Origin: Ruminococcus sp.
Lineage (GTDB): Bacteria > Bacillota > Clostridia > Oscillospirales > Acutalibacteraceae
Length of the DNA: 46,494 nt
Assembly: GCA_017404665.1 (NCBI GenBank)
Contig: JAFRBX010000037.1
Span: 1 to 46,494 of the forward strand
Direction: 5' to 3'
The notes under the pieces were generated by a model. It searched no databases. It was not told the origin of the DNA and saw only the letters and a list, made by a program, of their open reading frames with translations. Below, piece by piece: positions 1 to 46,494 of the stretch (position 1 is the first letter of the stretch; every line of letters starts with the position of its first letter). The position numbers were made by a program, and so were the translations under genes.

Positions 1-201
1 GCGTTTTGAATAATCTGTTTTCCAGATTACTTTAGATGTAAATTTACATCTGTAATTTCTTGAGTACTCTTTGTGTCTCCACAAATGCTCTCAAAGTAAT
101 TACGGGTTATCTTCTTCGTTGTTTAATTTTCAAGGTCCTTTTGCCGACGTTTTTAAGTTCGGGTTTTATTACAGCCCTGTAATCTCTCAACGCTCAGCGT
201 A
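1..201 (-). other. Leader of a probable rRNA operon (16S lies beyond the left edge)
   Basis: Read on the minus strand, this is a gene-free transcript leader below a very strong promoter. At 121-140 it carries the motif CCTTGAAAATTAAAC, which resembles the antitermination/boxA-containing text found before and between rRNA genes in Clostridia. Further along the transcript are stem-loops at about 62-96, 34-51 (a perfect 18-bp palindrome) and 11-29, as expected of rRNA processing stems. The mature rRNA itself is not in the window, so the identity rests on the motif and promoter strength. A tRNA operon leader is the main alternative. Confidence 0.6.
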
Positions 202-207
202 AGTCAT

Positions 208-290
208 ATTATATTCTATTCACACCCGTTTGTCAAGAAGAATTTTCAATTTTTTTAAAAAAATTTGAAATTCTTATTTTGCTTATCAAC
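208..290 (-). promoter_or_regulatory. Strong sigma-A promoter with AT-rich UP element
   Basis: On the minus strand, -35 TTGACA (231-236) and -10 TATAAT (208-213) are both perfect consensus with a 17-bp spacer. Upstream, 237-290 is A/T tracts resembling an UP element. Transcription would start near 201 and run left into the rRNA-type leader. Between this promoter and the next gene (291-511) I see only AT-rich DNA with a short inverted repeat (ATCAAGC/GCTTGAT, about 313-349). Confidence 0.8.
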
Positions 291-511
291 AGGCGCAAAA
301 TAACGCTTACTAATCAAGCAGGGAATCAATCGCAAAAAAGCTTGATTGATAAGCGGTTTCGGAATATATTATTACCGACGCGTGTTATTTTATACCATAT
401 TTTTATTTCAAGGTCATGATCTAATTTGAAATGTAACAAATTTGTAACTTCATTCAGCTTATTTTGTGGTATTATTATTATATTACATATATATAGTGTA
501 TGAGGTGCGAT

Positions 512-1126
512 ATGGATCAATTTGTGATTACGATCGGCAGACAGTTTGGGAGCGGAGGACGTTCCGTCGGCGAAAAGCTCGCAGAAAAGCTAGGCGTTTC
601 CTTTTATGACAAGGAGCTCATTTCACTGGCTGCAAAAGAAAGCGGAATGAGTCCCGAGGTGTTTCAGGATGTTGATGAGAAGGCGGCGAACAGTCTTCTC
701 TACTCACTGTCGATGGGCATGTACAGCTTTGGAAACGGATTCTCGGCGATGGGAGATTTACCCGTCAACGACAAGCTGTATCTATTGCAGCATAAAATCA
801 TCAAAGAGATCGCCGACAAAGAAAGCTGCGTCATCGTCGGACGATGCGCGGATTACGTATTGCGCGGCAATCCGAAATGCGTCAACATCTTTATCTACGC
901 AAATATGGCGTTCAGAAAAGAACAGAGCATCAAGAAGCACGGGATTGACGCCCAGCGTGCCGAACACATCATTACTAAGACAGACAAAAGCAGAGCTAAC
1001 TATTACAGCTTTTACTCCGGTCAGAAATGGGGCATGGCGGAAAACTATGACCTGTGCATCGATTCTTCCAAACTGGATGAGGATAAGATCGTCGATCTGA
1101 TCGCGGGATATATACGCATGAGATAA
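512..1126 (+). CDS. Cytidylate kinase-like family protein
   Basis: A 204-residue protein starting MDQFVITIGRQFGSGG. It has a nucleoside-kinase P-loop variant (GRQFGSGGRSVGEKLAEKLG) and, mid-protein, the CVIVGRCADYVL segment typical of the cytidylate-kinase-like family (PF13189), common in Clostridia. It probably phosphorylates a nucleotide, but the family is distinct from the housekeeping Cmk and its substrate is not established. The ATG at 512 is preferred over the in-frame ATG at 500 because GAGGTG at 502-507 is positioned as its ribosome binding site. The gene stands alone and is followed by strong hairpins. Confidence 0.8.
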   Translation: MDQFVITIGRQFGSGGRSVGEKLAEKLGVSFYDKELISLAAKESGMSPEVFQDVDEKAANSLLYSLSMGMYSFGNGFSAMGDLPVNDKLYLLQHKIIKEIADKESCVIVGRCADYVLRGNPKCVNIFIYANMAFRKEQSIKKHGIDAQRAEHIITKTDKSRANYYSFYSGQKWGMAENYDLCIDSSKLDEDKIVDLIAGYIRMR

Positions 1127-1129
1127 CAT

Positions 1130-1157
1130 AACACCGGCGTGATGATACGTCGGTGTT
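1130..1157 (+). terminator. Hairpin terminator after the kinase-like gene
   Basis: Inverted repeat AACACCG...CGGTGTT begins four bases after the stop codon. The following T content is modest. A second small hairpin (GGGAGG/CCTCCC, 1174-1192) comes next. Confidence 0.55.
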
Positions 1158-1232
1158 ATTCATTAGATTAACAGGGAGGAGAAATCCCTCCCGATTCTAT
1201 CTTTCTTTAAGCTTATTTGTCCTTATCTGCAC

Positions 1233-1270
1233 GCAGTGATCGGTTCAAATCACTGCTTCTTTATTGTTTT
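1233..1270 (+). terminator. Hairpin terminator, shared by convergent genes
   Basis: GCAGTGAT and ATCACTGC form a perfect 8-bp stem (1233-1256) followed on the plus strand by TTCTTTATTGTTTT. The stem overlaps the stop codon (1250-1252) of the convergent minus-strand DUF2974 gene, so it may also slow transcription coming the other way. Confidence 0.65.
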
Positions 1271-2884
1271 ATGCTTGCTCTTGTCTTTTTTGACCTTATC
1301 TTTGAGGCTATGGTACCTTACCGCATATTTCTCATTCGCTTCGATGACAGTGTAGATGATCGCACTGACGCCGTCGATCGCCATCAAGCCGCCCAGCACC
1401 AGCATGAACCACTTGAGCGTTTGGGAGGGGGCTAGGATGATATAAATACCGCAGCCGGTATACAATATACTCTTGACAACGTTCTTCCAATAGGCAAAGT
1501 CGCGTGTCTTGCTCTGTCTGAATTTCAAAAAGCTCTTGTAGGCGACGACAAGCAGCCAACCTCCCGCCATACCGCTGCCCACGATGAACATCGCCTCTTG
1601 CTTGACGAGGATGATGGTGAACAGGGTTGCGATTACCACGAAGATGTACACGCGCGTCCGCTCGCGGACAAAGTTCCATCGGCTCTCATAGAGCTTCTTG
1701 ATGGTATAGCCCAGTTGAAAGGCGACAACGCCGCCAAGCAGGATCGTAATGATGACATGGAAGGCGTATTCGGTGAATATCGCCATCAAGAGTCCCAGCA
1801 CCGTGAAAACGATGCCCTCGATCAGCTGATTAGCGTTGATGAACCGCGCGAGCTTGCCGGTTTTCATCCGCTCGATAAAGTCGCCGAAGAGCGCCTTCTC
1901 GGGAATCTTGGCGACCGCCTTCAGGCTGTCGGATTCCACCACATTCTTGATCAAATCCTCTACCCCGTCAACATCCAGCTTCATGGCGTCGGTATAGGTC
2001 TGAGCACCGCGGGCTTCCGCTGTCGCAAATACGCTGTTGACCAGCGCTTCTCTCTCTGCAGGAGATACATCGGCAATCCATTTTTTTGCCACCTCGTTGA
2101 TCCACTCGCTGCCGGGATCAAAGCCTGATGCAATCTCCATCTGTCCGTGATCGACGCCCCAGCTGACAAGGTCGTGTTCATTGATCCCCTCATAGGAGCT
2201 GGTGACAATCCTCGTGTCCGGTATATCATGGGCAAATATCTTACCGAAGATACAGTACTGAGGCAGAATGACTGTCGTGCGGTCCCTGATTTTATCGATC
2301 AATGTAACGTCGCTGACCTCCGGACAGAGTCCGGGACCGTCGTTGTTATATATATGTTGGATGCGCGAGAGCTTTTGAGCGCCGATATGGCAGGCGCCGT
2401 AAACAGCCAGATTTCCGCCCTTGCTGTGACCGCCGACGATATAGTCCTTTTCCTCTTCGATCACCTTTTCCAGATATCTGACAGCGCTGTTCTGCGCCTC
2501 GGTGATCTTATAGCTCATGACAAAATCCTCTTTCCATCCGACAAGCGAATTGTCCGTGCCGCGGAAAGCGATATAATAAACGTTATCGTACAGATGAAAT
2601 TTCATCGCCGCGAACTGTACGCCCGTGTCGCGGCTGAAGATCTCGGATACATCTGATATCATGAGACTGCCGAAGCGGCGCGAAGCGCATACCGCGCTTA
2701 GGAACGCGTCTGACGAAATGCTGTTGGTGACAGCGCGCTTTACCGCCATCGGTCTGCCCGCGTCCTTCAGCTCAAAATGATAATACGTCAGTGTGCTCAG
2801 GACGATATTGTCCACCTCATTGAACGGCTTTTCGTAAAATGAGAATTCGGCATACCAGCGGATATAATCGGTTATGGAGCTCAT
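1250..2884 (-). CDS. DUF2974 (Mbeg1-like) lipase-fold protein with C-terminal membrane segments
   Basis: A 544-residue protein. The N-terminal ~320 residues match the DUF2974/Mbeg1-like alpha/beta-hydrolase family: AFRGTDNS near 106-113 and the nucleophile elbow GGHSKGGN at 151-158 (Ser154), followed by the NNDGPG segment. The C-terminal third has several hydrophobic stretches, including VFTVLGLLMAIF and tandem segments with glycine-rich ends, so it is probably membrane-anchored. The substrate is unknown; a lipid or ester is inferred from the fold. GGGGGTGAAGT directly precedes the ATG. The gene below on the same strand is TtcA-like, with a REP-like palindrome in the gap. Confidence 0.8.
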   Translation of the reverse strand: MSSITDYIRWYAEFSFYEKPFNEVDNIVLSTLTYYHFELKDAGRPMAVKRAVTNSISSDAFLSAVCASRRFGSLMISDVSEIFSRDTGVQFAAMKFHLYDNVYYIAFRGTDNSLVGWKEDFVMSYKITEAQNSAVRYLEKVIEEEKDYIVGGHSKGGNLAVYGACHIGAQKLSRIQHIYNNDGPGLCPEVSDVTLIDKIRDRTTVILPQYCIFGKIFAHDIPDTRIVTSSYEGINEHDLVSWGVDHGQMEIASGFDPGSEWINEVAKKWIADVSPAEREALVNSVFATAEARGAQTYTDAMKLDVDGVEDLIKNVVESDSLKAVAKIPEKALFGDFIERMKTGKLARFINANQLIEGIVFTVLGLLMAIFTEYAFHVIITILLGGVVAFQLGYTIKKLYESRWNFVRERTRVYIFVVIATLFTIILVKQEAMFIVGSGMAGGWLLVVAYKSFLKFRQSKTRDFAYWKNVVKSILYTGCGIYIILAPSQTLKWFMLVLGGLMAIDGVSAIIYTVIEANEKYAVRYHSLKDKVKKDKSKHKTIKKQ

Positions 2885-2904
2885 ACTTCACCCCCTTATC
2901 TGTT

Positions 2905-2943
2905 CGGTTGAAATTGCCGCGGGATATTTCCCTCGCAATAACA
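2905..2943. repeat. REP-like palindromic repeat, copy A
   Basis: The 39-bp sequence has the pattern CGGTTGAAATTGCC...CCTCGCAATAACA. It is the first of three copies in the window (others at 3895 and 28370) that share both ends with a variable middle. It resembles the widespread family recognisable as GTCATTGCGAGG...GGCAATCTCAACC. It sits between two co-directional genes. Confidence 0.65.
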
Positions 2944-2957
2944 TATTCAATAGTTCA

Positions 2958-3869
2958 TTAACGGCTCTCATTGTAATCTTCTAAAAAATGATGAACCACG
3001 CCGTCCTTTTTATAGGCGATCACGGTATCGACATTGACGTTGTGCATGCTGTTGAAAATGTTCGCCTCTACGCGCGGATTAGTCTTTTTCAGTTCTTGAA
3101 TCAATCTCTTGGTATCCTGCCGCTTGGAATCAGCTGTGCCGGTATCGCACGCCTCGGTGAAGCGGCAGGCGCACTGCAAAAATCGCAGACGGTTATGATC
3201 GCGCCACGCCTTGATATCATTCTCGCGGACATAGTACAGCGGGCGGATCAGCTCCATGCCCTCGTAGTTGGCGCTGTGGAGCTTGGGCATCATCGTCTGC
3301 ACCTGACCGCCCCACAGCATCCCCATCAGGATCGTCTCGATCACATCGTCATAATGATGCCCGAGGGCGATCTTGCTGCAGCCCAGCTCACGCGCTTTTT
3401 TATACAGCCAGCCGCGCCGCATACGCGCGCACAGGTAGCAAGGCGATTTTTCGATTTTATATACCGCGTCAAAGATCGAGACCTCGAACACCGTGATCGG
3501 GATATCCATGATACGCGCGTTGCTTTCGATCATCAGACGGTTGATCGGGTTATATCCCGGATCCATGACAAGGAATACAAGCTCAAAGGGGAACTTATCA
3601 TGCCGCTTGAGCTCCTGAAAGAGCTTTGCCATCAGCATGCTGTCCTTGCCGCCCGAGATACACACGGCGATCTTGTCCCCGGGCTGTATCATATCGAACT
3701 CCACGATCGCCTTCGTAAAGCGATGGAAGATATGCTCCTTGAAGCGGCGGCGACCGGTGATGCTTTGCTCTATCTCGCGTGCGCGCTCCTCACCGGCGCA
3801 GTATTTTCTCAGAAGATCATCCTGTCTATCTATCTGCCGATTGTCAGTCTCGGCAAAGACCTCGTTCAT
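2958..3869 (-). CDS. TtcA/TilS-like PP-loop ATPase (tRNA 2-thiocytidine biosynthesis family)
   Basis: A 303-residue N-type ATP pyrophosphatase. The PP-loop SGGKDS is at 72-77. A CYLC pair (Cys144, Cys147) and a further cysteine pair (Cys233/Cys235) match the three cysteines that hold the 4Fe-4S cluster in TtcA. GHHYDD at 170-175 is the usual adenylation motif. TtcA adenylates and then thiolates C32 of certain tRNAs. Firmicute homologues of this length are TtcA-like and their exact tRNA target is less certain. AGGAGAG seven bases before the ATG supports this start. REP-like repeats lie on both sides. Confidence 0.8.
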   Translation of the reverse strand: MNEVFAETDNRQIDRQDDLLRKYCAGEERAREIEQSITGRRRFKEHIFHRFTKAIVEFDMIQPGDKIAVCISGGKDSMLMAKLFQELKRHDKFPFELVFLVMDPGYNPINRLMIESNARIMDIPITVFEVSIFDAVYKIEKSPCYLCARMRRGWLYKKARELGCSKIALGHHYDDVIETILMGMLWGGQVQTMMPKLHSANYEGMELIRPLYYVRENDIKAWRDHNRLRFLQCACRFTEACDTGTADSKRQDTKRLIQELKKTNPRVEANIFNSMHNVNVDTVIAYKKDGVVHHFLEDYNESR

Positions 3870-3894
3870 CTGCTGCTCTCCTATGTTATTAAAT

Positions 3895-3945
3895 CGGTTG
3901 AGATTGCCACGGGCTTGAACACGCGTGTTCGACCTCGCAATGACA
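3895..3945. repeat. REP-like palindromic repeat, copy B
   Basis: CGGTTGAGATTGCCACGGG...ACCTCGCAATGACA, with the internal palindrome GAACACGCGTGTTC in the middle. It has the same ends as copies A and C. It lies between the TtcA-like start and the stop of the alpha/beta-hydrolase gene. Confidence 0.7.
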
Positions 3946-3949
3946 ATAA

Positions 3950-4894
3950 TCAGGTGTTCGCGAACAAAAAGTCCAGTCCGTACTGTACGGCGATATCAAA
4001 ATCATCTCCCGAAAAACCGTGACCGGCACCCTCTATCAGATGGAACTCGGCGCTGCGGAACAACGCGGCTGCCTCTTCGATGGAGGACGCGGACACCAGC
4101 TGATCGTCCGAGCCCTGAATAATGGTGACGTTACCGATAAAATCGCCCAGACGGCTAACTACATCCACGTTCCACAGATCGCGGGCAAACGCCGCGCCGA
4201 GCTCGTAATCTTCCCCGAAGGACAAAACCTCGGGAACATCCTCGGGGCTTGCGTAACGCGCGGTGATGACCTGCGGCATATACAGCGCGGGATAGTGGAG
4301 GATCATGCCTTTCACGGTGTCGGTATTATCCAGACCGACCATCGTCGCAACCAGTCCGCCCATGCTGCCGCCCTCCAAAAAGACGTTGGAGGTATCGACA
4401 AAGTCCCATGTCAGCGCAGTATCCAATATCGCCTGTAAGTCCGACGCCTCGGTCACCGCGGAATTCTGCATCGGATCGCCGTCACTTTTGTTTTCATTTG
4501 TCGGACGGCTGCCGCCGGGAAAATCGAAGGTATACACGGCAAAGCCCTTCTCGGCGTAGCGCTTGCTGTAGCCCGCGCCTGCTTCATGATTGGATCCCAT
4601 ACCGTGGGCATGGATCACCAGCGGAAATCGCGTTTGACCGTCGATCAGCGGGATATAGGCGACGCCGTAGATGCGGTTGCCGTTGTTCTCACACCATATC
4701 TCGCGGGTCGCATATTCATAGACCGCGTCGGGATCGCGGGTTGGCACGATCGTTTCAGGGGCAATAGTTTCCTCGATCGTTTCCGCAGCGCTTTCTGTTT
4801 GAGCCTGTGTCGCAATGACTTCGTTATTCGCGGAGCAGGCCGTCATCGACAGCACTAACAACAGAGATATCACGATAAAAACTGATTTTTTCAT
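3950..4894 (-). CDS. Alpha/beta-hydrolase lipoprotein
   Basis: A 314-residue protein with a lipoprotein signal peptide (hydrophobic core, then SMTAC with Cys20 as the lipidated residue), so it should be anchored outside the membrane. After a Glu/Thr/Ala-rich linker, the hydrolase domain shows the oxyanion strand HAHGMGSN (95-102), the nucleophile elbow GGSMGG (Ser177), a probable acid at GSDDQ (Asp263/264) and His292 in GAGHGFSG. It resembles dienelactone-hydrolase/S9-like esterases; the substrate is unknown. AAGGTGAGTAT precedes the ATG. Confidence 0.75.
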   Translation of the reverse strand: MKKSVFIVISLLLVLSMTACSANNEVIATQAQTESAAETIEETIAPETIVPTRDPDAVYEYATREIWCENNGNRIYGVAYIPLIDGQTRFPLVIHAHGMGSNHEAGAGYSKRYAEKGFAVYTFDFPGGSRPTNENKSDGDPMQNSAVTEASDLQAILDTALTWDFVDTSNVFLEGGSMGGLVATMVGLDNTDTVKGMILHYPALYMPQVITARYASPEDVPEVLSFGEDYELGAAFARDLWNVDVVSRLGDFIGNVTIIQGSDDQLVSASSIEEAAALFRSAEFHLIEGAGHGFSGDDFDIAVQYGLDFLFANT

Positions 4895-4950
4895 ATACTC
4901 ACCTTAAAATGATCATAATGTTTATTATTATGTGTATTAACTGACCGCCG

Positions 4951-4985
4951 ACCACAAACCACTAACCACTGACCACTGATCACTA
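4951..4985. repeat. Five tandem 7-bp repeats (ACCACTR)
   Basis: The units ACCACAA, ACCACTA, ACCACTG, ACCACTG, ATCACTA run head to tail. The last unit contains the stop codon (TAG on the minus strand) of the TMEM175-like gene. It is probably slippage-prone simple sequence. Confidence 0.7.
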
Positions 4986-5570
4986 TTCCGACTTGCCCTT
5001 ATACAGCCGATCGATCGGGATCAGCATCCACATCATCGCGATCAGCACCGCTATGATCATAGCTGCGGGATACACCGTCGCCGCCAGAACCACACCGATA
5101 AGCTTGATCAGGATATCGGGGATATACTTGGCGCGCATGAACCATGCGTGGCGATGGGAATTGCACTCGGCGATATCCACATGGCACTGGTACAGCGCAA
5201 CAGACAGCCAAAGGTTGGCGAAGGTCACTAACAGCACCGAAACGCCGTAGAGCACCATCGCAAGCTTGCTTGACGGATATGCCGCGACCACGCTCATGCT
5301 GTAGGGGATCCACGAGGTCACGAACAGCAGAATGATCCCCAGCCACACCACCTTTCGGGAAATGATCTGGATATGATGCCATTCGTTGTGCAGATTGATC
5401 CACATCGTGCCCAGCCAGAAAAACGAAAGGATATAGCAGACATAGGTATCGCGCAGGGCGAGCACGCCCTCCACCGTCATCGGGTCGGGCTTGGGCAGCT
5501 CGAGCACCAGAATCGTCATGATGATTGCCAGCACCGCGTCCATGAACGCCGCCAGTCTTTCTTTACCCAT
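4983..5570 (-). CDS. TMEM175-family (DUF1211) ion channel-like membrane protein
   Basis: A 195-residue membrane protein whose first helix, RLAAFMDAVLAIIMTILVLEL, is the signature of bacterial TMEM175 proteins, which form potassium channels in studied cases. Five more hydrophobic helices follow, ending with a short basic tail. An in-frame GTG at 5579 would add three residues but lies inside the ribosome binding site (GAGGTG), so the ATG at 5570 is the better start. The permeant ion here is inferred from family only. Confidence 0.8.
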   Translation of the reverse strand: MGKERLAAFMDAVLAIIMTILVLELPKPDPMTVEGVLALRDTYVCYILSFFWLGTMWINLHNEWHHIQIISRKVVWLGIILLFVTSWIPYSMSVVAAYPSSKLAMVLYGVSVLLVTFANLWLSVALYQCHVDIAECNSHRHAWFMRAKYIPDILIKLIGVVLAATVYPAAMIIAVLIAMMWMLIPIDRLYKGKSE

Positions 5571-5644
5571 ATGTATCACCTCACCGTTAAGTATATCAAA
5601 TCATAATTATGATGGCAAGTGCGAAAAATATTTTTTAGTATCGG

Positions 5645-5673
5645 TTGCTATCGCGGCACAAATGCGTTATAAT
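5645..5673 (+). promoter_or_regulatory. Promoter of the sufCB operon
   Basis: -35 TTGCTA (5645-5650), a 17-bp spacer and -10 TATAAT (5668-5673) place the start near 5680, about 80 nt before sufC. No Rrf2-type (IscR/SufR) regulator gene is adjacent. Confidence 0.75.
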
Positions 5674-5761
5674 GTGTGATGTATGTTAAAAAGGAGCGAT
5701 TTGGATCCCGTTTACCGCGGAAACGACAAGCCGCCCCTACCGATCAAAAAGGAGAATCCCC

Positions 5762-6499
5762 ATGCTGCAAATCAAAAATCTATCTTTCTCTGTCGACGAT
5801 GAAGGCGGAAAGAAAGAGATCATCAAGGATATCAGTCTCGAGATCCCCGACGGCAAGCTGATCGTCATCACCGGCCCCAACGGCGGCGGCAAATCCACCT
5901 TGGCAAAGCTGATCGCAGGTATCGAAAAGCCGACAGCCGGTCAGATCATCTTCAACGGTGAGGACATCACCGGGCTGAGCATCACCGAGCGCGCCCAAAA
6001 AGGCGTCGCCTTTGCTTTTCAGCAGCCTGTCAAGTTCAAGGGTATCCAGGTGCTCGACCTGATCCGGCTGGCGGCAGGCAGAAAGCTGACCGTCGCGGAC
6101 GCCTGCGCGTATCTGTCGCTGGTCGGTCTGTGTGCGAGAGAATACATCAACCGCGAGGTAAACTCCAGCCTTTCGGGCGGCGAGCTGAAGCGCATCGAGA
6201 TCGCGACCGTACTCGCGCGCAAAAGCCTGCTCACGCTCTTTGACGAGCCGGAGGCGGGCATCGACCTGTGGAGCTTCGGCAACCTGATCGAGGTATTCCG
6301 CAAACAGCGCGAGGAGATCGCCGACCGCTCCATCCTGATCATCTCTCATCAGGAACGCATCCTGAATATCGCCGACGAGATCGTCGTACTGAACAGCGGA
6401 GAGATCGAAAAGCAGGGAGCGAAGGACAAGCTGCTGCCCGAGCTCATCGGCACTCCTGCTGCGGTCAAAAACTGTCAGGGAATCAACAGCGAGGTGTAA
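5762..6499 (+). CDS. sufC: Fe-S cluster assembly ATPase SufC
   Basis: A 245-residue ABC ATPase. Walker A is GPNGGGKST (about 39-47), the SufC-type Q-loop segment reads FAFQQPVKFKG, the signature is SLSGGELKR and Walker B is LTLFDEPEAGID. The LSGGE..RIE pattern and the lack of any transporter partner separate SufC from membrane ABC systems. It works with SufB in the cytoplasm on a Fe-S scaffold. AAGGAG lies seven bases before the ATG. The stop codon overlaps the ribosome binding site region of sufB, so the two are translationally coupled. Confidence 0.9.
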   Translation: MLQIKNLSFSVDDEGGKKEIIKDISLEIPDGKLIVITGPNGGGKSTLAKLIAGIEKPTAGQIIFNGEDITGLSITERAQKGVAFAFQQPVKFKGIQVLDLIRLAAGRKLTVADACAYLSLVGLCAREYINREVNSSLSGGELKRIEIATVLARKSLLTLFDEPEAGIDLWSFGNLIEVFRKQREEIADRSILIISHQERILNIADEIVVLNSGEIEKQGAKDKLLPELIGTPAAVKNCQGINSEV

Positions 6500-6501
6500 G
6501 C

Positions 6502-7428
6502 ATGGATCTGAACAACATTCAGCAGTATCTGCTCAAAGAGATCGCCGGTATCGACGGCAATAATCTGACAGGCGCTTTCAATATTCGCTCCGACAGTCTG
6601 TCGATCGGCAGACAATCTACCAAAAATATCGAGATTGTCAGCAAGACAGGCGTCAGCGGCATGGATATCTTCATCAAGCCGGATACCAAGGGCGAGAGCG
6701 TCCACATTCCTGTCGTTCTGACGCAGAGCGGTCTCAAGGAAGACGTTTACAACGATTTTTACATTGGCGACAACGCCGATGTCGAGATCGTCGCGGGCTG
6801 CGGCATCGACAACTGCGGCAATCACGATTCTCAGCACAACGGCATCCACCGTTTTTATGTAGGCAAGAACGCAAAGATCAAATACGTCGAGAAGCATTTC
6901 GGCTCCGGCTCCGGCGCGGGAAAGCGCATCCTCAATCCCGTCACTGAAGTATATATGGAAGAGGACAGCTGCTGCGAGATGGAGATGGTGCAGATCAAGG
7001 GCGTCGATGATACCGAGCGAAAGACGGTCGCCGAGCTGAAGGCGGGCGCGAAGCTGATCATACGCGAGCGCCTGATGACCCACAACGAGCATCGGGCACT
7101 CAGCGACTATGCGGTCGTGCTCAACGGCGACGGCTCCAGCGCTGACGTGGTATCCAGAGGCGTAGCGCGCGATAACTCCTATCAGAAGCTCGATCTGAAG
7201 ATCGTCGGCAACGCCGCGTGCAAGGGTCATACCGAGTGCGACTCTATCATCATGGACGACGGCAAAATCCTAGCGGTTCCGGCACTCGAAGCAAACAGCG
7301 TCGACGCGTCGCTTGTGCACGAGGCGGCGATCGGCAAGATCGCGGGCGACCAGATCATCAAGCTGATGACGCTCGGACTCACCGAAGCCGAAGCCGAGGA
7401 ACAGATCATTAACGGATTTTTAAGATAA
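6502..7428 (+). CDS. sufB: Short SufB/SufD-family Fe-S scaffold protein
   Basis: A 308-residue protein, well short of a typical SufB (~470) or SufD (~420). The C-terminal half carries the beta-helix core with AACKGHTECDSIIM (Cys240, Cys246) and the conserved LVHEAAIGKI (His273). No sufS, sufU or second sufB/D paralogue is beside it, so this is a two-gene minimal SufBC arrangement, like those known from archaea and anaerobic Firmicutes (called SMS in recent phylogenetic work). GAGGTG overlapping the sufC stop serves the ATG at 6502. The only cysteine desulfurase-like gene in the window is 22 kb away and tied to selenium genes. Confidence 0.85.
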   Translation: MDLNNIQQYLLKEIAGIDGNNLTGAFNIRSDSLSIGRQSTKNIEIVSKTGVSGMDIFIKPDTKGESVHIPVVLTQSGLKEDVYNDFYIGDNADVEIVAGCGIDNCGNHDSQHNGIHRFYVGKNAKIKYVEKHFGSGSGAGKRILNPVTEVYMEEDSCCEMEMVQIKGVDDTERKTVAELKAGAKLIIRERLMTHNEHRALSDYAVVLNGDGSSADVVSRGVARDNSYQKLDLKIVGNAACKGHTECDSIIMDDGKILAVPALEANSVDASLVHEAAIGKIAGDQIIKLMTLGLTEAEAEEQIINGFLR

Positions 7429-7447
7429 TATTCCAATATAGAAATAT

Positions 7448-7483
7448 GCCCTCATGAAACGTTTCTGCTTCACGAGGGCTTTT
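7448..7483 (+). terminator. Terminator of the sufCB operon
   Basis: GCCCTCATGAA pairs with TTCACGAGGGC and is followed by TTTT. Confidence 0.75.
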
Positions 7484-7487
7484 CCAT

Positions 7488-7928
7488 TTATTGTTTTTTG
7501 AATGACTTCCATATCGGCAAACCGAACGCAAAACACAGCCATCCACCTGCGCACATGACGCACTGGGCTGCAAAACATATTCCTGTTTCATAATGCAGGA
7601 TCACATCGACAGAAACCGCGATCAGCGTGCAGATGCCGGCGATCAGGGCACCGAACACCGCAAATCCAAAGCCGGTGACAAGCTGTCTCTTTGACAGCAT
7701 ACGGTTGAGCTTACGCACACGCTGCGAAATCAGCACGATAACGCCAATCAGCACAAACAGAGAGGACAGCAGGGTCAGCAAAAAAGTCGTTGAGAGAACG
7801 ATCGTTCCCAGACCGTCGGCGCCGTTTGTCATATACAAAACGATACCGATCAACAGCGCGGCAGCGCCTGCGGCAGACAGCGCCGCATAGAGCTTTAATC
7901 TGCCGTCCGATAGTTTACTGTCGTACAT
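7488..7928 (-). CDS. Hypothetical four-helix membrane protein
   Basis: A 146-residue protein with four hydrophobic segments, two on each side of a basic loop (QRVRKLNRMLSKRQ). I do not recognise a family. A longer in-frame version would begin inside the upstream gene. The ATG at 7928 follows GAGGTGG, which overlaps the flavoprotein stop codon seven bases before, so the two genes form one minus-strand operon. The pairing with a reductase suggests, but does not show, a joint role. Confidence 0.6.
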   Translation of the reverse strand: MYDSKLSDGRLKLYAALSAAGAAALLIGIVLYMTNGADGLGTIVLSTTFLLTLLSSLFVLIGVIVLISQRVRKLNRMLSKRQLVTGFGFAVFGALIAGICTLIAVSVDVILHYETGICFAAQCVMCAGGWLCFAFGLPIWKSFKKQ

Positions 7929-7935
7929 GACCACC

Positions 7936-8553
7936 TCAACGGATGAAATGGGTGAACTCTTTCGGCTCCGCCTCAGGCAGCCCGATCTGCTCCTTACCCA
8001 GCGCAATGCTCTTCATCAAAAAGCTCATGTTTTCTGCCAGCACGCGTACCGTCTGCAGACCCTCTGCGTCCCCGGACGCTTCGCCCTTCTCCCTGCCGTG
8101 GACGCTGTTCCAGTAATAACTGGACGCGATCGGCATGGAGTTGATGGTAAAATACTTGTTCAGCTCGTCAAAGGTTGCGGAAAGTCCTCCCCTGCGCGCA
8201 ACGACAACCGACGCGCCGACCTTCATGCGCTTATCACAGCGGCATGAATAAAACAGCCGATCGAGGAAAGACACCAGCGTGCCGTTAGCGGAGGCATAAT
8301 AGACGGGTGACGCGATCACCAGACCGTCCGCGCTCTCGAACTTCGGCGCCGCCTCGTTTACGGCGTCGTCAAAAACACACTGACCTTTTTTCATGCAGGT
8401 ACCGCAGGCGATATAGCCGCGGATAGCTTTGTTGCCGATCTGCATGGTCTCGACCTCGACGCCGTTTCTGAGAAAAGCCGCTTCCATTTCTTTGAGCGCT
8501 AACGCGGTGTTCCCGCCGACTCTGGGCGAGCCGTTGATCATTAAAACTTTCAT
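7936..8553 (-). CDS. Flavodoxin-like NAD(P)H-dependent FMN reductase
   Basis: A 205-residue flavodoxin-fold protein. It begins KVLMINGSPRVGGNT, the FMN phosphate-binding loop, and has ASPVYYASANGTLVSFLDRLFY, the usual second flavin contact. GTCMKKGQC matches the cysteine segment seen in the multimeric flavodoxin/iron-sulfur flavoprotein group, although the compact full cluster motif is not complete. It likely reduces quinones or small acceptors with FMN. It is first gene of a two-gene operon with the small membrane protein. Confidence 0.8.
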   Translation of the reverse strand: MKVLMINGSPRVGGNTALALKEMEAAFLRNGVEVETMQIGNKAIRGYIACGTCMKKGQCVFDDAVNEAAPKFESADGLVIASPVYYASANGTLVSFLDRLFYSCRCDKRMKVGASVVVARRGGLSATFDELNKYFTINSMPIASSYYWNSVHGREKGEASGDAEGLQTVRVLAENMSFLMKSIALGKEQIGLPEAEPKEFTHFIR

Positions 8554-8647
8554 TTTCTCTACCTTCTTTACAAAGATGATTAATACAATGATATTATATT
8601 ATCTCATAATTATTCTGTCAATGCTTGTTGATGGATCGGAATCAAAA

Positions 8648-8682
8648 AGCCCTTCGCTGTATTTATGCACAGTGAAGGGCTT
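8648..8682 (-). terminator. Terminator downstream of guaA
   Basis: AGCCCTTCGCTGT pairs with ACAGTGAAGGGCT. On the minus strand the stem is followed by TTTTTGATT. It is T-rich on both sides and so may be bidirectional. It separates guaA from the flavoprotein gene. Confidence 0.7.
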
Positions 8683-8775
8683 TATCATTTTTTCAGTCAG
8701 CAGTTATGATTATTGCAAGGGAATAGGTGATGAAATGCTCGCTTGTGCGTTCACCGTTGATATCGCCGCTCAAAA

Positions 8776-10305
8776 TCACTGCCACTCCACCGTTGCCGGA
8801 GGCTTGGGGGTGATGTCGTAAACAACGCGGGTGATGCCCTTGAGCTCAGTTGTGATACGCGCGGACGCGGACGCCAATATCTCATACGGTACACGCGACC
8901 ATTCTGCGGTCATGAAATCATCGCTGGTGACAGCACGCAGAACGATCGTCTTGCCCTGTACGCGCTCGTCGCCGAGCACGCCGACAGACTGGGTATCGGT
9001 CATGACGGCAAAATACTGGTTGGTAAAGCGGTCATAGCCGGACTTCGCGACTTCCTCGCTGAAGATCGCGTCTGCCTCGCGCAGAAGCTCGAGTTTCTCT
9101 TTCGTGACCTCACCGACACAGCGGATCGCAAGCCCCGGACCGGGGAACGGCTGGCGATAGCAGAATTCCTCGGGCATACCGAGCGCCATGCCCGCCTTGC
9201 GGACCTCATCCTTGAACAGGGAGCGCAGGGGCTCAGCCATCTCGTCGTACTCAACGACCCGGTGCAGATCGCCCGCATCGCCGGAAGCAATAAAGGCGAT
9301 GTCGCCGGCGCCTCTCTCGAGAACGTCGGAATAGATCGTGCCCTGTACCAGACAGTCGACCTTGCCGATCTTCTTCGCTTCTTCCTCAAAGATCTTGTTA
9401 AATTCCTCGCCGATGATACGGCGTTTTTCGTCGGGAGATGTCACACCCTTGAGCGCGCTGAGAAAACGTTCGGCAGCATCGACGCGCGTCACGTTGATGT
9501 GAAGGATATCGCGGCAGGCAGCCTCCACCTCATCCGCCTCGTTTTTGCGGAGTAAGCCGGTATCGACAAACACACAGGTGAGGTTATCGCCGATCGCCTT
9601 GTTAACCAACACCGCCGCGACGGAGCTGTCAACGCCGCCGGACAGCGCCAGCAGCACCTTTTTGTCCGCCAAACGCTCGCGGTACTGCGCGATCTTATAA
9701 TCCACAAAGCGATCCATGCGCCACTCTCCCTCACATCCGCAGATGTTGTACAGGAAGTTATGGAGCACCAGCTCACCGTACTCGGTCTCAGTCATCTCGG
9801 GATGGAACTGGACGCCGTAGATATGGGAGTTGCTGTTTTCCATCGCCGCTACGGGGCAGCGCTCGGTATAGGCGGTAACATGGAAGCCCAAAGGCGCTTT
9901 CTTGATATGATTGCGATGGCTCATCCAGCACGCGCTGACAGGAGGAAAGCCGTCCAGCAGCTCGCTGCCGTCGGAAATGAGCTCTGTCACCCCGAACTCG
10001 CTGATCTCACTGGCATAGGTCACCTGACCGCCCGCCATATAGGCGATCAGCTGACATCCATAGCCGATGCCGAGGATCGGCAGCCCCGCAGAAAGAATCG
10101 CAGAGTCGCAGTGCGGCGCGTCGGGTTCAAACACGCTGTCGGGACCACCGGTAAAAATGATACCCTTGTATCCGCCGGCGACAATTTCGTCGACCGTGAT
10201 CTTCTGATAAGATACAATCTCGGCATAGATATTCTGCTCGCGCACCTTACGTGCAATAGGCTGGTTATAATGACCGCCGAAATCCAGAACCAATACTTTT
10301 TCCAT
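8776..10305 (-). CDS. guaA: GMP synthase-like protein with altered glutaminase active site
   Basis: A 509-residue, full-length GuaA. The N-terminal class I amidotransferase domain (~1-190) is followed by the PP-loop SGGVDSS (222-228), PFPGPGLAIR and the C-terminal KPPATVEW. GuaA converts XMP to GMP using ATP and ammonia from glutamine. The nucleophile elbow reads LGIGYGCQ (79-85) where families have GICYGMQ or GICYGAQ: Gly81 replaces the catalytic Cys and a cysteine appears at 84. His168 and Glu170 (FHPE) remain. The segment that is usually IKSHHNVGG reads IASGDAGDL, and the terminal Glu is Gln. It could be an ammonia-dependent enzyme, a shifted active site, or a paralogue. AGAGGGAA precedes the ATG. 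Confidence 0.85.
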   Translation of the reverse strand: MEKVLVLDFGGHYNQPIARKVREQNIYAEIVSYQKITVDEIVAGGYKGIIFTGGPDSVFEPDAPHCDSAILSAGLPILGIGYGCQLIAYMAGGQVTYASEISEFGVTELISDGSELLDGFPPVSACWMSHRNHIKKAPLGFHVTAYTERCPVAAMENSNSHIYGVQFHPEMTETEYGELVLHNFLYNICGCEGEWRMDRFVDYKIAQYRERLADKKVLLALSGGVDSSVAAVLVNKAIGDNLTCVFVDTGLLRKNEADEVEAACRDILHINVTRVDAAERFLSALKGVTSPDEKRRIIGEEFNKIFEEEAKKIGKVDCLVQGTIYSDVLERGAGDIAFIASGDAGDLHRVVEYDEMAEPLRSLFKDEVRKAGMALGMPEEFCYRQPFPGPGLAIRCVGEVTKEKLELLREADAIFSEEVAKSGYDRFTNQYFAVMTDTQSVGVLGDERVQGKTIVLRAVTSDDFMTAEWSRVPYEILASASARITTELKGITRVVYDITPKPPATVEWQ

Positions 10306-10382
10306 AGTGTTCCCTCTTTCTGTAAAATTTTGTTTTCAGTCCAGACAGACGCAAAAAGCGAATACTGCACCAAGTTGTTTTT

Positions 10383-10411
10383 ATTATAGTCGTATAGACT
10401 GTGAGTGTCAA
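10383..10411 (-). promoter_or_regulatory. Consensus promoter of guaA
   Basis: On the minus strand, TTGACA (10406-10411), 17 bp, TATAAT (10383-10388). The predicted 5' UTR is about 70 nt, too short for a purine riboswitch plus expression platform, and none is recognisable. Confidence 0.85.
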
Positions 10412-10775
10412 TACAATTCTGCAATTAAAATGATAAATAAATTCATATTGATAATTATTTAACAGGTTTTGTGTTCTCTGAGTATTAAAAAATGCAAGGC
10501 TTACATTTATATCCTGCAAATTCAGCTATATCACAAAGGATTATACAGAGTTTTTGAAGGGTAATCTGTTTTTCTTGCGAACCTGTCGGCGACAGCACAA
10601 AAAACCACCTCAAATAATGGATATTATGTGTCATTTACACAATCAAAAAACGCTGTTTGCAGTCGTTTCTGCTCCGAACCGCGTGTACGTTTGTGCATTA
10701 TTTGCAAACGATATCGAACAGTGTCAAACGTTTTACTGCAATTGTTAAGAAAATGAAAATTTCGTGTGTTTCGTG
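10412..10775. other. AT-rich intergenic stretch with no recognisable gene
   Basis: Between the guaA promoter and the wall-protein promoter I see no convincing gene. A 64-codon open frame at 10554-10748 has no ribosome binding site and unusual composition, and I do not accept it as coding. Confidence 0.5.
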
Positions 10776-10804
10776 TTGAGTTTTCGAAAAAGATGTGGTA
10801 TGAT
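10776..10804 (+). promoter_or_regulatory. Promoter of the wall-protein gene
   Basis: TTGAGT (10776-10781), 17 bp, TATGAT (10799-10804). Transcription would start near 10811, giving a leader of about 100 nt. Confidence 0.7.
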
Positions 10805-10810
10805 ACGGTG

Positions 10811-10909
10811 GAAGTAAAAACCAAGGGCGAAACAGTATGAGCTGAACGCAGGGATTCACGGCATCGCCCGGGTGTTTTTGCTCCATCTTTTCACAGAAAG
10901 GAAGAATTA
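10811..10909 (+). promoter_or_regulatory. Structured 5' leader (possible attenuator)
   Basis: GGGCGA (10825-10830) can pair with TCGCCC (10864-10869) to close a ~45-nt domain, immediately followed by GGGTGTTTTTG, which resembles an intrinsic terminator. The ribosome binding site AGGAAG comes 30 nt later. I could not match it to a known riboswitch; ydaO (c-di-AMP) was considered because of its common link to wall genes, but the conserved core is not present. Confidence 0.4.
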
Positions 10910-11383
10910 ATGATGAAACGAATTTTTGCATTTTTGCTTTGTATCATGATGATCGGCTCTATGTTCGCGCTGGCGATCTCTGCCAACGCCGAAGGCGAAG
11001 AGGACGGCGTCGCGATCACCGCTGTTGACAATGACACTGCCGCCGAAGCTGACGGCGATGTGATCGCTGACGGTTCCGGCGCCGAAGAGACGGTCTCTGA
11101 CGAAACTGCCGTCCCCGAGGAAGTGACCGTACCCGAAGAGGAGACCGCCGAAGAGACCGCGGCCGAGACTGACGCTGAAACCGAGGCTGTTACCGAAGCT
11201 GCCACTGAAGCCGCTACCGAGGCTGCTACCGTCGCTCCTACGCAGGATGCCACCCAGCCCGCTAAAGATGCGAATTCCCCCAAGACCGGCGACAACATGT
11301 GGCTGTTCATCGGCATCGGCATCTTTGCTGTCGCGCTGGTTGCCATCATCATCACCGTTGTGGTGAAGAAGAAGGCTAAATAA
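10910..11383 (+). CDS. Secreted acidic protein with sortase signal (SPKTG)
   Basis: A 157-residue preprotein. It has an N-terminal signal peptide (1-27, ending SANA), an 85-residue Glu/Ala/Thr/Val-rich low-complexity region with TEAATEAATEAAT repeats, then SPKTG at 123-127, a hydrophobic helix (about 130-151) and a KKKAK tail. This is the layout of a sortase substrate. The mature part is short, negatively charged and probably disordered, so it may be a wall spacer or an anchored peptide rather than an enzyme. The next gene is a class B sortase, its likely anchoring enzyme. The adjacent in-frame ATG at 10913 is an alternative start. Confidence 0.75.
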   Translation: MMKRIFAFLLCIMMIGSMFALAISANAEGEEDGVAITAVDNDTAAEADGDVIADGSGAEETVSDETAVPEEVTVPEEETAEETAAETDAETEAVTEAATEAATEAATVAPTQDATQPAKDANSPKTGDNMWLFIGIGIFAVALVAIIITVVVKKKAK

Positions 11384-11414
11384 TCGATAGGACGCATCAA
11401 ACCAATAACCGAAA

Positions 11415-11451
11415 GGCGGTGACGGGGCATCCCGCCGCCGCCTGATTTTTT
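11415..11451 (+). terminator. Terminator between wall protein and sortase
   Basis: GGCGG(TGA)CGGG pairs with CCCGCCGCC and is followed by TGATTTTTTG. Partial read-through would give more substrate than enzyme. Confidence 0.65.
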
Positions 11452-11465
11452 GTACTATTTGTATC

Positions 11466-12569
11466 ATGAGTTATCAAAACAACCATTTCCATCCGAACCA
11501 CCCCGACCCCGATGATTCCGGTTATCAGGGAAAGCGTTTCCGCAACGACGACCATTCTGTATATGATGAAGCAGAACGCGACAATTTCGATGTATCAAAC
11601 GAGCCGCAGTATCAGAATCATCCGTCATATCCTCAGAATGATGATGATCGTCCCGATTACGGAAGTCAAAGCCGTCAGCCGTACCCGCAGAGACGCTACG
11701 GTCAACAGAGTTACGGCAGTGCCCGCGGTCAGTATCCGCCGCAAAGCGACGGCTACCACGACAGCTACGACGTCTCATCCGGCTACGGCAGACATCCGCA
11801 GAGGAGATATGACGACAACTATCAGAACTATTATCAGAATGACAGCCGCGGCAGAAAGCCCAAGAGACGCACGGGCACCGCTATCATTGTCGTCAGGGTT
11901 ATCGCTGTCATCATGCTGCTGGTAGGCGGCTATATCATCGGTGCAAAGCTTTACAGCTACTATATAGATAATAAGGGACACAGCAGTCTGCAGGCGCTTT
12001 CGCAGGACTTTGATCAGCTGTATGCCATGAACAATGACTTCTTCGGCTGGCTGAAGATCGACGATACCGTCATTGATTATCCCGTCATGCATACACCCTA
12101 TGATTCCGAGCGCTATCTGCATATGGATTTTGAGGGCGAGTACTCCGAAAGCGGCGAGCTCTTCATGGACGCGGACTGCGATCCCTACGGTATGCACTAT
12201 CTGATCTACGGTCACCATATGTTCAACGGCTCGATGTTCGGCTCCCTGCCTAAGTACGAGGATCAGGATTACTACAGCGAGCATCGCACCCTGCGCTTCG
12301 ATACGCTCTACGAAATGGGAGAATATGAGATCTTCGCCGTGTTTTACAGCCGGATCTACGACGAGAGTGAGGACGTATTCAAATACTACAACTGCGCGAA
12401 TCTCAACGACGAGTGGACCTACAACTATTATGTTGAAAACGTCAAGGCACTTTCTGTTTACGACACGGGCGTCACCCCGCAGTACGGAGAGAAGATCGTG
12501 ACGCTTTCGACATGCAACTACCATACCGACGACGGCAGATTTGTCGTCGCGGCAAGAAAGATACAATAA
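11466..12569 (+). CDS. srtB: Class B sortase with long cytoplasmic Q/N/Y-rich tail
   Basis: A 367-residue protein. Residues 1-135 are hydrophilic and rich in Tyr, Gln, Asn, Asp and Arg. A single membrane helix (about 139-160) follows, then an extracellular class B sortase domain. The catalytic set is visible: GHHM (His250/251), LSTCNYH (Cys350) and DGRFVV (Arg358). It would cut the sorting signal of a partner such as the SPKTG protein encoded just upstream and join it to the wall. No ribosome binding site is visible before the ATG at 11466 and a terminator lies only 15 bp upstream, so translation may be leaderless or weak. The long low-complexity tail is unusual for the family. Confidence 0.85.
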   Translation: MSYQNNHFHPNHPDPDDSGYQGKRFRNDDHSVYDEAERDNFDVSNEPQYQNHPSYPQNDDDRPDYGSQSRQPYPQRRYGQQSYGSARGQYPPQSDGYHDSYDVSSGYGRHPQRRYDDNYQNYYQNDSRGRKPKRRTGTAIIVVRVIAVIMLLVGGYIIGAKLYSYYIDNKGHSSLQALSQDFDQLYAMNNDFFGWLKIDDTVIDYPVMHTPYDSERYLHMDFEGEYSESGELFMDADCDPYGMHYLIYGHHMFNGSMFGSLPKYEDQDYYSEHRTLRFDTLYEMGEYEIFAVFYSRIYDESEDVFKYYNCANLNDEWTYNYYVENVKALSVYDTGVTPQYGEKIVTLSTCNYHTDDGRFVVAARKIQ

Positions 12570-12582
12570 TTCCGTCAAACGT

Positions 12583-12618
12583 GATAAACCCGCAGTTCAA
12601 TCGATCTGCGGGTTTATC
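12583..12618 (+). terminator. Terminator after the sortase gene
   Basis: GATAAACCCGCAG and CTGCGGGTTTATC form a perfect 13-bp stem with a short loop. Confidence 0.7.
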
Positions 12619-12666
12619 AATGAAAAACGTGTTCATGCAAAAACAAAACAGGACCGCAGAGTCATG

Positions 12667-12816
12667 CTCAATGTCATTAAGTTAAAGAAAGTGTATCTCA
12701 CGCGACGCGCGTGTCACGCTCGGTCAATTGATACAATTCCTCAGTCGCCCGACACGCGTGTTTGGCGACAGCTCCCTTTACCAAAGGGAGCCTCCGCTTA
12801 ACTTAATGACATTGAG
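12667..12816. mobile_element. 150-bp MITE with perfect 19-bp terminal inverted repeats
   Basis: The ends are CTCAATGTCATTAAGTTAA (12667-12685) and its exact reverse complement (12798-12816). AGTCATG flanks both sides (12660-12666 and 12817-12823), a 7-bp target-site duplication. There is no coding capacity. Inside are a GC-rich inverted pair (GCGCGTGTC / GACACGCG) and a tight hairpin GCTCCCTTT-ACC-AAAGGGAGC near the right end. It must be moved by a transposase encoded elsewhere. Intact ends and duplication suggest a fairly recent insertion. Confidence 0.9.
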
Positions 12817-12850
12817 AGTCATGCTGCAGTCCTGCATTTCTAACGATTGA

Positions 12851-13294
12851 TCAAACGTTGCCCTCGTAAAGATCGCTCAGGTAGCTGACCTCCTGGGGAG
12901 CAATTCTATCATCGATAGCGCAAATAGCTGCTACCAAGCTGACCAGATAAGCTCTGCCTTCAGCGGAAAGAACCTGATTGAGCTTCTTGATCGCATCATA
13001 AGCGCCGTCCTTCGCGATATCGGCAAGCATCTTGACGATATCCTCATCTGCCATATCAATCTCCATCGCCATGAAGAAAGATTTGACCAAGGCAAATTCT
13101 TCGCCCGAGATTTTGCCGTCAGCTGCAACAGAAGAAGCGAAAATCGCCAGAATCAAACCGACGGTCTGCCTGTCATCAAAATACTTTTTGATCTCGGGAA
13201 TGAGTTTTTTGAACGAATCGAGTGCAAGCCCGATTTTGCTTTCTGTAGAAAGATCTACGATTTGCTGTAATGCAGATTTTAAATTACTATCCAT
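12851..13294 (-). CDS. TerB-like domain protein
   Basis: A 147-residue mostly helical protein with the two acidic motifs of the TerB/TerB-like fold: SSVAADGKISGEEFALVKSF and, near the end, AICAIDDRIAPQEVSYL. TerB-like domains bind divalent metal and occur in stress and envelope proteins. No other ter gene is nearby, so no tellurite role should be assumed. A perfect AGGAGG sits at the right distance from the ATG. Confidence 0.65.
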   Translation of the reverse strand: MDSNLKSALQQIVDLSTESKIGLALDSFKKLIPEIKKYFDDRQTVGLILAIFASSVAADGKISGEEFALVKSFFMAMEIDMADEDIVKMLADIAKDGAYDAIKKLNQVLSAEGRAYLVSLVAAICAIDDRIAPQEVSYLSDLYEGNV

Positions 13295-13439
13295 AAATAA
13301 TCCTCCTTTTTTCGCTATGTTATCACATTACTATAAATATGTCAATTATTTTTGTTAAAAATAGCAATAGTTTGACATACTTCGTTTTCTACAGATAAGC
13401 TTCAGATGAGCGGATTATACTGATACTCAGGTGACTTAC

Positions 13440-13520
13440 ATGAAGAAAAAGACACAGTATGAAAGATCGTCAGAATTTCCGCACTCAGCTGCCGTGATCC
13501 TGAACGGAATGATGCAATAA
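13440..13520 (+). CDS. Possible 26-residue peptide
   Basis: ATG with AGGTGA five bases upstream opens a 26-codon frame that begins MKKKTQYERSSEF and ends in MMQ. A TATACT at 13416-13421 might serve as a -10, but no good -35 pairs with it. There is no family match that I can recognise, and chance is a real possibility. Confidence 0.25.
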   Translation: MKKKTQYERSSEFPHSAAVILNGMMQ

Positions 13521-13557
13521 TCCGCCGGGTTTCGAGTGATTTAGGCAGATTTCATTC

Positions 13558-13755
13558 TTATATCGCCGGATCCAGCCGATAAAGCTCCGGATCGCTCACG
13601 TCTTCGGAAGAGACCTCTTTGAGGATGCGCGCAATGATCAACGAACCCTTTCTCCGTCTGCGATCGCGGATCCTTTCCCGACGAAGCCGCATCAGCTCAT
13701 CCGCGGTATAGTGGTTTTTTTCCTGAACTGTATCGCTATTCTTATAAACTGTCAT
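13558..13755 (-). CDS. Small basic hypothetical protein
   Basis: 65 residues: MTVYKNSDTVQEKNHYTADE, then a strongly basic helix (LMRLRRERIRDRRRRKG) and an acidic C-terminus. AAGGTGA before the ATG at 13755 supports this start over a longer version beginning at 13827. The basic segment could bind nucleic acid, but I recognise no family. Confidence 0.5.
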   Translation of the reverse strand: MTVYKNSDTVQEKNHYTADELMRLRRERIRDRRRRKGSLIIARILKEVSSEDVSDPELYRLDPAI

Positions 13756-13921
13756 ATTGATCACCTTTGCAGTCAAACTTTGAGAAATGGATGGACAGTC
13801 TGTTCTTTTGATTATCATCGGTATCACTGCTTTCGATTATCTTGATTCAAGGATAATAAGACTGTGTGATCTTTGAAGGGTAATACTATGAACAATCGGT
13901 AAACTGAAAGTGAAAAAACAT

Positions 13922-13956
13922 GCAGGGCTGTCACACACGCAGCGCGGCAGCCCTGC
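13922..13956. repeat. Palindromic hairpin, copy 1 of a pair flanking the ior operon
   Basis: GCAGGGCTG and CAGCCCTGC enclose an inner CACAC...GCGCGG segment. It shares GGGCTGTCACAC and GCGGCAGCCC with the hairpin at 17880-17913. On the minus strand T6 follows, but no minus-strand gene ends here. The rest of 13756-14153 holds only the ior promoter. Confidence 0.6.
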
Positions 13957-14014
13957 CGTCGTGTCGGAATATATATCGTACGTTAATAACGGCTGCGTGA
14001 AAATCCTGTCTTTT

Positions 14015-14043
14015 TTGACAATGGGGTAGAAATCGGGATTAAT
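14015..14043 (+). promoter_or_regulatory. Probable promoter of the iorAB-paaK operon
   Basis: TTGACA (14015-14020), 17 bp, then ATTAAT (14038-14043), a 4-of-6 match to the -10 consensus. TATGAT at 14050 is a better hexamer but is spaced too far from the -35. Confidence 0.5.
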
Positions 14044-14153
14044 TTGTGATATGATAATATGGTTATCAAAGTTTACCGCGCGGCGAATAACTTCTTTCTT
14101 TGAGCTTTATAGAAGCATCCGACTTGCTGAGCACCGCGCAAAAGGATGATGAG

Positions 14154-15950
14154 ATGAGTAAAAAATATGTTATGGGCAACGGCGCTATTGCTTTAGGCGC
14201 GCTGTCCGCAGGCGTTAATCTGGTCGCGGGCTACCCGGGCACGCCCTCTTCGGAGATCATCGAAACGGTTGCAAAATACCCGCACGAGGGCACCTATGTA
14301 GAATGGTCCGTCAACGAGAAGGCGGCGATGGAGGTCGCTGCCGCCGCCGCATACTGCGGCGCGAGAGCTATGGTGACGATGAAACAGGTGGGCTTGAATG
14401 TCGCTTCCGATCCGCTGATGAGCCTCGCCTATGTCGGCGTCAAGGGCGGCATGGTCGTGGTATCGGCTGACGATCCGGGTCCCATCTCCTCGCAGACAGA
14501 GCAGGACACCAGACGCTTTGCCGAATTTGCGCGGATACCCGTGTTCGATCCCTCCTCTCCCGAAGAGGCGTTCGAAATGGTCGGTGAGGCTTTTGCATGC
14601 TCCGAAAAATACAAAACGCCGGTGATCCTGCGCCCCACCACCAGAGTCGATCATGCCTACGCGTCGATCGACGCGCCTGATACCTTTACCGCAAAGGAAT
14701 ACGAGGGCTTTGTCAAGGATTCCAAGAAGTGGGTCATCTTTCCGCGGCTGTCCTTCCAAAACCACGCGATGATCGAAAAAAGGAATGTTGCGATCGGAGA
14801 GGATTTTTCCTCATGCCGTTTCAACTCCGTTTCGGGAAGCTCCGAGAAAGCGGTCATTGCGACAGGCGTCAGCTACGCCTATGCGGCTGAATACTTGAAG
14901 GATTATCCTGAGATAAGGCTGATCAAGATCGGTACCCCCTATCCCCTGCCCGAAAGCTTTCTGCTGAAAGCGATGGACGGCGTCAGCGAGGTGCTGTGCT
15001 TTGAAGAGCTCAGCCCATATATCGAAGAGTGTTTATTAAAGCTGATCGGCAAGCATCATTTGGATATCAACGTGCGCGGAAAGCTGACAGGCGACGTTGC
15101 GCCGAGCGGTGAGAACGATACCGACAGCGCAAGACGGATCATCAGTCGTTTTCTGGAATTGGATGCTTCCGGGAACAGCTCCGATCTGAGTGGAGCTCCT
15201 CAGCCGCCCATGAGACCTCCCGTGCTGTGTGCGGGCTGTCCGCACCGCGCGTCCTTCTACGCGGTCAAGCGCGCGATGAAGGGCAAAAAAGCTTATTTCT
15301 GCGGCGATATCGGCTGTTATACGCTGGGCAACGCGATGCCGCTCGACATGGTCGACACCTGCCTGTGCATGGGAGCCGGCGTAACGATGGCGCAGGGCTT
15401 TAACCATATGGATCCCGACGCGGTCGCCTTCTCGTTCATCGGTGATTCCACGTTTTTCGCGTCCGGCGTCACGGGCGTCGTCAATGCTGTGTATAACGCC
15501 GCCGATATGATCGTTTGTGTGCTGGACAATTCCACCACTGCGATGACCGGTCACCAGCCCCATCCGGGCACCGGCAGAAATCTGATGGCAACGCCGGTGG
15601 AAAAGGTCAGCATCGAAAAAGTCCTGCTTGCCGTCGGCGTCAAACCGGTCATTACCGTCGATCCGCTAGACCTTGATGCAGCAATCTCAGCAGTCAAGGA
15701 GTGTGCCGGAATCAAGGGCGTCAAGGCGATCATTTTCCAATCGCCATGTGTAGCGATCACAAAACCAACTGATAGAATGAACGTCGGCAGCGATCAGTGT
15801 ATCGGCTGTCTGCGCTGTATCAAAGAGATCGGCTGTCCGGCACTGTCGGTCAGCGGCGGCAAAGCCGTCATCGACGAGAATCTTTGCACCGGCTGCGGGC
15901 TGTGCGCAAAGCTGTGCCCCGTCAAGGCGATCGGAGGTGTGCAGAAATGA
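14154..15950 (+). CDS. iorA: Indolepyruvate:ferredoxin oxidoreductase, alpha subunit
   Basis: A 598-residue protein with the N-terminal pyruvate-oxidoreductase domain (AGYPGTPSSEI, then EWSVNEKAAMEVAAAAA). The C-terminal thiamine-diphosphate domain has GDSTFFASG and LDNSTTAMTG, and two 4Fe-4S motifs follow: CIGCLRC...C and CTGCGLCAKLCP. With IorB it decarboxylates aryl pyruvates from Trp, Phe and Tyr to aryl-acetyl-CoA, reducing ferredoxin. The ATG at 14154 follows AAAGGAT; a TTG 54 bases earlier has no ribosome binding site. The stop overlaps the iorB start (ATGA). Confidence 0.92.
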   Translation: MSKKYVMGNGAIALGALSAGVNLVAGYPGTPSSEIIETVAKYPHEGTYVEWSVNEKAAMEVAAAAAYCGARAMVTMKQVGLNVASDPLMSLAYVGVKGGMVVVSADDPGPISSQTEQDTRRFAEFARIPVFDPSSPEEAFEMVGEAFACSEKYKTPVILRPTTRVDHAYASIDAPDTFTAKEYEGFVKDSKKWVIFPRLSFQNHAMIEKRNVAIGEDFSSCRFNSVSGSSEKAVIATGVSYAYAAEYLKDYPEIRLIKIGTPYPLPESFLLKAMDGVSEVLCFEELSPYIEECLLKLIGKHHLDINVRGKLTGDVAPSGENDTDSARRIISRFLELDASGNSSDLSGAPQPPMRPPVLCAGCPHRASFYAVKRAMKGKKAYFCGDIGCYTLGNAMPLDMVDTCLCMGAGVTMAQGFNHMDPDAVAFSFIGDSTFFASGVTGVVNAVYNAADMIVCVLDNSTTAMTGHQPHPGTGRNLMATPVEKVSIEKVLLAVGVKPVITVDPLDLDAAISAVKECAGIKGVKAIIFQSPCVAITKPTDRMNVGSDQCIGCLRCIKEIGCPALSVSGGKAVIDENLCTGCGLCAKLCPVKAIGGVQK

Positions 15951-16534
15951 AAAAAGACGTCATGATATGCGGCGTCGGCGGTCAGGGCACCGTCCTCGCT
16001 TCCAAGATCATTGCGGCGTCCGCAACGGACGAAGGCAATGCCGTCCACTCTGCCGAAACCATCGGCATGGCGCAGAGAGGCGGTCCTGTCACCAGCCACG
16101 TGCGAATCGGCGAGGACGCCTTCTCACCGCTGATTCCGATCGCAGGAGCCGATCTGCTGATCGCTTTCGAGCCGAGTGAAGCGATTCGCAATCTGAGATA
16201 TCTAAAAAAGGACGGCTTTGTCATCGTGAACCGCGTTCCCGTGAAGCCGACGTCCCTAGGCGGCTCGGAGGGCTATGACGGAAAAGCGGAGATCGCGTAT
16301 CTGCGGTCAAAATGCCAATGTCTCGTTGTCGATTCCGATGAGCTGTGCGCACCCTTCGGATCGTCCAAGTTTTTTAATGTCGCAGTATTGGGTGCGGCGC
16401 TGGGATCGGGAGAGCTCGGTCTGAAGGAAGAAACGGTCCGCAGAACGATCACCAAAATCGTTCCCAAAAGATTTCAGGAAAAGAATCTCGCCGCTCTGAC
16501 GGCAGGGATGAAGATAGGAGAAGGTTTATTATGA
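15947..16534 (+). CDS. iorB: Indolepyruvate:ferredoxin oxidoreductase, beta subunit
   Basis: A 195-residue gamma-type 2-oxoacid oxidoreductase domain: VGGQGTVLASKIIA, then AETIGMAQRGGPVTSHVRIG, both hallmarks of IorB. It is the partner of IorA. It starts at the ATG that overlaps the iorA stop, with GGAGGTG upstream, and ends overlapping the paaK start in the same ATGA fashion. This strict coupling suggests fixed stoichiometry. Confidence 0.92.
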   Translation: MKKDVMICGVGGQGTVLASKIIAASATDEGNAVHSAETIGMAQRGGPVTSHVRIGEDAFSPLIPIAGADLLIAFEPSEAIRNLRYLKKDGFVIVNRVPVKPTSLGGSEGYDGKAEIAYLRSKCQCLVVDSDELCAPFGSSKFFNVAVLGAALGSGELGLKEETVRRTITKIVPKRFQEKNLAALTAGMKIGEGLL

Positions 16535-17772
16535 GAATCACTCAAGAACAATTAACGCTGGTCAATGATCGCCTGCAGGCGATCCTGAAGTCCGATAATT
16601 ATTTTGCGCAGATGTACCGGGAGCTGGGCATCACCGAGGTAAAAACCGAGGAAGATTTCAAAAAGCTCCCATTTATTGATAAAGCAGAGCTGCGCAACGC
16701 CTATCCGTTAGGCATCCAGGCAGTACCGGACAGCGAGATCGTCCGCATCCACTCCTCCTCGGGCACGACCGGCAAGCCGGTCATCATCCCCTATACCGCC
16801 AAGGATGTTGACGACTGGGCGACGATGTTCGCCAGATGCTACGAGACCGCGGGCATCACCAAGGATGACCGCATCCAGATCACCCCGGGCTACGGTCTGT
16901 GGACGGCAGGCATCGGCTTTCAGGCGGGCTGTGAAAAGCTCGGCGCGATGGCGATACCGATGGGTCCCGGCAACACCGAAAAGCAGCTGCTGATGATGCA
17001 GGATCTGAAATCCACCGTGATCTGCGCAACCTCCAGCTATGCACTGCTGCTCGCCGAAGAGATCAACAAGCGCGGTCTCAAGGATAAGATCTGTCTGAAA
17101 AAGGGCGTCATCGGATCCGAGAGATGGAGCGACAAAAAGCGCGAGTATATCGCGAACGAGCTCGGCATCGAGCTGTATGACATCTACGGTCTCACCGAGA
17201 TCTACGGTCCCGGCATCGGCGTGAACTGCTCGGATCAGACCGGCATGCACTGCTGGGATGATTTCCTCTACATCGAAATCATCGATCCCGTGACCGGAGA
17301 GAATGTGGAGGACGGCGAGGAAGGCGAGATCGTCATCACCACACTCGTCAAGGAGGGCGCGCCGCTGCTCAGGTTCCGTACCCATGACCTGTCGCGCATC
17401 ATCCCGGGCGAATGTCCCTGCGGCAGCTGCTATCCCAGACTGGACGTCATCAAGGGCAGATCGGACGATATGTTCAAGGTACACGGCGTGAATATGTTCC
17501 CCAGTCAGGTCGAGGAGCTGCTCGGCACGGTGGACGGCGTATCCAGCGAGTACAAGATCGATATCGCACATGACGATGAAAAGAACCGCGACATCATCAT
17601 GCTGACGGTTGAAGCGGAAGGGCGCGTGAATTTTGATAAAACGGGAGAAGCGATCAAAAACGCTTTCAAGTCCAAGATGAGCGTCACCCCCAAGGTCGTC
17701 GTCGTTTCCGTGGGCACCCTGCCCCGCTCCGAGAAGAAAACCAAGAGGGTTTTCGATCACAGAGAGGATTGA
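16531..17772 (+). CDS. paaK: Phenylacetate-CoA ligase
   Basis: A 413-residue adenylate-forming enzyme. The AMP-binding loop is SSSGTTGKPV, followed by DIYGLTEIYGPG, LRFRTHDLSRI and the C-terminal GRSDDMFKVHGVN..PSQVE, as in PaaK. Linked to iorAB it may act on arylacetates or aryl-acetyl-CoA. In archaea an acyl-CoA synthetase run in reverse yields ATP from IOR products, and the same use is possible here but not shown. It is the last gene of the operon. Confidence 0.9.
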   Translation: MRITQEQLTLVNDRLQAILKSDNYFAQMYRELGITEVKTEEDFKKLPFIDKAELRNAYPLGIQAVPDSEIVRIHSSSGTTGKPVIIPYTAKDVDDWATMFARCYETAGITKDDRIQITPGYGLWTAGIGFQAGCEKLGAMAIPMGPGNTEKQLLMMQDLKSTVICATSSYALLLAEEINKRGLKDKICLKKGVIGSERWSDKKREYIANELGIELYDIYGLTEIYGPGIGVNCSDQTGMHCWDDFLYIEIIDPVTGENVEDGEEGEIVITTLVKEGAPLLRFRTHDLSRIIPGECPCGSCYPRLDVIKGRSDDMFKVHGVNMFPSQVEELLGTVDGVSSEYKIDIAHDDEKNRDIIMLTVEAEGRVNFDKTGEAIKNAFKSKMSVTPKVVVVSVGTLPRSEKKTKRVFDHRED

Positions 17773-17879
17773 TCACGGCTGTTCTTTCGAAACGGAAACA
17801 GCGCTTTGAAAGCATGCTTTTCGCAGCGTCCGGTTCCATTAAACGGGCGTCAAACATAGAATTAAGACAAACAGCGAAT

Positions 17880-17913
17880 GGGGCTGTCACACTGATTCAG
17901 TGCGGCAGCCCCT
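17880..17913. repeat. Palindromic hairpin, copy 2 flanking the ior operon
   Basis: GGGGCTG-CACT...AGTG-CAGCCCC forms a long stem and shares its core with 13922-13956. The T content after it is low in both directions, so termination is uncertain, although it sits where the paaK terminator should be. Confidence 0.6.
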
Positions 17914-17961
17914 GATCTTATCATAAGATGTGTTTTTCGATCATCGGAGTGATGATTATTT

Positions 17962-18387
17962 TTACGCTCTCTTCGCTGCGCGCAGTTCGAGCAGCTTTGC
18001 TTGTAGCGCCTGATACCCCGCTTCAACACCATCAATCGATGCGACCGTCTTTTCCATCGGGCAGATATCAGTCCCGGTGCGATTGATGATCGACTCTGTC
18101 AGCGAATCCCACGTGCAGGGGGTGCCGTGCTGCTGCAGGTAATCGCGTGCGGCAGTTGACGTCACCTTACCGTGAACCGCTGTGATACCGGCTTTGACGA
18201 ACAGCATCGCCGCAGCCTTGCCGACGATGACATCCGCGGCGGAATAACCGCTCAGATCACGCCCCTCGGCGATGAAGCGCATCATCGGTGAAATACCTCT
18301 TCCGTCGTCGGTGATGATCTCACCGTCCCTGCACAGGCAGATGCTGTGTCCGGCAAGATTCGCCTTTGCTGTTTGTAAATCAGTCAT
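17962..18387 (-). CDS. DUF1893 protein (cytidine-deaminase-like fold)
   Basis: A 141-residue protein of the DUF1893/TM1506 family, whose solved member has a cytidine deaminase-like fold without an obvious zinc site. ADVIVGKAAAMLFVKAG and TPCTWDSLTESIINRTGTDICPMEKTV match the conserved part. Its function is unknown. The ATG at 18387 overlaps the stop of the ECF gene by eight bases (ATGACTGA), so it is coupled to it. A TTG at 18399 is an alternative start. Confidence 0.7.
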   Translation of the reverse strand: MTDLQTAKANLAGHSICLCRDGEIITDDGRGISPMMRFIAEGRDLSGYSAADVIVGKAAAMLFVKAGITAVHGKVTSTAARDYLQQHGTPCTWDSLTESIINRTGTDICPMEKTVASIDGVEAGYQALQAKLLELRAAKRA

Positions 18388-18958
18388 GGTCTTTGACAAG
18401 GATCGCTCTCAGTCCGATGATAAGCAGCGGTACCGCTGCGGCTTGGATCGCAAGTCCTACCCATCCGGTAAGGATCTGCGACCATATCATCGGTACGGTA
18501 AAAGGCGCAATATTTTGGAAAACAGCGACTAAGCCGAGGAACACGGCGCGGCCTGTGAGCTGGGCGAGGATCACAGCAGGGAAAGCCCACAGTCCGTTTT
18601 CATATATCTTCTTACTGAACAAGCCTGCAACAACGGCAAATACTGTCAGCTCAGCTGCCATAAACGGCAGTCTGGGGAGCGCGGGCATCGCTTCGCCGAT
18701 CATCGAGGTGATTGCAAAGCTGACAACCGGCGACAGCGCGCCGACCATGATCCCCCAGCGGGAACCGAGCAGACATCCGCCGATCAGAACCGGCAGATAC
18801 ATCGGCAGCAGCTGTACGCCGCCCGGCTGTCCGAGCGCAAGGTGGACGATCTGCGGCAGGATGACAGCTAAGGCGATCAAGCCTACTGAGGTCAGTGTCT
18901 TTACGGTGATTCTGCCTTTTACGGCAGTATTTCTTTGCACTAAAATATTTTCTAACAT
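18380..18958 (-). CDS. ECF transporter S component (substrate unknown)
   Basis: A 192-residue membrane protein with about six helices. LLPMYLPVLIGGCLLGSRWGIMVGALSPVVSF is the typical S-component core, where helix 1-3 text is conserved. S components bind a vitamin or precursor and share the EcfAA'T energy module, which is not encoded here. I cannot assign the ligand. GGAGAG before the ATG gives a clear start. It lies 13 bp after the DUF362 stop and overlaps DUF1893. Confidence 0.7.
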   Translation of the reverse strand: MLENILVQRNTAVKGRITVKTLTSVGLIALAVILPQIVHLALGQPGGVQLLPMYLPVLIGGCLLGSRWGIMVGALSPVVSFAITSMIGEAMPALPRLPFMAAELTVFAVVAGLFSKKIYENGLWAFPAVILAQLTGRAVFLGLVAVFQNIAPFTVPMIWSQILTGWVGLAIQAAAVPLLIIGLRAILVKDHD

Positions 18959-18971
18959 GATAATCTCTCCT

Positions 18972-19973
18972 TTACAGACTGAACGGCTTTAAGTCTTTTA
19001 CCGCTTGCTTTTGTGTGATACCGGTTTCATCGTTATCGAGGTCGACGAGGAGATATCGGTCGTTGCCCATGCCCATTCCCTTCATACAGCTGAGCTGGCG
19101 ATGTCCGTGACGGGTCTCGATACGCTCTCTGAGCGCGTGATTCTCGTCTTCCCTCATAGCATAGATCAGATCGACACACGCCTGATCCAGCGCTAAAATA
19201 TCGGTCGAGGCGAGGATGCCGACGTTCGGTGTGACGACAGGCTCCGCATGGACGCCCTCGCAGTCGCAGGAAACGGACATATTGCGCATTACGTTGACAT
19301 AGGTGATGTTTTTGCCGAAGAAATCGACCGTCGCTTTGGTGGACTCGGTGATGCGCTCCATCAGCTCCTCCTCCGCGATCGACCACATATCCTCTCCCTC
19401 GCGGGTATGGATCCACTTTTTGCCGATCCTGCCGTCCGCGCAGCCGATGCCGATATTCTTGTTCGAGCCGCCGAAGCCGCCCATCATATGGCCCTTGAAG
19501 TGCGTCAGCACCAGCATCGAGTCATAGCCGGTCATGTGAGAGCCGCAGGACATTTCCTTCATCCATTTGCCGCCCTCGATCGGCAGCAGGACGGTGCCGT
19601 CCTCGTCCATGATATCAACAGGACAGAACGTCCACCCGTTGACCTCGAGTGTTTTGCGGTGCTGTTCGGTGGTGTAGCGGTCGCCCTCATAGTAGGTGTT
19701 GGTCTCGACGATCACAGCGTCTTTGAGCTCGGCTTCGGATGAAAGCAGCTCCTTCACCCACTCACGCGGAATGATGTTGGGACCGTGCGGCTCGCCCGTA
19801 TGGAGCTTGACGGCGATCCTGCCCTTCATCTCCGCGTTCACCTTTTCATAGACCTTTTTGAGCCCTTCGGGGGATAATTCGCGGGTAAAATATACGACGG
19901 ACTCGGCGCCTGTCCTTTCCTCATACGGCACATAGCGCTCGCCGCCTTTACCTGCGGTTGTTTTGTTTGCCAT
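18972..19973 (-). CDS. DUF362 domain protein
   Basis: A 333-residue DUF362 protein: VKLHTGEPHGPN, SHMTGYDSMLVLTHFKGH, MGGFGGSNKNIGIGCADG are family signatures. No CxxCxxC ferredoxin motifs are seen, unlike many DUF362 proteins. Its role is unknown. A GTG at 19982 would add three residues but lies inside the AGAGGTG binding site, so the ATG at 19973 is chosen. A promoter (TTGCAG-17-TATTCT, 20005-20033) precedes it. It is first gene of DUF362-ECF S component-DUF1893. Confidence 0.8.
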   Translation of the reverse strand: MANKTTAGKGGERYVPYEERTGAESVVYFTRELSPEGLKKVYEKVNAEMKGRIAVKLHTGEPHGPNIIPREWVKELLSSEAELKDAVIVETNTYYEGDRYTTEQHRKTLEVNGWTFCPVDIMDEDGTVLLPIEGGKWMKEMSCGSHMTGYDSMLVLTHFKGHMMGGFGGSNKNIGIGCADGRIGKKWIHTREGEDMWSIAEEELMERITESTKATVDFFGKNITYVNVMRNMSVSCDCEGVHAEPVVTPNVGILASTDILALDQACVDLIYAMREDENHALRERIETRHGHRQLSCMKGMGMGNDRYLLVDLDNDETGITQKQAVKDLKPFSL

Positions 19974-20004
19974 AGCATTCACCTCTTATGGATTTGTTAC
20001 TGTA

Positions 20005-20033
20005 AGAATATCAGGTTTTTAATGATTCTGCAA
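20005..20033 (-). promoter_or_regulatory. Promoter of the DUF362-ECF-DUF1893 operon
   Basis: On the minus strand, TTGCAG (20028-20033), 17 bp, TATTCT (20005-20010). Confidence 0.5.
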
Positions 20034-20102
20034 TCCTTTTGTTGAACAGCTTCGACGCCTGTTCAAGTATAGCTTTGTTCCAAAAAAGAAACATGTGTCA
20101 AT

Positions 20103-21173
20103 TTATTTAAAAATCTTCCCGATAAAGTTATACATACAAACACGCCAGAAGTCGGAATCGTGCCCGAAGCCCTCGACATAGTCATATTGATGGCTGACGC
20201 CCATGCTTTCGAGCACTTCGCTGAAATACTCTGTGCTGTGGATATTCCACGGATCCTCACTGCCGACAGCAAGATACAGATAGATCGGCATGGTATCCTG
20301 TGCGGGCTGGGGCAAGACGTCGAAATACGGGATCGACCAGTAGCTGTCCGAATAGTAGCCGCTGACCGATATCACGTTGCCGTCGGGTGCGATACCGGCT
20401 ATATAGCCGATCTTGTCGAGCCATTGAAAGCCTGTGCAAAGCGACTTGGCGCCGCCCTCGGAAACGCCTGCGACAGCCGTGTTCTCTCTCCCCTGTGCAG
20501 CTGCATAATGCTCGCGCATAAACGGCATGAGGTCCACCGCAATATCGTCAACGGTCTTGTCATATGCCGCTCTGAGCCCGTATCCGTCAAGATCGTCCTT
20601 GATAGCCTGCTTGCCGGTGTACATATCGACGCCGACGATGATCATCGGCTCGGCGAGACCGTCGCGATACATGTTGCCGTACAGCATATGCAGATAGGAG
20701 CCGTCATACAGATGAGCGGTGTAATCGCCGCCCCAGCCGTGGATCATATACAGCACCGGATATGCGCCGGTTTCATCATAGCCCGGCGGAAGTAGGATGT
20801 TGACGCGCTTATCATCATCGGCAGTCGTCGAGAAATAGGTCACATCTGTCAACAGCGTGCCGTAATCCGTGCCGTCTTGTCTCTCGAACAGCGCCGGGTT
20901 CAGATCATAAACATTATCCGTCGAATAGGGATCAAAGTCGGTTTTCTTTTGATCCGCTTGACCCGTTTCTTTTTGCACGGGAGCTTCTGTTACCTCCTGC
21001 AGCGCCTCTGTCTGAATCGCTGACGTCTGCATTTCCGGCTGCGTCTCATATTCTGTTTGAACAACAGATTTTGTTTCCTTTTGATAAGAGGTATCAGAAC
21101 TATTGTCATGACAGGCAATCATACCCGCTGCCAACGCCGATATCAAAACCAGAATGATTAACTTTTTCATCAT
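20103..21173 (-). CDS. Esterase-D-type alpha/beta-hydrolase lipoprotein
   Basis: A 356-residue protein with a lipoprotein signal (AGMIAC, Cys near 21), a Thr/Gln/Glu-rich linker to about residue 75, then an esterase family (PF00756) domain: VLYMIHGWGGDYTAH, AVAGVSEGGAKS (nucleophile Ser in GVSEGG) and the late FGHDSDFW with the catalytic His. Relatives are feruloyl or acetyl-xylan esterases, often in fibre-degrading gut bacteria. It is anchored on the outside of the cell. The nearest AGGAG is ~15 bp from the ATG, so the start is less certain. Confidence 0.75.
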   Translation of the reverse strand: MMKKLIILVLISALAAGMIACHDNSSDTSYQKETKSVVQTEYETQPEMQTSAIQTEALQEVTEAPVQKETGQADQKKTDFDPYSTDNVYDLNPALFERQDGTDYGTLLTDVTYFSTTADDDKRVNILLPPGYDETGAYPVLYMIHGWGGDYTAHLYDGSYLHMLYGNMYRDGLAEPMIIVGVDMYTGKQAIKDDLDGYGLRAAYDKTVDDIAVDLMPFMREHYAAAQGRENTAVAGVSEGGAKSLCTGFQWLDKIGYIAGIAPDGNVISVSGYYSDSYWSIPYFDVLPQPAQDTMPIYLYLAVGSEDPWNIHSTEYFSEVLESMGVSHQYDYVEGFGHDSDFWRVCMYNFIGKIFK

Positions 21174-21229
21174 TGATCAGTGGAATAGCTCCTTTATCAT
21201 TGCATTGTATACTATAATGACGGCATTGA

Positions 21230-21706
21230 TTAAGATTCGTTGACGAGTTTTCCCGTCATATGCTCCGGGGTCAGCTCCAGACAGTTTACTCGCGCAAAGG
21301 CGCTGTCCAGCTCCTTGAGCAGATAGGCTTCATCATCCGTAAATTTGCGACAGAGGTTGGTACAGATCTCTCTTTTTTTGTCTTCATCGGCAACAAGCCT
21401 GATCCGTCCGAAAACGATCACGCTGCATATGTTCAGCGCCCAATCGCCGTCTTTGCGATAACCCTGATCCATCACACAGTAGCTGACCTTGTCGCAATTC
21501 TCTATCGCGTCGAGCTTATGACCCTCTTTGGCGCAATGAAAGTAGAGCTTGCCGTCCGCTTCACAGTACCAATGGTCCAGCGGCACGCCGTAAGGGTATC
21601 CGCCGTCGCCCAAAAGAGAGAGAACGCCTCTTTTCTCAGAATTCAATATGCTGATACATTCTTTCTCAGAGAGCTGCTGTTTGAATCTTCTCATTTTCCT
21701 GAACAT
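21230..21706 (-). CDS. Pyridoxamine 5'-phosphate oxidase-fold flavoprotein (NimA-like)
   Basis: A 158-residue protein of the split-barrel FMN-binding family: RGVLSLLGDGGYPYGVPLDHWY, then LYFHCAKEGHKLDAI and the VSYCVM strand. Family members such as NimA reduce nitro compounds; most are uncharacterised. GAAGGAGAAATCG supports the ATG at 21706; a GTG at 21721 lies in the binding site region. A promoter reads TGGACA-17-TATGAT (21751-21779). Confidence 0.8.
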   Translation of the reverse strand: MFRKMRRFKQQLSEKECISILNSEKRGVLSLLGDGGYPYGVPLDHWYCEADGKLYFHCAKEGHKLDAIENCDKVSYCVMDQGYRKDGDWALNICSVIVFGRIRLVADEDKKREICTNLCRKFTDDEAYLLKELDSAFARVNCLELTPEHMTGKLVNES

Positions 21707-21750
21707 CGATTTCTCCTTCACTCAAGCACTGCTTGCATGGCTATACTAGA

Positions 21751-21779
21751 ATCATAACAGAAAAACCGCTCCTTGTCCA
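21751..21779 (-). promoter_or_regulatory. Promoter of the NimA-like gene
   Basis: On the minus strand, TGGACA (21774-21779), 17 bp, TATGAT (21751-21756). Confidence 0.55.
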
Positions 21780-21781
21780 CA

Positions 21782-21816
21782 AAAATCTCCGCCCGGATTT
21801 ATCATCCAAGCGGAGG
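21782..21816 (-). terminator. Terminator of the ohrR-gpx-CDF operon
   Basis: On the minus strand, CCTCCGC pairs with GCGGAG and is followed by ATTTTT. Confidence 0.7.
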
Positions 21817-21834
21817 CGATTAACTGACAAAGGA

Positions 21835-22944
21835 TTATGCGTCGATATCGGGGGCGATCAGCAGCGAATAATCGGGATACAGCGCCTGTATCTCTTCTGT
21901 CAGAATACAGACGGCTTCCGCCTTTTCGATATCAAAGCTGACGACAACGTCAAAGCGCATGGTTTTGTTTTCCGCATCCATATAGAAGCCGTGCAGCTGC
22001 AGCGCCCAATCGTGCGACAGAACGGTTTTTTGAACGGTGTTGCGTATTTTCGCGCTCTCATCGTCGGAGGTGTTATAGGAATACACCCCGATGGCGGTCA
22101 AAACAACCCCCGTCTCCAGATAAATCTTCGCCTGTACGCGCCGGGTGAGCGCGTCGACCTCGTCGACAGTCATAGTGTCGGGCAATTCCAGATGAACGCT
22201 GGCATAGTTTTTGTTCGGACCGTAGTTGAAAATGAGCAGATCATACGCGCCGCGCACCTCGGGCTCTTCGCAAATCAGCTTTTTAATGCGGCTGACTTCT
22301 TCCCTATCGCTTCGCTTGCCGAGGATTTCGTTCACCGTTTCGATCATCATTTCAATACCCGCCTTGATGATGAACACGGAAATCACAACGCCGACATACG
22401 CTTCCAAGGATACGCCCCATATCAAATAGACGATCGCCGACAAAAGTACCGAGACGGACAACACAGCGTCGAACAGCGCATCAGAGCCCGATGCGACAAG
22501 CGCGCCGGAGTTATGCTTCTTCCCCTGCTTCCTGACATACAAACCGAGAATGATCTTCACAACGACGGCGACGGATATGATGATGAGCGACAGGGGGCTG
22601 TAATCCGCCGTTTCGGGAGCGATAATCTTTTTGACGGACTCCACCAGCGAGGTGATACCCGCGTAGAGCACGATCGCCGCAATGATCATGGAGCTGAGAT
22701 ACTCGATCCTGCCGTAGCCGAGCGGATGCTTTTTGTCGGGCAGTTTCGCGCCGAGCTTTGCGCCGATGATCGTAATCACCGAGCTTGCCGCGTCGGACAG
22801 GTTGTTAACCGCGTCCAGAATCACGGCGATGGAGTTAGCGGTGAGACCGACGACTGCCTTGAAGCCCGCCAGAAATACATTTGCCAAAATGCCGATGATG
22901 CTGGTGCGGATGATCGCTTTTTCACGCGTCTTCTGCTCTTTCAT
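21835..22944 (-). CDS. Cation diffusion facilitator, Mn-type
   Basis: A 369-residue CDF exporter with six helices and a long C-terminal cytoplasmic domain. The metal site motifs are DAVNNLSDA in TM2 (Asn47, Asp51) and SDALFD in TM5 (Asp155, Asp159). This N/D-xxx-D plus DxxxD combination is that of Mn-exporting CDFs rather than the HxxxD of zinc exporters, so manganese is the best guess. It starts two bases after the peroxidase stop, so it is cotranscribed with the OhrR-type regulator. Confidence 0.85.
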   Translation of the reverse strand: MKEQKTREKAIIRTSIIGILANVFLAGFKAVVGLTANSIAVILDAVNNLSDAASSVITIIGAKLGAKLPDKKHPLGYGRIEYLSSMIIAAIVLYAGITSLVESVKKIIAPETADYSPLSLIIISVAVVVKIILGLYVRKQGKKHNSGALVASGSDALFDAVLSVSVLLSAIVYLIWGVSLEAYVGVVISVFIIKAGIEMMIETVNEILGKRSDREEVSRIKKLICEEPEVRGAYDLLIFNYGPNKNYASVHLELPDTMTVDEVDALTRRVQAKIYLETGVVLTAIGVYSYNTSDDESAKIRNTVQKTVLSHDWALQLHGFYMDAENKTMRFDVVVSFDIEKAEAVCILTEEIQALYPDYSLLIAPDIDA

Positions 22945-22946
22945 GA

Positions 22947-23498
22947 TTACTTACCCAGTTCAGCGGCGACAGCGTCGCGGACGAGCTTCATATCCACAGT
23001 CGGCTCGAACCGAGCAACCACCTTGCCCTCTCTGTCGACAAGGAACTTCGTGAAATTCCATTTAATATACGCCTTGTCGCCGTAGGTCTTGTTGTTCATG
23101 TTTGCAAATTTGTCCAAAGCTTTGTTCTTAAGACCTTTTCCGAAGCCTTCAAAAGGCTTTTCGGTCGCGAGAAACGCAAAGAGCGGGTCGGCGTTCTCGC
23201 CGTTGACGTCGATCTTTTTGAACTGCGGGAACTCGGTGCCGAATTTCACGGTGCAGAACTCGTGAATCTCATCCTCGGAGCCGGGAGACTGATTCGCAAA
23301 CTGGTTGCACGGGAAGTCAAGAATCTCAAAGCCCTGATCCCTGAATTCTCTGTACATCGCCTCGAGCGGCTCATAATGCGGTGTGAAGCCGCAGCCGGTT
23401 GCGGTGTTGACGATCAGCAGCACCTTTCCCTTGAATTCCGAAAGGCTGACGTCGCCGCCCTTTCTGTCCTTTACTGAAAAATCGTATACGTTTGCCAT
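22947..23498 (-). CDS. Cysteine-type glutathione peroxidase family protein
   Basis: A 183-residue GPx-fold peroxidase. Cys36 (NTATGCGFTP) is the peroxidatic residue, FPCNQF (62-67) gives the Gln, WNF (147-149) the Trp and Asn, and Cys82 in EFCTVKFG is a likely resolving cysteine, so it is probably thioredoxin-dependent. It removes hydroperoxides in the cytoplasm. The start is ATG 23498 after AAAGGAGG. It is second in an operon behind the OhrR-like repressor. Confidence 0.88.
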   Translation of the reverse strand: MANVYDFSVKDRKGGDVSLSEFKGKVLLIVNTATGCGFTPHYEPLEAMYREFRDQGFEILDFPCNQFANQSPGSEDEIHEFCTVKFGTEFPQFKKIDVNGENADPLFAFLATEKPFEGFGKGLKNKALDKFANMNNKTYGDKAYIKWNFTKFLVDREGKVVARFEPTVDMKLVRDAVAAELGK

Positions 23499-23511
23499 TT
23501 TATTTCCTCCT

Positions 23512-23961
23512 TTAGTTGTTATTGTCAGAGCTGTCTTGCTCCAACATTTTATATAGAATGGTATATAAAAACATAGCTTCTTCCTCTGTGATATGAAACT
23601 CCCGTGCGATCGTCCCGGGCACGCACAGGGCGTCATCACGCAGCGCAGCGCCGCGTTCGGTCAGATCGATGACGAGGTTTCTTTCGTCCTCCTTATCCTT
23701 CGTCTTGACGATATAGCCCTTTTCCTCCAGCTTTTTCAGCAGGGGCGTTACGGTGTTGGTTTTCAGGCACAGGGCTTCACACAGGAATTTTTCATTGACG
23801 GGAGCCGCCTCCCACAGCACCATCATCACGATATACTGGGTGTAGGTCAAGGAGAGCTTGTCGAGCAGCGGCTTATACCTCCGCGTGATCATATTCGATA
23901 CTGCGTAAAGCGGAAAACAAAGCTGATTTTTCAGCCTTAATGCTTCATATTTTTTGTCCAT
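23512..23961 (-). CDS. ohrR: OhrR-type MarR repressor (organic hydroperoxide sensor)
   Basis: A 149-residue MarR-family regulator, close to Bacillus OhrR over its length: LKNQLCFPLYA holds the sensor Cys15, and the two tyrosines that hydrogen-bond it, Tyr29 and Tyr40, are at the same positions. The winged helix (TNTVTPLLKKLEEKGYI, DERN) is intact. OhrR leaves DNA when Cys15 is oxidised. Here it heads an operon with a peroxidase and a Mn-type exporter instead of the usual ohrA, and a palindrome overlaps its own promoter. Confidence 0.85.
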   Translation of the reverse strand: MDKKYEALRLKNQLCFPLYAVSNMITRRYKPLLDKLSLTYTQYIVMMVLWEAAPVNEKFLCEALCLKTNTVTPLLKKLEEKGYIVKTKDKEDERNLVIDLTERGAALRDDALCVPGTIAREFHITEEEAMFLYTILYKMLEQDSSDNNN

Positions 23962-24001
23962 GACGGTTCACCTCTTTTGGTCTGAAATCTTTATCTGTCT
24001 T

Positions 24002-24031
24002 AATTATATCGCACGCGATATAATTTGTCAA
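24002..24031 (-). promoter_or_regulatory. Promoter with embedded 24-bp palindromic operator
   Basis: On the minus strand, TTGACA (24026-24031), 17 bp, TATAAT (24003-24008), both perfect. A perfect inverted repeat, AATTATATCGC-N2-GCGATATAATT (24002-24025), covers the spacer and -10. Binding there would block RNA polymerase, so it is the likely OhrR site. Confidence 0.8.
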
Positions 24032-24070
24032 GAAAAATCTCCGCATGGTGTTAAATTTCCAGACGGAGAT
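24032..24070 (-). terminator. Terminator of the DUF5131 gene
   Basis: ATCTCCG and CGGAGAT pair, and on the minus strand the stem is followed by TTTTCTTG. It ends one base before the ohrR -35. Confidence 0.65.
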
Positions 24071-24074
24071 AGAT

Positions 24075-24950
24075 TTATTGCTCACATTTACCGCATCGGG
24101 TGCAGCCGTTGCAGATGATCTTCATGCCGCAGGTTTGGCATTTGTCGCCGAAATAAGGCTTGTAGCGTCTTTCGTCGGAGATCGGCAGCCCGAGCAGATT
24201 ACACAGCTTGAAGTCGATCGGCTTGCCCTTGAAGCTGAGTCCCGATTTGTACGCTTGATTCGCCTGCAGCCCGCTTCCCTCGATCGCATAGGTCTTTCCG
24301 TCCTTGACAAATCGTCTGCCCGTGCCGACAAACGCAAAGGTGACGTCAAATTCCCGGCACTCGTCGCGAAGCTGTTTGACCCACTCATAGTGACACGGAC
24401 GGGCTCCGGCGTAGTTCTCACCGTCGCAGATGACCTGCTCGATCTGCCCTGTCGCAAGATACTCGCGGATACTCACCGCCCCGATGAACGGAGCGCACAT
24501 GATTCCTTTGTGCCTGAACGGCAGAGACAGCAGGATCGGGATGCGCTCGTCGGCGCGCTTCTGATTCTCGCAGCTCACATTGAAAAAGACGTTCTCCCAG
24601 CCGTCGCCCCAATCGTAGGGAAGACAGTCGCGTACTCTTTCGGGGCGCTTTGTCAGCAGAAAGAACACAACGTCGGGGCGCTGACGGATGATGCTCCACG
24701 CTTCATCCCGCCATGTGTCTGCTTCCTCAAGGAAAAAATCGGAGGTCATGCACACGCGAAGCTGTTCGCCGCTCTGCACCTTGTACCGTCCGTATCTGTC
24801 CTTCGACAGCGGATAGCGAAAGCCCGCTTTGGTGCGGTAGATATCCGCGCCGCTTCTTCCACGCTGTTCATCGAGAAAGTACATATAGCAGTTCTGACAG
24901 CCCTCGCTGCACTTTTTGCAGCCATGCCATGGGTTCCATATATCGTGCAT
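24075..24950 (-). CDS. DUF5131 (phage Gp37/Gp68-type) protein with C-terminal cysteine cluster
   Basis: A 291-residue protein. It begins HDIWNPWHGC and continues CSEGCQNCYMYFLDE, the cysteine motif of the DUF5131 family, whose arrangement recalls radical-SAM-like enzymes; no activity is established. The C-terminus CQTCGMKIICNGCTRCGKC looks like a zinc ribbon or metal site. Although the family is named after phage proteins, nothing around it is phage-like. GGAGGTG supports the ATG at 24950; a longer frame to 25001 has no binding site. Confidence 0.75.
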   Translation of the reverse strand: MHDIWNPWHGCKKCSEGCQNCYMYFLDEQRGRSGADIYRTKAGFRYPLSKDRYGRYKVQSGEQLRVCMTSDFFLEEADTWRDEAWSIIRQRPDVVFFLLTKRPERVRDCLPYDWGDGWENVFFNVSCENQKRADERIPILLSLPFRHKGIMCAPFIGAVSIREYLATGQIEQVICDGENYAGARPCHYEWVKQLRDECREFDVTFAFVGTGRRFVKDGKTYAIEGSGLQANQAYKSGLSFKGKPIDFKLCNLLGLPISDERRYKPYFGDKCQTCGMKIICNGCTRCGKCEQ

Positions 24951-25100
24951 GCTCTCACCTCCGTTCACTTCTATTATACACCGAAATCTCATATTGTCCA
25001 ATAAAATCGGTTCAGAAATGAGCGGATAGATACACTTTGCCGCATTTTCCTGTCAAAAAGGCTCAGGAAACTCAAGCGCCGCAGCGGTTCACTGCGTATA

Positions 25101-27491
25101 TTATTCCGCGCCCTTGAGCGCTTCAACCATATCGATCTTTTTGTTCTTACGCGCGACCAATAGACCCACTAGCAGCGATACGCCGAAGGTCAGCAGAATG
25201 GATACGCAATAGGTCAGAGATCCGAGCATCAGCTTCATCTCGTATTCTCCGGCGAGAGCGGTCAGCAGCCATTGGAGCACGCCGACGCCTGCGGGCAGTC
25301 CGACGATCACGCCGATGACGGTCAGCCAGATATTCTGTGAGATCAGCAGCCGCCCGATATCACGGTTGCGGAAGCCGAGCACCTTCAGGGTAGCCAGCTC
25401 GTGCGAACGCTCAACATAGCTCATCAAGCCGAGATTATACAGCACGACGATGCCGAGAATCACGGCAGCGATCACGAGGATGATCACCATGCTGTCCATG
25501 ATCTGCACAAAGCTGTCGAAGGTGTCCATCAGCTGTTTCTGGTCCTGCTTTCCCGCGATCAGATCGGAGCTTTTGATCTCATCAGCGGTCTTATCGGTAT
25601 AGATCGAGCTCAGCGTGTAGTCGATACCGAGCCTGTCGGCGAGCTTATCGGTCAGCGTGACGCTCTCGGTCATGATCGAGCGGTTATAGCCGAGCACCTT
25701 CGCCTTATATGTTTCGCTCGAACCGTAGGGCGAAAACTCTATCATGTCGCCGATGTTTGCCCTGTCCTTCAGCCGCAGGCAGAGGTATACGCCCTCATCG
25801 CTCAGATCAATCGTCTTGTTGTTCTCATCGATAACATTCATCAAGCCGCTCGAATTGTGTATCACATCAAGCGCGACGGTATCGCCGTCGAGGCTGATGC
25901 CCGTCAAACTCTCCCAGTCGCCGCCAAGCTCATCCGCTAATGTGATTGCTTTTTCTTTATCGACGTTATCCGCAAGATTGACCTTCGTTGTATAAGCAGA
26001 AATATCGTTGTCGAGCAGATCGAGAAAGCCTGCCATCGTATCGCGCATGCCGAGTCCGCCGACCATCAGCACCATACAGCCGACGATGCCGACCAGCGTC
26101 ATCGATGAACGGCTTTTGTGACGGCTCAGGTCGCGGATGTTCCACTTCGTGCCGAACTGCATTTTGTCCCAGAATCGGAAGCGCTCCAAAAACATCTTGC
26201 GCATCTTTTTCGGCGTGTACGGTCTGAGGGCGTCGGCGGCGGTGCCTTTGAGCTGCTGCCTGACCGACAGGAAGCTGATCAGCGTCAGCAGGATGACCGT
26301 GCCGATGATGACCGGGATGCAGAAGGCAGGCATAGCTGCACTCCAATCCGGCATATCGAAATAGGTGCCCATCATGCCGTCCTCGCTCATCACAAGCTTG
26401 CATACCCAATAACCGAGCGCGATTCCGAGCGCCGAACCGACCAAGCCGATGAACAGGCCATAGGAGGTGTAGTGTCTGAGGATCCTGCGGTTCTTAAAGC
26501 CCAGCGCCTTCAGCGTGCCGATCTGAAGCTTTTCTTTTGTGGCGATACGGTGCATGGTGGTGACCATCGTGAGGATAGCGATTGCAAGAAACAGCACGGG
26601 AAGTACGGAGCCCATCGTCTTACCCTCTTCGGCTTCGCCCATCGCCTCTTTGTATACGACATGGTCGTCCTTTGAGGTGACCATGATCGTTTTGCCGAGC
26701 GCGTCCTTGACCGCGTCCTCCAGCTCCTCTTTCTCCATATCCGAAAGGATGTTGACCTGTGCATAGACCTGATCCAATGCCTCGTCGATCAACTCGCCGC
26801 TCTTGAACATCTCGGTCAGACTGTCGTCGATGAATGCTTCGGGGACGCCCGATTCTTTCAGTTCATCGGCGGCGGCATCCCTTGCCTTTTGCTCCACGAT
26901 CCCCCGCAGCTTTTTCGGGGATATGTAAGCGTAACCGAAGGAGTTATAGTCGGGCATGAGCTGGTTGGTATCAGCGACGCATATCATGTGCTCACCGGAT
27001 TTGATCAAGCCGACGATCTCGCCGGTGATCTCCACACCTTGGAATTCTAACGTCAGGGTATCGCCGATCTTGTAATCATTCGCCGCGGCAAATTTATCGC
27101 TCAGCCAGAACCCGTCGCTGTCCGCGTCATACGCGGCGCCGTCGGTCACGATAAAAGTTGATACAGTGTAGTTTTCGCTGACGTCCAGCGCAAGGCTCTT
27201 GTTCTTCTCCCCTTTGATATCAAGATTAACGGACAGATATCGTGTCGCATTATCAACTCCGTCAAGGTCTGCTATCTTATTTAAATCGTCCTCTGTGAAG
27301 CCTTTCTCGGAGTAAAGGCGGTAGTCGGCATAACGGGTATCGTCGAAGAAGCTGCCGGTATCCACCTCAATCGTGCGCCACTCCATGTTGAAGCCGAGAA
27401 AGATGCCCATACCCAGCGTAATCATGATAATCATGGAAATGAACTGCGCCTTGTAGCTCCACGCGGTACGGAACAATTTGCGTATCAGCAT
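25101..27491 (-). CDS. MacB/FtsX-type ABC transporter permease
   Basis: A 796-residue permease: an N-terminal membrane helix, a ~230-residue extracellular domain, an FtsX domain with LGTLKALGFKNRRIL-type coupling text, a second helix plus extracellular domain, and a second FtsX domain (HELATLKVLGFRNRDIG). This duplicated layout is typical of Firmicute antimicrobial-peptide or lipoprotein-type exporters. Its ATG lies one base after the ATPase stop. The substrate is unknown. Confidence 0.88.
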   Translation of the reverse strand: MLIRKLFRTAWSYKAQFISMIIMITLGMGIFLGFNMEWRTIEVDTGSFFDDTRYADYRLYSEKGFTEDDLNKIADLDGVDNATRYLSVNLDIKGEKNKSLALDVSENYTVSTFIVTDGAAYDADSDGFWLSDKFAAANDYKIGDTLTLEFQGVEITGEIVGLIKSGEHMICVADTNQLMPDYNSFGYAYISPKKLRGIVEQKARDAAADELKESGVPEAFIDDSLTEMFKSGELIDEALDQVYAQVNILSDMEKEELEDAVKDALGKTIMVTSKDDHVVYKEAMGEAEEGKTMGSVLPVLFLAIAILTMVTTMHRIATKEKLQIGTLKALGFKNRRILRHYTSYGLFIGLVGSALGIALGYWVCKLVMSEDGMMGTYFDMPDWSAAMPAFCIPVIIGTVILLTLISFLSVRQQLKGTAADALRPYTPKKMRKMFLERFRFWDKMQFGTKWNIRDLSRHKSRSSMTLVGIVGCMVLMVGGLGMRDTMAGFLDLLDNDISAYTTKVNLADNVDKEKAITLADELGGDWESLTGISLDGDTVALDVIHNSSGLMNVIDENNKTIDLSDEGVYLCLRLKDRANIGDMIEFSPYGSSETYKAKVLGYNRSIMTESVTLTDKLADRLGIDYTLSSIYTDKTADEIKSSDLIAGKQDQKQLMDTFDSFVQIMDSMVIILVIAAVILGIVVLYNLGLMSYVERSHELATLKVLGFRNRDIGRLLISQNIWLTVIGVIVGLPAGVGVLQWLLTALAGEYEMKLMLGSLTYCVSILLTFGVSLLVGLLVARKNKKIDMVEALKGAE

Positions 27492-27492
27492 A

Positions 27493-28194
27493 TTACCACT
27501 CCACCTCGTCTGCGCTCATGGGATTCTCCTGTTCTTCGATGGAACGAATTTTGCCGTTCTTGACGCGGATCACGACGTCCGCCATCTTAGCAATGCTCTG
27601 GTTATGGGTAACGATGACAATGGTCTTGCCGTAGTTTTTCGCCATGCTGAGCAGGAGCTTTAATACCATTACACCGGTCTCGGAATCGAGCGCGCCGGTC
27701 GGCTCGTCACAGAGCAGGATCTTAGGATTCTTCGCTAACGCTCTGGCGATCGAAATACGCTGCTGTTCGCCGCCGGAAAGCTCCGACGGAAAATTGTGCA
27801 GATGATCGGTCAGCCCAACCTCGGCGATCATGTCCTTTGCACCCAATGCATCCGGAGCGATCTGTGACACCAACTGCACATTCTCATACACCGTCAGTGT
27901 CGGGATAAGGTTGTAGAACTGGAACACAAAGCCGACTGTCGCGGCGCGGTAATCGGCGAGCTCATTGTCGGACAGGGTCGAGATATCCTTACCGTTCACG
28001 GTGATGGTTCCTTCCGTCGGGCTGTCGAGACCGCCCAAAAGATTCAGAAGCGTGCTTTTGCCCGCTCCGGAGGGACCGAGGATGACGACAAACTTGCCCT
28101 CATCCAGAGTAAAGCTGACCTGATTGAGCGCTTTCAGCTCATGGTCGCCGCTGGTATATATTCTTGTTACATTGTCGAATTGTACGATATTCAT
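27493..28194 (-). CDS. MacB-type ABC transporter ATPase
   Basis: A 233-residue ATPase: Walker [10 protein letters not shown], signature ELSGGEQQR, Walker [13 protein letters not shown], and H-loop VTHNQ. The partner of the downstream permease. GGGAGGTCACC before the ATG at 28194 fixes the start; the open frame extends 26 codons upstream without support. Confidence 0.92.
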
Positions 28195-28369
28195 GGTGAC
28201 CTCCCTTATGACGGTCAAAGCCGTCAGTGAATGAACTTCCCCGGTGCCAGCACAAAAGTATCCACCGGACACTTTACCCTCGCACAGCTTAGACGGGGTA
28301 TTCGCCTAAAGAGGATAAATCCTACAGGCTTTCCCGCTGCAAGCAGCGCGGTATTTAACCCTTTTTTAT

Positions 28370-28410
28370 CGGTTGAGTTCGCCACAGCCCTAAATGGCTT
28401 CGCAATGACT
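28370..28410. repeat. REP-like palindromic repeat, copy C
   Basis: CGGTTGAGTTCGCCACAG...GGCTTCGCAATGACT, a diverged copy of the repeats at 2905 and 3895. It lies in the 259-bp gap upstream of the ABC ATPase. Nearer the gene a small hairpin, GACGG...CCGTC (about 28209-28224), precedes the ribosome binding site. Confidence 0.55.
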
Positions 28411-28453
28411 ATTTATAATAATGAAGAGCCGTGCGCAAGACCCTGCGCCCGTT

Positions 28454-28708
28454 TTATTTTCCAAATAGGGAAAAACGTTTCTTCTCAAATGGCGCCGTCT
28501 GAACATCCAGCACCTTGTACCCTGTTTTACCGATCGCTTCACGCAGTCCCGCTTCATCGAGCGGACTGTCGCTGATAATTTCGGTCACGCCTTTTGCGTG
28601 TGATGACTTAACGGAATTAACCATACAGACGCTCCTGACAGTGTCGTTGATATGGCTCTCACACATGGAACACATCATCCCGTCGATTTTCAATGTAGTC
28701 TTAATCAT
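28454..28708 (-). CDS. Heavy-metal-associated (HMA) domain protein
   Basis: An 84-residue metallochaperone-like protein. KIDGMMCSMCESHIND carries the CxxC metal site (Cys13, Cys16), and the rest fits the ferredoxin-like HMA fold with a basic tail. It would bind Cu(I), Zn or a similar soft metal. GGAGG before the ATG at 28708 gives the start. No P-type ATPase is nearby. A strong promoter with a metalloregulator-like palindrome lies ~300 bp upstream in the right orientation. Confidence 0.75.
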   Translation of the reverse strand: MIKTTLKIDGMMCSMCESHINDTVRSVCMVNSVKSSHAKGVTEIISDSPLDEAGLREAIGKTGYKVLDVQTAPFEKKRFSLFGK

Positions 28709-29005
28709 AGTTTCCTCCGTTCTTATCCTGCCGCCTTCAGCTTTGTCGGCAGTCTGCCGTTTACTCATTGCTGATATTATTTTGTACATTTCTCACTGCT
28801 ATCGGAACGGTGTCCGTTTTTTAAAGCAATGCGCACATTTCATTGCTTTGAAGATCATGATTGAGCTGTAACGGTATTTCTCAGACATCAAATCACTCTT
28901 CGCACCACAGGGGTAGTGTAAGCTAACTATTTGTTTGAAAAAAACTCTCATCATCTCATGGCACACATAGTAAAAGCTGTTCCTCATGATAAGAGAAAGA
29001 TAACT
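28709..29005 (-). other. Leader or decayed region between promoter and HMA gene
   Basis: About 300 bp of probable transcript without a firm gene. A 62-codon open frame (28799-28987) ends in MKCAHCFKKRTPFR with a CxxC, but lacks a clear ribosome binding site. It may be a small metal-related peptide, a remnant or chance. Confidence 0.3.
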
Positions 29006-29056
29006 CGGTTAGCTTCTGCTAACCGATATTATATGCTATCTGTCTGTTTTTGTCAA
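29006..29056 (-). promoter_or_regulatory. Consensus promoter with DtxR-like palindrome at the start site
   Basis: On the minus strand, TTGACA (29051-29056), 17 bp, TATAAT (29028-29033). Just downstream is a perfect 20-bp inverted repeat CGGTTAGC-AGAA-GCTAACCG (29006-29025) covering the expected start. GGTTAGnnnnnnCTAACC is close to the DtxR/IdeR box core, so metal-dependent repression is plausible. Confidence 0.7.
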
Positions 29057-29085
29057 GCGTTTTTTATTAGCCTTAGATTTGAAAA

Positions 29086-29105
29086 GGAGCCGGTCACCCG
29101 GCTCC
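29086..29105 (-). terminator. Terminator below a gene remnant
   Basis: GGAGCCGG-N4-CCGGCTCC, followed by TTTTC on the minus strand. It serves the remnant reading frame that ends at 29110. Confidence 0.6.
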
Positions 29106-29109
29106 GATC

Positions 29110-29220
29110 TTACTTTTGCAGCAAACCGCGATAGATCATCAGGTCTTCATCCTTGAACACGTTGAAGATAACCTTGATATCGCTGTTTGTTGTTTTTTTA
29201 TACTCCTTGACGGTCGTTAT
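29110..29220 (-). pseudogene. C-terminal remnant of an unidentified protein
   Basis: 36 codons with protein-like composition (VKEYKKTTNSDIKVIFNVFK, then DEDLMIYRGLLQK) end at a stop just before a good terminator, but there is no start codon and an in-frame stop lies at 29221-29223. It looks like the last helix of a small regulator such as MarR; that is a guess. Confidence 0.45.
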
Positions 29221-29224
29221 TTAG

Positions 29225-29389
29225 CAGCTATATGGTCACGACTATCTTTCCGTTAACGTTTCCGCTGTCAAGTGCGATACATGCATTACCTCTCTGAAAT
29301 GGGTAAAAGCACAGAATGAAAAGGCAAACTGTATTTCAATACTGGCCGCGCACGATCCCGAAATCACAGATACTCTGATTAATGTCTGA
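29225..29389 (+). pseudogene. C-terminal fragment of an MBL-fold (AHL-lactonase-like) hydrolase
   Basis: The frame reads LYGHDYLSVNVSAVKCDTCI, then TSLKWVKAQNEKANCISILA and AHDPEITD, closely resembling the end of N-acyl-homoserine-lactonase-type metallo-beta-lactamase-fold proteins, including the late AHDP motif. A stop (29222-29224) precedes it and no start is present, so the N-terminal ~200 residues are missing. A perfect 15-bp terminator follows. Confidence 0.6.
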
Positions 29390-29392
29390 AAA

Positions 29393-29429
29393 AGAGTCAA
29401 GAGCCGAGGCGTTCTCGGCTCTTGACTCT
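29393..29429 (+). terminator. Terminator after the MBL-fold fragment
   Basis: AGAGTCAAGAGCCGA and its exact complement form a 15-bp stem with a 7-nt loop, followed by TTGAAAT. Confidence 0.65.
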
Positions 29430-29482
29430 TTGAAATCAGAACACAACAACCTGTAATGAATCGAAGGGTCCGCAGTCGCTTT

Positions 29483-29641
29483 ATACTAGTATTCAATGAA
29501 ACGATTTAAAACAGATGTCAGCGAAAAATTTCGCAGAACAAGGCGGAGGACGCCGCAAGGCTGACGCCTTGCAAGGACGACAACACAGTTATGCAGAATT
29601 TTTCGCGACAGATGTTAAAGGGTTTTATTGAATAATAGTAT
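29483..29641. mobile_element. MITE-like element with long imperfect inverted repeats
   Basis: The ends ATACTAGTATTCAAT and (reverse) ATACTATTATTCAAT match 14 of 15. The similarity continues inward for ~50 bp through AAAC, TTTAA, TGTC and CGAAAAATT to GCAnAAC. The middle holds GC-rich short repeats (CAAGGCTGACGCCTTG). No coding capacity. It is older than the 12667 element, because its arms have diverged. Confidence 0.65.
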
Positions 29642-29650
29642 TATTATACA

Positions 29651-30796
29651 TCATTTCATTTCAGACCTTGATATCTCCTTCACAGCAAATATCGCTTTGT
29701 CTATTTCTTCTATCGAGTTAAAATACGAAAAGCTGAATCTTACTGCGCCTTGTTCTTTTGTGCCGAGCGCCCTGTGCAGTCTCGGCGCACAGTGAGCGCC
29801 TGCCCGTACCGCAATGTCATACTGTTCAAACAGTATGTCGGCGACCTCTCCCGAGTCCAGATCTCCGATATTCAGCGCTACGATCGCCGTGTGTTCTCTA
29901 CTGAGATCTCCGTATACCGTTACACGGTCGATATTTTTTATGCCGTTATAAAACCGTTCTGTCAAGAACGTTTCTTTGTTTTCAATACAGTCCAAACCGG
30001 TTTCGTTGATAAAGTCTAATGCAGCGGATAATCCGGCGATTCCGTGTCCGTTCAAGGTTCCTGCCTCCAACAGGGTAGGTAATCTTTCGGGTTGAGCGCG
30101 GCTGTATGTCTGTACGCCTGTTCCTCCTACGATCAGCGGACGAATCTTGACCCCTTCTCCGATGCACATTCCGCCGGTTCCCTGCGGGCCCATCAGACCC
30201 TTGTGACCCGTAAAGCACAAGATATCTATTCCAAGCTCCTGCATATCGATTTTTTTAGATCCTGCCGTTTGAGCGGCGTCGACGATCAGCAGAATATTGT
30301 TTTTGCGGGAGATTTCGCTGATACGGCGCATATCAGTCATATTCCCTGTCAAATTAGATGCGTGTGTACATACGATCGCTTTAGTGTTAGGTTTTATCAT
30401 CCGCTCAAAGTCACGATAATCCAAACAGCCTTTCTTATCCGCGGGGACAAAGTCGACCTCTACACCTCTCTCATCCTGCAGCCGATACAGAGGGCGCAGG
30501 ACGGAATTGTGCTCAAGATCGGTTGATATCACATGGTCTGAGCTTGACAGGACGCCGTATATAGTCATGTTGAGCGCCTGCGTCACATTGCTTGTAAAAA
30601 CAACATGGTCTGCTCTTTTGCAGTTGAAAAACCGCGCGATCTTTTCCCTTGCCTCATATACCGCGCTTGCCGCGTCGATGCTGTAGCCGTGAGCGCCCCT
30701 CGCTGTATTGCCGAGCGTCTGCATAGCCGTAAGGATCGCGCTGCCTACCGCCTCCGGTTTGATTAATGTGGTCGAAGCGTTGTCAAGATAAATCAT
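29651..30796 (-). CDS. Cysteine desulfurase/selenocysteine lyase-like PLP enzyme
   Basis: A 381-residue class V aminotransferase: IYLDNASTT start, DLEHNSVLRP, VDAAQTAG, FTGHKGLMGPQGTGG (the PLP lysine is in GHKG) and AGAHCAPRLHRALG, whose cysteine is the persulfide/perselenide carrier. It is co-operonic with an HTH regulator and divergent from the selenium genes, so mobilising selenium or sulfur for SelD or the hydroxylase cofactor is more likely than a housekeeping Fe-S role. GAGGAATAAG precedes the ATG. Confidence 0.85.
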   Translation of the reverse strand: MIYLDNASTTLIKPEAVGSAILTAMQTLGNTARGAHGYSIDAASAVYEAREKIARFFNCKRADHVVFTSNVTQALNMTIYGVLSSSDHVISTDLEHNSVLRPLYRLQDERGVEVDFVPADKKGCLDYRDFERMIKPNTKAIVCTHASNLTGNMTDMRRISEISRKNNILLIVDAAQTAGSKKIDMQELGIDILCFTGHKGLMGPQGTGGMCIGEGVKIRPLIVGGTGVQTYSRAQPERLPTLLEAGTLNGHGIAGLSAALDFINETGLDCIENKETFLTERFYNGIKNIDRVTVYGDLSREHTAIVALNIGDLDSGEVADILFEQYDIAVRAGAHCAPRLHRALGTKEQGAVRFSFSYFNSIEEIDKAIFAVKEISRSEMK

Positions 30797-30808
30797 AGAT
30801 CTTATTCC

Positions 30809-31168
30809 TCAATCCTTTAAATCAGCGTAAAAGGAAAATTTTTCAGCAAGCAGATGATCGGCATAAGCGTTCAGCTCATCGCGGTATTCATTATACGCTT
30901 TAAGCATCTTCATAGCATTATCCGTTAACTCGGCTCCGCCTCCGTTTTTGCCTCCTATTGTTGAAATGATCAGCTTAAAGCCCAGATGCTCCTCACAGCT
31001 TTTCAGTATGGTCCACGCTTTGGAATATGCCATGCCCATAGAAGCCGCGGCAGATCGCAGAGAGCGGTATTTTTCGACCCGGAGCAGCAGTGAGGCTATA
31101 CCGGGGCCAAAGCACTTTTCATCGGTAAATAACCGTACTGAAAGCTTTGCATTCAACTTGCCGGTCAT
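30809..31168 (-). CDS. ModE/LysR-type winged-helix regulator
   Basis: A 119-residue protein equal to the N-terminal DNA-binding domain of ModE: GPGIASLLLRVEKYRSLRSAAASMGMAYSKAW, then GGKNGGGAELTDNAMKML. There is no C-terminal molybdate (MOP) domain. Such short forms occur with molybdenum enzymes and in selenium hydroxylase clusters. It is likely to control its own operon and the divergent one. Confidence 0.8.
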   Translation of the reverse strand: MTGKLNAKLSVRLFTDEKCFGPGIASLLLRVEKYRSLRSAAASMGMAYSKAWTILKSCEEHLGFKLIISTIGGKNGGGAELTDNAMKMLKAYNEYRDELNAYADHLLAEKFSFYADLKD

Positions 31169-31201
31169 AAATCGACGCCCCTTTATTACAACATTATTTT
31201 T

Positions 31202-31230
31202 ATTATATCCTGTTTTTACCCTTGAGTCAA
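31202..31230 (-). promoter_or_regulatory. Promoter of the regulator-desulfurase operon
   Basis: On the minus strand, TTGACT (31225-31230), 17 bp, TATAAT (31202-31207). Its -35 is two bases from the divergent -35. Confidence 0.8.
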
Positions 31231-31232
31231 TC

Positions 31233-31273
31233 TTGCAAACTGCATCCTCATTTGCTATAATAATATCGTTATA
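31233..31273 (+). promoter_or_regulatory. Promoter of the DUF3343-yqeC-yqeB-selD operon with ModE-like half-site
   Basis: TTGCAA (31233-31238), 17 bp, TATAAT (31256-31261). TATCGTTATA (31264-31273), at the start site, resembles half of the E. coli ModE box (TATCGnTATATA). Confidence 0.75.
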
Positions 31274-31309
31274 CTATTAAAAGAATACCGTCAGAGGATT
31301 TAACCTGAA

Positions 31310-31546
31310 ATGAGAGAAAAAAAACAGAGTATCGTGATCACCTTTTACACCACAGCGGAAGCGATGGCAACGAAAAAGCTCTGCAAGGTAAAAATGATAA
31401 AGGGAAAAACGATATCCGCACCTCGCTCGCTTTCTGCTGATTGCGGCATAGCGTGGTGCTCGGATATCGAGTACGGAGATATTTTGAAAAGGGCATTGAC
31501 CGATGCCGGGATCGAATATGCGGGTATATTTGAATTATTGATTTGA
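31310..31546 (+). CDS. DUF3343 protein (putative Se/S carrier)
   Basis: A 78-residue DUF3343 protein: VITFYTTAEAMATKKLCK and ISAPRSLSADCGIAWCSD with a conserved cysteine in the SxxCGxA context. Comparative genomics has tied this family to selenium-cofactor organisms. It may pass selenium or sulfur; there is no direct evidence. It is first in the operon. Confidence 0.75.
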   Translation: MREKKQSIVITFYTTAEAMATKKLCKVKMIKGKTISAPRSLSADCGIAWCSDIEYGDILKRALTDAGIEYAGIFELLI

Positions 31547-31561
31547 GAAAGATATAACAAA

Positions 31562-32233
31562 ATGAAAATATCTCAAATATTAAGGATAACGCCGGGTGTT
31601 ACCGCATTGATCGGCGGCGGCGGAAAAACAACATTGATGTACAAGCTTGCCGAGGAGCTTTCCGCTTTCGGAACCGTGATCGTTTGTACTACGACAAAGA
31701 TCTATGAGCCGGATGATACACCTGTATTGACAGGCAAGACATATGAAGAGATCGTCTCAGCTCTGAAAAGCCGTCGTATCATTTGTGTGGGTACAAAAAT
31801 CGCCTCAGGTAAGCTGTCTGCGCCTGCTGTCAGCTTTGACAGCCTGAGAAAGCTTGCCGACTATATCATCGTTGAAGCAGACGGTGCACATGGACTGCCG
31901 ATCAAAGCTCATGCGGATTATGAGCCGGTTATCCCCGCAGAAACAAATAAAACGGTTCTGGTAATCGGCGCCGATGCTTTTGGACAGCCTATAGCTGAAG
32001 TCTGTCACAGACCTGAGTTGTTTTCCATGATCGCATGCGTTGATATGCGATCTGCCGTTACGCCTCAAATCATCGGGCGTGTGATTACAAGTGAGGGCTA
32101 TGGAGACTGTTTGTTGATCAATAAAGCTGAAGACGATAAAGCGAAAGAGAACGCGGCCGTCCTCGCTCGTATGCTGAAGATACCTGTAACGGCAGGAAGC
32201 TTAAAAAGGGAGGAATACACTTGTTTGCACTGA
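31562..32233 (+). CDS. yqeC: Selenium-dependent hydroxylase accessory protein YqeC
   Basis: A 223-residue protein. A P-loop GGGGKTT (18-24) comes first, then VCTTTKIY, YIIVEADGAHGLPIKAH and later NKAED, giving a small NTPase. YqeC is one of the markers that accompany SelD and molybdenum hydroxylases in genomes with the selenium cofactor (Haft and Self). Its stop overlaps the yqeB start by 13 bases. Confidence 0.88.
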   Translation: MKISQILRITPGVTALIGGGGKTTLMYKLAEELSAFGTVIVCTTTKIYEPDDTPVLTGKTYEEIVSALKSRRIICVGTKIASGKLSAPAVSFDSLRKLADYIIVEADGAHGLPIKAHADYEPVIPAETNKTVLVIGADAFGQPIAEVCHRPELFSMIACVDMRSAVTPQIIGRVITSEGYGDCLLINKAEDDKAKENAAVLARMLKIPVTAGSLKREEYTCLH

Positions 32234-33039
32234 TTCGCGGCGCAGGTGATCTTGCGAGCGGTATCGCGCTGAGACTGTGGCATAGTGGGTTTGATGTTGT
32301 TATGACCGACACGGAGCATCCTACGACGATTCGCCGAACGGTGGCTTTCTCACAGGCAATCGTCAAAGGACGGACAGATGTAGAGGATGTCAGCGCCCAA
32401 AAAGCCGAAAACGTCGCCCATGCCGTAGAATTGCTCAAAAGAAATATCCTTCCCGTTTTTATAGATCCCGAATGCAAATGCCGTCATGAACTAAGACCCG
32501 ATATCATTATCGACGCTATCCTTGCAAAGCGGAATTTGGGAACAAAAATCACCGATGCTCCGATCGTAATCGGAGTGGGTCCCGGTTTTGAAGCCGCCGT
32601 CGATTGTCATGCTGTCATTGAGACAATGAGAGGACATACGCTGGGCAGAGCGATTTATAAAGGATGTGCTCTGCCAAACACAAACATACCGGGACTGATC
32701 GGAGGTTTTGCAGGCGAACGTGTCCTGAGGGCGCCTGACGACGGCATTTTCATCGCAACAAGACAAATAGGCGATGCGGTTGATGCCGGCGATATTGTGG
32801 GATATGTCGGTGACAAACCTATGGAGTGCACGATCAGCGGCGTTCTACGAGGTCTGCTTGCCGACGGAACAAAGACACACAAAGGTATGAAAGCCGGCGA
32901 TGTTGACCCGAGAGGTAAAAAGGAATATTGTTATACAGTATCTGACAAGGCTCTGGCAATCGCCGGAGGCGTTTTAGAGGCGATCTTGTATCTGGAATAT
33001 TCACATGGGAGGGAGATTATTGACGGAAAAAGAAGTTAG
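32221..33039 (+). CDS. yqeB: Selenium-dependent molybdenum cofactor maturation protein YqeB
   Basis: A 272-residue protein with the Rossmann-type start FALIRGAGDLASGIALRLW and a C-terminal half with GEVL-type GDIVGYVGDKPM and GMKAGDVDPRG. XdhC-related families help insert sulfur into molybdopterin; YqeB is thought to act on selenium. The start is TTG at 32221, set by GGGAGGAAT seven to eight bases upstream. Confidence 0.88.
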   Translation: MFALIRGAGDLASGIALRLWHSGFDVVMTDTEHPTTIRRTVAFSQAIVKGRTDVEDVSAQKAENVAHAVELLKRNILPVFIDPECKCRHELRPDIIIDAILAKRNLGTKITDAPIVIGVGPGFEAAVDCHAVIETMRGHTLGRAIYKGCALPNTNIPGLIGGFAGERVLRAPDDGIFIATRQIGDAVDAGDIVGYVGDKPMECTISGVLRGLLADGTKTHKGMKAGDVDPRGKKEYCYTVSDKALAIAGGVLEAILYLEYSHGREIIDGKRS

Positions 33040-34060
33040 GCTGACAAAGCTGGCGAATTGCGCAGGCTGCGGAGCAAAGGTCGGCGCCGGAGTACTTGCA
33101 AAGCTGCTGGACGGATTAAAGGTACACAGTGATCCTAATCTTCTGGTTGGCTTTGATAAAAGTGACGATGCGAGCGTATACAGGGTTTCTGATGATTTGG
33201 CTTTGGTGCAGACGGTGGATTTTTTTCCTCCTATCGCCGACGATCCCTACACCTTCGGCGCGATCGCCGCAACCAACGCGCTTTCGGATGTATACGCTAT
33301 GGGAGGCGAGCCGAAGCTCGCGCTGAATATCATGGCGGTGCCCTCCGACCTGCCGAAGGAGGCTGTACATCAGATCCTGCGCGGCGGATATGAAAAAGCG
33401 TATGAGGCGGGAGCAATCATCACCGGCGGGCACAGTATCCTTGATAAGGAGCCAAAGTATGGGCTTGCCGTTACGGGCTTTGTCCATCCCGACAGGGTAT
33501 TGACAAACAGCGGCGCTAAGGAGGGCGATGTGCTTTTGCTGACGAAGCCCCTTGGGATAGGTATACTGACCACTGCGGCAAAGGCAGATCTGGTATCCGA
33601 AGAAACGATGGAGTACGCTGTCGGATTGATGACGACGCTCAACAAGAACGCGAGAGACGCGATGGTCAAATATCGTGTGCACGCCTGCACGGATGTCACC
33701 GGCTTTGCCCTGCTGGGTCATGCCTGTGAGATGGCGCAAGGCAGCAGCGTCGAGATACATATCAATGTTGAGTCGATCGACCTGATCCCCGACGCGTTGG
33801 AATTCGCGCGCTCAGGCATATTGCCTGAGGGTATGTATCGGAACAGAAGCTTTGCTGAGGCGTATGTTGATCCCGGCGACATCGAACTGGCAAAACAAGA
33901 TATGCTGTATGATCCGCAGACCTCGGGAGGACTTCTGATTGCCGTCCACCCGGACGACGCAGATGTGCTATTGGAAGAGTTGAAAACCTCCGTTCCCTCA
34001 GCCCAAAGGATCGGAACGGTAAAACAGTACAGCGGCGGCGCTCATATCTATCTTCATTAG
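33020..34060 (+). CDS. selD: Selenophosphate synthase SelD (cysteine form)
   Basis: A 346-residue enzyme making selenophosphate from selenide and ATP. LANCAGCGAKVG holds Cys17, the position of the essential Cys/Sec in E. coli; the second cysteine of GCGCK is Ala19. VGFDKSDDASVY, LVQTVDFFPP and DVYAMGG are the ATP/metal motifs. The start is a TTG at 33020 with GGAGG seven bases upstream; the ATG at 33005 lies before that ribosome binding site. It overlaps yqeB by 20 bases. No selA or selB is in the window. Confidence 0.9.
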   Translation: MTEKEVRLTKLANCAGCGAKVGAGVLAKLLDGLKVHSDPNLLVGFDKSDDASVYRVSDDLALVQTVDFFPPIADDPYTFGAIAATNALSDVYAMGGEPKLALNIMAVPSDLPKEAVHQILRGGYEKAYEAGAIITGGHSILDKEPKYGLAVTGFVHPDRVLTNSGAKEGDVLLLTKPLGIGILTTAAKADLVSEETMEYAVGLMTTLNKNARDAMVKYRVHACTDVTGFALLGHACEMAQGSSVEIHINVESIDLIPDALEFARSGILPEGMYRNRSFAEAYVDPGDIELAKQDMLYDPQTSGGLLIAVHPDDADVLLEELKTSVPSAQRIGTVKQYSGGAHIYLH

Positions 34061-34081
34061 GAAAAGATAAATGATACAGCC

Positions 34082-34110
34082 TTGACAAACGCACCGTTAT
34101 ACTTTAAAAT
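34082..34110 (+). promoter_or_regulatory. Internal promoter for yedEF
   Basis: TTGACA (34082-34087), 17 bp, TAAAAT (34105-34110), in the 129-bp gap after selD. Confidence 0.7.
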
Positions 34111-34189
34111 ATATAACGATATCAGCAGACTCTTAAATCGTCTGGCAATATTATTGATCACTTGACTCGGATAAGAAAAGGAGAAAACT

Positions 34190-35302
34190 ATGAGTAAGAG
34201 AATCAACCTGTGGGTTATCATTACGGGGTTTGTGATAGGAGTCGCCGCACTGGCGCTGACTGCGTTCGGCAACCCTGCCAATATGGGCTTCTGTATCGCG
34301 TGCTTTTTGCGCGATATTGCCGGAGCGACAAAATTACATTCCGCATCGGTCGTACAATATGTCCGCCCCGAGATAATCGGTCTGGTCTTAGGCTCGACCA
34401 TACTGGCGGTGATTACGGGAGAATTTAAGCCTAAGGCCGGTTCTTCTCCCGCTACCCGATTTATCATCGGCGCATTCGTGATGATCGGCGCGCTGGTGTT
34501 CCTCGGCTGCCCGCTGAGAATGGTGATCCGTATGGGCGGCGGCGACCTGAACGCTTTCGTAGGCTTAGGCGGATTTGCACTCGGTATTCTGATCGGTATC
34601 TTCTTCATCAAAAAAGGCTTCACGCTCAAGCGCAATCATCCGGTTACCTTGACTGAGGGAATGGCGATGCCCGGCTTGATGATCGGCCTGCTGGTGCTGC
34701 TGATCGCCGTACCGACAGTTTTTGCGTTTTCTGAGGAGGGTCCCGGCTCCAAGCACGCTCCTATGCTTATATCTCTCGCCATAGCGATCGTTGTCGGCGC
34801 TCTCGCTCAAAAATCACGCATCTGTATGGTCGGCGGTATGCGAGATGCGATCATGTTCAAGGATTTCAATCTGATCGCGGGCTTCGGCGCGATTTTTGTC
34901 ACCGTACTTCTGGGTAATATTATCCTCGGTAATTTCAAGGGCTTCTCCGCATATAATCAGCCGATCGCCCACGAGAGCTGGCTGTGGAATCTGTTGGGTA
35001 TGGCTCTCGTAGGCTGGGGCAGCGTACTGCTCGGCGGCTGTCCTTTAAGACAGTTGATTTTAGCCGGTGAAGGCAACGGCGACTCTGCCGTAACAGTCCT
35101 CGGTATGATCGTCGGCGCAGCGTTTGCTCACAACTTCGGTCTTGCCGGCGCCGCATCAAAGCTCGCCGAGGATGGAACCTATACTGCGGGCGGGGTGGCG
35201 ACCGCCGGAAAGATCGCGGTCGGTATCGGTTTTGCCGTCTTACTCCTGATATCTATTGTCAATATTTTAAAAAAGAAAACAAAGGAGGCTGCAGTCATAT
35301 GA
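34190..35302 (+). CDS. yedE: Selenium metabolism membrane protein YedE
   Basis: A 370-residue membrane protein with about ten helices and two copies of the family motif GCPLR (LGCPLRMVIRMGGGD; LGGCPLRQLILAGEGN), as in YeeE/YedE thiosulfate or selenium transporters. In selenium-using bacteria YedE is a proposed selenium importer. Its stop overlaps the yedF start (ATGA). AAAAGGAG precedes the ATG. Confidence 0.88.
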   Translation: MSKRINLWVIITGFVIGVAALALTAFGNPANMGFCIACFLRDIAGATKLHSASVVQYVRPEIIGLVLGSTILAVITGEFKPKAGSSPATRFIIGAFVMIGALVFLGCPLRMVIRMGGGDLNAFVGLGGFALGILIGIFFIKKGFTLKRNHPVTLTEGMAMPGLMIGLLVLLIAVPTVFAFSEEGPGSKHAPMLISLAIAIVVGALAQKSRICMVGGMRDAIMFKDFNLIAGFGAIFVTVLLGNIILGNFKGFSAYNQPIAHESWLWNLLGMALVGWGSVLLGGCPLRQLILAGEGNGDSAVTVLGMIVGAAFAHNFGLAGAASKLAEDGTYTAGGVATAGKIAVGIGFAVLLLISIVNILKKKTKEAAVI

Positions 35303-35505
35303 TTGACGCAAGAGGTCTTAGCTGCCCCATGCCGGTTGTCATGGTACAGAACGAGGTCAAAAAATCATCTCCCAATGAATTAAAGGTTCAGGTCGACAGC
35401 ATGGTTTGTGTAGAGAACATCACCCGCTTCGCGAGCTCAAAGAAATATGATGTTGTTGTCGAGAAGAAGGATGGAGAGTTTATTCTCACGCTGAAAAAAC
35501 AGTAA
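35299..35505 (+). CDS. yedF: YedF/TusA-type selenium-sulfur carrier (short form)
   Basis: A 68-residue TusA-fold protein: IDARGLSCPMPVV with the CPxP active cysteine (Cys9). Selenium-type YedF proteins usually have a second DsrE-like domain of ~120 residues, absent here. It is coupled to yedE, which fits a membrane-to-carrier transfer. Confidence 0.85.
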   Translation: MIDARGLSCPMPVVMVQNEVKKSSPNELKVQVDSMVCVENITRFASSKKYDVVVEKKDGEFILTLKKQ

Positions 35506-35533
35506 TTGTTAAGTTCAAATATGTCCCCTATAT

Positions 35534-35569
35534 CCGTCGGTCAGCGTCCGCTGATCGGCGGTTTTCTTT
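35534..35569 (+). terminator. Terminator after yedF
   Basis: CCG-CGGTCAGCG and CGCTGATCGGCGG pair, followed by TTTTCTTTCTT. Confidence 0.7.
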
Positions 35570-35615
35570 CTTATATTGTAATATGATTGAATAGCGAGAA
35601 ATGTTTGATTGAATG

Positions 35616-35644
35616 TTGATTATTCACAACGCCTGTGTTATAAT
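35616..35644 (+). promoter_or_regulatory. Promoter of the fused xanthine dehydrogenase gene
   Basis: TTGATT (35616-35621), 17 bp, TATAAT (35639-35644). The UTR is ~40 nt, so there is no room for a Moco riboswitch. Confidence 0.75.
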
Positions 35645-35691
35645 AACTCTGTATATTATTAACAGAAACAAGCGGAGGAGGGTATCGTTTC

Positions 35692-38277
35692 ATGGCAACA
35701 TTTTCTGTGAACGGCAGAACCGTTACGACCGAAAAGAATCAGAAACTGATACGCTTCCTGCGTGACGAGCTCAGGCTGACAAGCGTCAAAGACGGATGCA
35801 GCGAGGGAGCTTGCGGTACCTGTCATGTTCTTGTCGACGGAAAGCTGACGAAAGCCTGTATTCCTCAGACGGATAAATTGGAGGGCAGGTCCGTTTTGAC
35901 AGTAGAGGGACTCTCGGATTTTGAAAAAGAGGCATATACATACGCATTTGGAAAAGCCGGAGCGGTTCAGTGCGGCTTTTGCATCCCCGGGATGGTCATG
36001 GCAGCAAAATCACTGATTGATGTCAATCCCGAGCCTACAAGAGAGGAAGCCGCCTTTGCAATCAGGAACAATATCTGCCGCTGTACCGGTTATGTGAAGA
36101 TCATCGACGGTATCTTGCTCGCCGCAAAGATCATAAGAGAAAAGCGGATTCCGTCGGACGACAGCGATTATATCGTAGGGTCGCGTTCTCTTAGGATCGA
36201 TGTTGCGGAGAAGGTCCGGGGCTACGGAAAGTATCCTGATGATATTTATGTGGACGGCATGTGCTACGGCAGCGCGGTGCGCAGCGTGTATCCGCGTGCT
36301 CGTGTATTGTCGATCGACACGAAAGAGGCTGAGGCTCTGCCCGGCGTCGTTTGCGTTCTGACAGCAAAAGATATCCCGGGAAAAAATTATGTCGGTCATA
36401 TCAAAAAAGATCAGCCGACCCTGATACCGGTCGGGGAGATCACACATTATTTGGGCGATTCTGTCGCCTTGGTGTGCGCGAAGGACAGAGAAACGCTTGA
36501 ACGGGCAAAAAAGCTCGTCAAGGTCGAATATGAGGTGTTGGAAGCAGTTCATAACCCTGAGGAAGCCGCAAGAGAGAGCGCACCCCTCGTTTTTGAAACC
36601 GACAAGGACAATGTGCAGGCATATAAGCATGTGTCCCGCGGAGACGCAGACGGAGCGATCAAGCATTCTAAATATGTTTTGACACATCATTTTGAAACGC
36701 CGTGGACTGAGCACGCTTTCTTAGAGCCGGAATGCTGTGTTGCTATTCCGCTCGAAAACGGCGGCGTCAAGCTCCTGACGACTGATCAGAGCGCCCATAC
36801 TACGCTTCATGAGTGCGCTCAGATGCTGGGGGTAGACTATGCTCACTGTCTGGTAGAGAATCAGCTGGTGGGCGGCGGCTTCGGCGGGAAAGAGGATATG
36901 TCTGTTCAGCATCATGCCGCCCTGATCGCGTATGTCGCGAGGGTTCCTGTCAAGGTCAAGCTCAGCAGAAGCGAATCCATATTGGTACATCCCAAGCGAC
37001 ACCCGTTTAAAATGGATTTCACCATGGGCTGTGATGAGAACGGAATCATTCAGGGCGTGAAGGCGAGCGTCATTTCAGACACCGGTGCATTTGCGTCATT
37101 GGGCGGTCCGGTGCTCGAGCGCGCATGTACGCACGCTGCCGGTCCCTACGCCTATGAAAATTTTGAAATAGAGGGTCGGGCATATTATACCAACAATCCT
37201 CCTGCCGGTGCGTTCAGAGGCTTCGGTGTAACGCAGACTTGCTTTGCCACCGAGTCGCTCTTGAATGAGATGGCTGAGCTTGTCGGCATTTCGCCGTGGG
37301 AGATCAGATACCGCAACGCGATCCGTCCCGGCGGGGTTCTGCCGAACGGCCAGATCGTCGGCGCTGAGACCGGTCTGGTGGAGACGCTGCAGGCAATAAA
37401 ACCTTACTATGATGAAGCCGTTAATAACGGCGACCCGGTAGGACTCGCGTGTGCGATGAAAAACGCGGGTGTCGGCGTGGGACTCCCCGACTGGGGAAGA
37501 GCAAAACTGATCATCGAGAACGACGCGAAGGTTCATATCTATTCCGGCGCCTCGTGTATCGGACAGGGACTCGGGACAGTGCTGACACAGATGGTAGTCA
37601 CCAACGCAGGTCTATCGTTTGATGATATCGTATATGAGAGAAGCAACACATGGATCGCCCCCGATTCGGGAGATACCTCCGGCTCGCGACAGACGCTGAT
37701 CACCGGAGAAGCATGCAGAAGGGCCTGCGAAAAGCTCGTCGAGGCTTTGAAGGGCAAGACGCTGCAAGACCTGATCGGTCGGGAGTTTTACGGAGAATAT
37801 CTGGCAAAAACCGATCCCCTCGGCGCGGATGTTCCCAATCCCGTCTCTCATGTGGCATACGGCTATGCGACACAGATGTGTATTTTGGATAAAGAAACCG
37901 GTCGAATCAAGAAGCTGGTCGCCGCTCATGACGTCGGCAAAGCCGTCAACCCGCTGTCCTGCGAGGGACAGATCGAGGGTGGTATGGTCATGTCGATGGG
38001 CTTTGCGCTGACCGAACAATATCCGATCGACGATAATTGCAAGCCCACAGCGAAATACGGTACACTCGGACTGTTCAGAGCAAACCAGATCCCGCCTCAG
38101 ATAAAAGCGATCGTCGTAGAGAAACCGGGGCTCGATCTTGCCAACGGCGCGATCGGTATCGGAGAGATCACATCGATCCCCACCGCGCCCGCGATCGCCG
38201 AGGCGTATTACCGGTATGACGGACAACGGCGCTTTTCGCTCCCGCTGGACAATACACCATACGCTCGAAAAAAATAA
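35692..38277 (+). CDS. Selenium-dependent-type xanthine dehydrogenase (2Fe-2S and molybdopterin domains fused)
   Basis: An 861-residue fusion. Residues 1-140 carry two 2Fe-2S clusters: Cys36, 41, 44, 56 and Cys94, 97, 129, 131 (CGFC...CRC). The molybdopterin domain follows, with GGGFGGKEDMS, PPAGAFRGFGV and the late GIGEITSIPTAPAI holding the catalytic Glu. There is no FAD domain, so electrons must leave to another carrier. This layout matches the selenium-dependent xanthine dehydrogenase family (TIGR03311 type), where selenium is a labile ligand on molybdenum, not selenocysteine. Confidence 0.85.
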   Translation: MATFSVNGRTVTTEKNQKLIRFLRDELRLTSVKDGCSEGACGTCHVLVDGKLTKACIPQTDKLEGRSVLTVEGLSDFEKEAYTYAFGKAGAVQCGFCIPGMVMAAKSLIDVNPEPTREEAAFAIRNNICRCTGYVKIIDGILLAAKIIREKRIPSDDSDYIVGSRSLRIDVAEKVRGYGKYPDDIYVDGMCYGSAVRSVYPRARVLSIDTKEAEALPGVVCVLTAKDIPGKNYVGHIKKDQPTLIPVGEITHYLGDSVALVCAKDRETLERAKKLVKVEYEVLEAVHNPEEAARESAPLVFETDKDNVQAYKHVSRGDADGAIKHSKYVLTHHFETPWTEHAFLEPECCVAIPLENGGVKLLTTDQSAHTTLHECAQMLGVDYAHCLVENQLVGGGFGGKEDMSVQHHAALIAYVARVPVKVKLSRSESILVHPKRHPFKMDFTMGCDENGIIQGVKASVISDTGAFASLGGPVLERACTHAAGPYAYENFEIEGRAYYTNNPPAGAFRGFGVTQTCFATESLLNEMAELVGISPWEIRYRNAIRPGGVLPNGQIVGAETGLVETLQAIKPYYDEAVNNGDPVGLACAMKNAGVGVGLPDWGRAKLIIENDAKVHIYSGASCIGQGLGTVLTQMVVTNAGLSFDDIVYERSNTWIAPDSGDTSGSRQTLITGEACRRACEKLVEALKGKTLQDLIGREFYGEYLAKTDPLGADVPNPVSHVAYGYATQMCILDKETGRIKKLVAAHDVGKAVNPLSCEGQIEGGMVMSMGFALTEQYPIDDNCKPTAKYGTLGLFRANQIPPQIKAIVVEKPGLDLANGAIGIGEITSIPTAPAIAEAYYRYDGQRRFSLPLDNTPYARKK

Positions 38278-38279
38278 AA

Positions 38280-38308
38280 AGCACAGCCCGATTTTGCTCG
38301 ACTGTGCT
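38280..38308 (-). terminator. Convergent terminator between the fused dehydrogenase and ygfJ
   Basis: AGCACAG and CTGTGCT pair across a 15-nt loop. On the minus strand the stem is followed by TTTTTATTTTTTT. Confidence 0.7.
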
Positions 38309-38314
38309 GAAGAT

Positions 38315-38902
38315 TCAGTTATTTAATGCGATATCATCCGGGGTGTCGATGTCTGTCAACTCATTTTCGTCAACCTCAAACAGAATCAGGTTATCCTTGT
38401 GTCGTTCGAGCACACTTCTGCCGCCTTTGTCACCCGACAGGCCGCATAGTTCTTCAAAGTAACTCTTCGGAAATATACAGGGGTTTCCTCTTTTGCCATG
38501 GCTGCTCATGCTGACAATGCTTTCGGGATAATCGCTGAAAGTATCCAGAATCCCTGAAATGCTTTTGCGTTTCAACCATGGCTGATCGGCTACCAGAAAG
38601 AGAATACCGTCACACCTATCCTTCATCGCCTGCACACCGAGTATAACGCTTCGGCTGATACCAAGCTCAGGATGACGGTTGATTACGCACTCAAATCCGA
38701 AATCTGACGCTCGCTTTGAAATGGTCTCATATTGTGTGATAACCATTACGGCGCATAACCGCTCCGTGGGGACGGTCTCAAAGGCGTGCTCTATCATAGA
38801 TTTTCCGTCTATCTGAGCGAGCAGCTTGTTTTTTCCGAAACGGGTCGAGTTGCCTGCTGCGAGGATTACACAGCCGATCAAAGGCTGATCTGTGCGTTTC
38901 AA
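38315..38902 (-). CDS. ygfJ: MocA/YgfJ-type molybdenum cofactor nucleotidyltransferase
   Basis: A 195-residue MobA-like NTP transferase: VILAAGNSTRFGKNKLL, LVADQPWL, HGKRGNPCIFP, GDKGGRSVL. This family adds CMP to molybdopterin or, in the YgfJ branch, matures selenium-type hydroxylases. It lies between the two dehydrogenases but on the opposite strand, with its own promoter. The start is a TTG with AGGATG upstream. Confidence 0.85.
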   Translation of the reverse strand: MKRTDQPLIGCVILAAGNSTRFGKNKLLAQIDGKSMIEHAFETVPTERLCAVMVITQYETISKRASDFGFECVINRHPELGISRSVILGVQAMKDRCDGILFLVADQPWLKRKSISGILDTFSDYPESIVSMSSHGKRGNPCIFPKSYFEELCGLSGDKGGRSVLERHKDNLILFEVDENELTDIDTPDDIALNN

Positions 38903-38926
38903 TTCATCACATCCTAACTATGTATT

Positions 38927-38955
38927 ATTTTACAAAATCATCCTATCGGTGTCAA
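38927..38955 (-). promoter_or_regulatory. Promoter of ygfJ
   Basis: On the minus strand, TTGACA (38950-38955), 17 bp, TAAAAT (38927-38932). I could not find a comparable plus-strand promoter for xdhA in this 99-bp gap. Confidence 0.7.
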
Positions 38956-39001
38956 GACAGGACACATCAACATCATCATTCCTTCAGAGGAGGGAAATCT
39001 T

Positions 39002-41314
39002 ATGAATAAAGTCGGAAAAAGCGAAGCAAGAATAGACGGCTATGATAAAGCCACCGGCAGAACCAAGTATTACGAGGATCGAATGCCGGCAGGCACGCTT
39101 TATGTGCGTATCAAGCACGCCGAAAAGGCTCATGCCATCGTGAGGTCCATTAACGCCGAGGCGGCGCTGCAAATCCCCGGCGTCGTCAAGGTGCTGACCT
39201 GCTTTGATGTCCCGGACATTCCTTTTCCTACCGCAGGTCATCCGTGGTCAATGGATCCCGGACATCAGGATGTGGCAGACAGAAAGCTTTTGAACACGCA
39301 TGTTCGCTACTGGGGCGACGATATCGCCGTTGTAATAGCGGATAACGAGGTCGACGCTGTGCAGGGCGTCCGCGCTTTGACCGTCGAGTATGAGGAGCTT
39401 CCGTTCGTGCTGGATGTACAGAAAGCCATGGAAGACGGCGCCCCTTTGCTCCATGAAAGATTTCCTAACAATATACTAAAGCACACTCAGAACAGACTCG
39501 GCGATTACCAAAGCGCTATCAAAGAAGAAGGACTGCTTAAGGTCGAGGGATGGTACGAGACGCCAACCGTACAGCACTGTCATATCGAAAACCACGGCTG
39601 CTATGCCTATGAAGAAAACGGCCGTATTGTTGTGGTATCGTCCACGCAGATCCCGCATATCATCCGCCGCGTCGTGGGTCAGGCGCTGGGCAGACCGTGG
39701 GGCGATATCCGTATCATCAAGCCGTATATCGGCGGAGGCTTCGGAAATAAGCAGGACGCGCTTTACGAGCCGCTTTGCGCATGGTGTACAACGCAGGTGG
39801 GCGGCCGCTGCGTCAGGATCGACTGTTCCAGAGAAGAGACTTTTGTTTCCAACCGTGTACGCCACGCGATCCGGTTCCACATCGTCACCTGGCTCAGGAA
39901 AAACGGAACGATCGCTGCCAGAAAAGTGGAATGCTTCTCTAATCAGGGAGCGTACGCTTCTCACGGACATTCCATCGTCGCAAAGGCGATGGGTTCCTTC
40001 CACCAGCATTATCCCTGTCCGAATATGGAATGCGACAGCTATACGGTATTTACCAACAAACCCGCCGCCGGAGCGATGCGCGGCTACGGTATGCCTCAGG
40101 CGTCCTTTGCCGACGAGTCCAATATTGATGACTGTGCGCAGACCGTGGGGATGGATCCGCTGGAATTCAGGCGCCTGAATATTATGCCCGACGGCTACAA
40201 GGATAACTTTTCCGGAAATGTCAACTATTTTGATTCTTTCAGAGCGTGTATGAAAAAGGGCGCCGAGATCATTGATTACGAGCGCAAGAGAAAAGAATAT
40301 GCCTGCGACAGCGGTTCCGTCCGCCGCGGTATCGGACTGGCAACCTTCTGGTATAACACCGCCGTCTATCCTATCTCTCTCGAAACATCCTCCAACCGTA
40401 TGCTCTTAAATCTCGACGGCACGGTCACGATGCAGTGCGGCGAGACCGAGATCGGTCAGGGCGCGGACACTGTCTATGCTCAGATGACCGCTGAGGCTCT
40501 GGGGCTCAAAAGCTACAAGGATGTCCATGTCATATCCTGTCAGGATACCGATATCACGCCTACAGGACTCGGCGCTTATGCCTCACGCCAGACATATGTA
40601 GCGGGCTTTTCTATTCAGCAGACTGCCGGACTCTTAAAAGAAAAGATTTTGAAATACGCGTGTGAAATAACACAGACGGCGGTATCGGATATGGATATCG
40701 AGGAAGGCTGCATTGTCAGAAAAGACGACAGACAGATTCTGATGAGTCTGAGCGAGCTTGCGATGACCGCCCAGTATAATCCTGTTCACAGCGAGCATAT
40801 CACTGCCGAATCCACCTTTACGATCAGAAACAACGCGTATTCCTTCGGTTGTACCTTTGCGGAGGTCGAGGTCGATATCGAGATGTGCAAGACCAAGCTG
40901 ATCAGGATCGTCAATGTCCACGACTGCGGCAGACTGATCAATCCCGCCCTTGCCGAAGCGCAGGTACACGGCGGTATGTCTATGGCGATTGGCTACGGTC
41001 TGAGCGAGCAGCTGATCTTCGACGAAAAAACCGGCAGACCTTTGAATAACAATCTGCTTGACTACAAGCTGTCTACCTTTATGGATCACCCGAACCTTGA
41101 GGCGTACTTTATCGAGAATCCCGAACCGACCTCTCCCTTTGGCACCAAAGCGCTCGGTGAGCCCCCGGCTTGTTCCGGCGCGCCCGCGATCCGTAATGCA
41201 ATTTTGAATGCCACAGGCGTCGCCATCAACAAAAATCCGATCAATCCGCATATCCTTTTTGCGGAATTCAGCAGAGCGGGGCTGATAAGCGACCCTTGGA
41301 AGGAGGAGAACTGA
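39002..41314 (+). CDS. xdhA: Xanthine dehydrogenase molybdenum-binding subunit
   Basis: A 770-residue molybdopterin subunit: GGGFGNKQDA, PAAGAMRGYGMPQ, GETEIGQGADTVYAQ and FGTKALGEPPACSGAPAI with the catalytic Glu. It has the length of E. coli XdhA. It hydroxylates a purine or related heterocycle; the exact substrate cannot be read. It forms a complex with the FAD and 2Fe-2S subunits encoded next. GAGGAGGG precedes the ATG. Confidence 0.88.
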   Translation: MNKVGKSEARIDGYDKATGRTKYYEDRMPAGTLYVRIKHAEKAHAIVRSINAEAALQIPGVVKVLTCFDVPDIPFPTAGHPWSMDPGHQDVADRKLLNTHVRYWGDDIAVVIADNEVDAVQGVRALTVEYEELPFVLDVQKAMEDGAPLLHERFPNNILKHTQNRLGDYQSAIKEEGLLKVEGWYETPTVQHCHIENHGCYAYEENGRIVVVSSTQIPHIIRRVVGQALGRPWGDIRIIKPYIGGGFGNKQDALYEPLCAWCTTQVGGRCVRIDCSREETFVSNRVRHAIRFHIVTWLRKNGTIAARKVECFSNQGAYASHGHSIVAKAMGSFHQHYPCPNMECDSYTVFTNKPAAGAMRGYGMPQASFADESNIDDCAQTVGMDPLEFRRLNIMPDGYKDNFSGNVNYFDSFRACMKKGAEIIDYERKRKEYACDSGSVRRGIGLATFWYNTAVYPISLETSSNRMLLNLDGTVTMQCGETEIGQGADTVYAQMTAEALGLKSYKDVHVISCQDTDITPTGLGAYASRQTYVAGFSIQQTAGLLKEKILKYACEITQTAVSDMDIEEGCIVRKDDRQILMSLSELAMTAQYNPVHSEHITAESTFTIRNNAYSFGCTFAEVEVDIEMCKTKLIRIVNVHDCGRLINPALAEAQVHGGMSMAIGYGLSEQLIFDEKTGRPLNNNLLDYKLSTFMDHPNLEAYFIENPEPTSPFGTKALGEPPACSGAPAIRNAILNATGVAINKNPINPHILFAEFSRAGLISDPWKEEN

Positions 41315-41317
41315 TCT

Positions 41318-42208
41318 ATGTATGATATCAAAGCGCTGTATGAAGCGGAAAGCATCGAACACGCCGTATCCCTGCGTCTGGAACATCCCGACGCACAGAT
41401 TATCGCCGGCGGTTCGGATGTTCTGGTACAAATACGCGAGGGCAGGCGCGCCGGCAAAGAGCTGATCTCCATCTATATGCTCGACGAGATGCGCGGCGTC
41501 AGCCTTGACGACGACGAGAATATCCGGATCGGTTCGCTCACGAGCTTTTCTCATATCACCCGTGATCCGATTATACAAAAATATATCAATGTATTGGGTG
41601 AAGCGGTCGATATGGTCGGTTCTCCTCAGATCAGGAATATCGGCACCATCGGCGGCAACACCTGCAACGGAGTAACATCGGCGGATTCTGCTTCCACCCT
41701 GCACGCGTGGGAGGCGATCGTAGAGCTCACGGGAAAAAACGGCGTCAGACGGATGCCGATAAAGGATTTTTATATAAAAGCCGGCACCGTAGATATCCGT
41801 GCCGACGAGGGCGAGATACAAACAGCGATCCTGATCCCCAAGTCAAGCTATGAGAATACCTACGGACACTATATCAAATACGGTATGCGCAACGCTATGG
41901 AGATCGCCTCCCTCGGATGCAGTGTGAATGTTCGGCTCAGCGATGATAAAAAGACGGTTGACAGATGCCGTATTGCGTACGGCGTTGCAGGTCCCGTTCC
42001 GATGCGCGCACCGAGCGCCGAGGCGGTCGCTAACGGAGAAAATGTTTCGGAAACATTGATCGATGAATTCGCATTGGCTGTTCTGAACGACATCAACCCG
42101 CGCAACTCATGGAGAGCGAGTCGGGATTTCAGATTGCATATTGCGGTACAGATGGCAAAGCGCTGTCTCTTAGAATCCATCAAAAAAGCCGGGGGTGTTA
42201 TTCAATGA
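41318..42208 (+). CDS. xdhB: Xanthine dehydrogenase FAD-binding subunit
   Basis: A 296-residue subunit with the PCMH-type FAD motifs IIAGGSDVLVQIR and TIGGNTCNGVTSADS, and the C-terminal CO-dehydrogenase-flavoprotein domain. It passes electrons from the Fe-S clusters to NAD+. It starts three bases after xdhA and overlaps xdhC by ATGA. Confidence 0.9.
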   Translation: MYDIKALYEAESIEHAVSLRLEHPDAQIIAGGSDVLVQIREGRRAGKELISIYMLDEMRGVSLDDDENIRIGSLTSFSHITRDPIIQKYINVLGEAVDMVGSPQIRNIGTIGGNTCNGVTSADSASTLHAWEAIVELTGKNGVRRMPIKDFYIKAGTVDIRADEGEIQTAILIPKSSYENTYGHYIKYGMRNAMEIASLGCSVNVRLSDDKKTVDRCRIAYGVAGPVPMRAPSAEAVANGENVSETLIDEFALAVLNDINPRNSWRASRDFRLHIAVQMAKRCLLESIKKAGGVIQ

Positions 42209-42699
42209 GTCAATACAAGGTTGTACACTGCAACATCAACGGCAAAAATGTTGAGAAAGCCGTGGATGTACGAGCCTCGCTTACCGATATGCTGAGAAAC
42301 GAATACCATCTGACCTCCGTAAAAAAGGGCTGCGAGGTCGGCGAATGCGGCGCGTGTAATGTTCTGATAGACGGAGAGGCGTTCAACTCCTGTATTTACC
42401 TTGCTGTATGGGCAGAGGGAAAACATATCAGGACGCTGGAAGGCTTAGCAGAGCCGGACGGAAGGCTCTCGGATATCCAGCAGGCATTCATAGAAGAAAC
42501 TGCGATCCAGTGCGGCTTCTGTACTCCGGGCTTTATTATGACGGCAGTAGAGATATTAGAAGCAAACAAACTATATACCGATGACGAACTGAGAAAACTC
42601 CTGTCGGGACACCTCTGTCGTTGTACGGGATATGAAAATATATTTCGGGCGGTTAAAAAAACAATGTATAACAGGTTAGGCAAACCAATTGATTTTTAG
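42205..42699 (+). CDS. xdhC: Xanthine dehydrogenase 2Fe-2S subunit
   Basis: A 164-residue subunit with two clusters: Cys43, 48, 51, 63 (CEVGECGAC) and Cys103, 106, 138, 140 (CGFC...CRC). It is the electron link between xdhA and xdhB. The ATG overlaps the xdhB stop. Confidence 0.92.
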   Translation: MSQYKVVHCNINGKNVEKAVDVRASLTDMLRNEYHLTSVKKGCEVGECGACNVLIDGEAFNSCIYLAVWAEGKHIRTLEGLAEPDGRLSDIQQAFIEETAIQCGFCTPGFIMTAVEILEANKLYTDDELRKLLSGHLCRCTGYENIFRAVKKTMYNRLGKPIDF

Positions 42700-42802
42700 T
42701 GAATGATGCACACGCTGTTAAGACTATCAGATCGTTTGGTATTCTGATGAAACAATCGCAACATTCGGTGAGAAGATAAGCAACACAGGAGAAACTGCCG
42801 TC

Positions 42803-43184
42803 CTTTGAAAACAACGACCAATATCCAAAGGAAACCATCGGAGGCATGACCTCTCAGCTCGTTATCCATTTTGTGAAGCCGGAAGAAATGGGCTTTGAGC
42901 CGAAAGTCATGGAAGAGAATCACATCTCAACGATCGTTTGCAGTCATGTGGGCTTGAAGGGACTGTTCAACCATACTGAGATGGCGCACCTGTTCAAGCA
43001 GACAGATGATGGATTATATATGTTCAGCCGATTCTGGATGGGCAAGCCCATTAAATTGAAAGCTGTGCGTAGAAAAATCATGACCGAAAAAATGGTGCGC
43101 GGAATGGCGAAGCATTGCTGTATCGAATACAGAAATCTTGCTCAGATTCTTCCCGCTTTATACGCTGAATACGGTAATGAATGA
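42803..43184 (+). pseudogene. DAPG-hydrolase (PhlG)-like C-terminal fragment
   Basis: The open frame from 42846 gives 112 residues: GFEPKVMEENHISTIVCSH, then MAHLFKQTDDGLYMFSRFWM, typical of the second half of DAPG-hydrolase-family proteins (~250 residues). The same frame upstream still reads as protein (EKLPSFENNDQYPKETIGG) back to about 42803, where it meets a stop. The ATG at 42846 has no spaced ribosome binding site, so the gene is 5'-truncated. It directly follows xdhC. Confidence 0.55.
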
Positions 43185-43188
43185 GAGA

Positions 43189-43225
43189 ACTCCCGACCGC
43201 CGGATCTTTATCGGCAGTCGGGAGT
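43189..43225. terminator. Convergent terminator-like hairpin
   Basis: ACTCCCGAC-GCCG pairs with CGGC-GTCGGGAGT between the hydrolase remnant and the convergent nitroreductase. Confidence 0.6.
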
Positions 43226-43241
43226 AGTATTATGCAATCTA

Positions 43242-43811
43242 TTATTCCACATATACGATGTTGTCAGGATTGTCGGGATATGCCTTATGCGGCGCGGTAT
43301 CGTTCGTATAGCCGAACACGACCACACAGACAGCCTGTGCTCCGAGGATCGGCAGCTTGGCAGCATCGTGGATCTTCAAAATATCGAAAGCCATCGTAGG
43401 AGTGACGAGATAGCAGGAGCCGAGCCCGAGCTCTGTCGCGGCTATCAGCATATTCTGTGCGGCGCAGGCGGCGTTTTGCGTTGCCATCGCCTGAGTCAAC
43501 GGCTTGTCATCAATATCTGTAGACACAACTACCGCGACAGGCGCGCCGTAAATCGGATCATATGCGTCGTTATTTCCGAGCTTTTCGAGCATAGGATTGC
43601 CGGACTTTCTCATCCTCTCCTTTGTGCCTTCCGAGATCTGTGCCAAAAGCTCCTTGTTACTGATTGCATTGAAGTAGACTTCTCCCGCCATTGGCGTGCC
43701 GGCAGCCATATAACCCGCTTCGACGATCGCCTTGATCTTCTCGGGCTCGACAGGCTTATCAAGGTAAGTTCTGACGCTTTTTCTGGTTTTGATTGCTTCC
43801 ATTGTATTCAT
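43242..43811 (-). CDS. Nitroreductase family protein
   Basis: A 189-residue FMN enzyme: AIKTRKSVRTYLDKPV at the start (FMN phosphate contact), AGTPMAGE, and ELGLGSCYLVTP near the end. It uses NAD(P)H on nitro or quinone substrates. Its partner regulator HxlR is divergent. CGGAGG precedes the ATG. Confidence 0.85.
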   Translation of the reverse strand: MNTMEAIKTRKSVRTYLDKPVEPEKIKAIVEAGYMAAGTPMAGEVYFNAISNKELLAQISEGTKERMRKSGNPMLEKLGNNDAYDPIYGAPVAVVVSTDIDDKPLTQAMATQNAACAAQNMLIAATELGLGSCYLVTPTMAFDILKIHDAAKLPILGAQAVCVVVFGYTNDTAPHKAYPDNPDNIVYVE

Positions 43812-43841
43812 AATAGTTACCTCCGTAATGAAATAATATAG

Positions 43842-43913
43842 TTGACAACCGATTGCGTCTAAATTATAATATAGTAATAAAAACTTTTCAAGTACGCAGT
43901 TTTAACTTACTTG
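43842..43913. promoter_or_regulatory. Bidirectional promoter with overlapping -10 boxes and HxlR-type operator
   Basis: Plus: TTGACA (43842-43847), 17 bp, TATAAT (43865-43870), towards hxlR. Minus: TTGAAA (43886-43891), 17 bp, TATAAT (43863-43868), towards the nitroreductase. The two -10 boxes share ATTATAAT. An inverted repeat CAAGTA-N13-TACTTG (43889-43913) covers the minus -35 and is a candidate operator. Confidence 0.8.
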
Positions 43914-43940
43914 GTAATCATAAACTTATCGGAGGAAAAG

Positions 43941-44279
43941 ATGAATAAAAGCATAGATATTATCCCGGAAGAAGTGGCGAATTGTCCGATCTATAAGACG
44001 ATGGAGATATTTCAGGGCAAATGGAACGCTTGGATTCTTTTTGAACTCGGCAGGAACGAAACGATGCGCTTCGGCGAGCTGAGAAAAGCCATCCCGAATA
44101 TCTCGAATACCGTGCTGACGACCACCTTGCGCGACTTAGAGGAACGAGGATTGGTGAACAGAATTCAATTCAATGAGATTCCGCCTCATGTCGAATACTC
44201 CGCCACAGAGAGTGCAAAGGACCTAAAAGAGGTGTTCTCCGCTATGTGGGTATGGGGCGAGAAGCATGTTAAGAATTGA
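43941..44279 (+). CDS. HxlR-family transcriptional regulator
   Basis: A 112-residue winged-helix protein: NCPIYKTMEIFQGKWNAWIL with the family cysteine, FGELRKAIPNISNTVLTTTLRDLEERGLV as helix-turn-helix and SATESAKDL wing. Several HxlR proteins (YodB, HypR) sense quinones or disulfide stress and control a nearby nitroreductase, which fits here. GGAGGAAAAG selects the ATG at 43941. Confidence 0.87.
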   Translation: MNKSIDIIPEEVANCPIYKTMEIFQGKWNAWILFELGRNETMRFGELRKAIPNISNTVLTTTLRDLEERGLVNRIQFNEIPPHVEYSATESAKDLKEVFSAMWVWGEKHVKN

Positions 44280-44351
44280 TGATATTTTAAAGACGATAGT
44301 CTGACATTGTTTCTTGAATCGGCAAGATATTGAATCGTGCGGAGGTTACTG

Positions 44352-44795
44352 ATGGTATTTATTTCAAAATATTTTGATGAGCTGACAATAACCGAACTGT
44401 ATGAAATTCTGCGGGCAAGAGCAGAGATATTTGTCGTCGAGCAAAAATGTCCGTATCAGGATCTTGACGGCGTCGATGACCGTTTTCTTCATGTGTTTTA
44501 TGAAGAAAACGGCAAGGTCATCGCATATCTGCGCGCCTATGTAAAAGAACAAGATGTTGTTCAAATGGGGCGTGTCCTGACGATCGAGCATGGAAAGGGT
44601 CTGGGCGGAAAGCTCCTGAAAGATGGGATCGAGCAAATACGGCAAATCTTTCACCCAAAGCAAATCTACATCGAAGCACAGTGCTATGCTGCAGGCTACT
44701 ATGAACGCGAGGGTTTCAAAATCTGCTCCGAGGAGTTTTTAGAGGACGGCATCCCTCATGTGCAGATGATATTGGATATTGATGATAATGTATAG
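44352..44795 (+). CDS. ElaA-like GNAT acetyltransferase
   Basis: A 147-residue protein: LYEILRARAEIFVVEQKCPYQDLDGVD is the ElaA/GNAT start, then VVQMGRVLTIEHGKGLGGKLL with the acetyl-CoA loop and AQCYAAGYYEREGF. The substrate is unknown. GCGGAGG supports ATG 44352. Nine bases before the next GNAT gene. Confidence 0.82.
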   Translation: MVFISKYFDELTITELYEILRARAEIFVVEQKCPYQDLDGVDDRFLHVFYEENGKVIAYLRAYVKEQDVVQMGRVLTIEHGKGLGGKLLKDGIEQIRQIFHPKQIYIEAQCYAAGYYEREGFKICSEEFLEDGIPHVQMILDIDDNV

Positions 44796-44803
44796 GAGCT
44801 TTT

Positions 44804-45313
44804 ATGGAAATCAGAAAATCTACCTTTGACGATCTTGACAAAATCATGAAAATCTACGCCTACGCAAGAGAATTCATGGCACAGACCGGCAATCCCAAGC
44901 AGTGGGGCGCTGTCGGCTGGCCTCCTCGTCGGGTGATCGAGAATGATATCAAAATCGGAAAGAGCTATGTTTGTATCGATCACGGCAGGATCGCCGCGGT
45001 GTTCTTCTTCGATCATGGAAAGGATATCGACCCGTGCTATGCTGTGATCGAGGGAGGAAGATGGCTCAGCGACAGTCCCTACGGAGTCGTTCATCGGATT
45101 GCCTCGGCAAAGGGCACAAAGGGAGCGGGCGCCTTCTGTATCAACTGGGCATATGAACAATGCGGACATCTGCGGATGGACACGCATGGGGACAATATCA
45201 TCATGCAAAATCTTCTCAGAAAGCTCGGATTTCAATATTGCGGTATCATCCATGTGCAGGAGGATAACGATCCGCGCGTTGCATATGAGAAGATCGGATC
45301 TGTCGAACAGTAA
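44804..45313 (+). CDS. GNAT family N-acetyltransferase
   Basis: A 169-residue protein: MEIRKSTFDDLDKIMKIYAY, GNPKQWGAVGWP, and late MDTHGDNIIMQNLLRKLGF, common GNAT features. The acetyl-CoA loop is weaker than usual. It is in an operon with the ElaA-like gene. Confidence 0.8.
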   Translation: MEIRKSTFDDLDKIMKIYAYAREFMAQTGNPKQWGAVGWPPRRVIENDIKIGKSYVCIDHGRIAAVFFFDHGKDIDPCYAVIEGGRWLSDSPYGVVHRIASAKGTKGAGAFCINWAYEQCGHLRMDTHGDNIIMQNLLRKLGFQYCGIIHVQEDNDPRVAYEKIGSVEQ

Positions 45314-45404
45314 GAAAGAAGCTATCAATAAACGCACGGCGTTTGTATATACGGGTGGGCACCTACCGTGAAGTCAGGCCGAATATCACTTTGGAGGAAA
45401 TGCT

Positions 45405-45836
45405 ATGTTTTCTTATGTATGGCCGATAGCACTGGTAGTGCTGTCGAATGTTGTTTATCAAATCTGCGCGAAGTCCGTGCCGGACGGTCTCAACCCATTT
45501 GCCGCGCTGACGGTGACTTACCTTGTCGGCGCATTAGCGAGTACGGTATTTTTCTGCGCCCAGACGAAAAGTGTCAATATTATCAAGGAGTTCGGCAAGC
45601 TGAACTGGGCGCCGTTCGTGCTTGGTCTGGTGATCGTCGGCTTGGAGGTTGGCTTCATCTATGCTTATAAAGCGGGATGGACGGTCAGCACCGCAGCGCT
45701 TGTACAGGGCGTTGCGCTCGCGGTGATCCTGATCTTCGTTGGATGGCTGCTCTACAAAGAAGCCATCACTTGGAATAAGCTGGTGGGCATTGCGATCTGC
45801 ATCGTGGGCTTATTCTTCATCAATCACAGGTTTTAG
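45405..45836 (+). CDS. Half-size EamA/SMR-like transporter
   Basis: A 143-residue membrane protein with four to five helices; it ends GWLLYKEAITWNKLVGIAICIVGLFFIN, the EamA C-terminal pattern. Being half the length of usual ten-helix DMT transporters, it would need to dimerise. The substrate is unknown. TTTGGAGGAAATGCT precedes the ATG. Confidence 0.78.
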   Translation: MFSYVWPIALVVLSNVVYQICAKSVPDGLNPFAALTVTYLVGALASTVFFCAQTKSVNIIKEFGKLNWAPFVLGLVIVGLEVGFIYAYKAGWTVSTAALVQGVALAVILIFVGWLLYKEAITWNKLVGIAICIVGLFFINHRF

Positions 45837-45847
45837 GAGAATAAAAC

Positions 45848-46003
45848 ATGGTATCAATCAGGCAATATGCAGAAGATGACCTGCCGTGGATGATAGCTGT
45901 CTGGAACGAGGTCGTCGAGGACGGGATCACGCATACTGTCACTCACTCGCACAGCCATCAGCATATTCTGAATGAAGAAAAATATGATCATCGGCATGAA
46001 TAA
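45848..46003 (+). pseudogene. Truncated GNAT acetyltransferase
   Basis: 51 codons: MVSIRQYAEDDLPWMIAVWN then EVVEDGI is a good GNAT N-terminus, but it switches to a His-rich tail (THTVTHSHSHQHILNEEK) and stops. A real gene would be ~160 residues. AGGAGAA between the EamA stop and the ATG shows it was an operon member. The loss adjoins an IS-related region. Confidence 0.55.
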
Positions 46004-46061
46004 ATGGGGTTCTGTTGGGAAATACATTATATGGTATTTATCAATGGATAATATATAAACC

Positions 46062-46128
46062 GATACAGATCAACGGCTGCTTGGAATAGCTCTAAAACGT
46101 CCAGAATTCAGCCGTATCGCGTTTTTTT
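46062..46128 (+). terminator. Complex terminator-like hairpin with CRISPR-repeat-like motif
   Basis: GATAC and ACGGCTG (46062-46079) pair with CAGCCGTATC (46109-46118), followed by GCGTTTTTTT. The reverse complement of 46083-46098 reads GTTTTAGAGCTATTCC, like the first bases of type II-A CRISPR repeats. There is no second copy. Confidence 0.5.
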
Positions 46129-46365
46129 GAAAAGGTAAGGTGATTTGACTGCCTTTTTGATTTTTGACTCAAAAATGCTGATAAAAAGTGGGCTTTTGGC
46201 TCAGAAAGCCAGTGTTTAAGCCATTTCTCACGCTAAATGACTGTTTTGAAATTTCACTTGAGGTTTAACAAATCTGTGGGGCAGTTGTAACACACATTCT
46301 TATATACTAAGGTAAAATGCTTACCTACTCATTTTTGAGTCCCAAAACACAGATAATACTAAGTA
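46129..46365. other. IS end region, no gene
   Basis: AT-rich DNA containing GACTCAAAAATG on the plus strand (about 46167) and inverted near 46343, plus a hairpin GGCTTT...AAAGCC (about 46191-46210). This is probably the 3' flank and terminal repeat of the IS at the edge; exact ends were not found. Confidence 0.35.
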
Positions 46366-46494
46366 TCAATTAAATGCTTTAACAATCCAGTCTCTTGCAG
46401 TAATGCTCTTAATGGTTTCAGGGGAAATAATGCGGATGGTATCACACAAGCGATCAACGACTTTGTTGAGAGTCTGAAAGATCTCGTTTCTGAA
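46366..46494 (-). CDS. IS630-family transposase, C-terminus (cut by window edge)
   Basis: 42 codons are visible. NKVVDRLCDTIRIISPETIK followed by SITARDWIVKAFN is typical of the end of IS630-type DDE transposases. The catalytic part lies outside the window, so completeness cannot be judged. Confidence 0.7.
   Translation of the reverse strand, partial: FRNEIFQTLNKVVDRLCDTIRIISPETIKSITARDWIVKAFN

Follow-up and report, generated by a model that had tools for sequence, protein, structure and literature searches.

The window, the 46,494-nt stretch of Ruminococcus sp. DNA analysed here, contains an island of a known kind, in which an orphan SelD accompanies selenium-dependent molybdenum hydroxylases (SDMH); the kind was described in Enterococcus faecalis in 2008. 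We consider it likely, from sequence comparisons, that this island probably moved between genera, belongs to a genome where no further known use of selenophosphate was found, and is under ModE-type control. The original prediction described a contiguous run of genes from a desulfurase to xdhABC at positions 29651–42699, and this observation is confirmed: all of the named genes are open, adjoin one another and follow the order given (Table 1). Molybdenum hydroxylase subunits adjoin selD, and YqeB and YqeC are both there, as expected of the SDMH trait.

Gene names derive from HMM scores compared with curated cut-offs. The ModE-type protein, YedF and YgfJ/MocA all score below the curated cut-off and are named by resemblance only. 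The desulfurase fails the SclA selenocysteine lyase model (NF040779, 355.9/525 bits), and the YedF-like protein, at 68 aa against a 194-position model, falls short of two-domain YedF (TIGR03527, 52.9/110 bits). The MocA/YgfJ model is likewise not reached (TIGR03310, 156.6/186.45 bits), yet it is the best in the HMM library for this protein. The same order, from the desulfurase to XdhB or the iron-sulfur subunit XdhC, occurs in loci L035, where a LysR gene separates selD from yedE, and L036, and recurs in part, as far as the contigs reach, in L034 and two G110 contigs (L044/L054 and L085). Because of this recurrence, the arrangement is more than chance. The window has no Rfam match at gathering scores. 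A role for YqeB as a perselenide carrier acting through a conserved cysteine was rejected, as no cysteine is invariant or nearly so in 16 aligned sequences, nor in 19; alignments A4 and A5, including the 16-sequence YqeB alignment, leave out the sequences of G016 and G074 and the paralogue in G146.

Table 1. Genes and candidate regulatory features of the island (bits are given as score/cut-off, or score alone)
Feature	Position	Strand	Evidence or context
Cysteine desulfurase / selenocysteine lyase family protein (EF2568 type)	29651..30796	-	TIGR01977 428.8/377 bits
ModE-type HTH protein, 119 aa	30809..31168	-	TIGR00637 51.3/98.5 bits (below cut-off)
modE-desulfurase unit promoter, TTGACT-17-TATAAT	31202..31230	-	TTGACN-17-TATAAT in 5/5 loci
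DUF3343-yqeC-yqeB-selD unit promoter, TTGCAA-17-TATAAT, TG before -10	31233..31261	+	like site in 5/5 loci
ModE-box-like palindrome, 1 mismatch	31267..31290		just 3' of -10 of DUF3343-yqeC-yqeB-selD promoter
DUF3343, putative Se/S carrier	31310..31546	+	PF11823 Se_S_carrier 69.2 bits
YqeC, P-loop protein	31562..32233	+	TIGR03172 166.8/73.05 bits; PF19842 149.2 bits
YqeB, Se-cofactor trait marker	32221..33039	+	TIGR03309 370.3/220 bits
SelD, Cys form	33005..34060	+	TIGR00476 406.6/125 bits
yedE promoter, TTGACA-17-TAAAAT	34082..34110	+	kept in 5/5 aligned loci
ModE-box-like palindrome, exact	34095..34118		covers yedE -10
YedE, putative selenium transporter	34190..35302	+	TIGR04112 483.9/200 bits
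YedF-like protein, TusA domain alone, 68 aa	35299..35505	+	PF01206 64.7 bits
Terminator-like hairpin 3' of yedF	35534..35561	+	12 pairs, 8 G-C, T-rich tail
Se-XDH promoter-like site	35616..35644	+	
Fused FeS/Mo 'selenium-dependent xanthine dehydrogenase' (Se-XDH)	35692..38277	+	TIGR03311 1235.2/830.45 bits
MocA/YgfJ-like cytidylyltransferase	38315..38902	-	PF12804 121.4 bits
XdhA, molybdenum subunit	39002..41314	+	NF043082 1158.4/780 bits
XdhB, FAD subunit	41318..42208	+	NF043083 414.1/310 bits
XdhC, iron-sulfur subunit	42205..42699 (likely start; listed ORF from 42109)	+	NF043084 256.2/217 bits

The island had been called complete, which overstates the case: XdhC, the expected Moco maturation factor, lies on contig C71, outside the window contig, and no protein of Moco synthesis or molybdate transport occurs among the 30 window proteins scanned (a subset of the window ORFs). 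Nor is it one operon, as both strands are used, promoter-like sites are separate and a terminator-like hairpin follows yedF; similar hairpins are visible in the aligned L034, L035 and L036. For the same reasons gene order is no evidence for the order of steps, and the candidate route that had been read off it does not stand on that ground.

SelD carries cysteine in the motif NCAGCGAK, as was originally read, presumably at the position held by selenocysteine in some SelDs. A check of the draft genome (95.93% complete) for selenocysteine and selenouridine genes returned no match to SelA or SelU, only matches below the cut-off to SelB, and no convincing tRNA-Sec, the candidate matches coinciding with other tRNAs. 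The suggestion that SelD may serve the cofactor alone agrees with this result, in that neither a selenocysteine nor a selenouridine client was found in the draft. Diaminopropionate ammonia-lyase (TIGR01747), which we take to be one gene of a uric-acid cluster, likewise has matches only under the cut-off in this genome.

Across 150 genomes of the family, YqeB exceeds its cut-off in five, SelD in four of these and in no others, and SelB in none (0/150). XdhA is above cut-off in the same five genomes and in 0/145 others, and all five also hold Se-XDH above its cut-off. The maturation factor XdhC is found in 4/5 YqeB genomes and in two others. Among the observations against the island model, G016 has YqeB and SelD, yet no XdhC match, and a Clostridioides difficile ΔyqeC mutant has no clear phenotype in the available text of PMC11448449.

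The family associations are looser than had been proposed. Each family was said to be tied to the labile selenium trait, and G051 holds a TIGR03311 enzyme (1228 bits, cut-off 830), XdhC, MocA-like and ModE-type proteins in a genome with no SelD above cut-off and no YqeB match. Since the TIGR03311 model also accepts this enzyme, a match to it is no proof of selenium, and an enzyme of the Se-XDH family can probably work without it. The G051 molybdenum locus thus resembles that of the window in its TIGR03311 enzyme, MocA-like protein, ModE-type HTH and XdhC, and its genome differs in lacking SelD above cut-off and YqeB; nature may thereby offer G051 as a control for the sulfur form. Sixty-five residues separate the G051 Se-XDH from seven others, too many for a selenium/sulfur determinant to be named from one sequence. 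The G051 set also bears on an improbable reading of the window, in which the hydroxylases would be conventional sulfido (sulfur) enzymes with selenium optional, and SelD-YqeB merely neighbours with another selenophosphate use; in the accessible part of Haft and Self 2008 (PMC2276186), the accompanying molybdoenzymes likewise occur outside SelD-positive genomes. This reading is opposed by the joint occurrence of YqeB and XdhA in the same five family genomes and no others, by the Se-XDH that all five hold, and by the failure of C. difficile selD and yqeB mutants on purines (PMC11448449, as far as its text was available). We retain selenium-dependent hydroxylases as the preferred reading.

Identities of the island genes contradict those of housekeeping genes, which is why the island probably moved between genera. 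The window Se-XDH is 91.8% identical to that of G146, from another genus, and 57.0% to that of G074, from the same genus, and the pattern repeats for SelD (88.4% vs 63.6%) and XdhA (90.2% vs 67.2%). Housekeeping genes show the reverse (EF-G, 82.9% to G146 vs 91.3% to G074; S7, 87.3% vs 98.1%); EF-G, S7 and S12 served as markers of background divergence. GMP synthetase was discarded as a marker, being full length in G000 and G051, partial in G074, represented by short matches in G146 and absent from G016 and G110, as were reciprocal-best identities from partly fetched genomes, which are noisy, each comparison of two genomes giving 10 to 47 pairs. An island ancestral in the family and lost many times, with no movement between genera, would fit its GC content (0.506, equal to 0.508 for the window), the lack of flanking repeats of at least 18 nt at the island ends and the lack of an integrase among the 30 window proteins scanned. 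We regard this as very improbable, because the three island proteins are closer to the other-genus genome, opposite to EF-G and S7, and loss alone needs two island types maintained side by side. Movement between genera remains our reading.

A 24-bp palindrome, CGTTAT-N12-ATAACG, recurs in island promoters and before the modA and XdhC operons of relatives. At yedE it has at most one mismatch in 5/5 loci; at the same place in the DUF3343-selD promoter it has one mismatch in L044, two in L036 and three in L034 and L035. A box lies upstream of Se-XDH with at most one mismatch in 3/5 loci and two in L035; the corresponding region of the window has none up to two mismatches. With the pattern derived from these same promoters, a spacer of 12 yields 10 sites (at most one mismatch) across five islands, in 3157 bp made up of 19 intergenic regions, and spacers of 6–11 and 13–18 yield none there. 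Among 120 half-site permutations CGTTAT scores 10 and the runner-up 1. A background of 1,761,099 bp contains five sites, three of them directly upstream of modA or transporter-XdhC operons. In the window alone, allowing two mismatches, the two boxes found are at chance level (1.62 expected). No box up to one mismatch occurs at 9/16 named YqeB loci, none up to two in the XdhC region of the window genome, and none in the xdhA/mocA interval in 4/4 cases. A first operator pattern, with the wrong spacing, gave 0 matches.

The same exact sequence, CGTTAT-N12-ATAACG, precedes E. coli modA (NC_000913), where we take it to be the ModE operator, and a box also precedes modA in G016. The 119-aa ModE-type protein finds 2ijl (E 3.2e-7) and ModE itself (1b9m, E 3.4e-5) in the PDB and shares 29% identity with E. 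coli ModE across 72 residues. Pfam gives HTH_1 only, with no molybdate-binding (TOBE) domain found. The putative regulator has a box at its predicted target promoters, an HTH domain below cut-off and no recognised molybdate-binding domain. In comparison with the E. coli ModE regulon, half-sites, spacing and position before modA are alike and the HTH is related; the window regulator differs in being the HTH part alone, and its boxes sit on selenium genes.

From these sites we propose, with an even balance of confidence and doubt, that selenium supply is wired to molybdenum status, with selenium import and activation, molybdenum import and cofactor maturation in one ModE-type regulon and the island travelling between genera with its operators. 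Its boxes would be those on yedE and on four further targets, every one of which carries a box in one relative or more: the DUF3343-yqeC-yqeB-selD unit, the hydroxylases, modA and a FecCD transporter-XdhC operon that is unlinked. They name genes expected to respond together, including the transporter-XdhC operon, which is invisible from gene neighbourhood alone. The palindromes could instead serve a different regulator as operators, or may go unbound by the HTH protein. The limited similarity to E. coli ModE, the missing molybdate-binding domain and the YqeB loci without a site would suit that explanation, which we nevertheless judge unlikely given the match of half-sites and spacing to the box before E. 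coli modA, the box before modA in G016 and the margin of CGTTAT over other permutations. Under the ModE-type control we favour, the protein or a paralogue would bind the boxes to govern both the selenium and molybdenum layers, presumably in response to molybdate. Boxes on the yedE -10 and just 3' of the DUF3343-selD -10 occupy positions suited to a repressor, and the box upstream of the Se-XDH -35 in relatives a position suited to an activator. In a limited search of open-licence literature, no publication came up that links ModE sites with selenium-cofactor genes.

We suggest the following route. YedE may import selenium or sulfur species, which would be handed on in protein-bound form by DUF3343, the desulfurase and the protein with the TusA domain. 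SelD, by the function of its family, makes selenophosphate. The MocA-like protein would make the cytidylylated molybdenum cofactor, on which YqeB, with YqeC and the off-contig XdhC, would place selenium. This cofactor could then enter the fused Se-XDH and XdhABC, acting on hypoxanthine, xanthine or urate. SelD, YqeB, YqeC, DUF3343, YedE and the YedF-like protein would form the selenium layer of the island; the enzymes, the MocA-like protein, the ModE-type regulator and XdhC elsewhere would form a general molybdenum-hydroxylase layer.

C. difficile, which we assume also makes selenocysteine, is one known system to set beside the window. In lineages with the trait and without selenocysteine, as the SelB survey indicates for this family, knock-outs of SelD, YqeB, YqeC, DUF3343 and YedE would be free of selenoprotein side effects. 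Like the proposed system, C. difficile depends on SelD and YqeB for growth on xanthine and urate, as mutants show; unlike the window, its yqeB, yqeC and selD are not co-localised (PMC11448449, in the text available). The E. faecalis V583 island EF2562-EF2577, as described in the accessible parts of Haft and Self 2008 (PMC2276186) and Zhang et al. 2008 (PMC2432076), shares the orphan selD, yqeB, yqeC, a SirA/TusA-like protein, an EF2568-type desulfurase, MobA-related YgfJ, a fused FeS/Mo hydroxylase and a ModE-domain gene. It holds XdhC and a xanthine/uracil permease, whereas XdhC of the window genome is on another contig and the window island includes YedE and a second hydroxylase, XdhABC; those parts of the two papers do not mention ModE boxes. 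The available text of Lin et al. 2015 (PMC5322559) predicts YedE as a transporter, DUF3343 as a selenium carrier and YedF as a redox protein, and ties LysR_Se mainly to selenocysteine decoding, unlike the NF040786 LysR between selD and yedE in G146 (L035), whose genome has no SelB over cut-off. To the original prediction the present analysis adds the ModE-box palindrome on island promoters and the signs of probable movement between genera.

An ORF and HMM check of the window bore out the original prediction on gene identity, order and coordinates. SelD, YqeB, YqeC, YedE, an EF2568-type desulfurase, the fused FeS/Mo enzyme Se-XDH (TIGR03311) and all three XdhABC subunits score over curated HMM cut-offs, and the DUF3343 protein corresponds to Se_S_carrier (PF11823) in Pfam. 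Three proteins score below cut-off and are named by resemblance: the ModE-type protein (119 aa), which is just a helix-turn-helix (HTH), the YedF-like protein (68 aa), which is just a TusA domain, and the MocA/YgfJ-like protein. By HMM, the desulfurase belongs to TIGR01977 and falls outside the selenocysteine lyase SclA model, so it could act on either Cys or Sec. Profiles hint at a Rossmann-like start in YqeB (E 0.002), with only a faint biotinyl-like end (E 0.17), and at an SRP-type NTPase in YqeC (E 0.003). This is a real orphan-SelD island for selenium-dependent molybdenum hydroxylases (SDMH), and it is ordinary in kind.

The window's genome (G000) is a draft of 2.47 Mb in 79 contigs, 95.93% complete. 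It holds no match to SelA or SelU and no SelB over cut-off, and its four tRNA-Sec matches, none of which reaches the gathering score, fall on the genes for tRNA-Ser, -Gly, -Leu and -Tyr; a full selenocysteine pathway using this selD, set beforehand as the refuting observation, was searched for in this draft and not found. A survey of 150 family genomes, sampled from a larger set, found SelB over cut-off in none, YqeB in five (G000, G074, G016, G110 and G146) and SelD in four, all of them within the YqeB five (Fisher's exact p 2.5e-7, the five genomes representing three genera and so fewer independent events). In G110, one contig breaks off within the YqeB gene and the later part of the island is found on a different contig, so selD may sit in the gap. 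Since the selenocysteine machinery was not found and SelD over cut-off is restricted, in the survey, to genomes with YqeB, the proposal that SelD here serves only the selenium cofactor is well supported. G146 also encodes a second YqeB-like protein that is without many otherwise invariant residues; within 19.9 kb around its gene, no other island protein has a match except an ABC ATPase.

The island had been described as complete, but the XdhC maturation factor is missing from it and is encoded on contig C71 of the window's genome, with its Rossmann domain preceding the CoxI domain, the reverse of the order in G146. XdhC occurs in six of the 150 genomes (p 3.7e-6): G051, G040 and every YqeB genome except G016, which has no XdhC match in this survey. 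In G146 and G074, XdhC is the last gene of a run, after a substrate-binding protein, a FecCD permease and an ABC ATPase (fused in G146 to a methyltransferase domain), and in a further named locus, L048, it directly follows yqeB. From its co-occurrence with YqeB and from gene positions in L048 and Enterococcus faecalis, we naturally infer that XdhC is a Moco chaperone and the partner of YqeB.

Nor is each island family tied to the labile selenium trait, as had been proposed. XdhA over cut-off is found in exactly the five YqeB genomes of the 150 surveyed, each of which also has Se-XDH over cut-off; six genomes, including G051, have only more distant XdhA matches below it. In G051 (97% complete), Se-XDH scores 1228 bits against a cut-off of 830, and the family survey found neither a SelD over cut-off nor any match to YqeB there. 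Its Se-XDH locus includes a xanthine permease, a MocA-like ORF, Mo-cofactor synthesis genes and a protein in which a MobA-like nucleotidyltransferase domain is followed by a C-terminal stretch matching a ModE-type HTH (29%); this protein might couple cofactor synthesis to regulation. A ModE-type HTH gene, XdhC and an ORF resembling a ModB permease by eye are located about 20 kb further along. Because G051 has them without SelD over cut-off or YqeB, the enzyme, MocA-like, ModE-type and XdhC proteins look, from sequence, like a general Mo-hydroxylase layer, and SelD, YqeB, YqeC, DUF3343, YedE and the YedF-like protein, of which the survey covered SelD and YqeB, like a selenium layer. This split agrees with a passage of Haft and Self 2008 (PMC2276186), in which the accompanying molybdoenzymes also occur outside SelD-positive genomes.

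The divergent modE/DUF3343 gap contains two good sigma-70 promoters conserved in all five aligned island loci (the window and relatives L034, L035, L036 and L044), yedE and Se-XDH are each preceded by a promoter-like site, and a terminator-like hairpin lies 3′ of yedF. A ModE-box-like palindrome, CGTTAT-N12-ATAACG, recurs at these promoters. In the Se-XDH promoter region it has at most one mismatch in three of the five loci and two in L035; the window has no box there up to two mismatches, and none of four loci has one in the xdhA/mocA interval. Across 19 island intergenic regions (3157 bp), ten sites with at most one mismatch have the 12-nt spacer and none has a spacer of 6-11 or 13-18; the background of 1,761,099 bp from four genomes has five. 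Among 120 half-site permutations, CGTTAT ranks first with ten sites, the runner-up having one. For the window alone, two boxes up to two mismatches, with 1.62 expected, are at chance level.

Coordinates of features in the window and, where a locus handle (L) is given, in other loci
Feature	Coordinates	Observation
POR_N/TPP-enzyme oxidoreductase	14100-17772	4Fe-4S domains; presumably indolepyruvate-type; AMP-binding enzyme further on
Sigma-70 promoter	29028-29056 (-)	12/12 consensus; upstream of short ORF and HMA-domain gene (28454-28789)
Inverted repeat	29391-29431	Island's left edge; perfect, 18 nt, 5-nt gap; terminator-like
Box at DUF3343 unit	31267-31290	Just 3′ of -10; 1 mismatch; 1, 2, 3 and 3 in L044, L036, L034 and L035
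yqeC	31562-32233	64.4% identity, window to G146
yqeB, adjoining yqeC	32221-33039	84.4% identity, window to G146
Box on yedE promoter	34095-34118	Exact in window; at most 1 mismatch in 5/5 loci
112-aa protein	42846-43184	Directly after island; matches only C-terminal half of DAPG hydrolase domain (PF18089 positions 106-223)
selD-yedE gap		Short in window; about 1.1 kb in L034
LysR protein (G146)	L035:11875-12777	Between selD and yedE; over NF040786 selenium-metabolism cut-off (269.3/250 bits); genome without SelB over cut-off
XdhC (window's genome)	L079:9050-9994	
ATPase-methyltransferase (G146)	L149:9910-11415	Upstream of XdhC
Its G074 counterpart	L124:14964-16466	Longer
MobA-like/HTH protein (G051)	L084:5575-6504	
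Desulfurase, DUF3343, YedF-like, YqeB, SelD	L037:7892-11828	YqeC/hydroxylase match absent within 20.8 kb
Second YqeB-like protein (G146, contig C11)	L021:1471-2265 / L051	173/220 bits; 39% identical to window's YqeB

Because the pattern was derived from the island promoters themselves, sites outside the island weigh more. One of the five background boxes lies upstream of modA (over cut-off) in G016, and two immediately precede the transporter-XdhC operons, one in G146 and one in G074. An exact copy, the ModE operator in that species, precedes Escherichia coli modA. Boxes also precede yqeC in G016 (one mismatch), G074 (two) and two Gemmiger genomes (none and one), xdhA in G016 (none) and a MoeA-like gene in G051 (one); a one-mismatch box at the yqeC start of L048 could be fortuitous, since it runs into the ribosome-binding site. 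Several results count against this interpretation: boxes up to one mismatch are absent from nine of the 16 named YqeB loci, none up to two mismatches occurs in the 19.9-kb region that carries XdhC in the window's genome, and Pfam recognised no molybdate-binding domain in the HTH protein. We nevertheless interpret the boxes as genuine operator sites for a putative ModE-type regulator, which in the likeliest case would repress yedE and the selD unit and activate Se-XDH.

Judged by housekeeping genes, G074 is a closer relative of the window's genome than G146 is (EF-G, 91.3% versus 82.9%; S7, 98.1% versus 87.3%), although S12 does not discriminate (91.0% versus 91.5%). Island proteins reverse this order, G074 falling below G146 for Se-XDH (57.0% versus 91.8%), SelD (63.6% versus 88.4%), YqeB (56.2% versus 84.4%) and XdhA (67.2% versus 90.2%). 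Window ORFs of at least 90 aa outside the island are unmatched beside the relatives' islands (eight loci), except for ABC ATPases at 25-32%; no flanking repeat of 18 nt or more was found at the island ends, and GC is uninformative on movement. The island probably moved between genera, which is the simplest way to explain the conflict in identities. Horizontal transfer of the SDMH trait is described as very rare in a portion of an earlier study (ISME J 2016, PMC5029168).

The sequence-level evidence comprises the parts, their co-occurrence, the boxes and the identity conflict. By family function, SelD produces selenophosphate, and the cytidine dinucleotide cofactor is the product of MocA-like proteins. 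YedE would act in import, a carrier chain would follow, YqeB with XdhC would be the place of selenation, and molybdenum would control the island. Beyond the original prediction, this adds a corrected parts list and a control layer that is testable and of which we found no published description. In Clostridioides difficile, according to part of a mutant study (PMC11448449), good growth on urate and xanthine needs selD and yqeB, and yqeC is not clearly needed; the unequal divergence of yqeC and yqeB between the window and G146 is in line with that weak phenotype. In E. faecalis, as a section of another report describes (PMC2432076), XdhC lies within the selD neighbourhood, whereas in the window's genome it lies on a separate contig.
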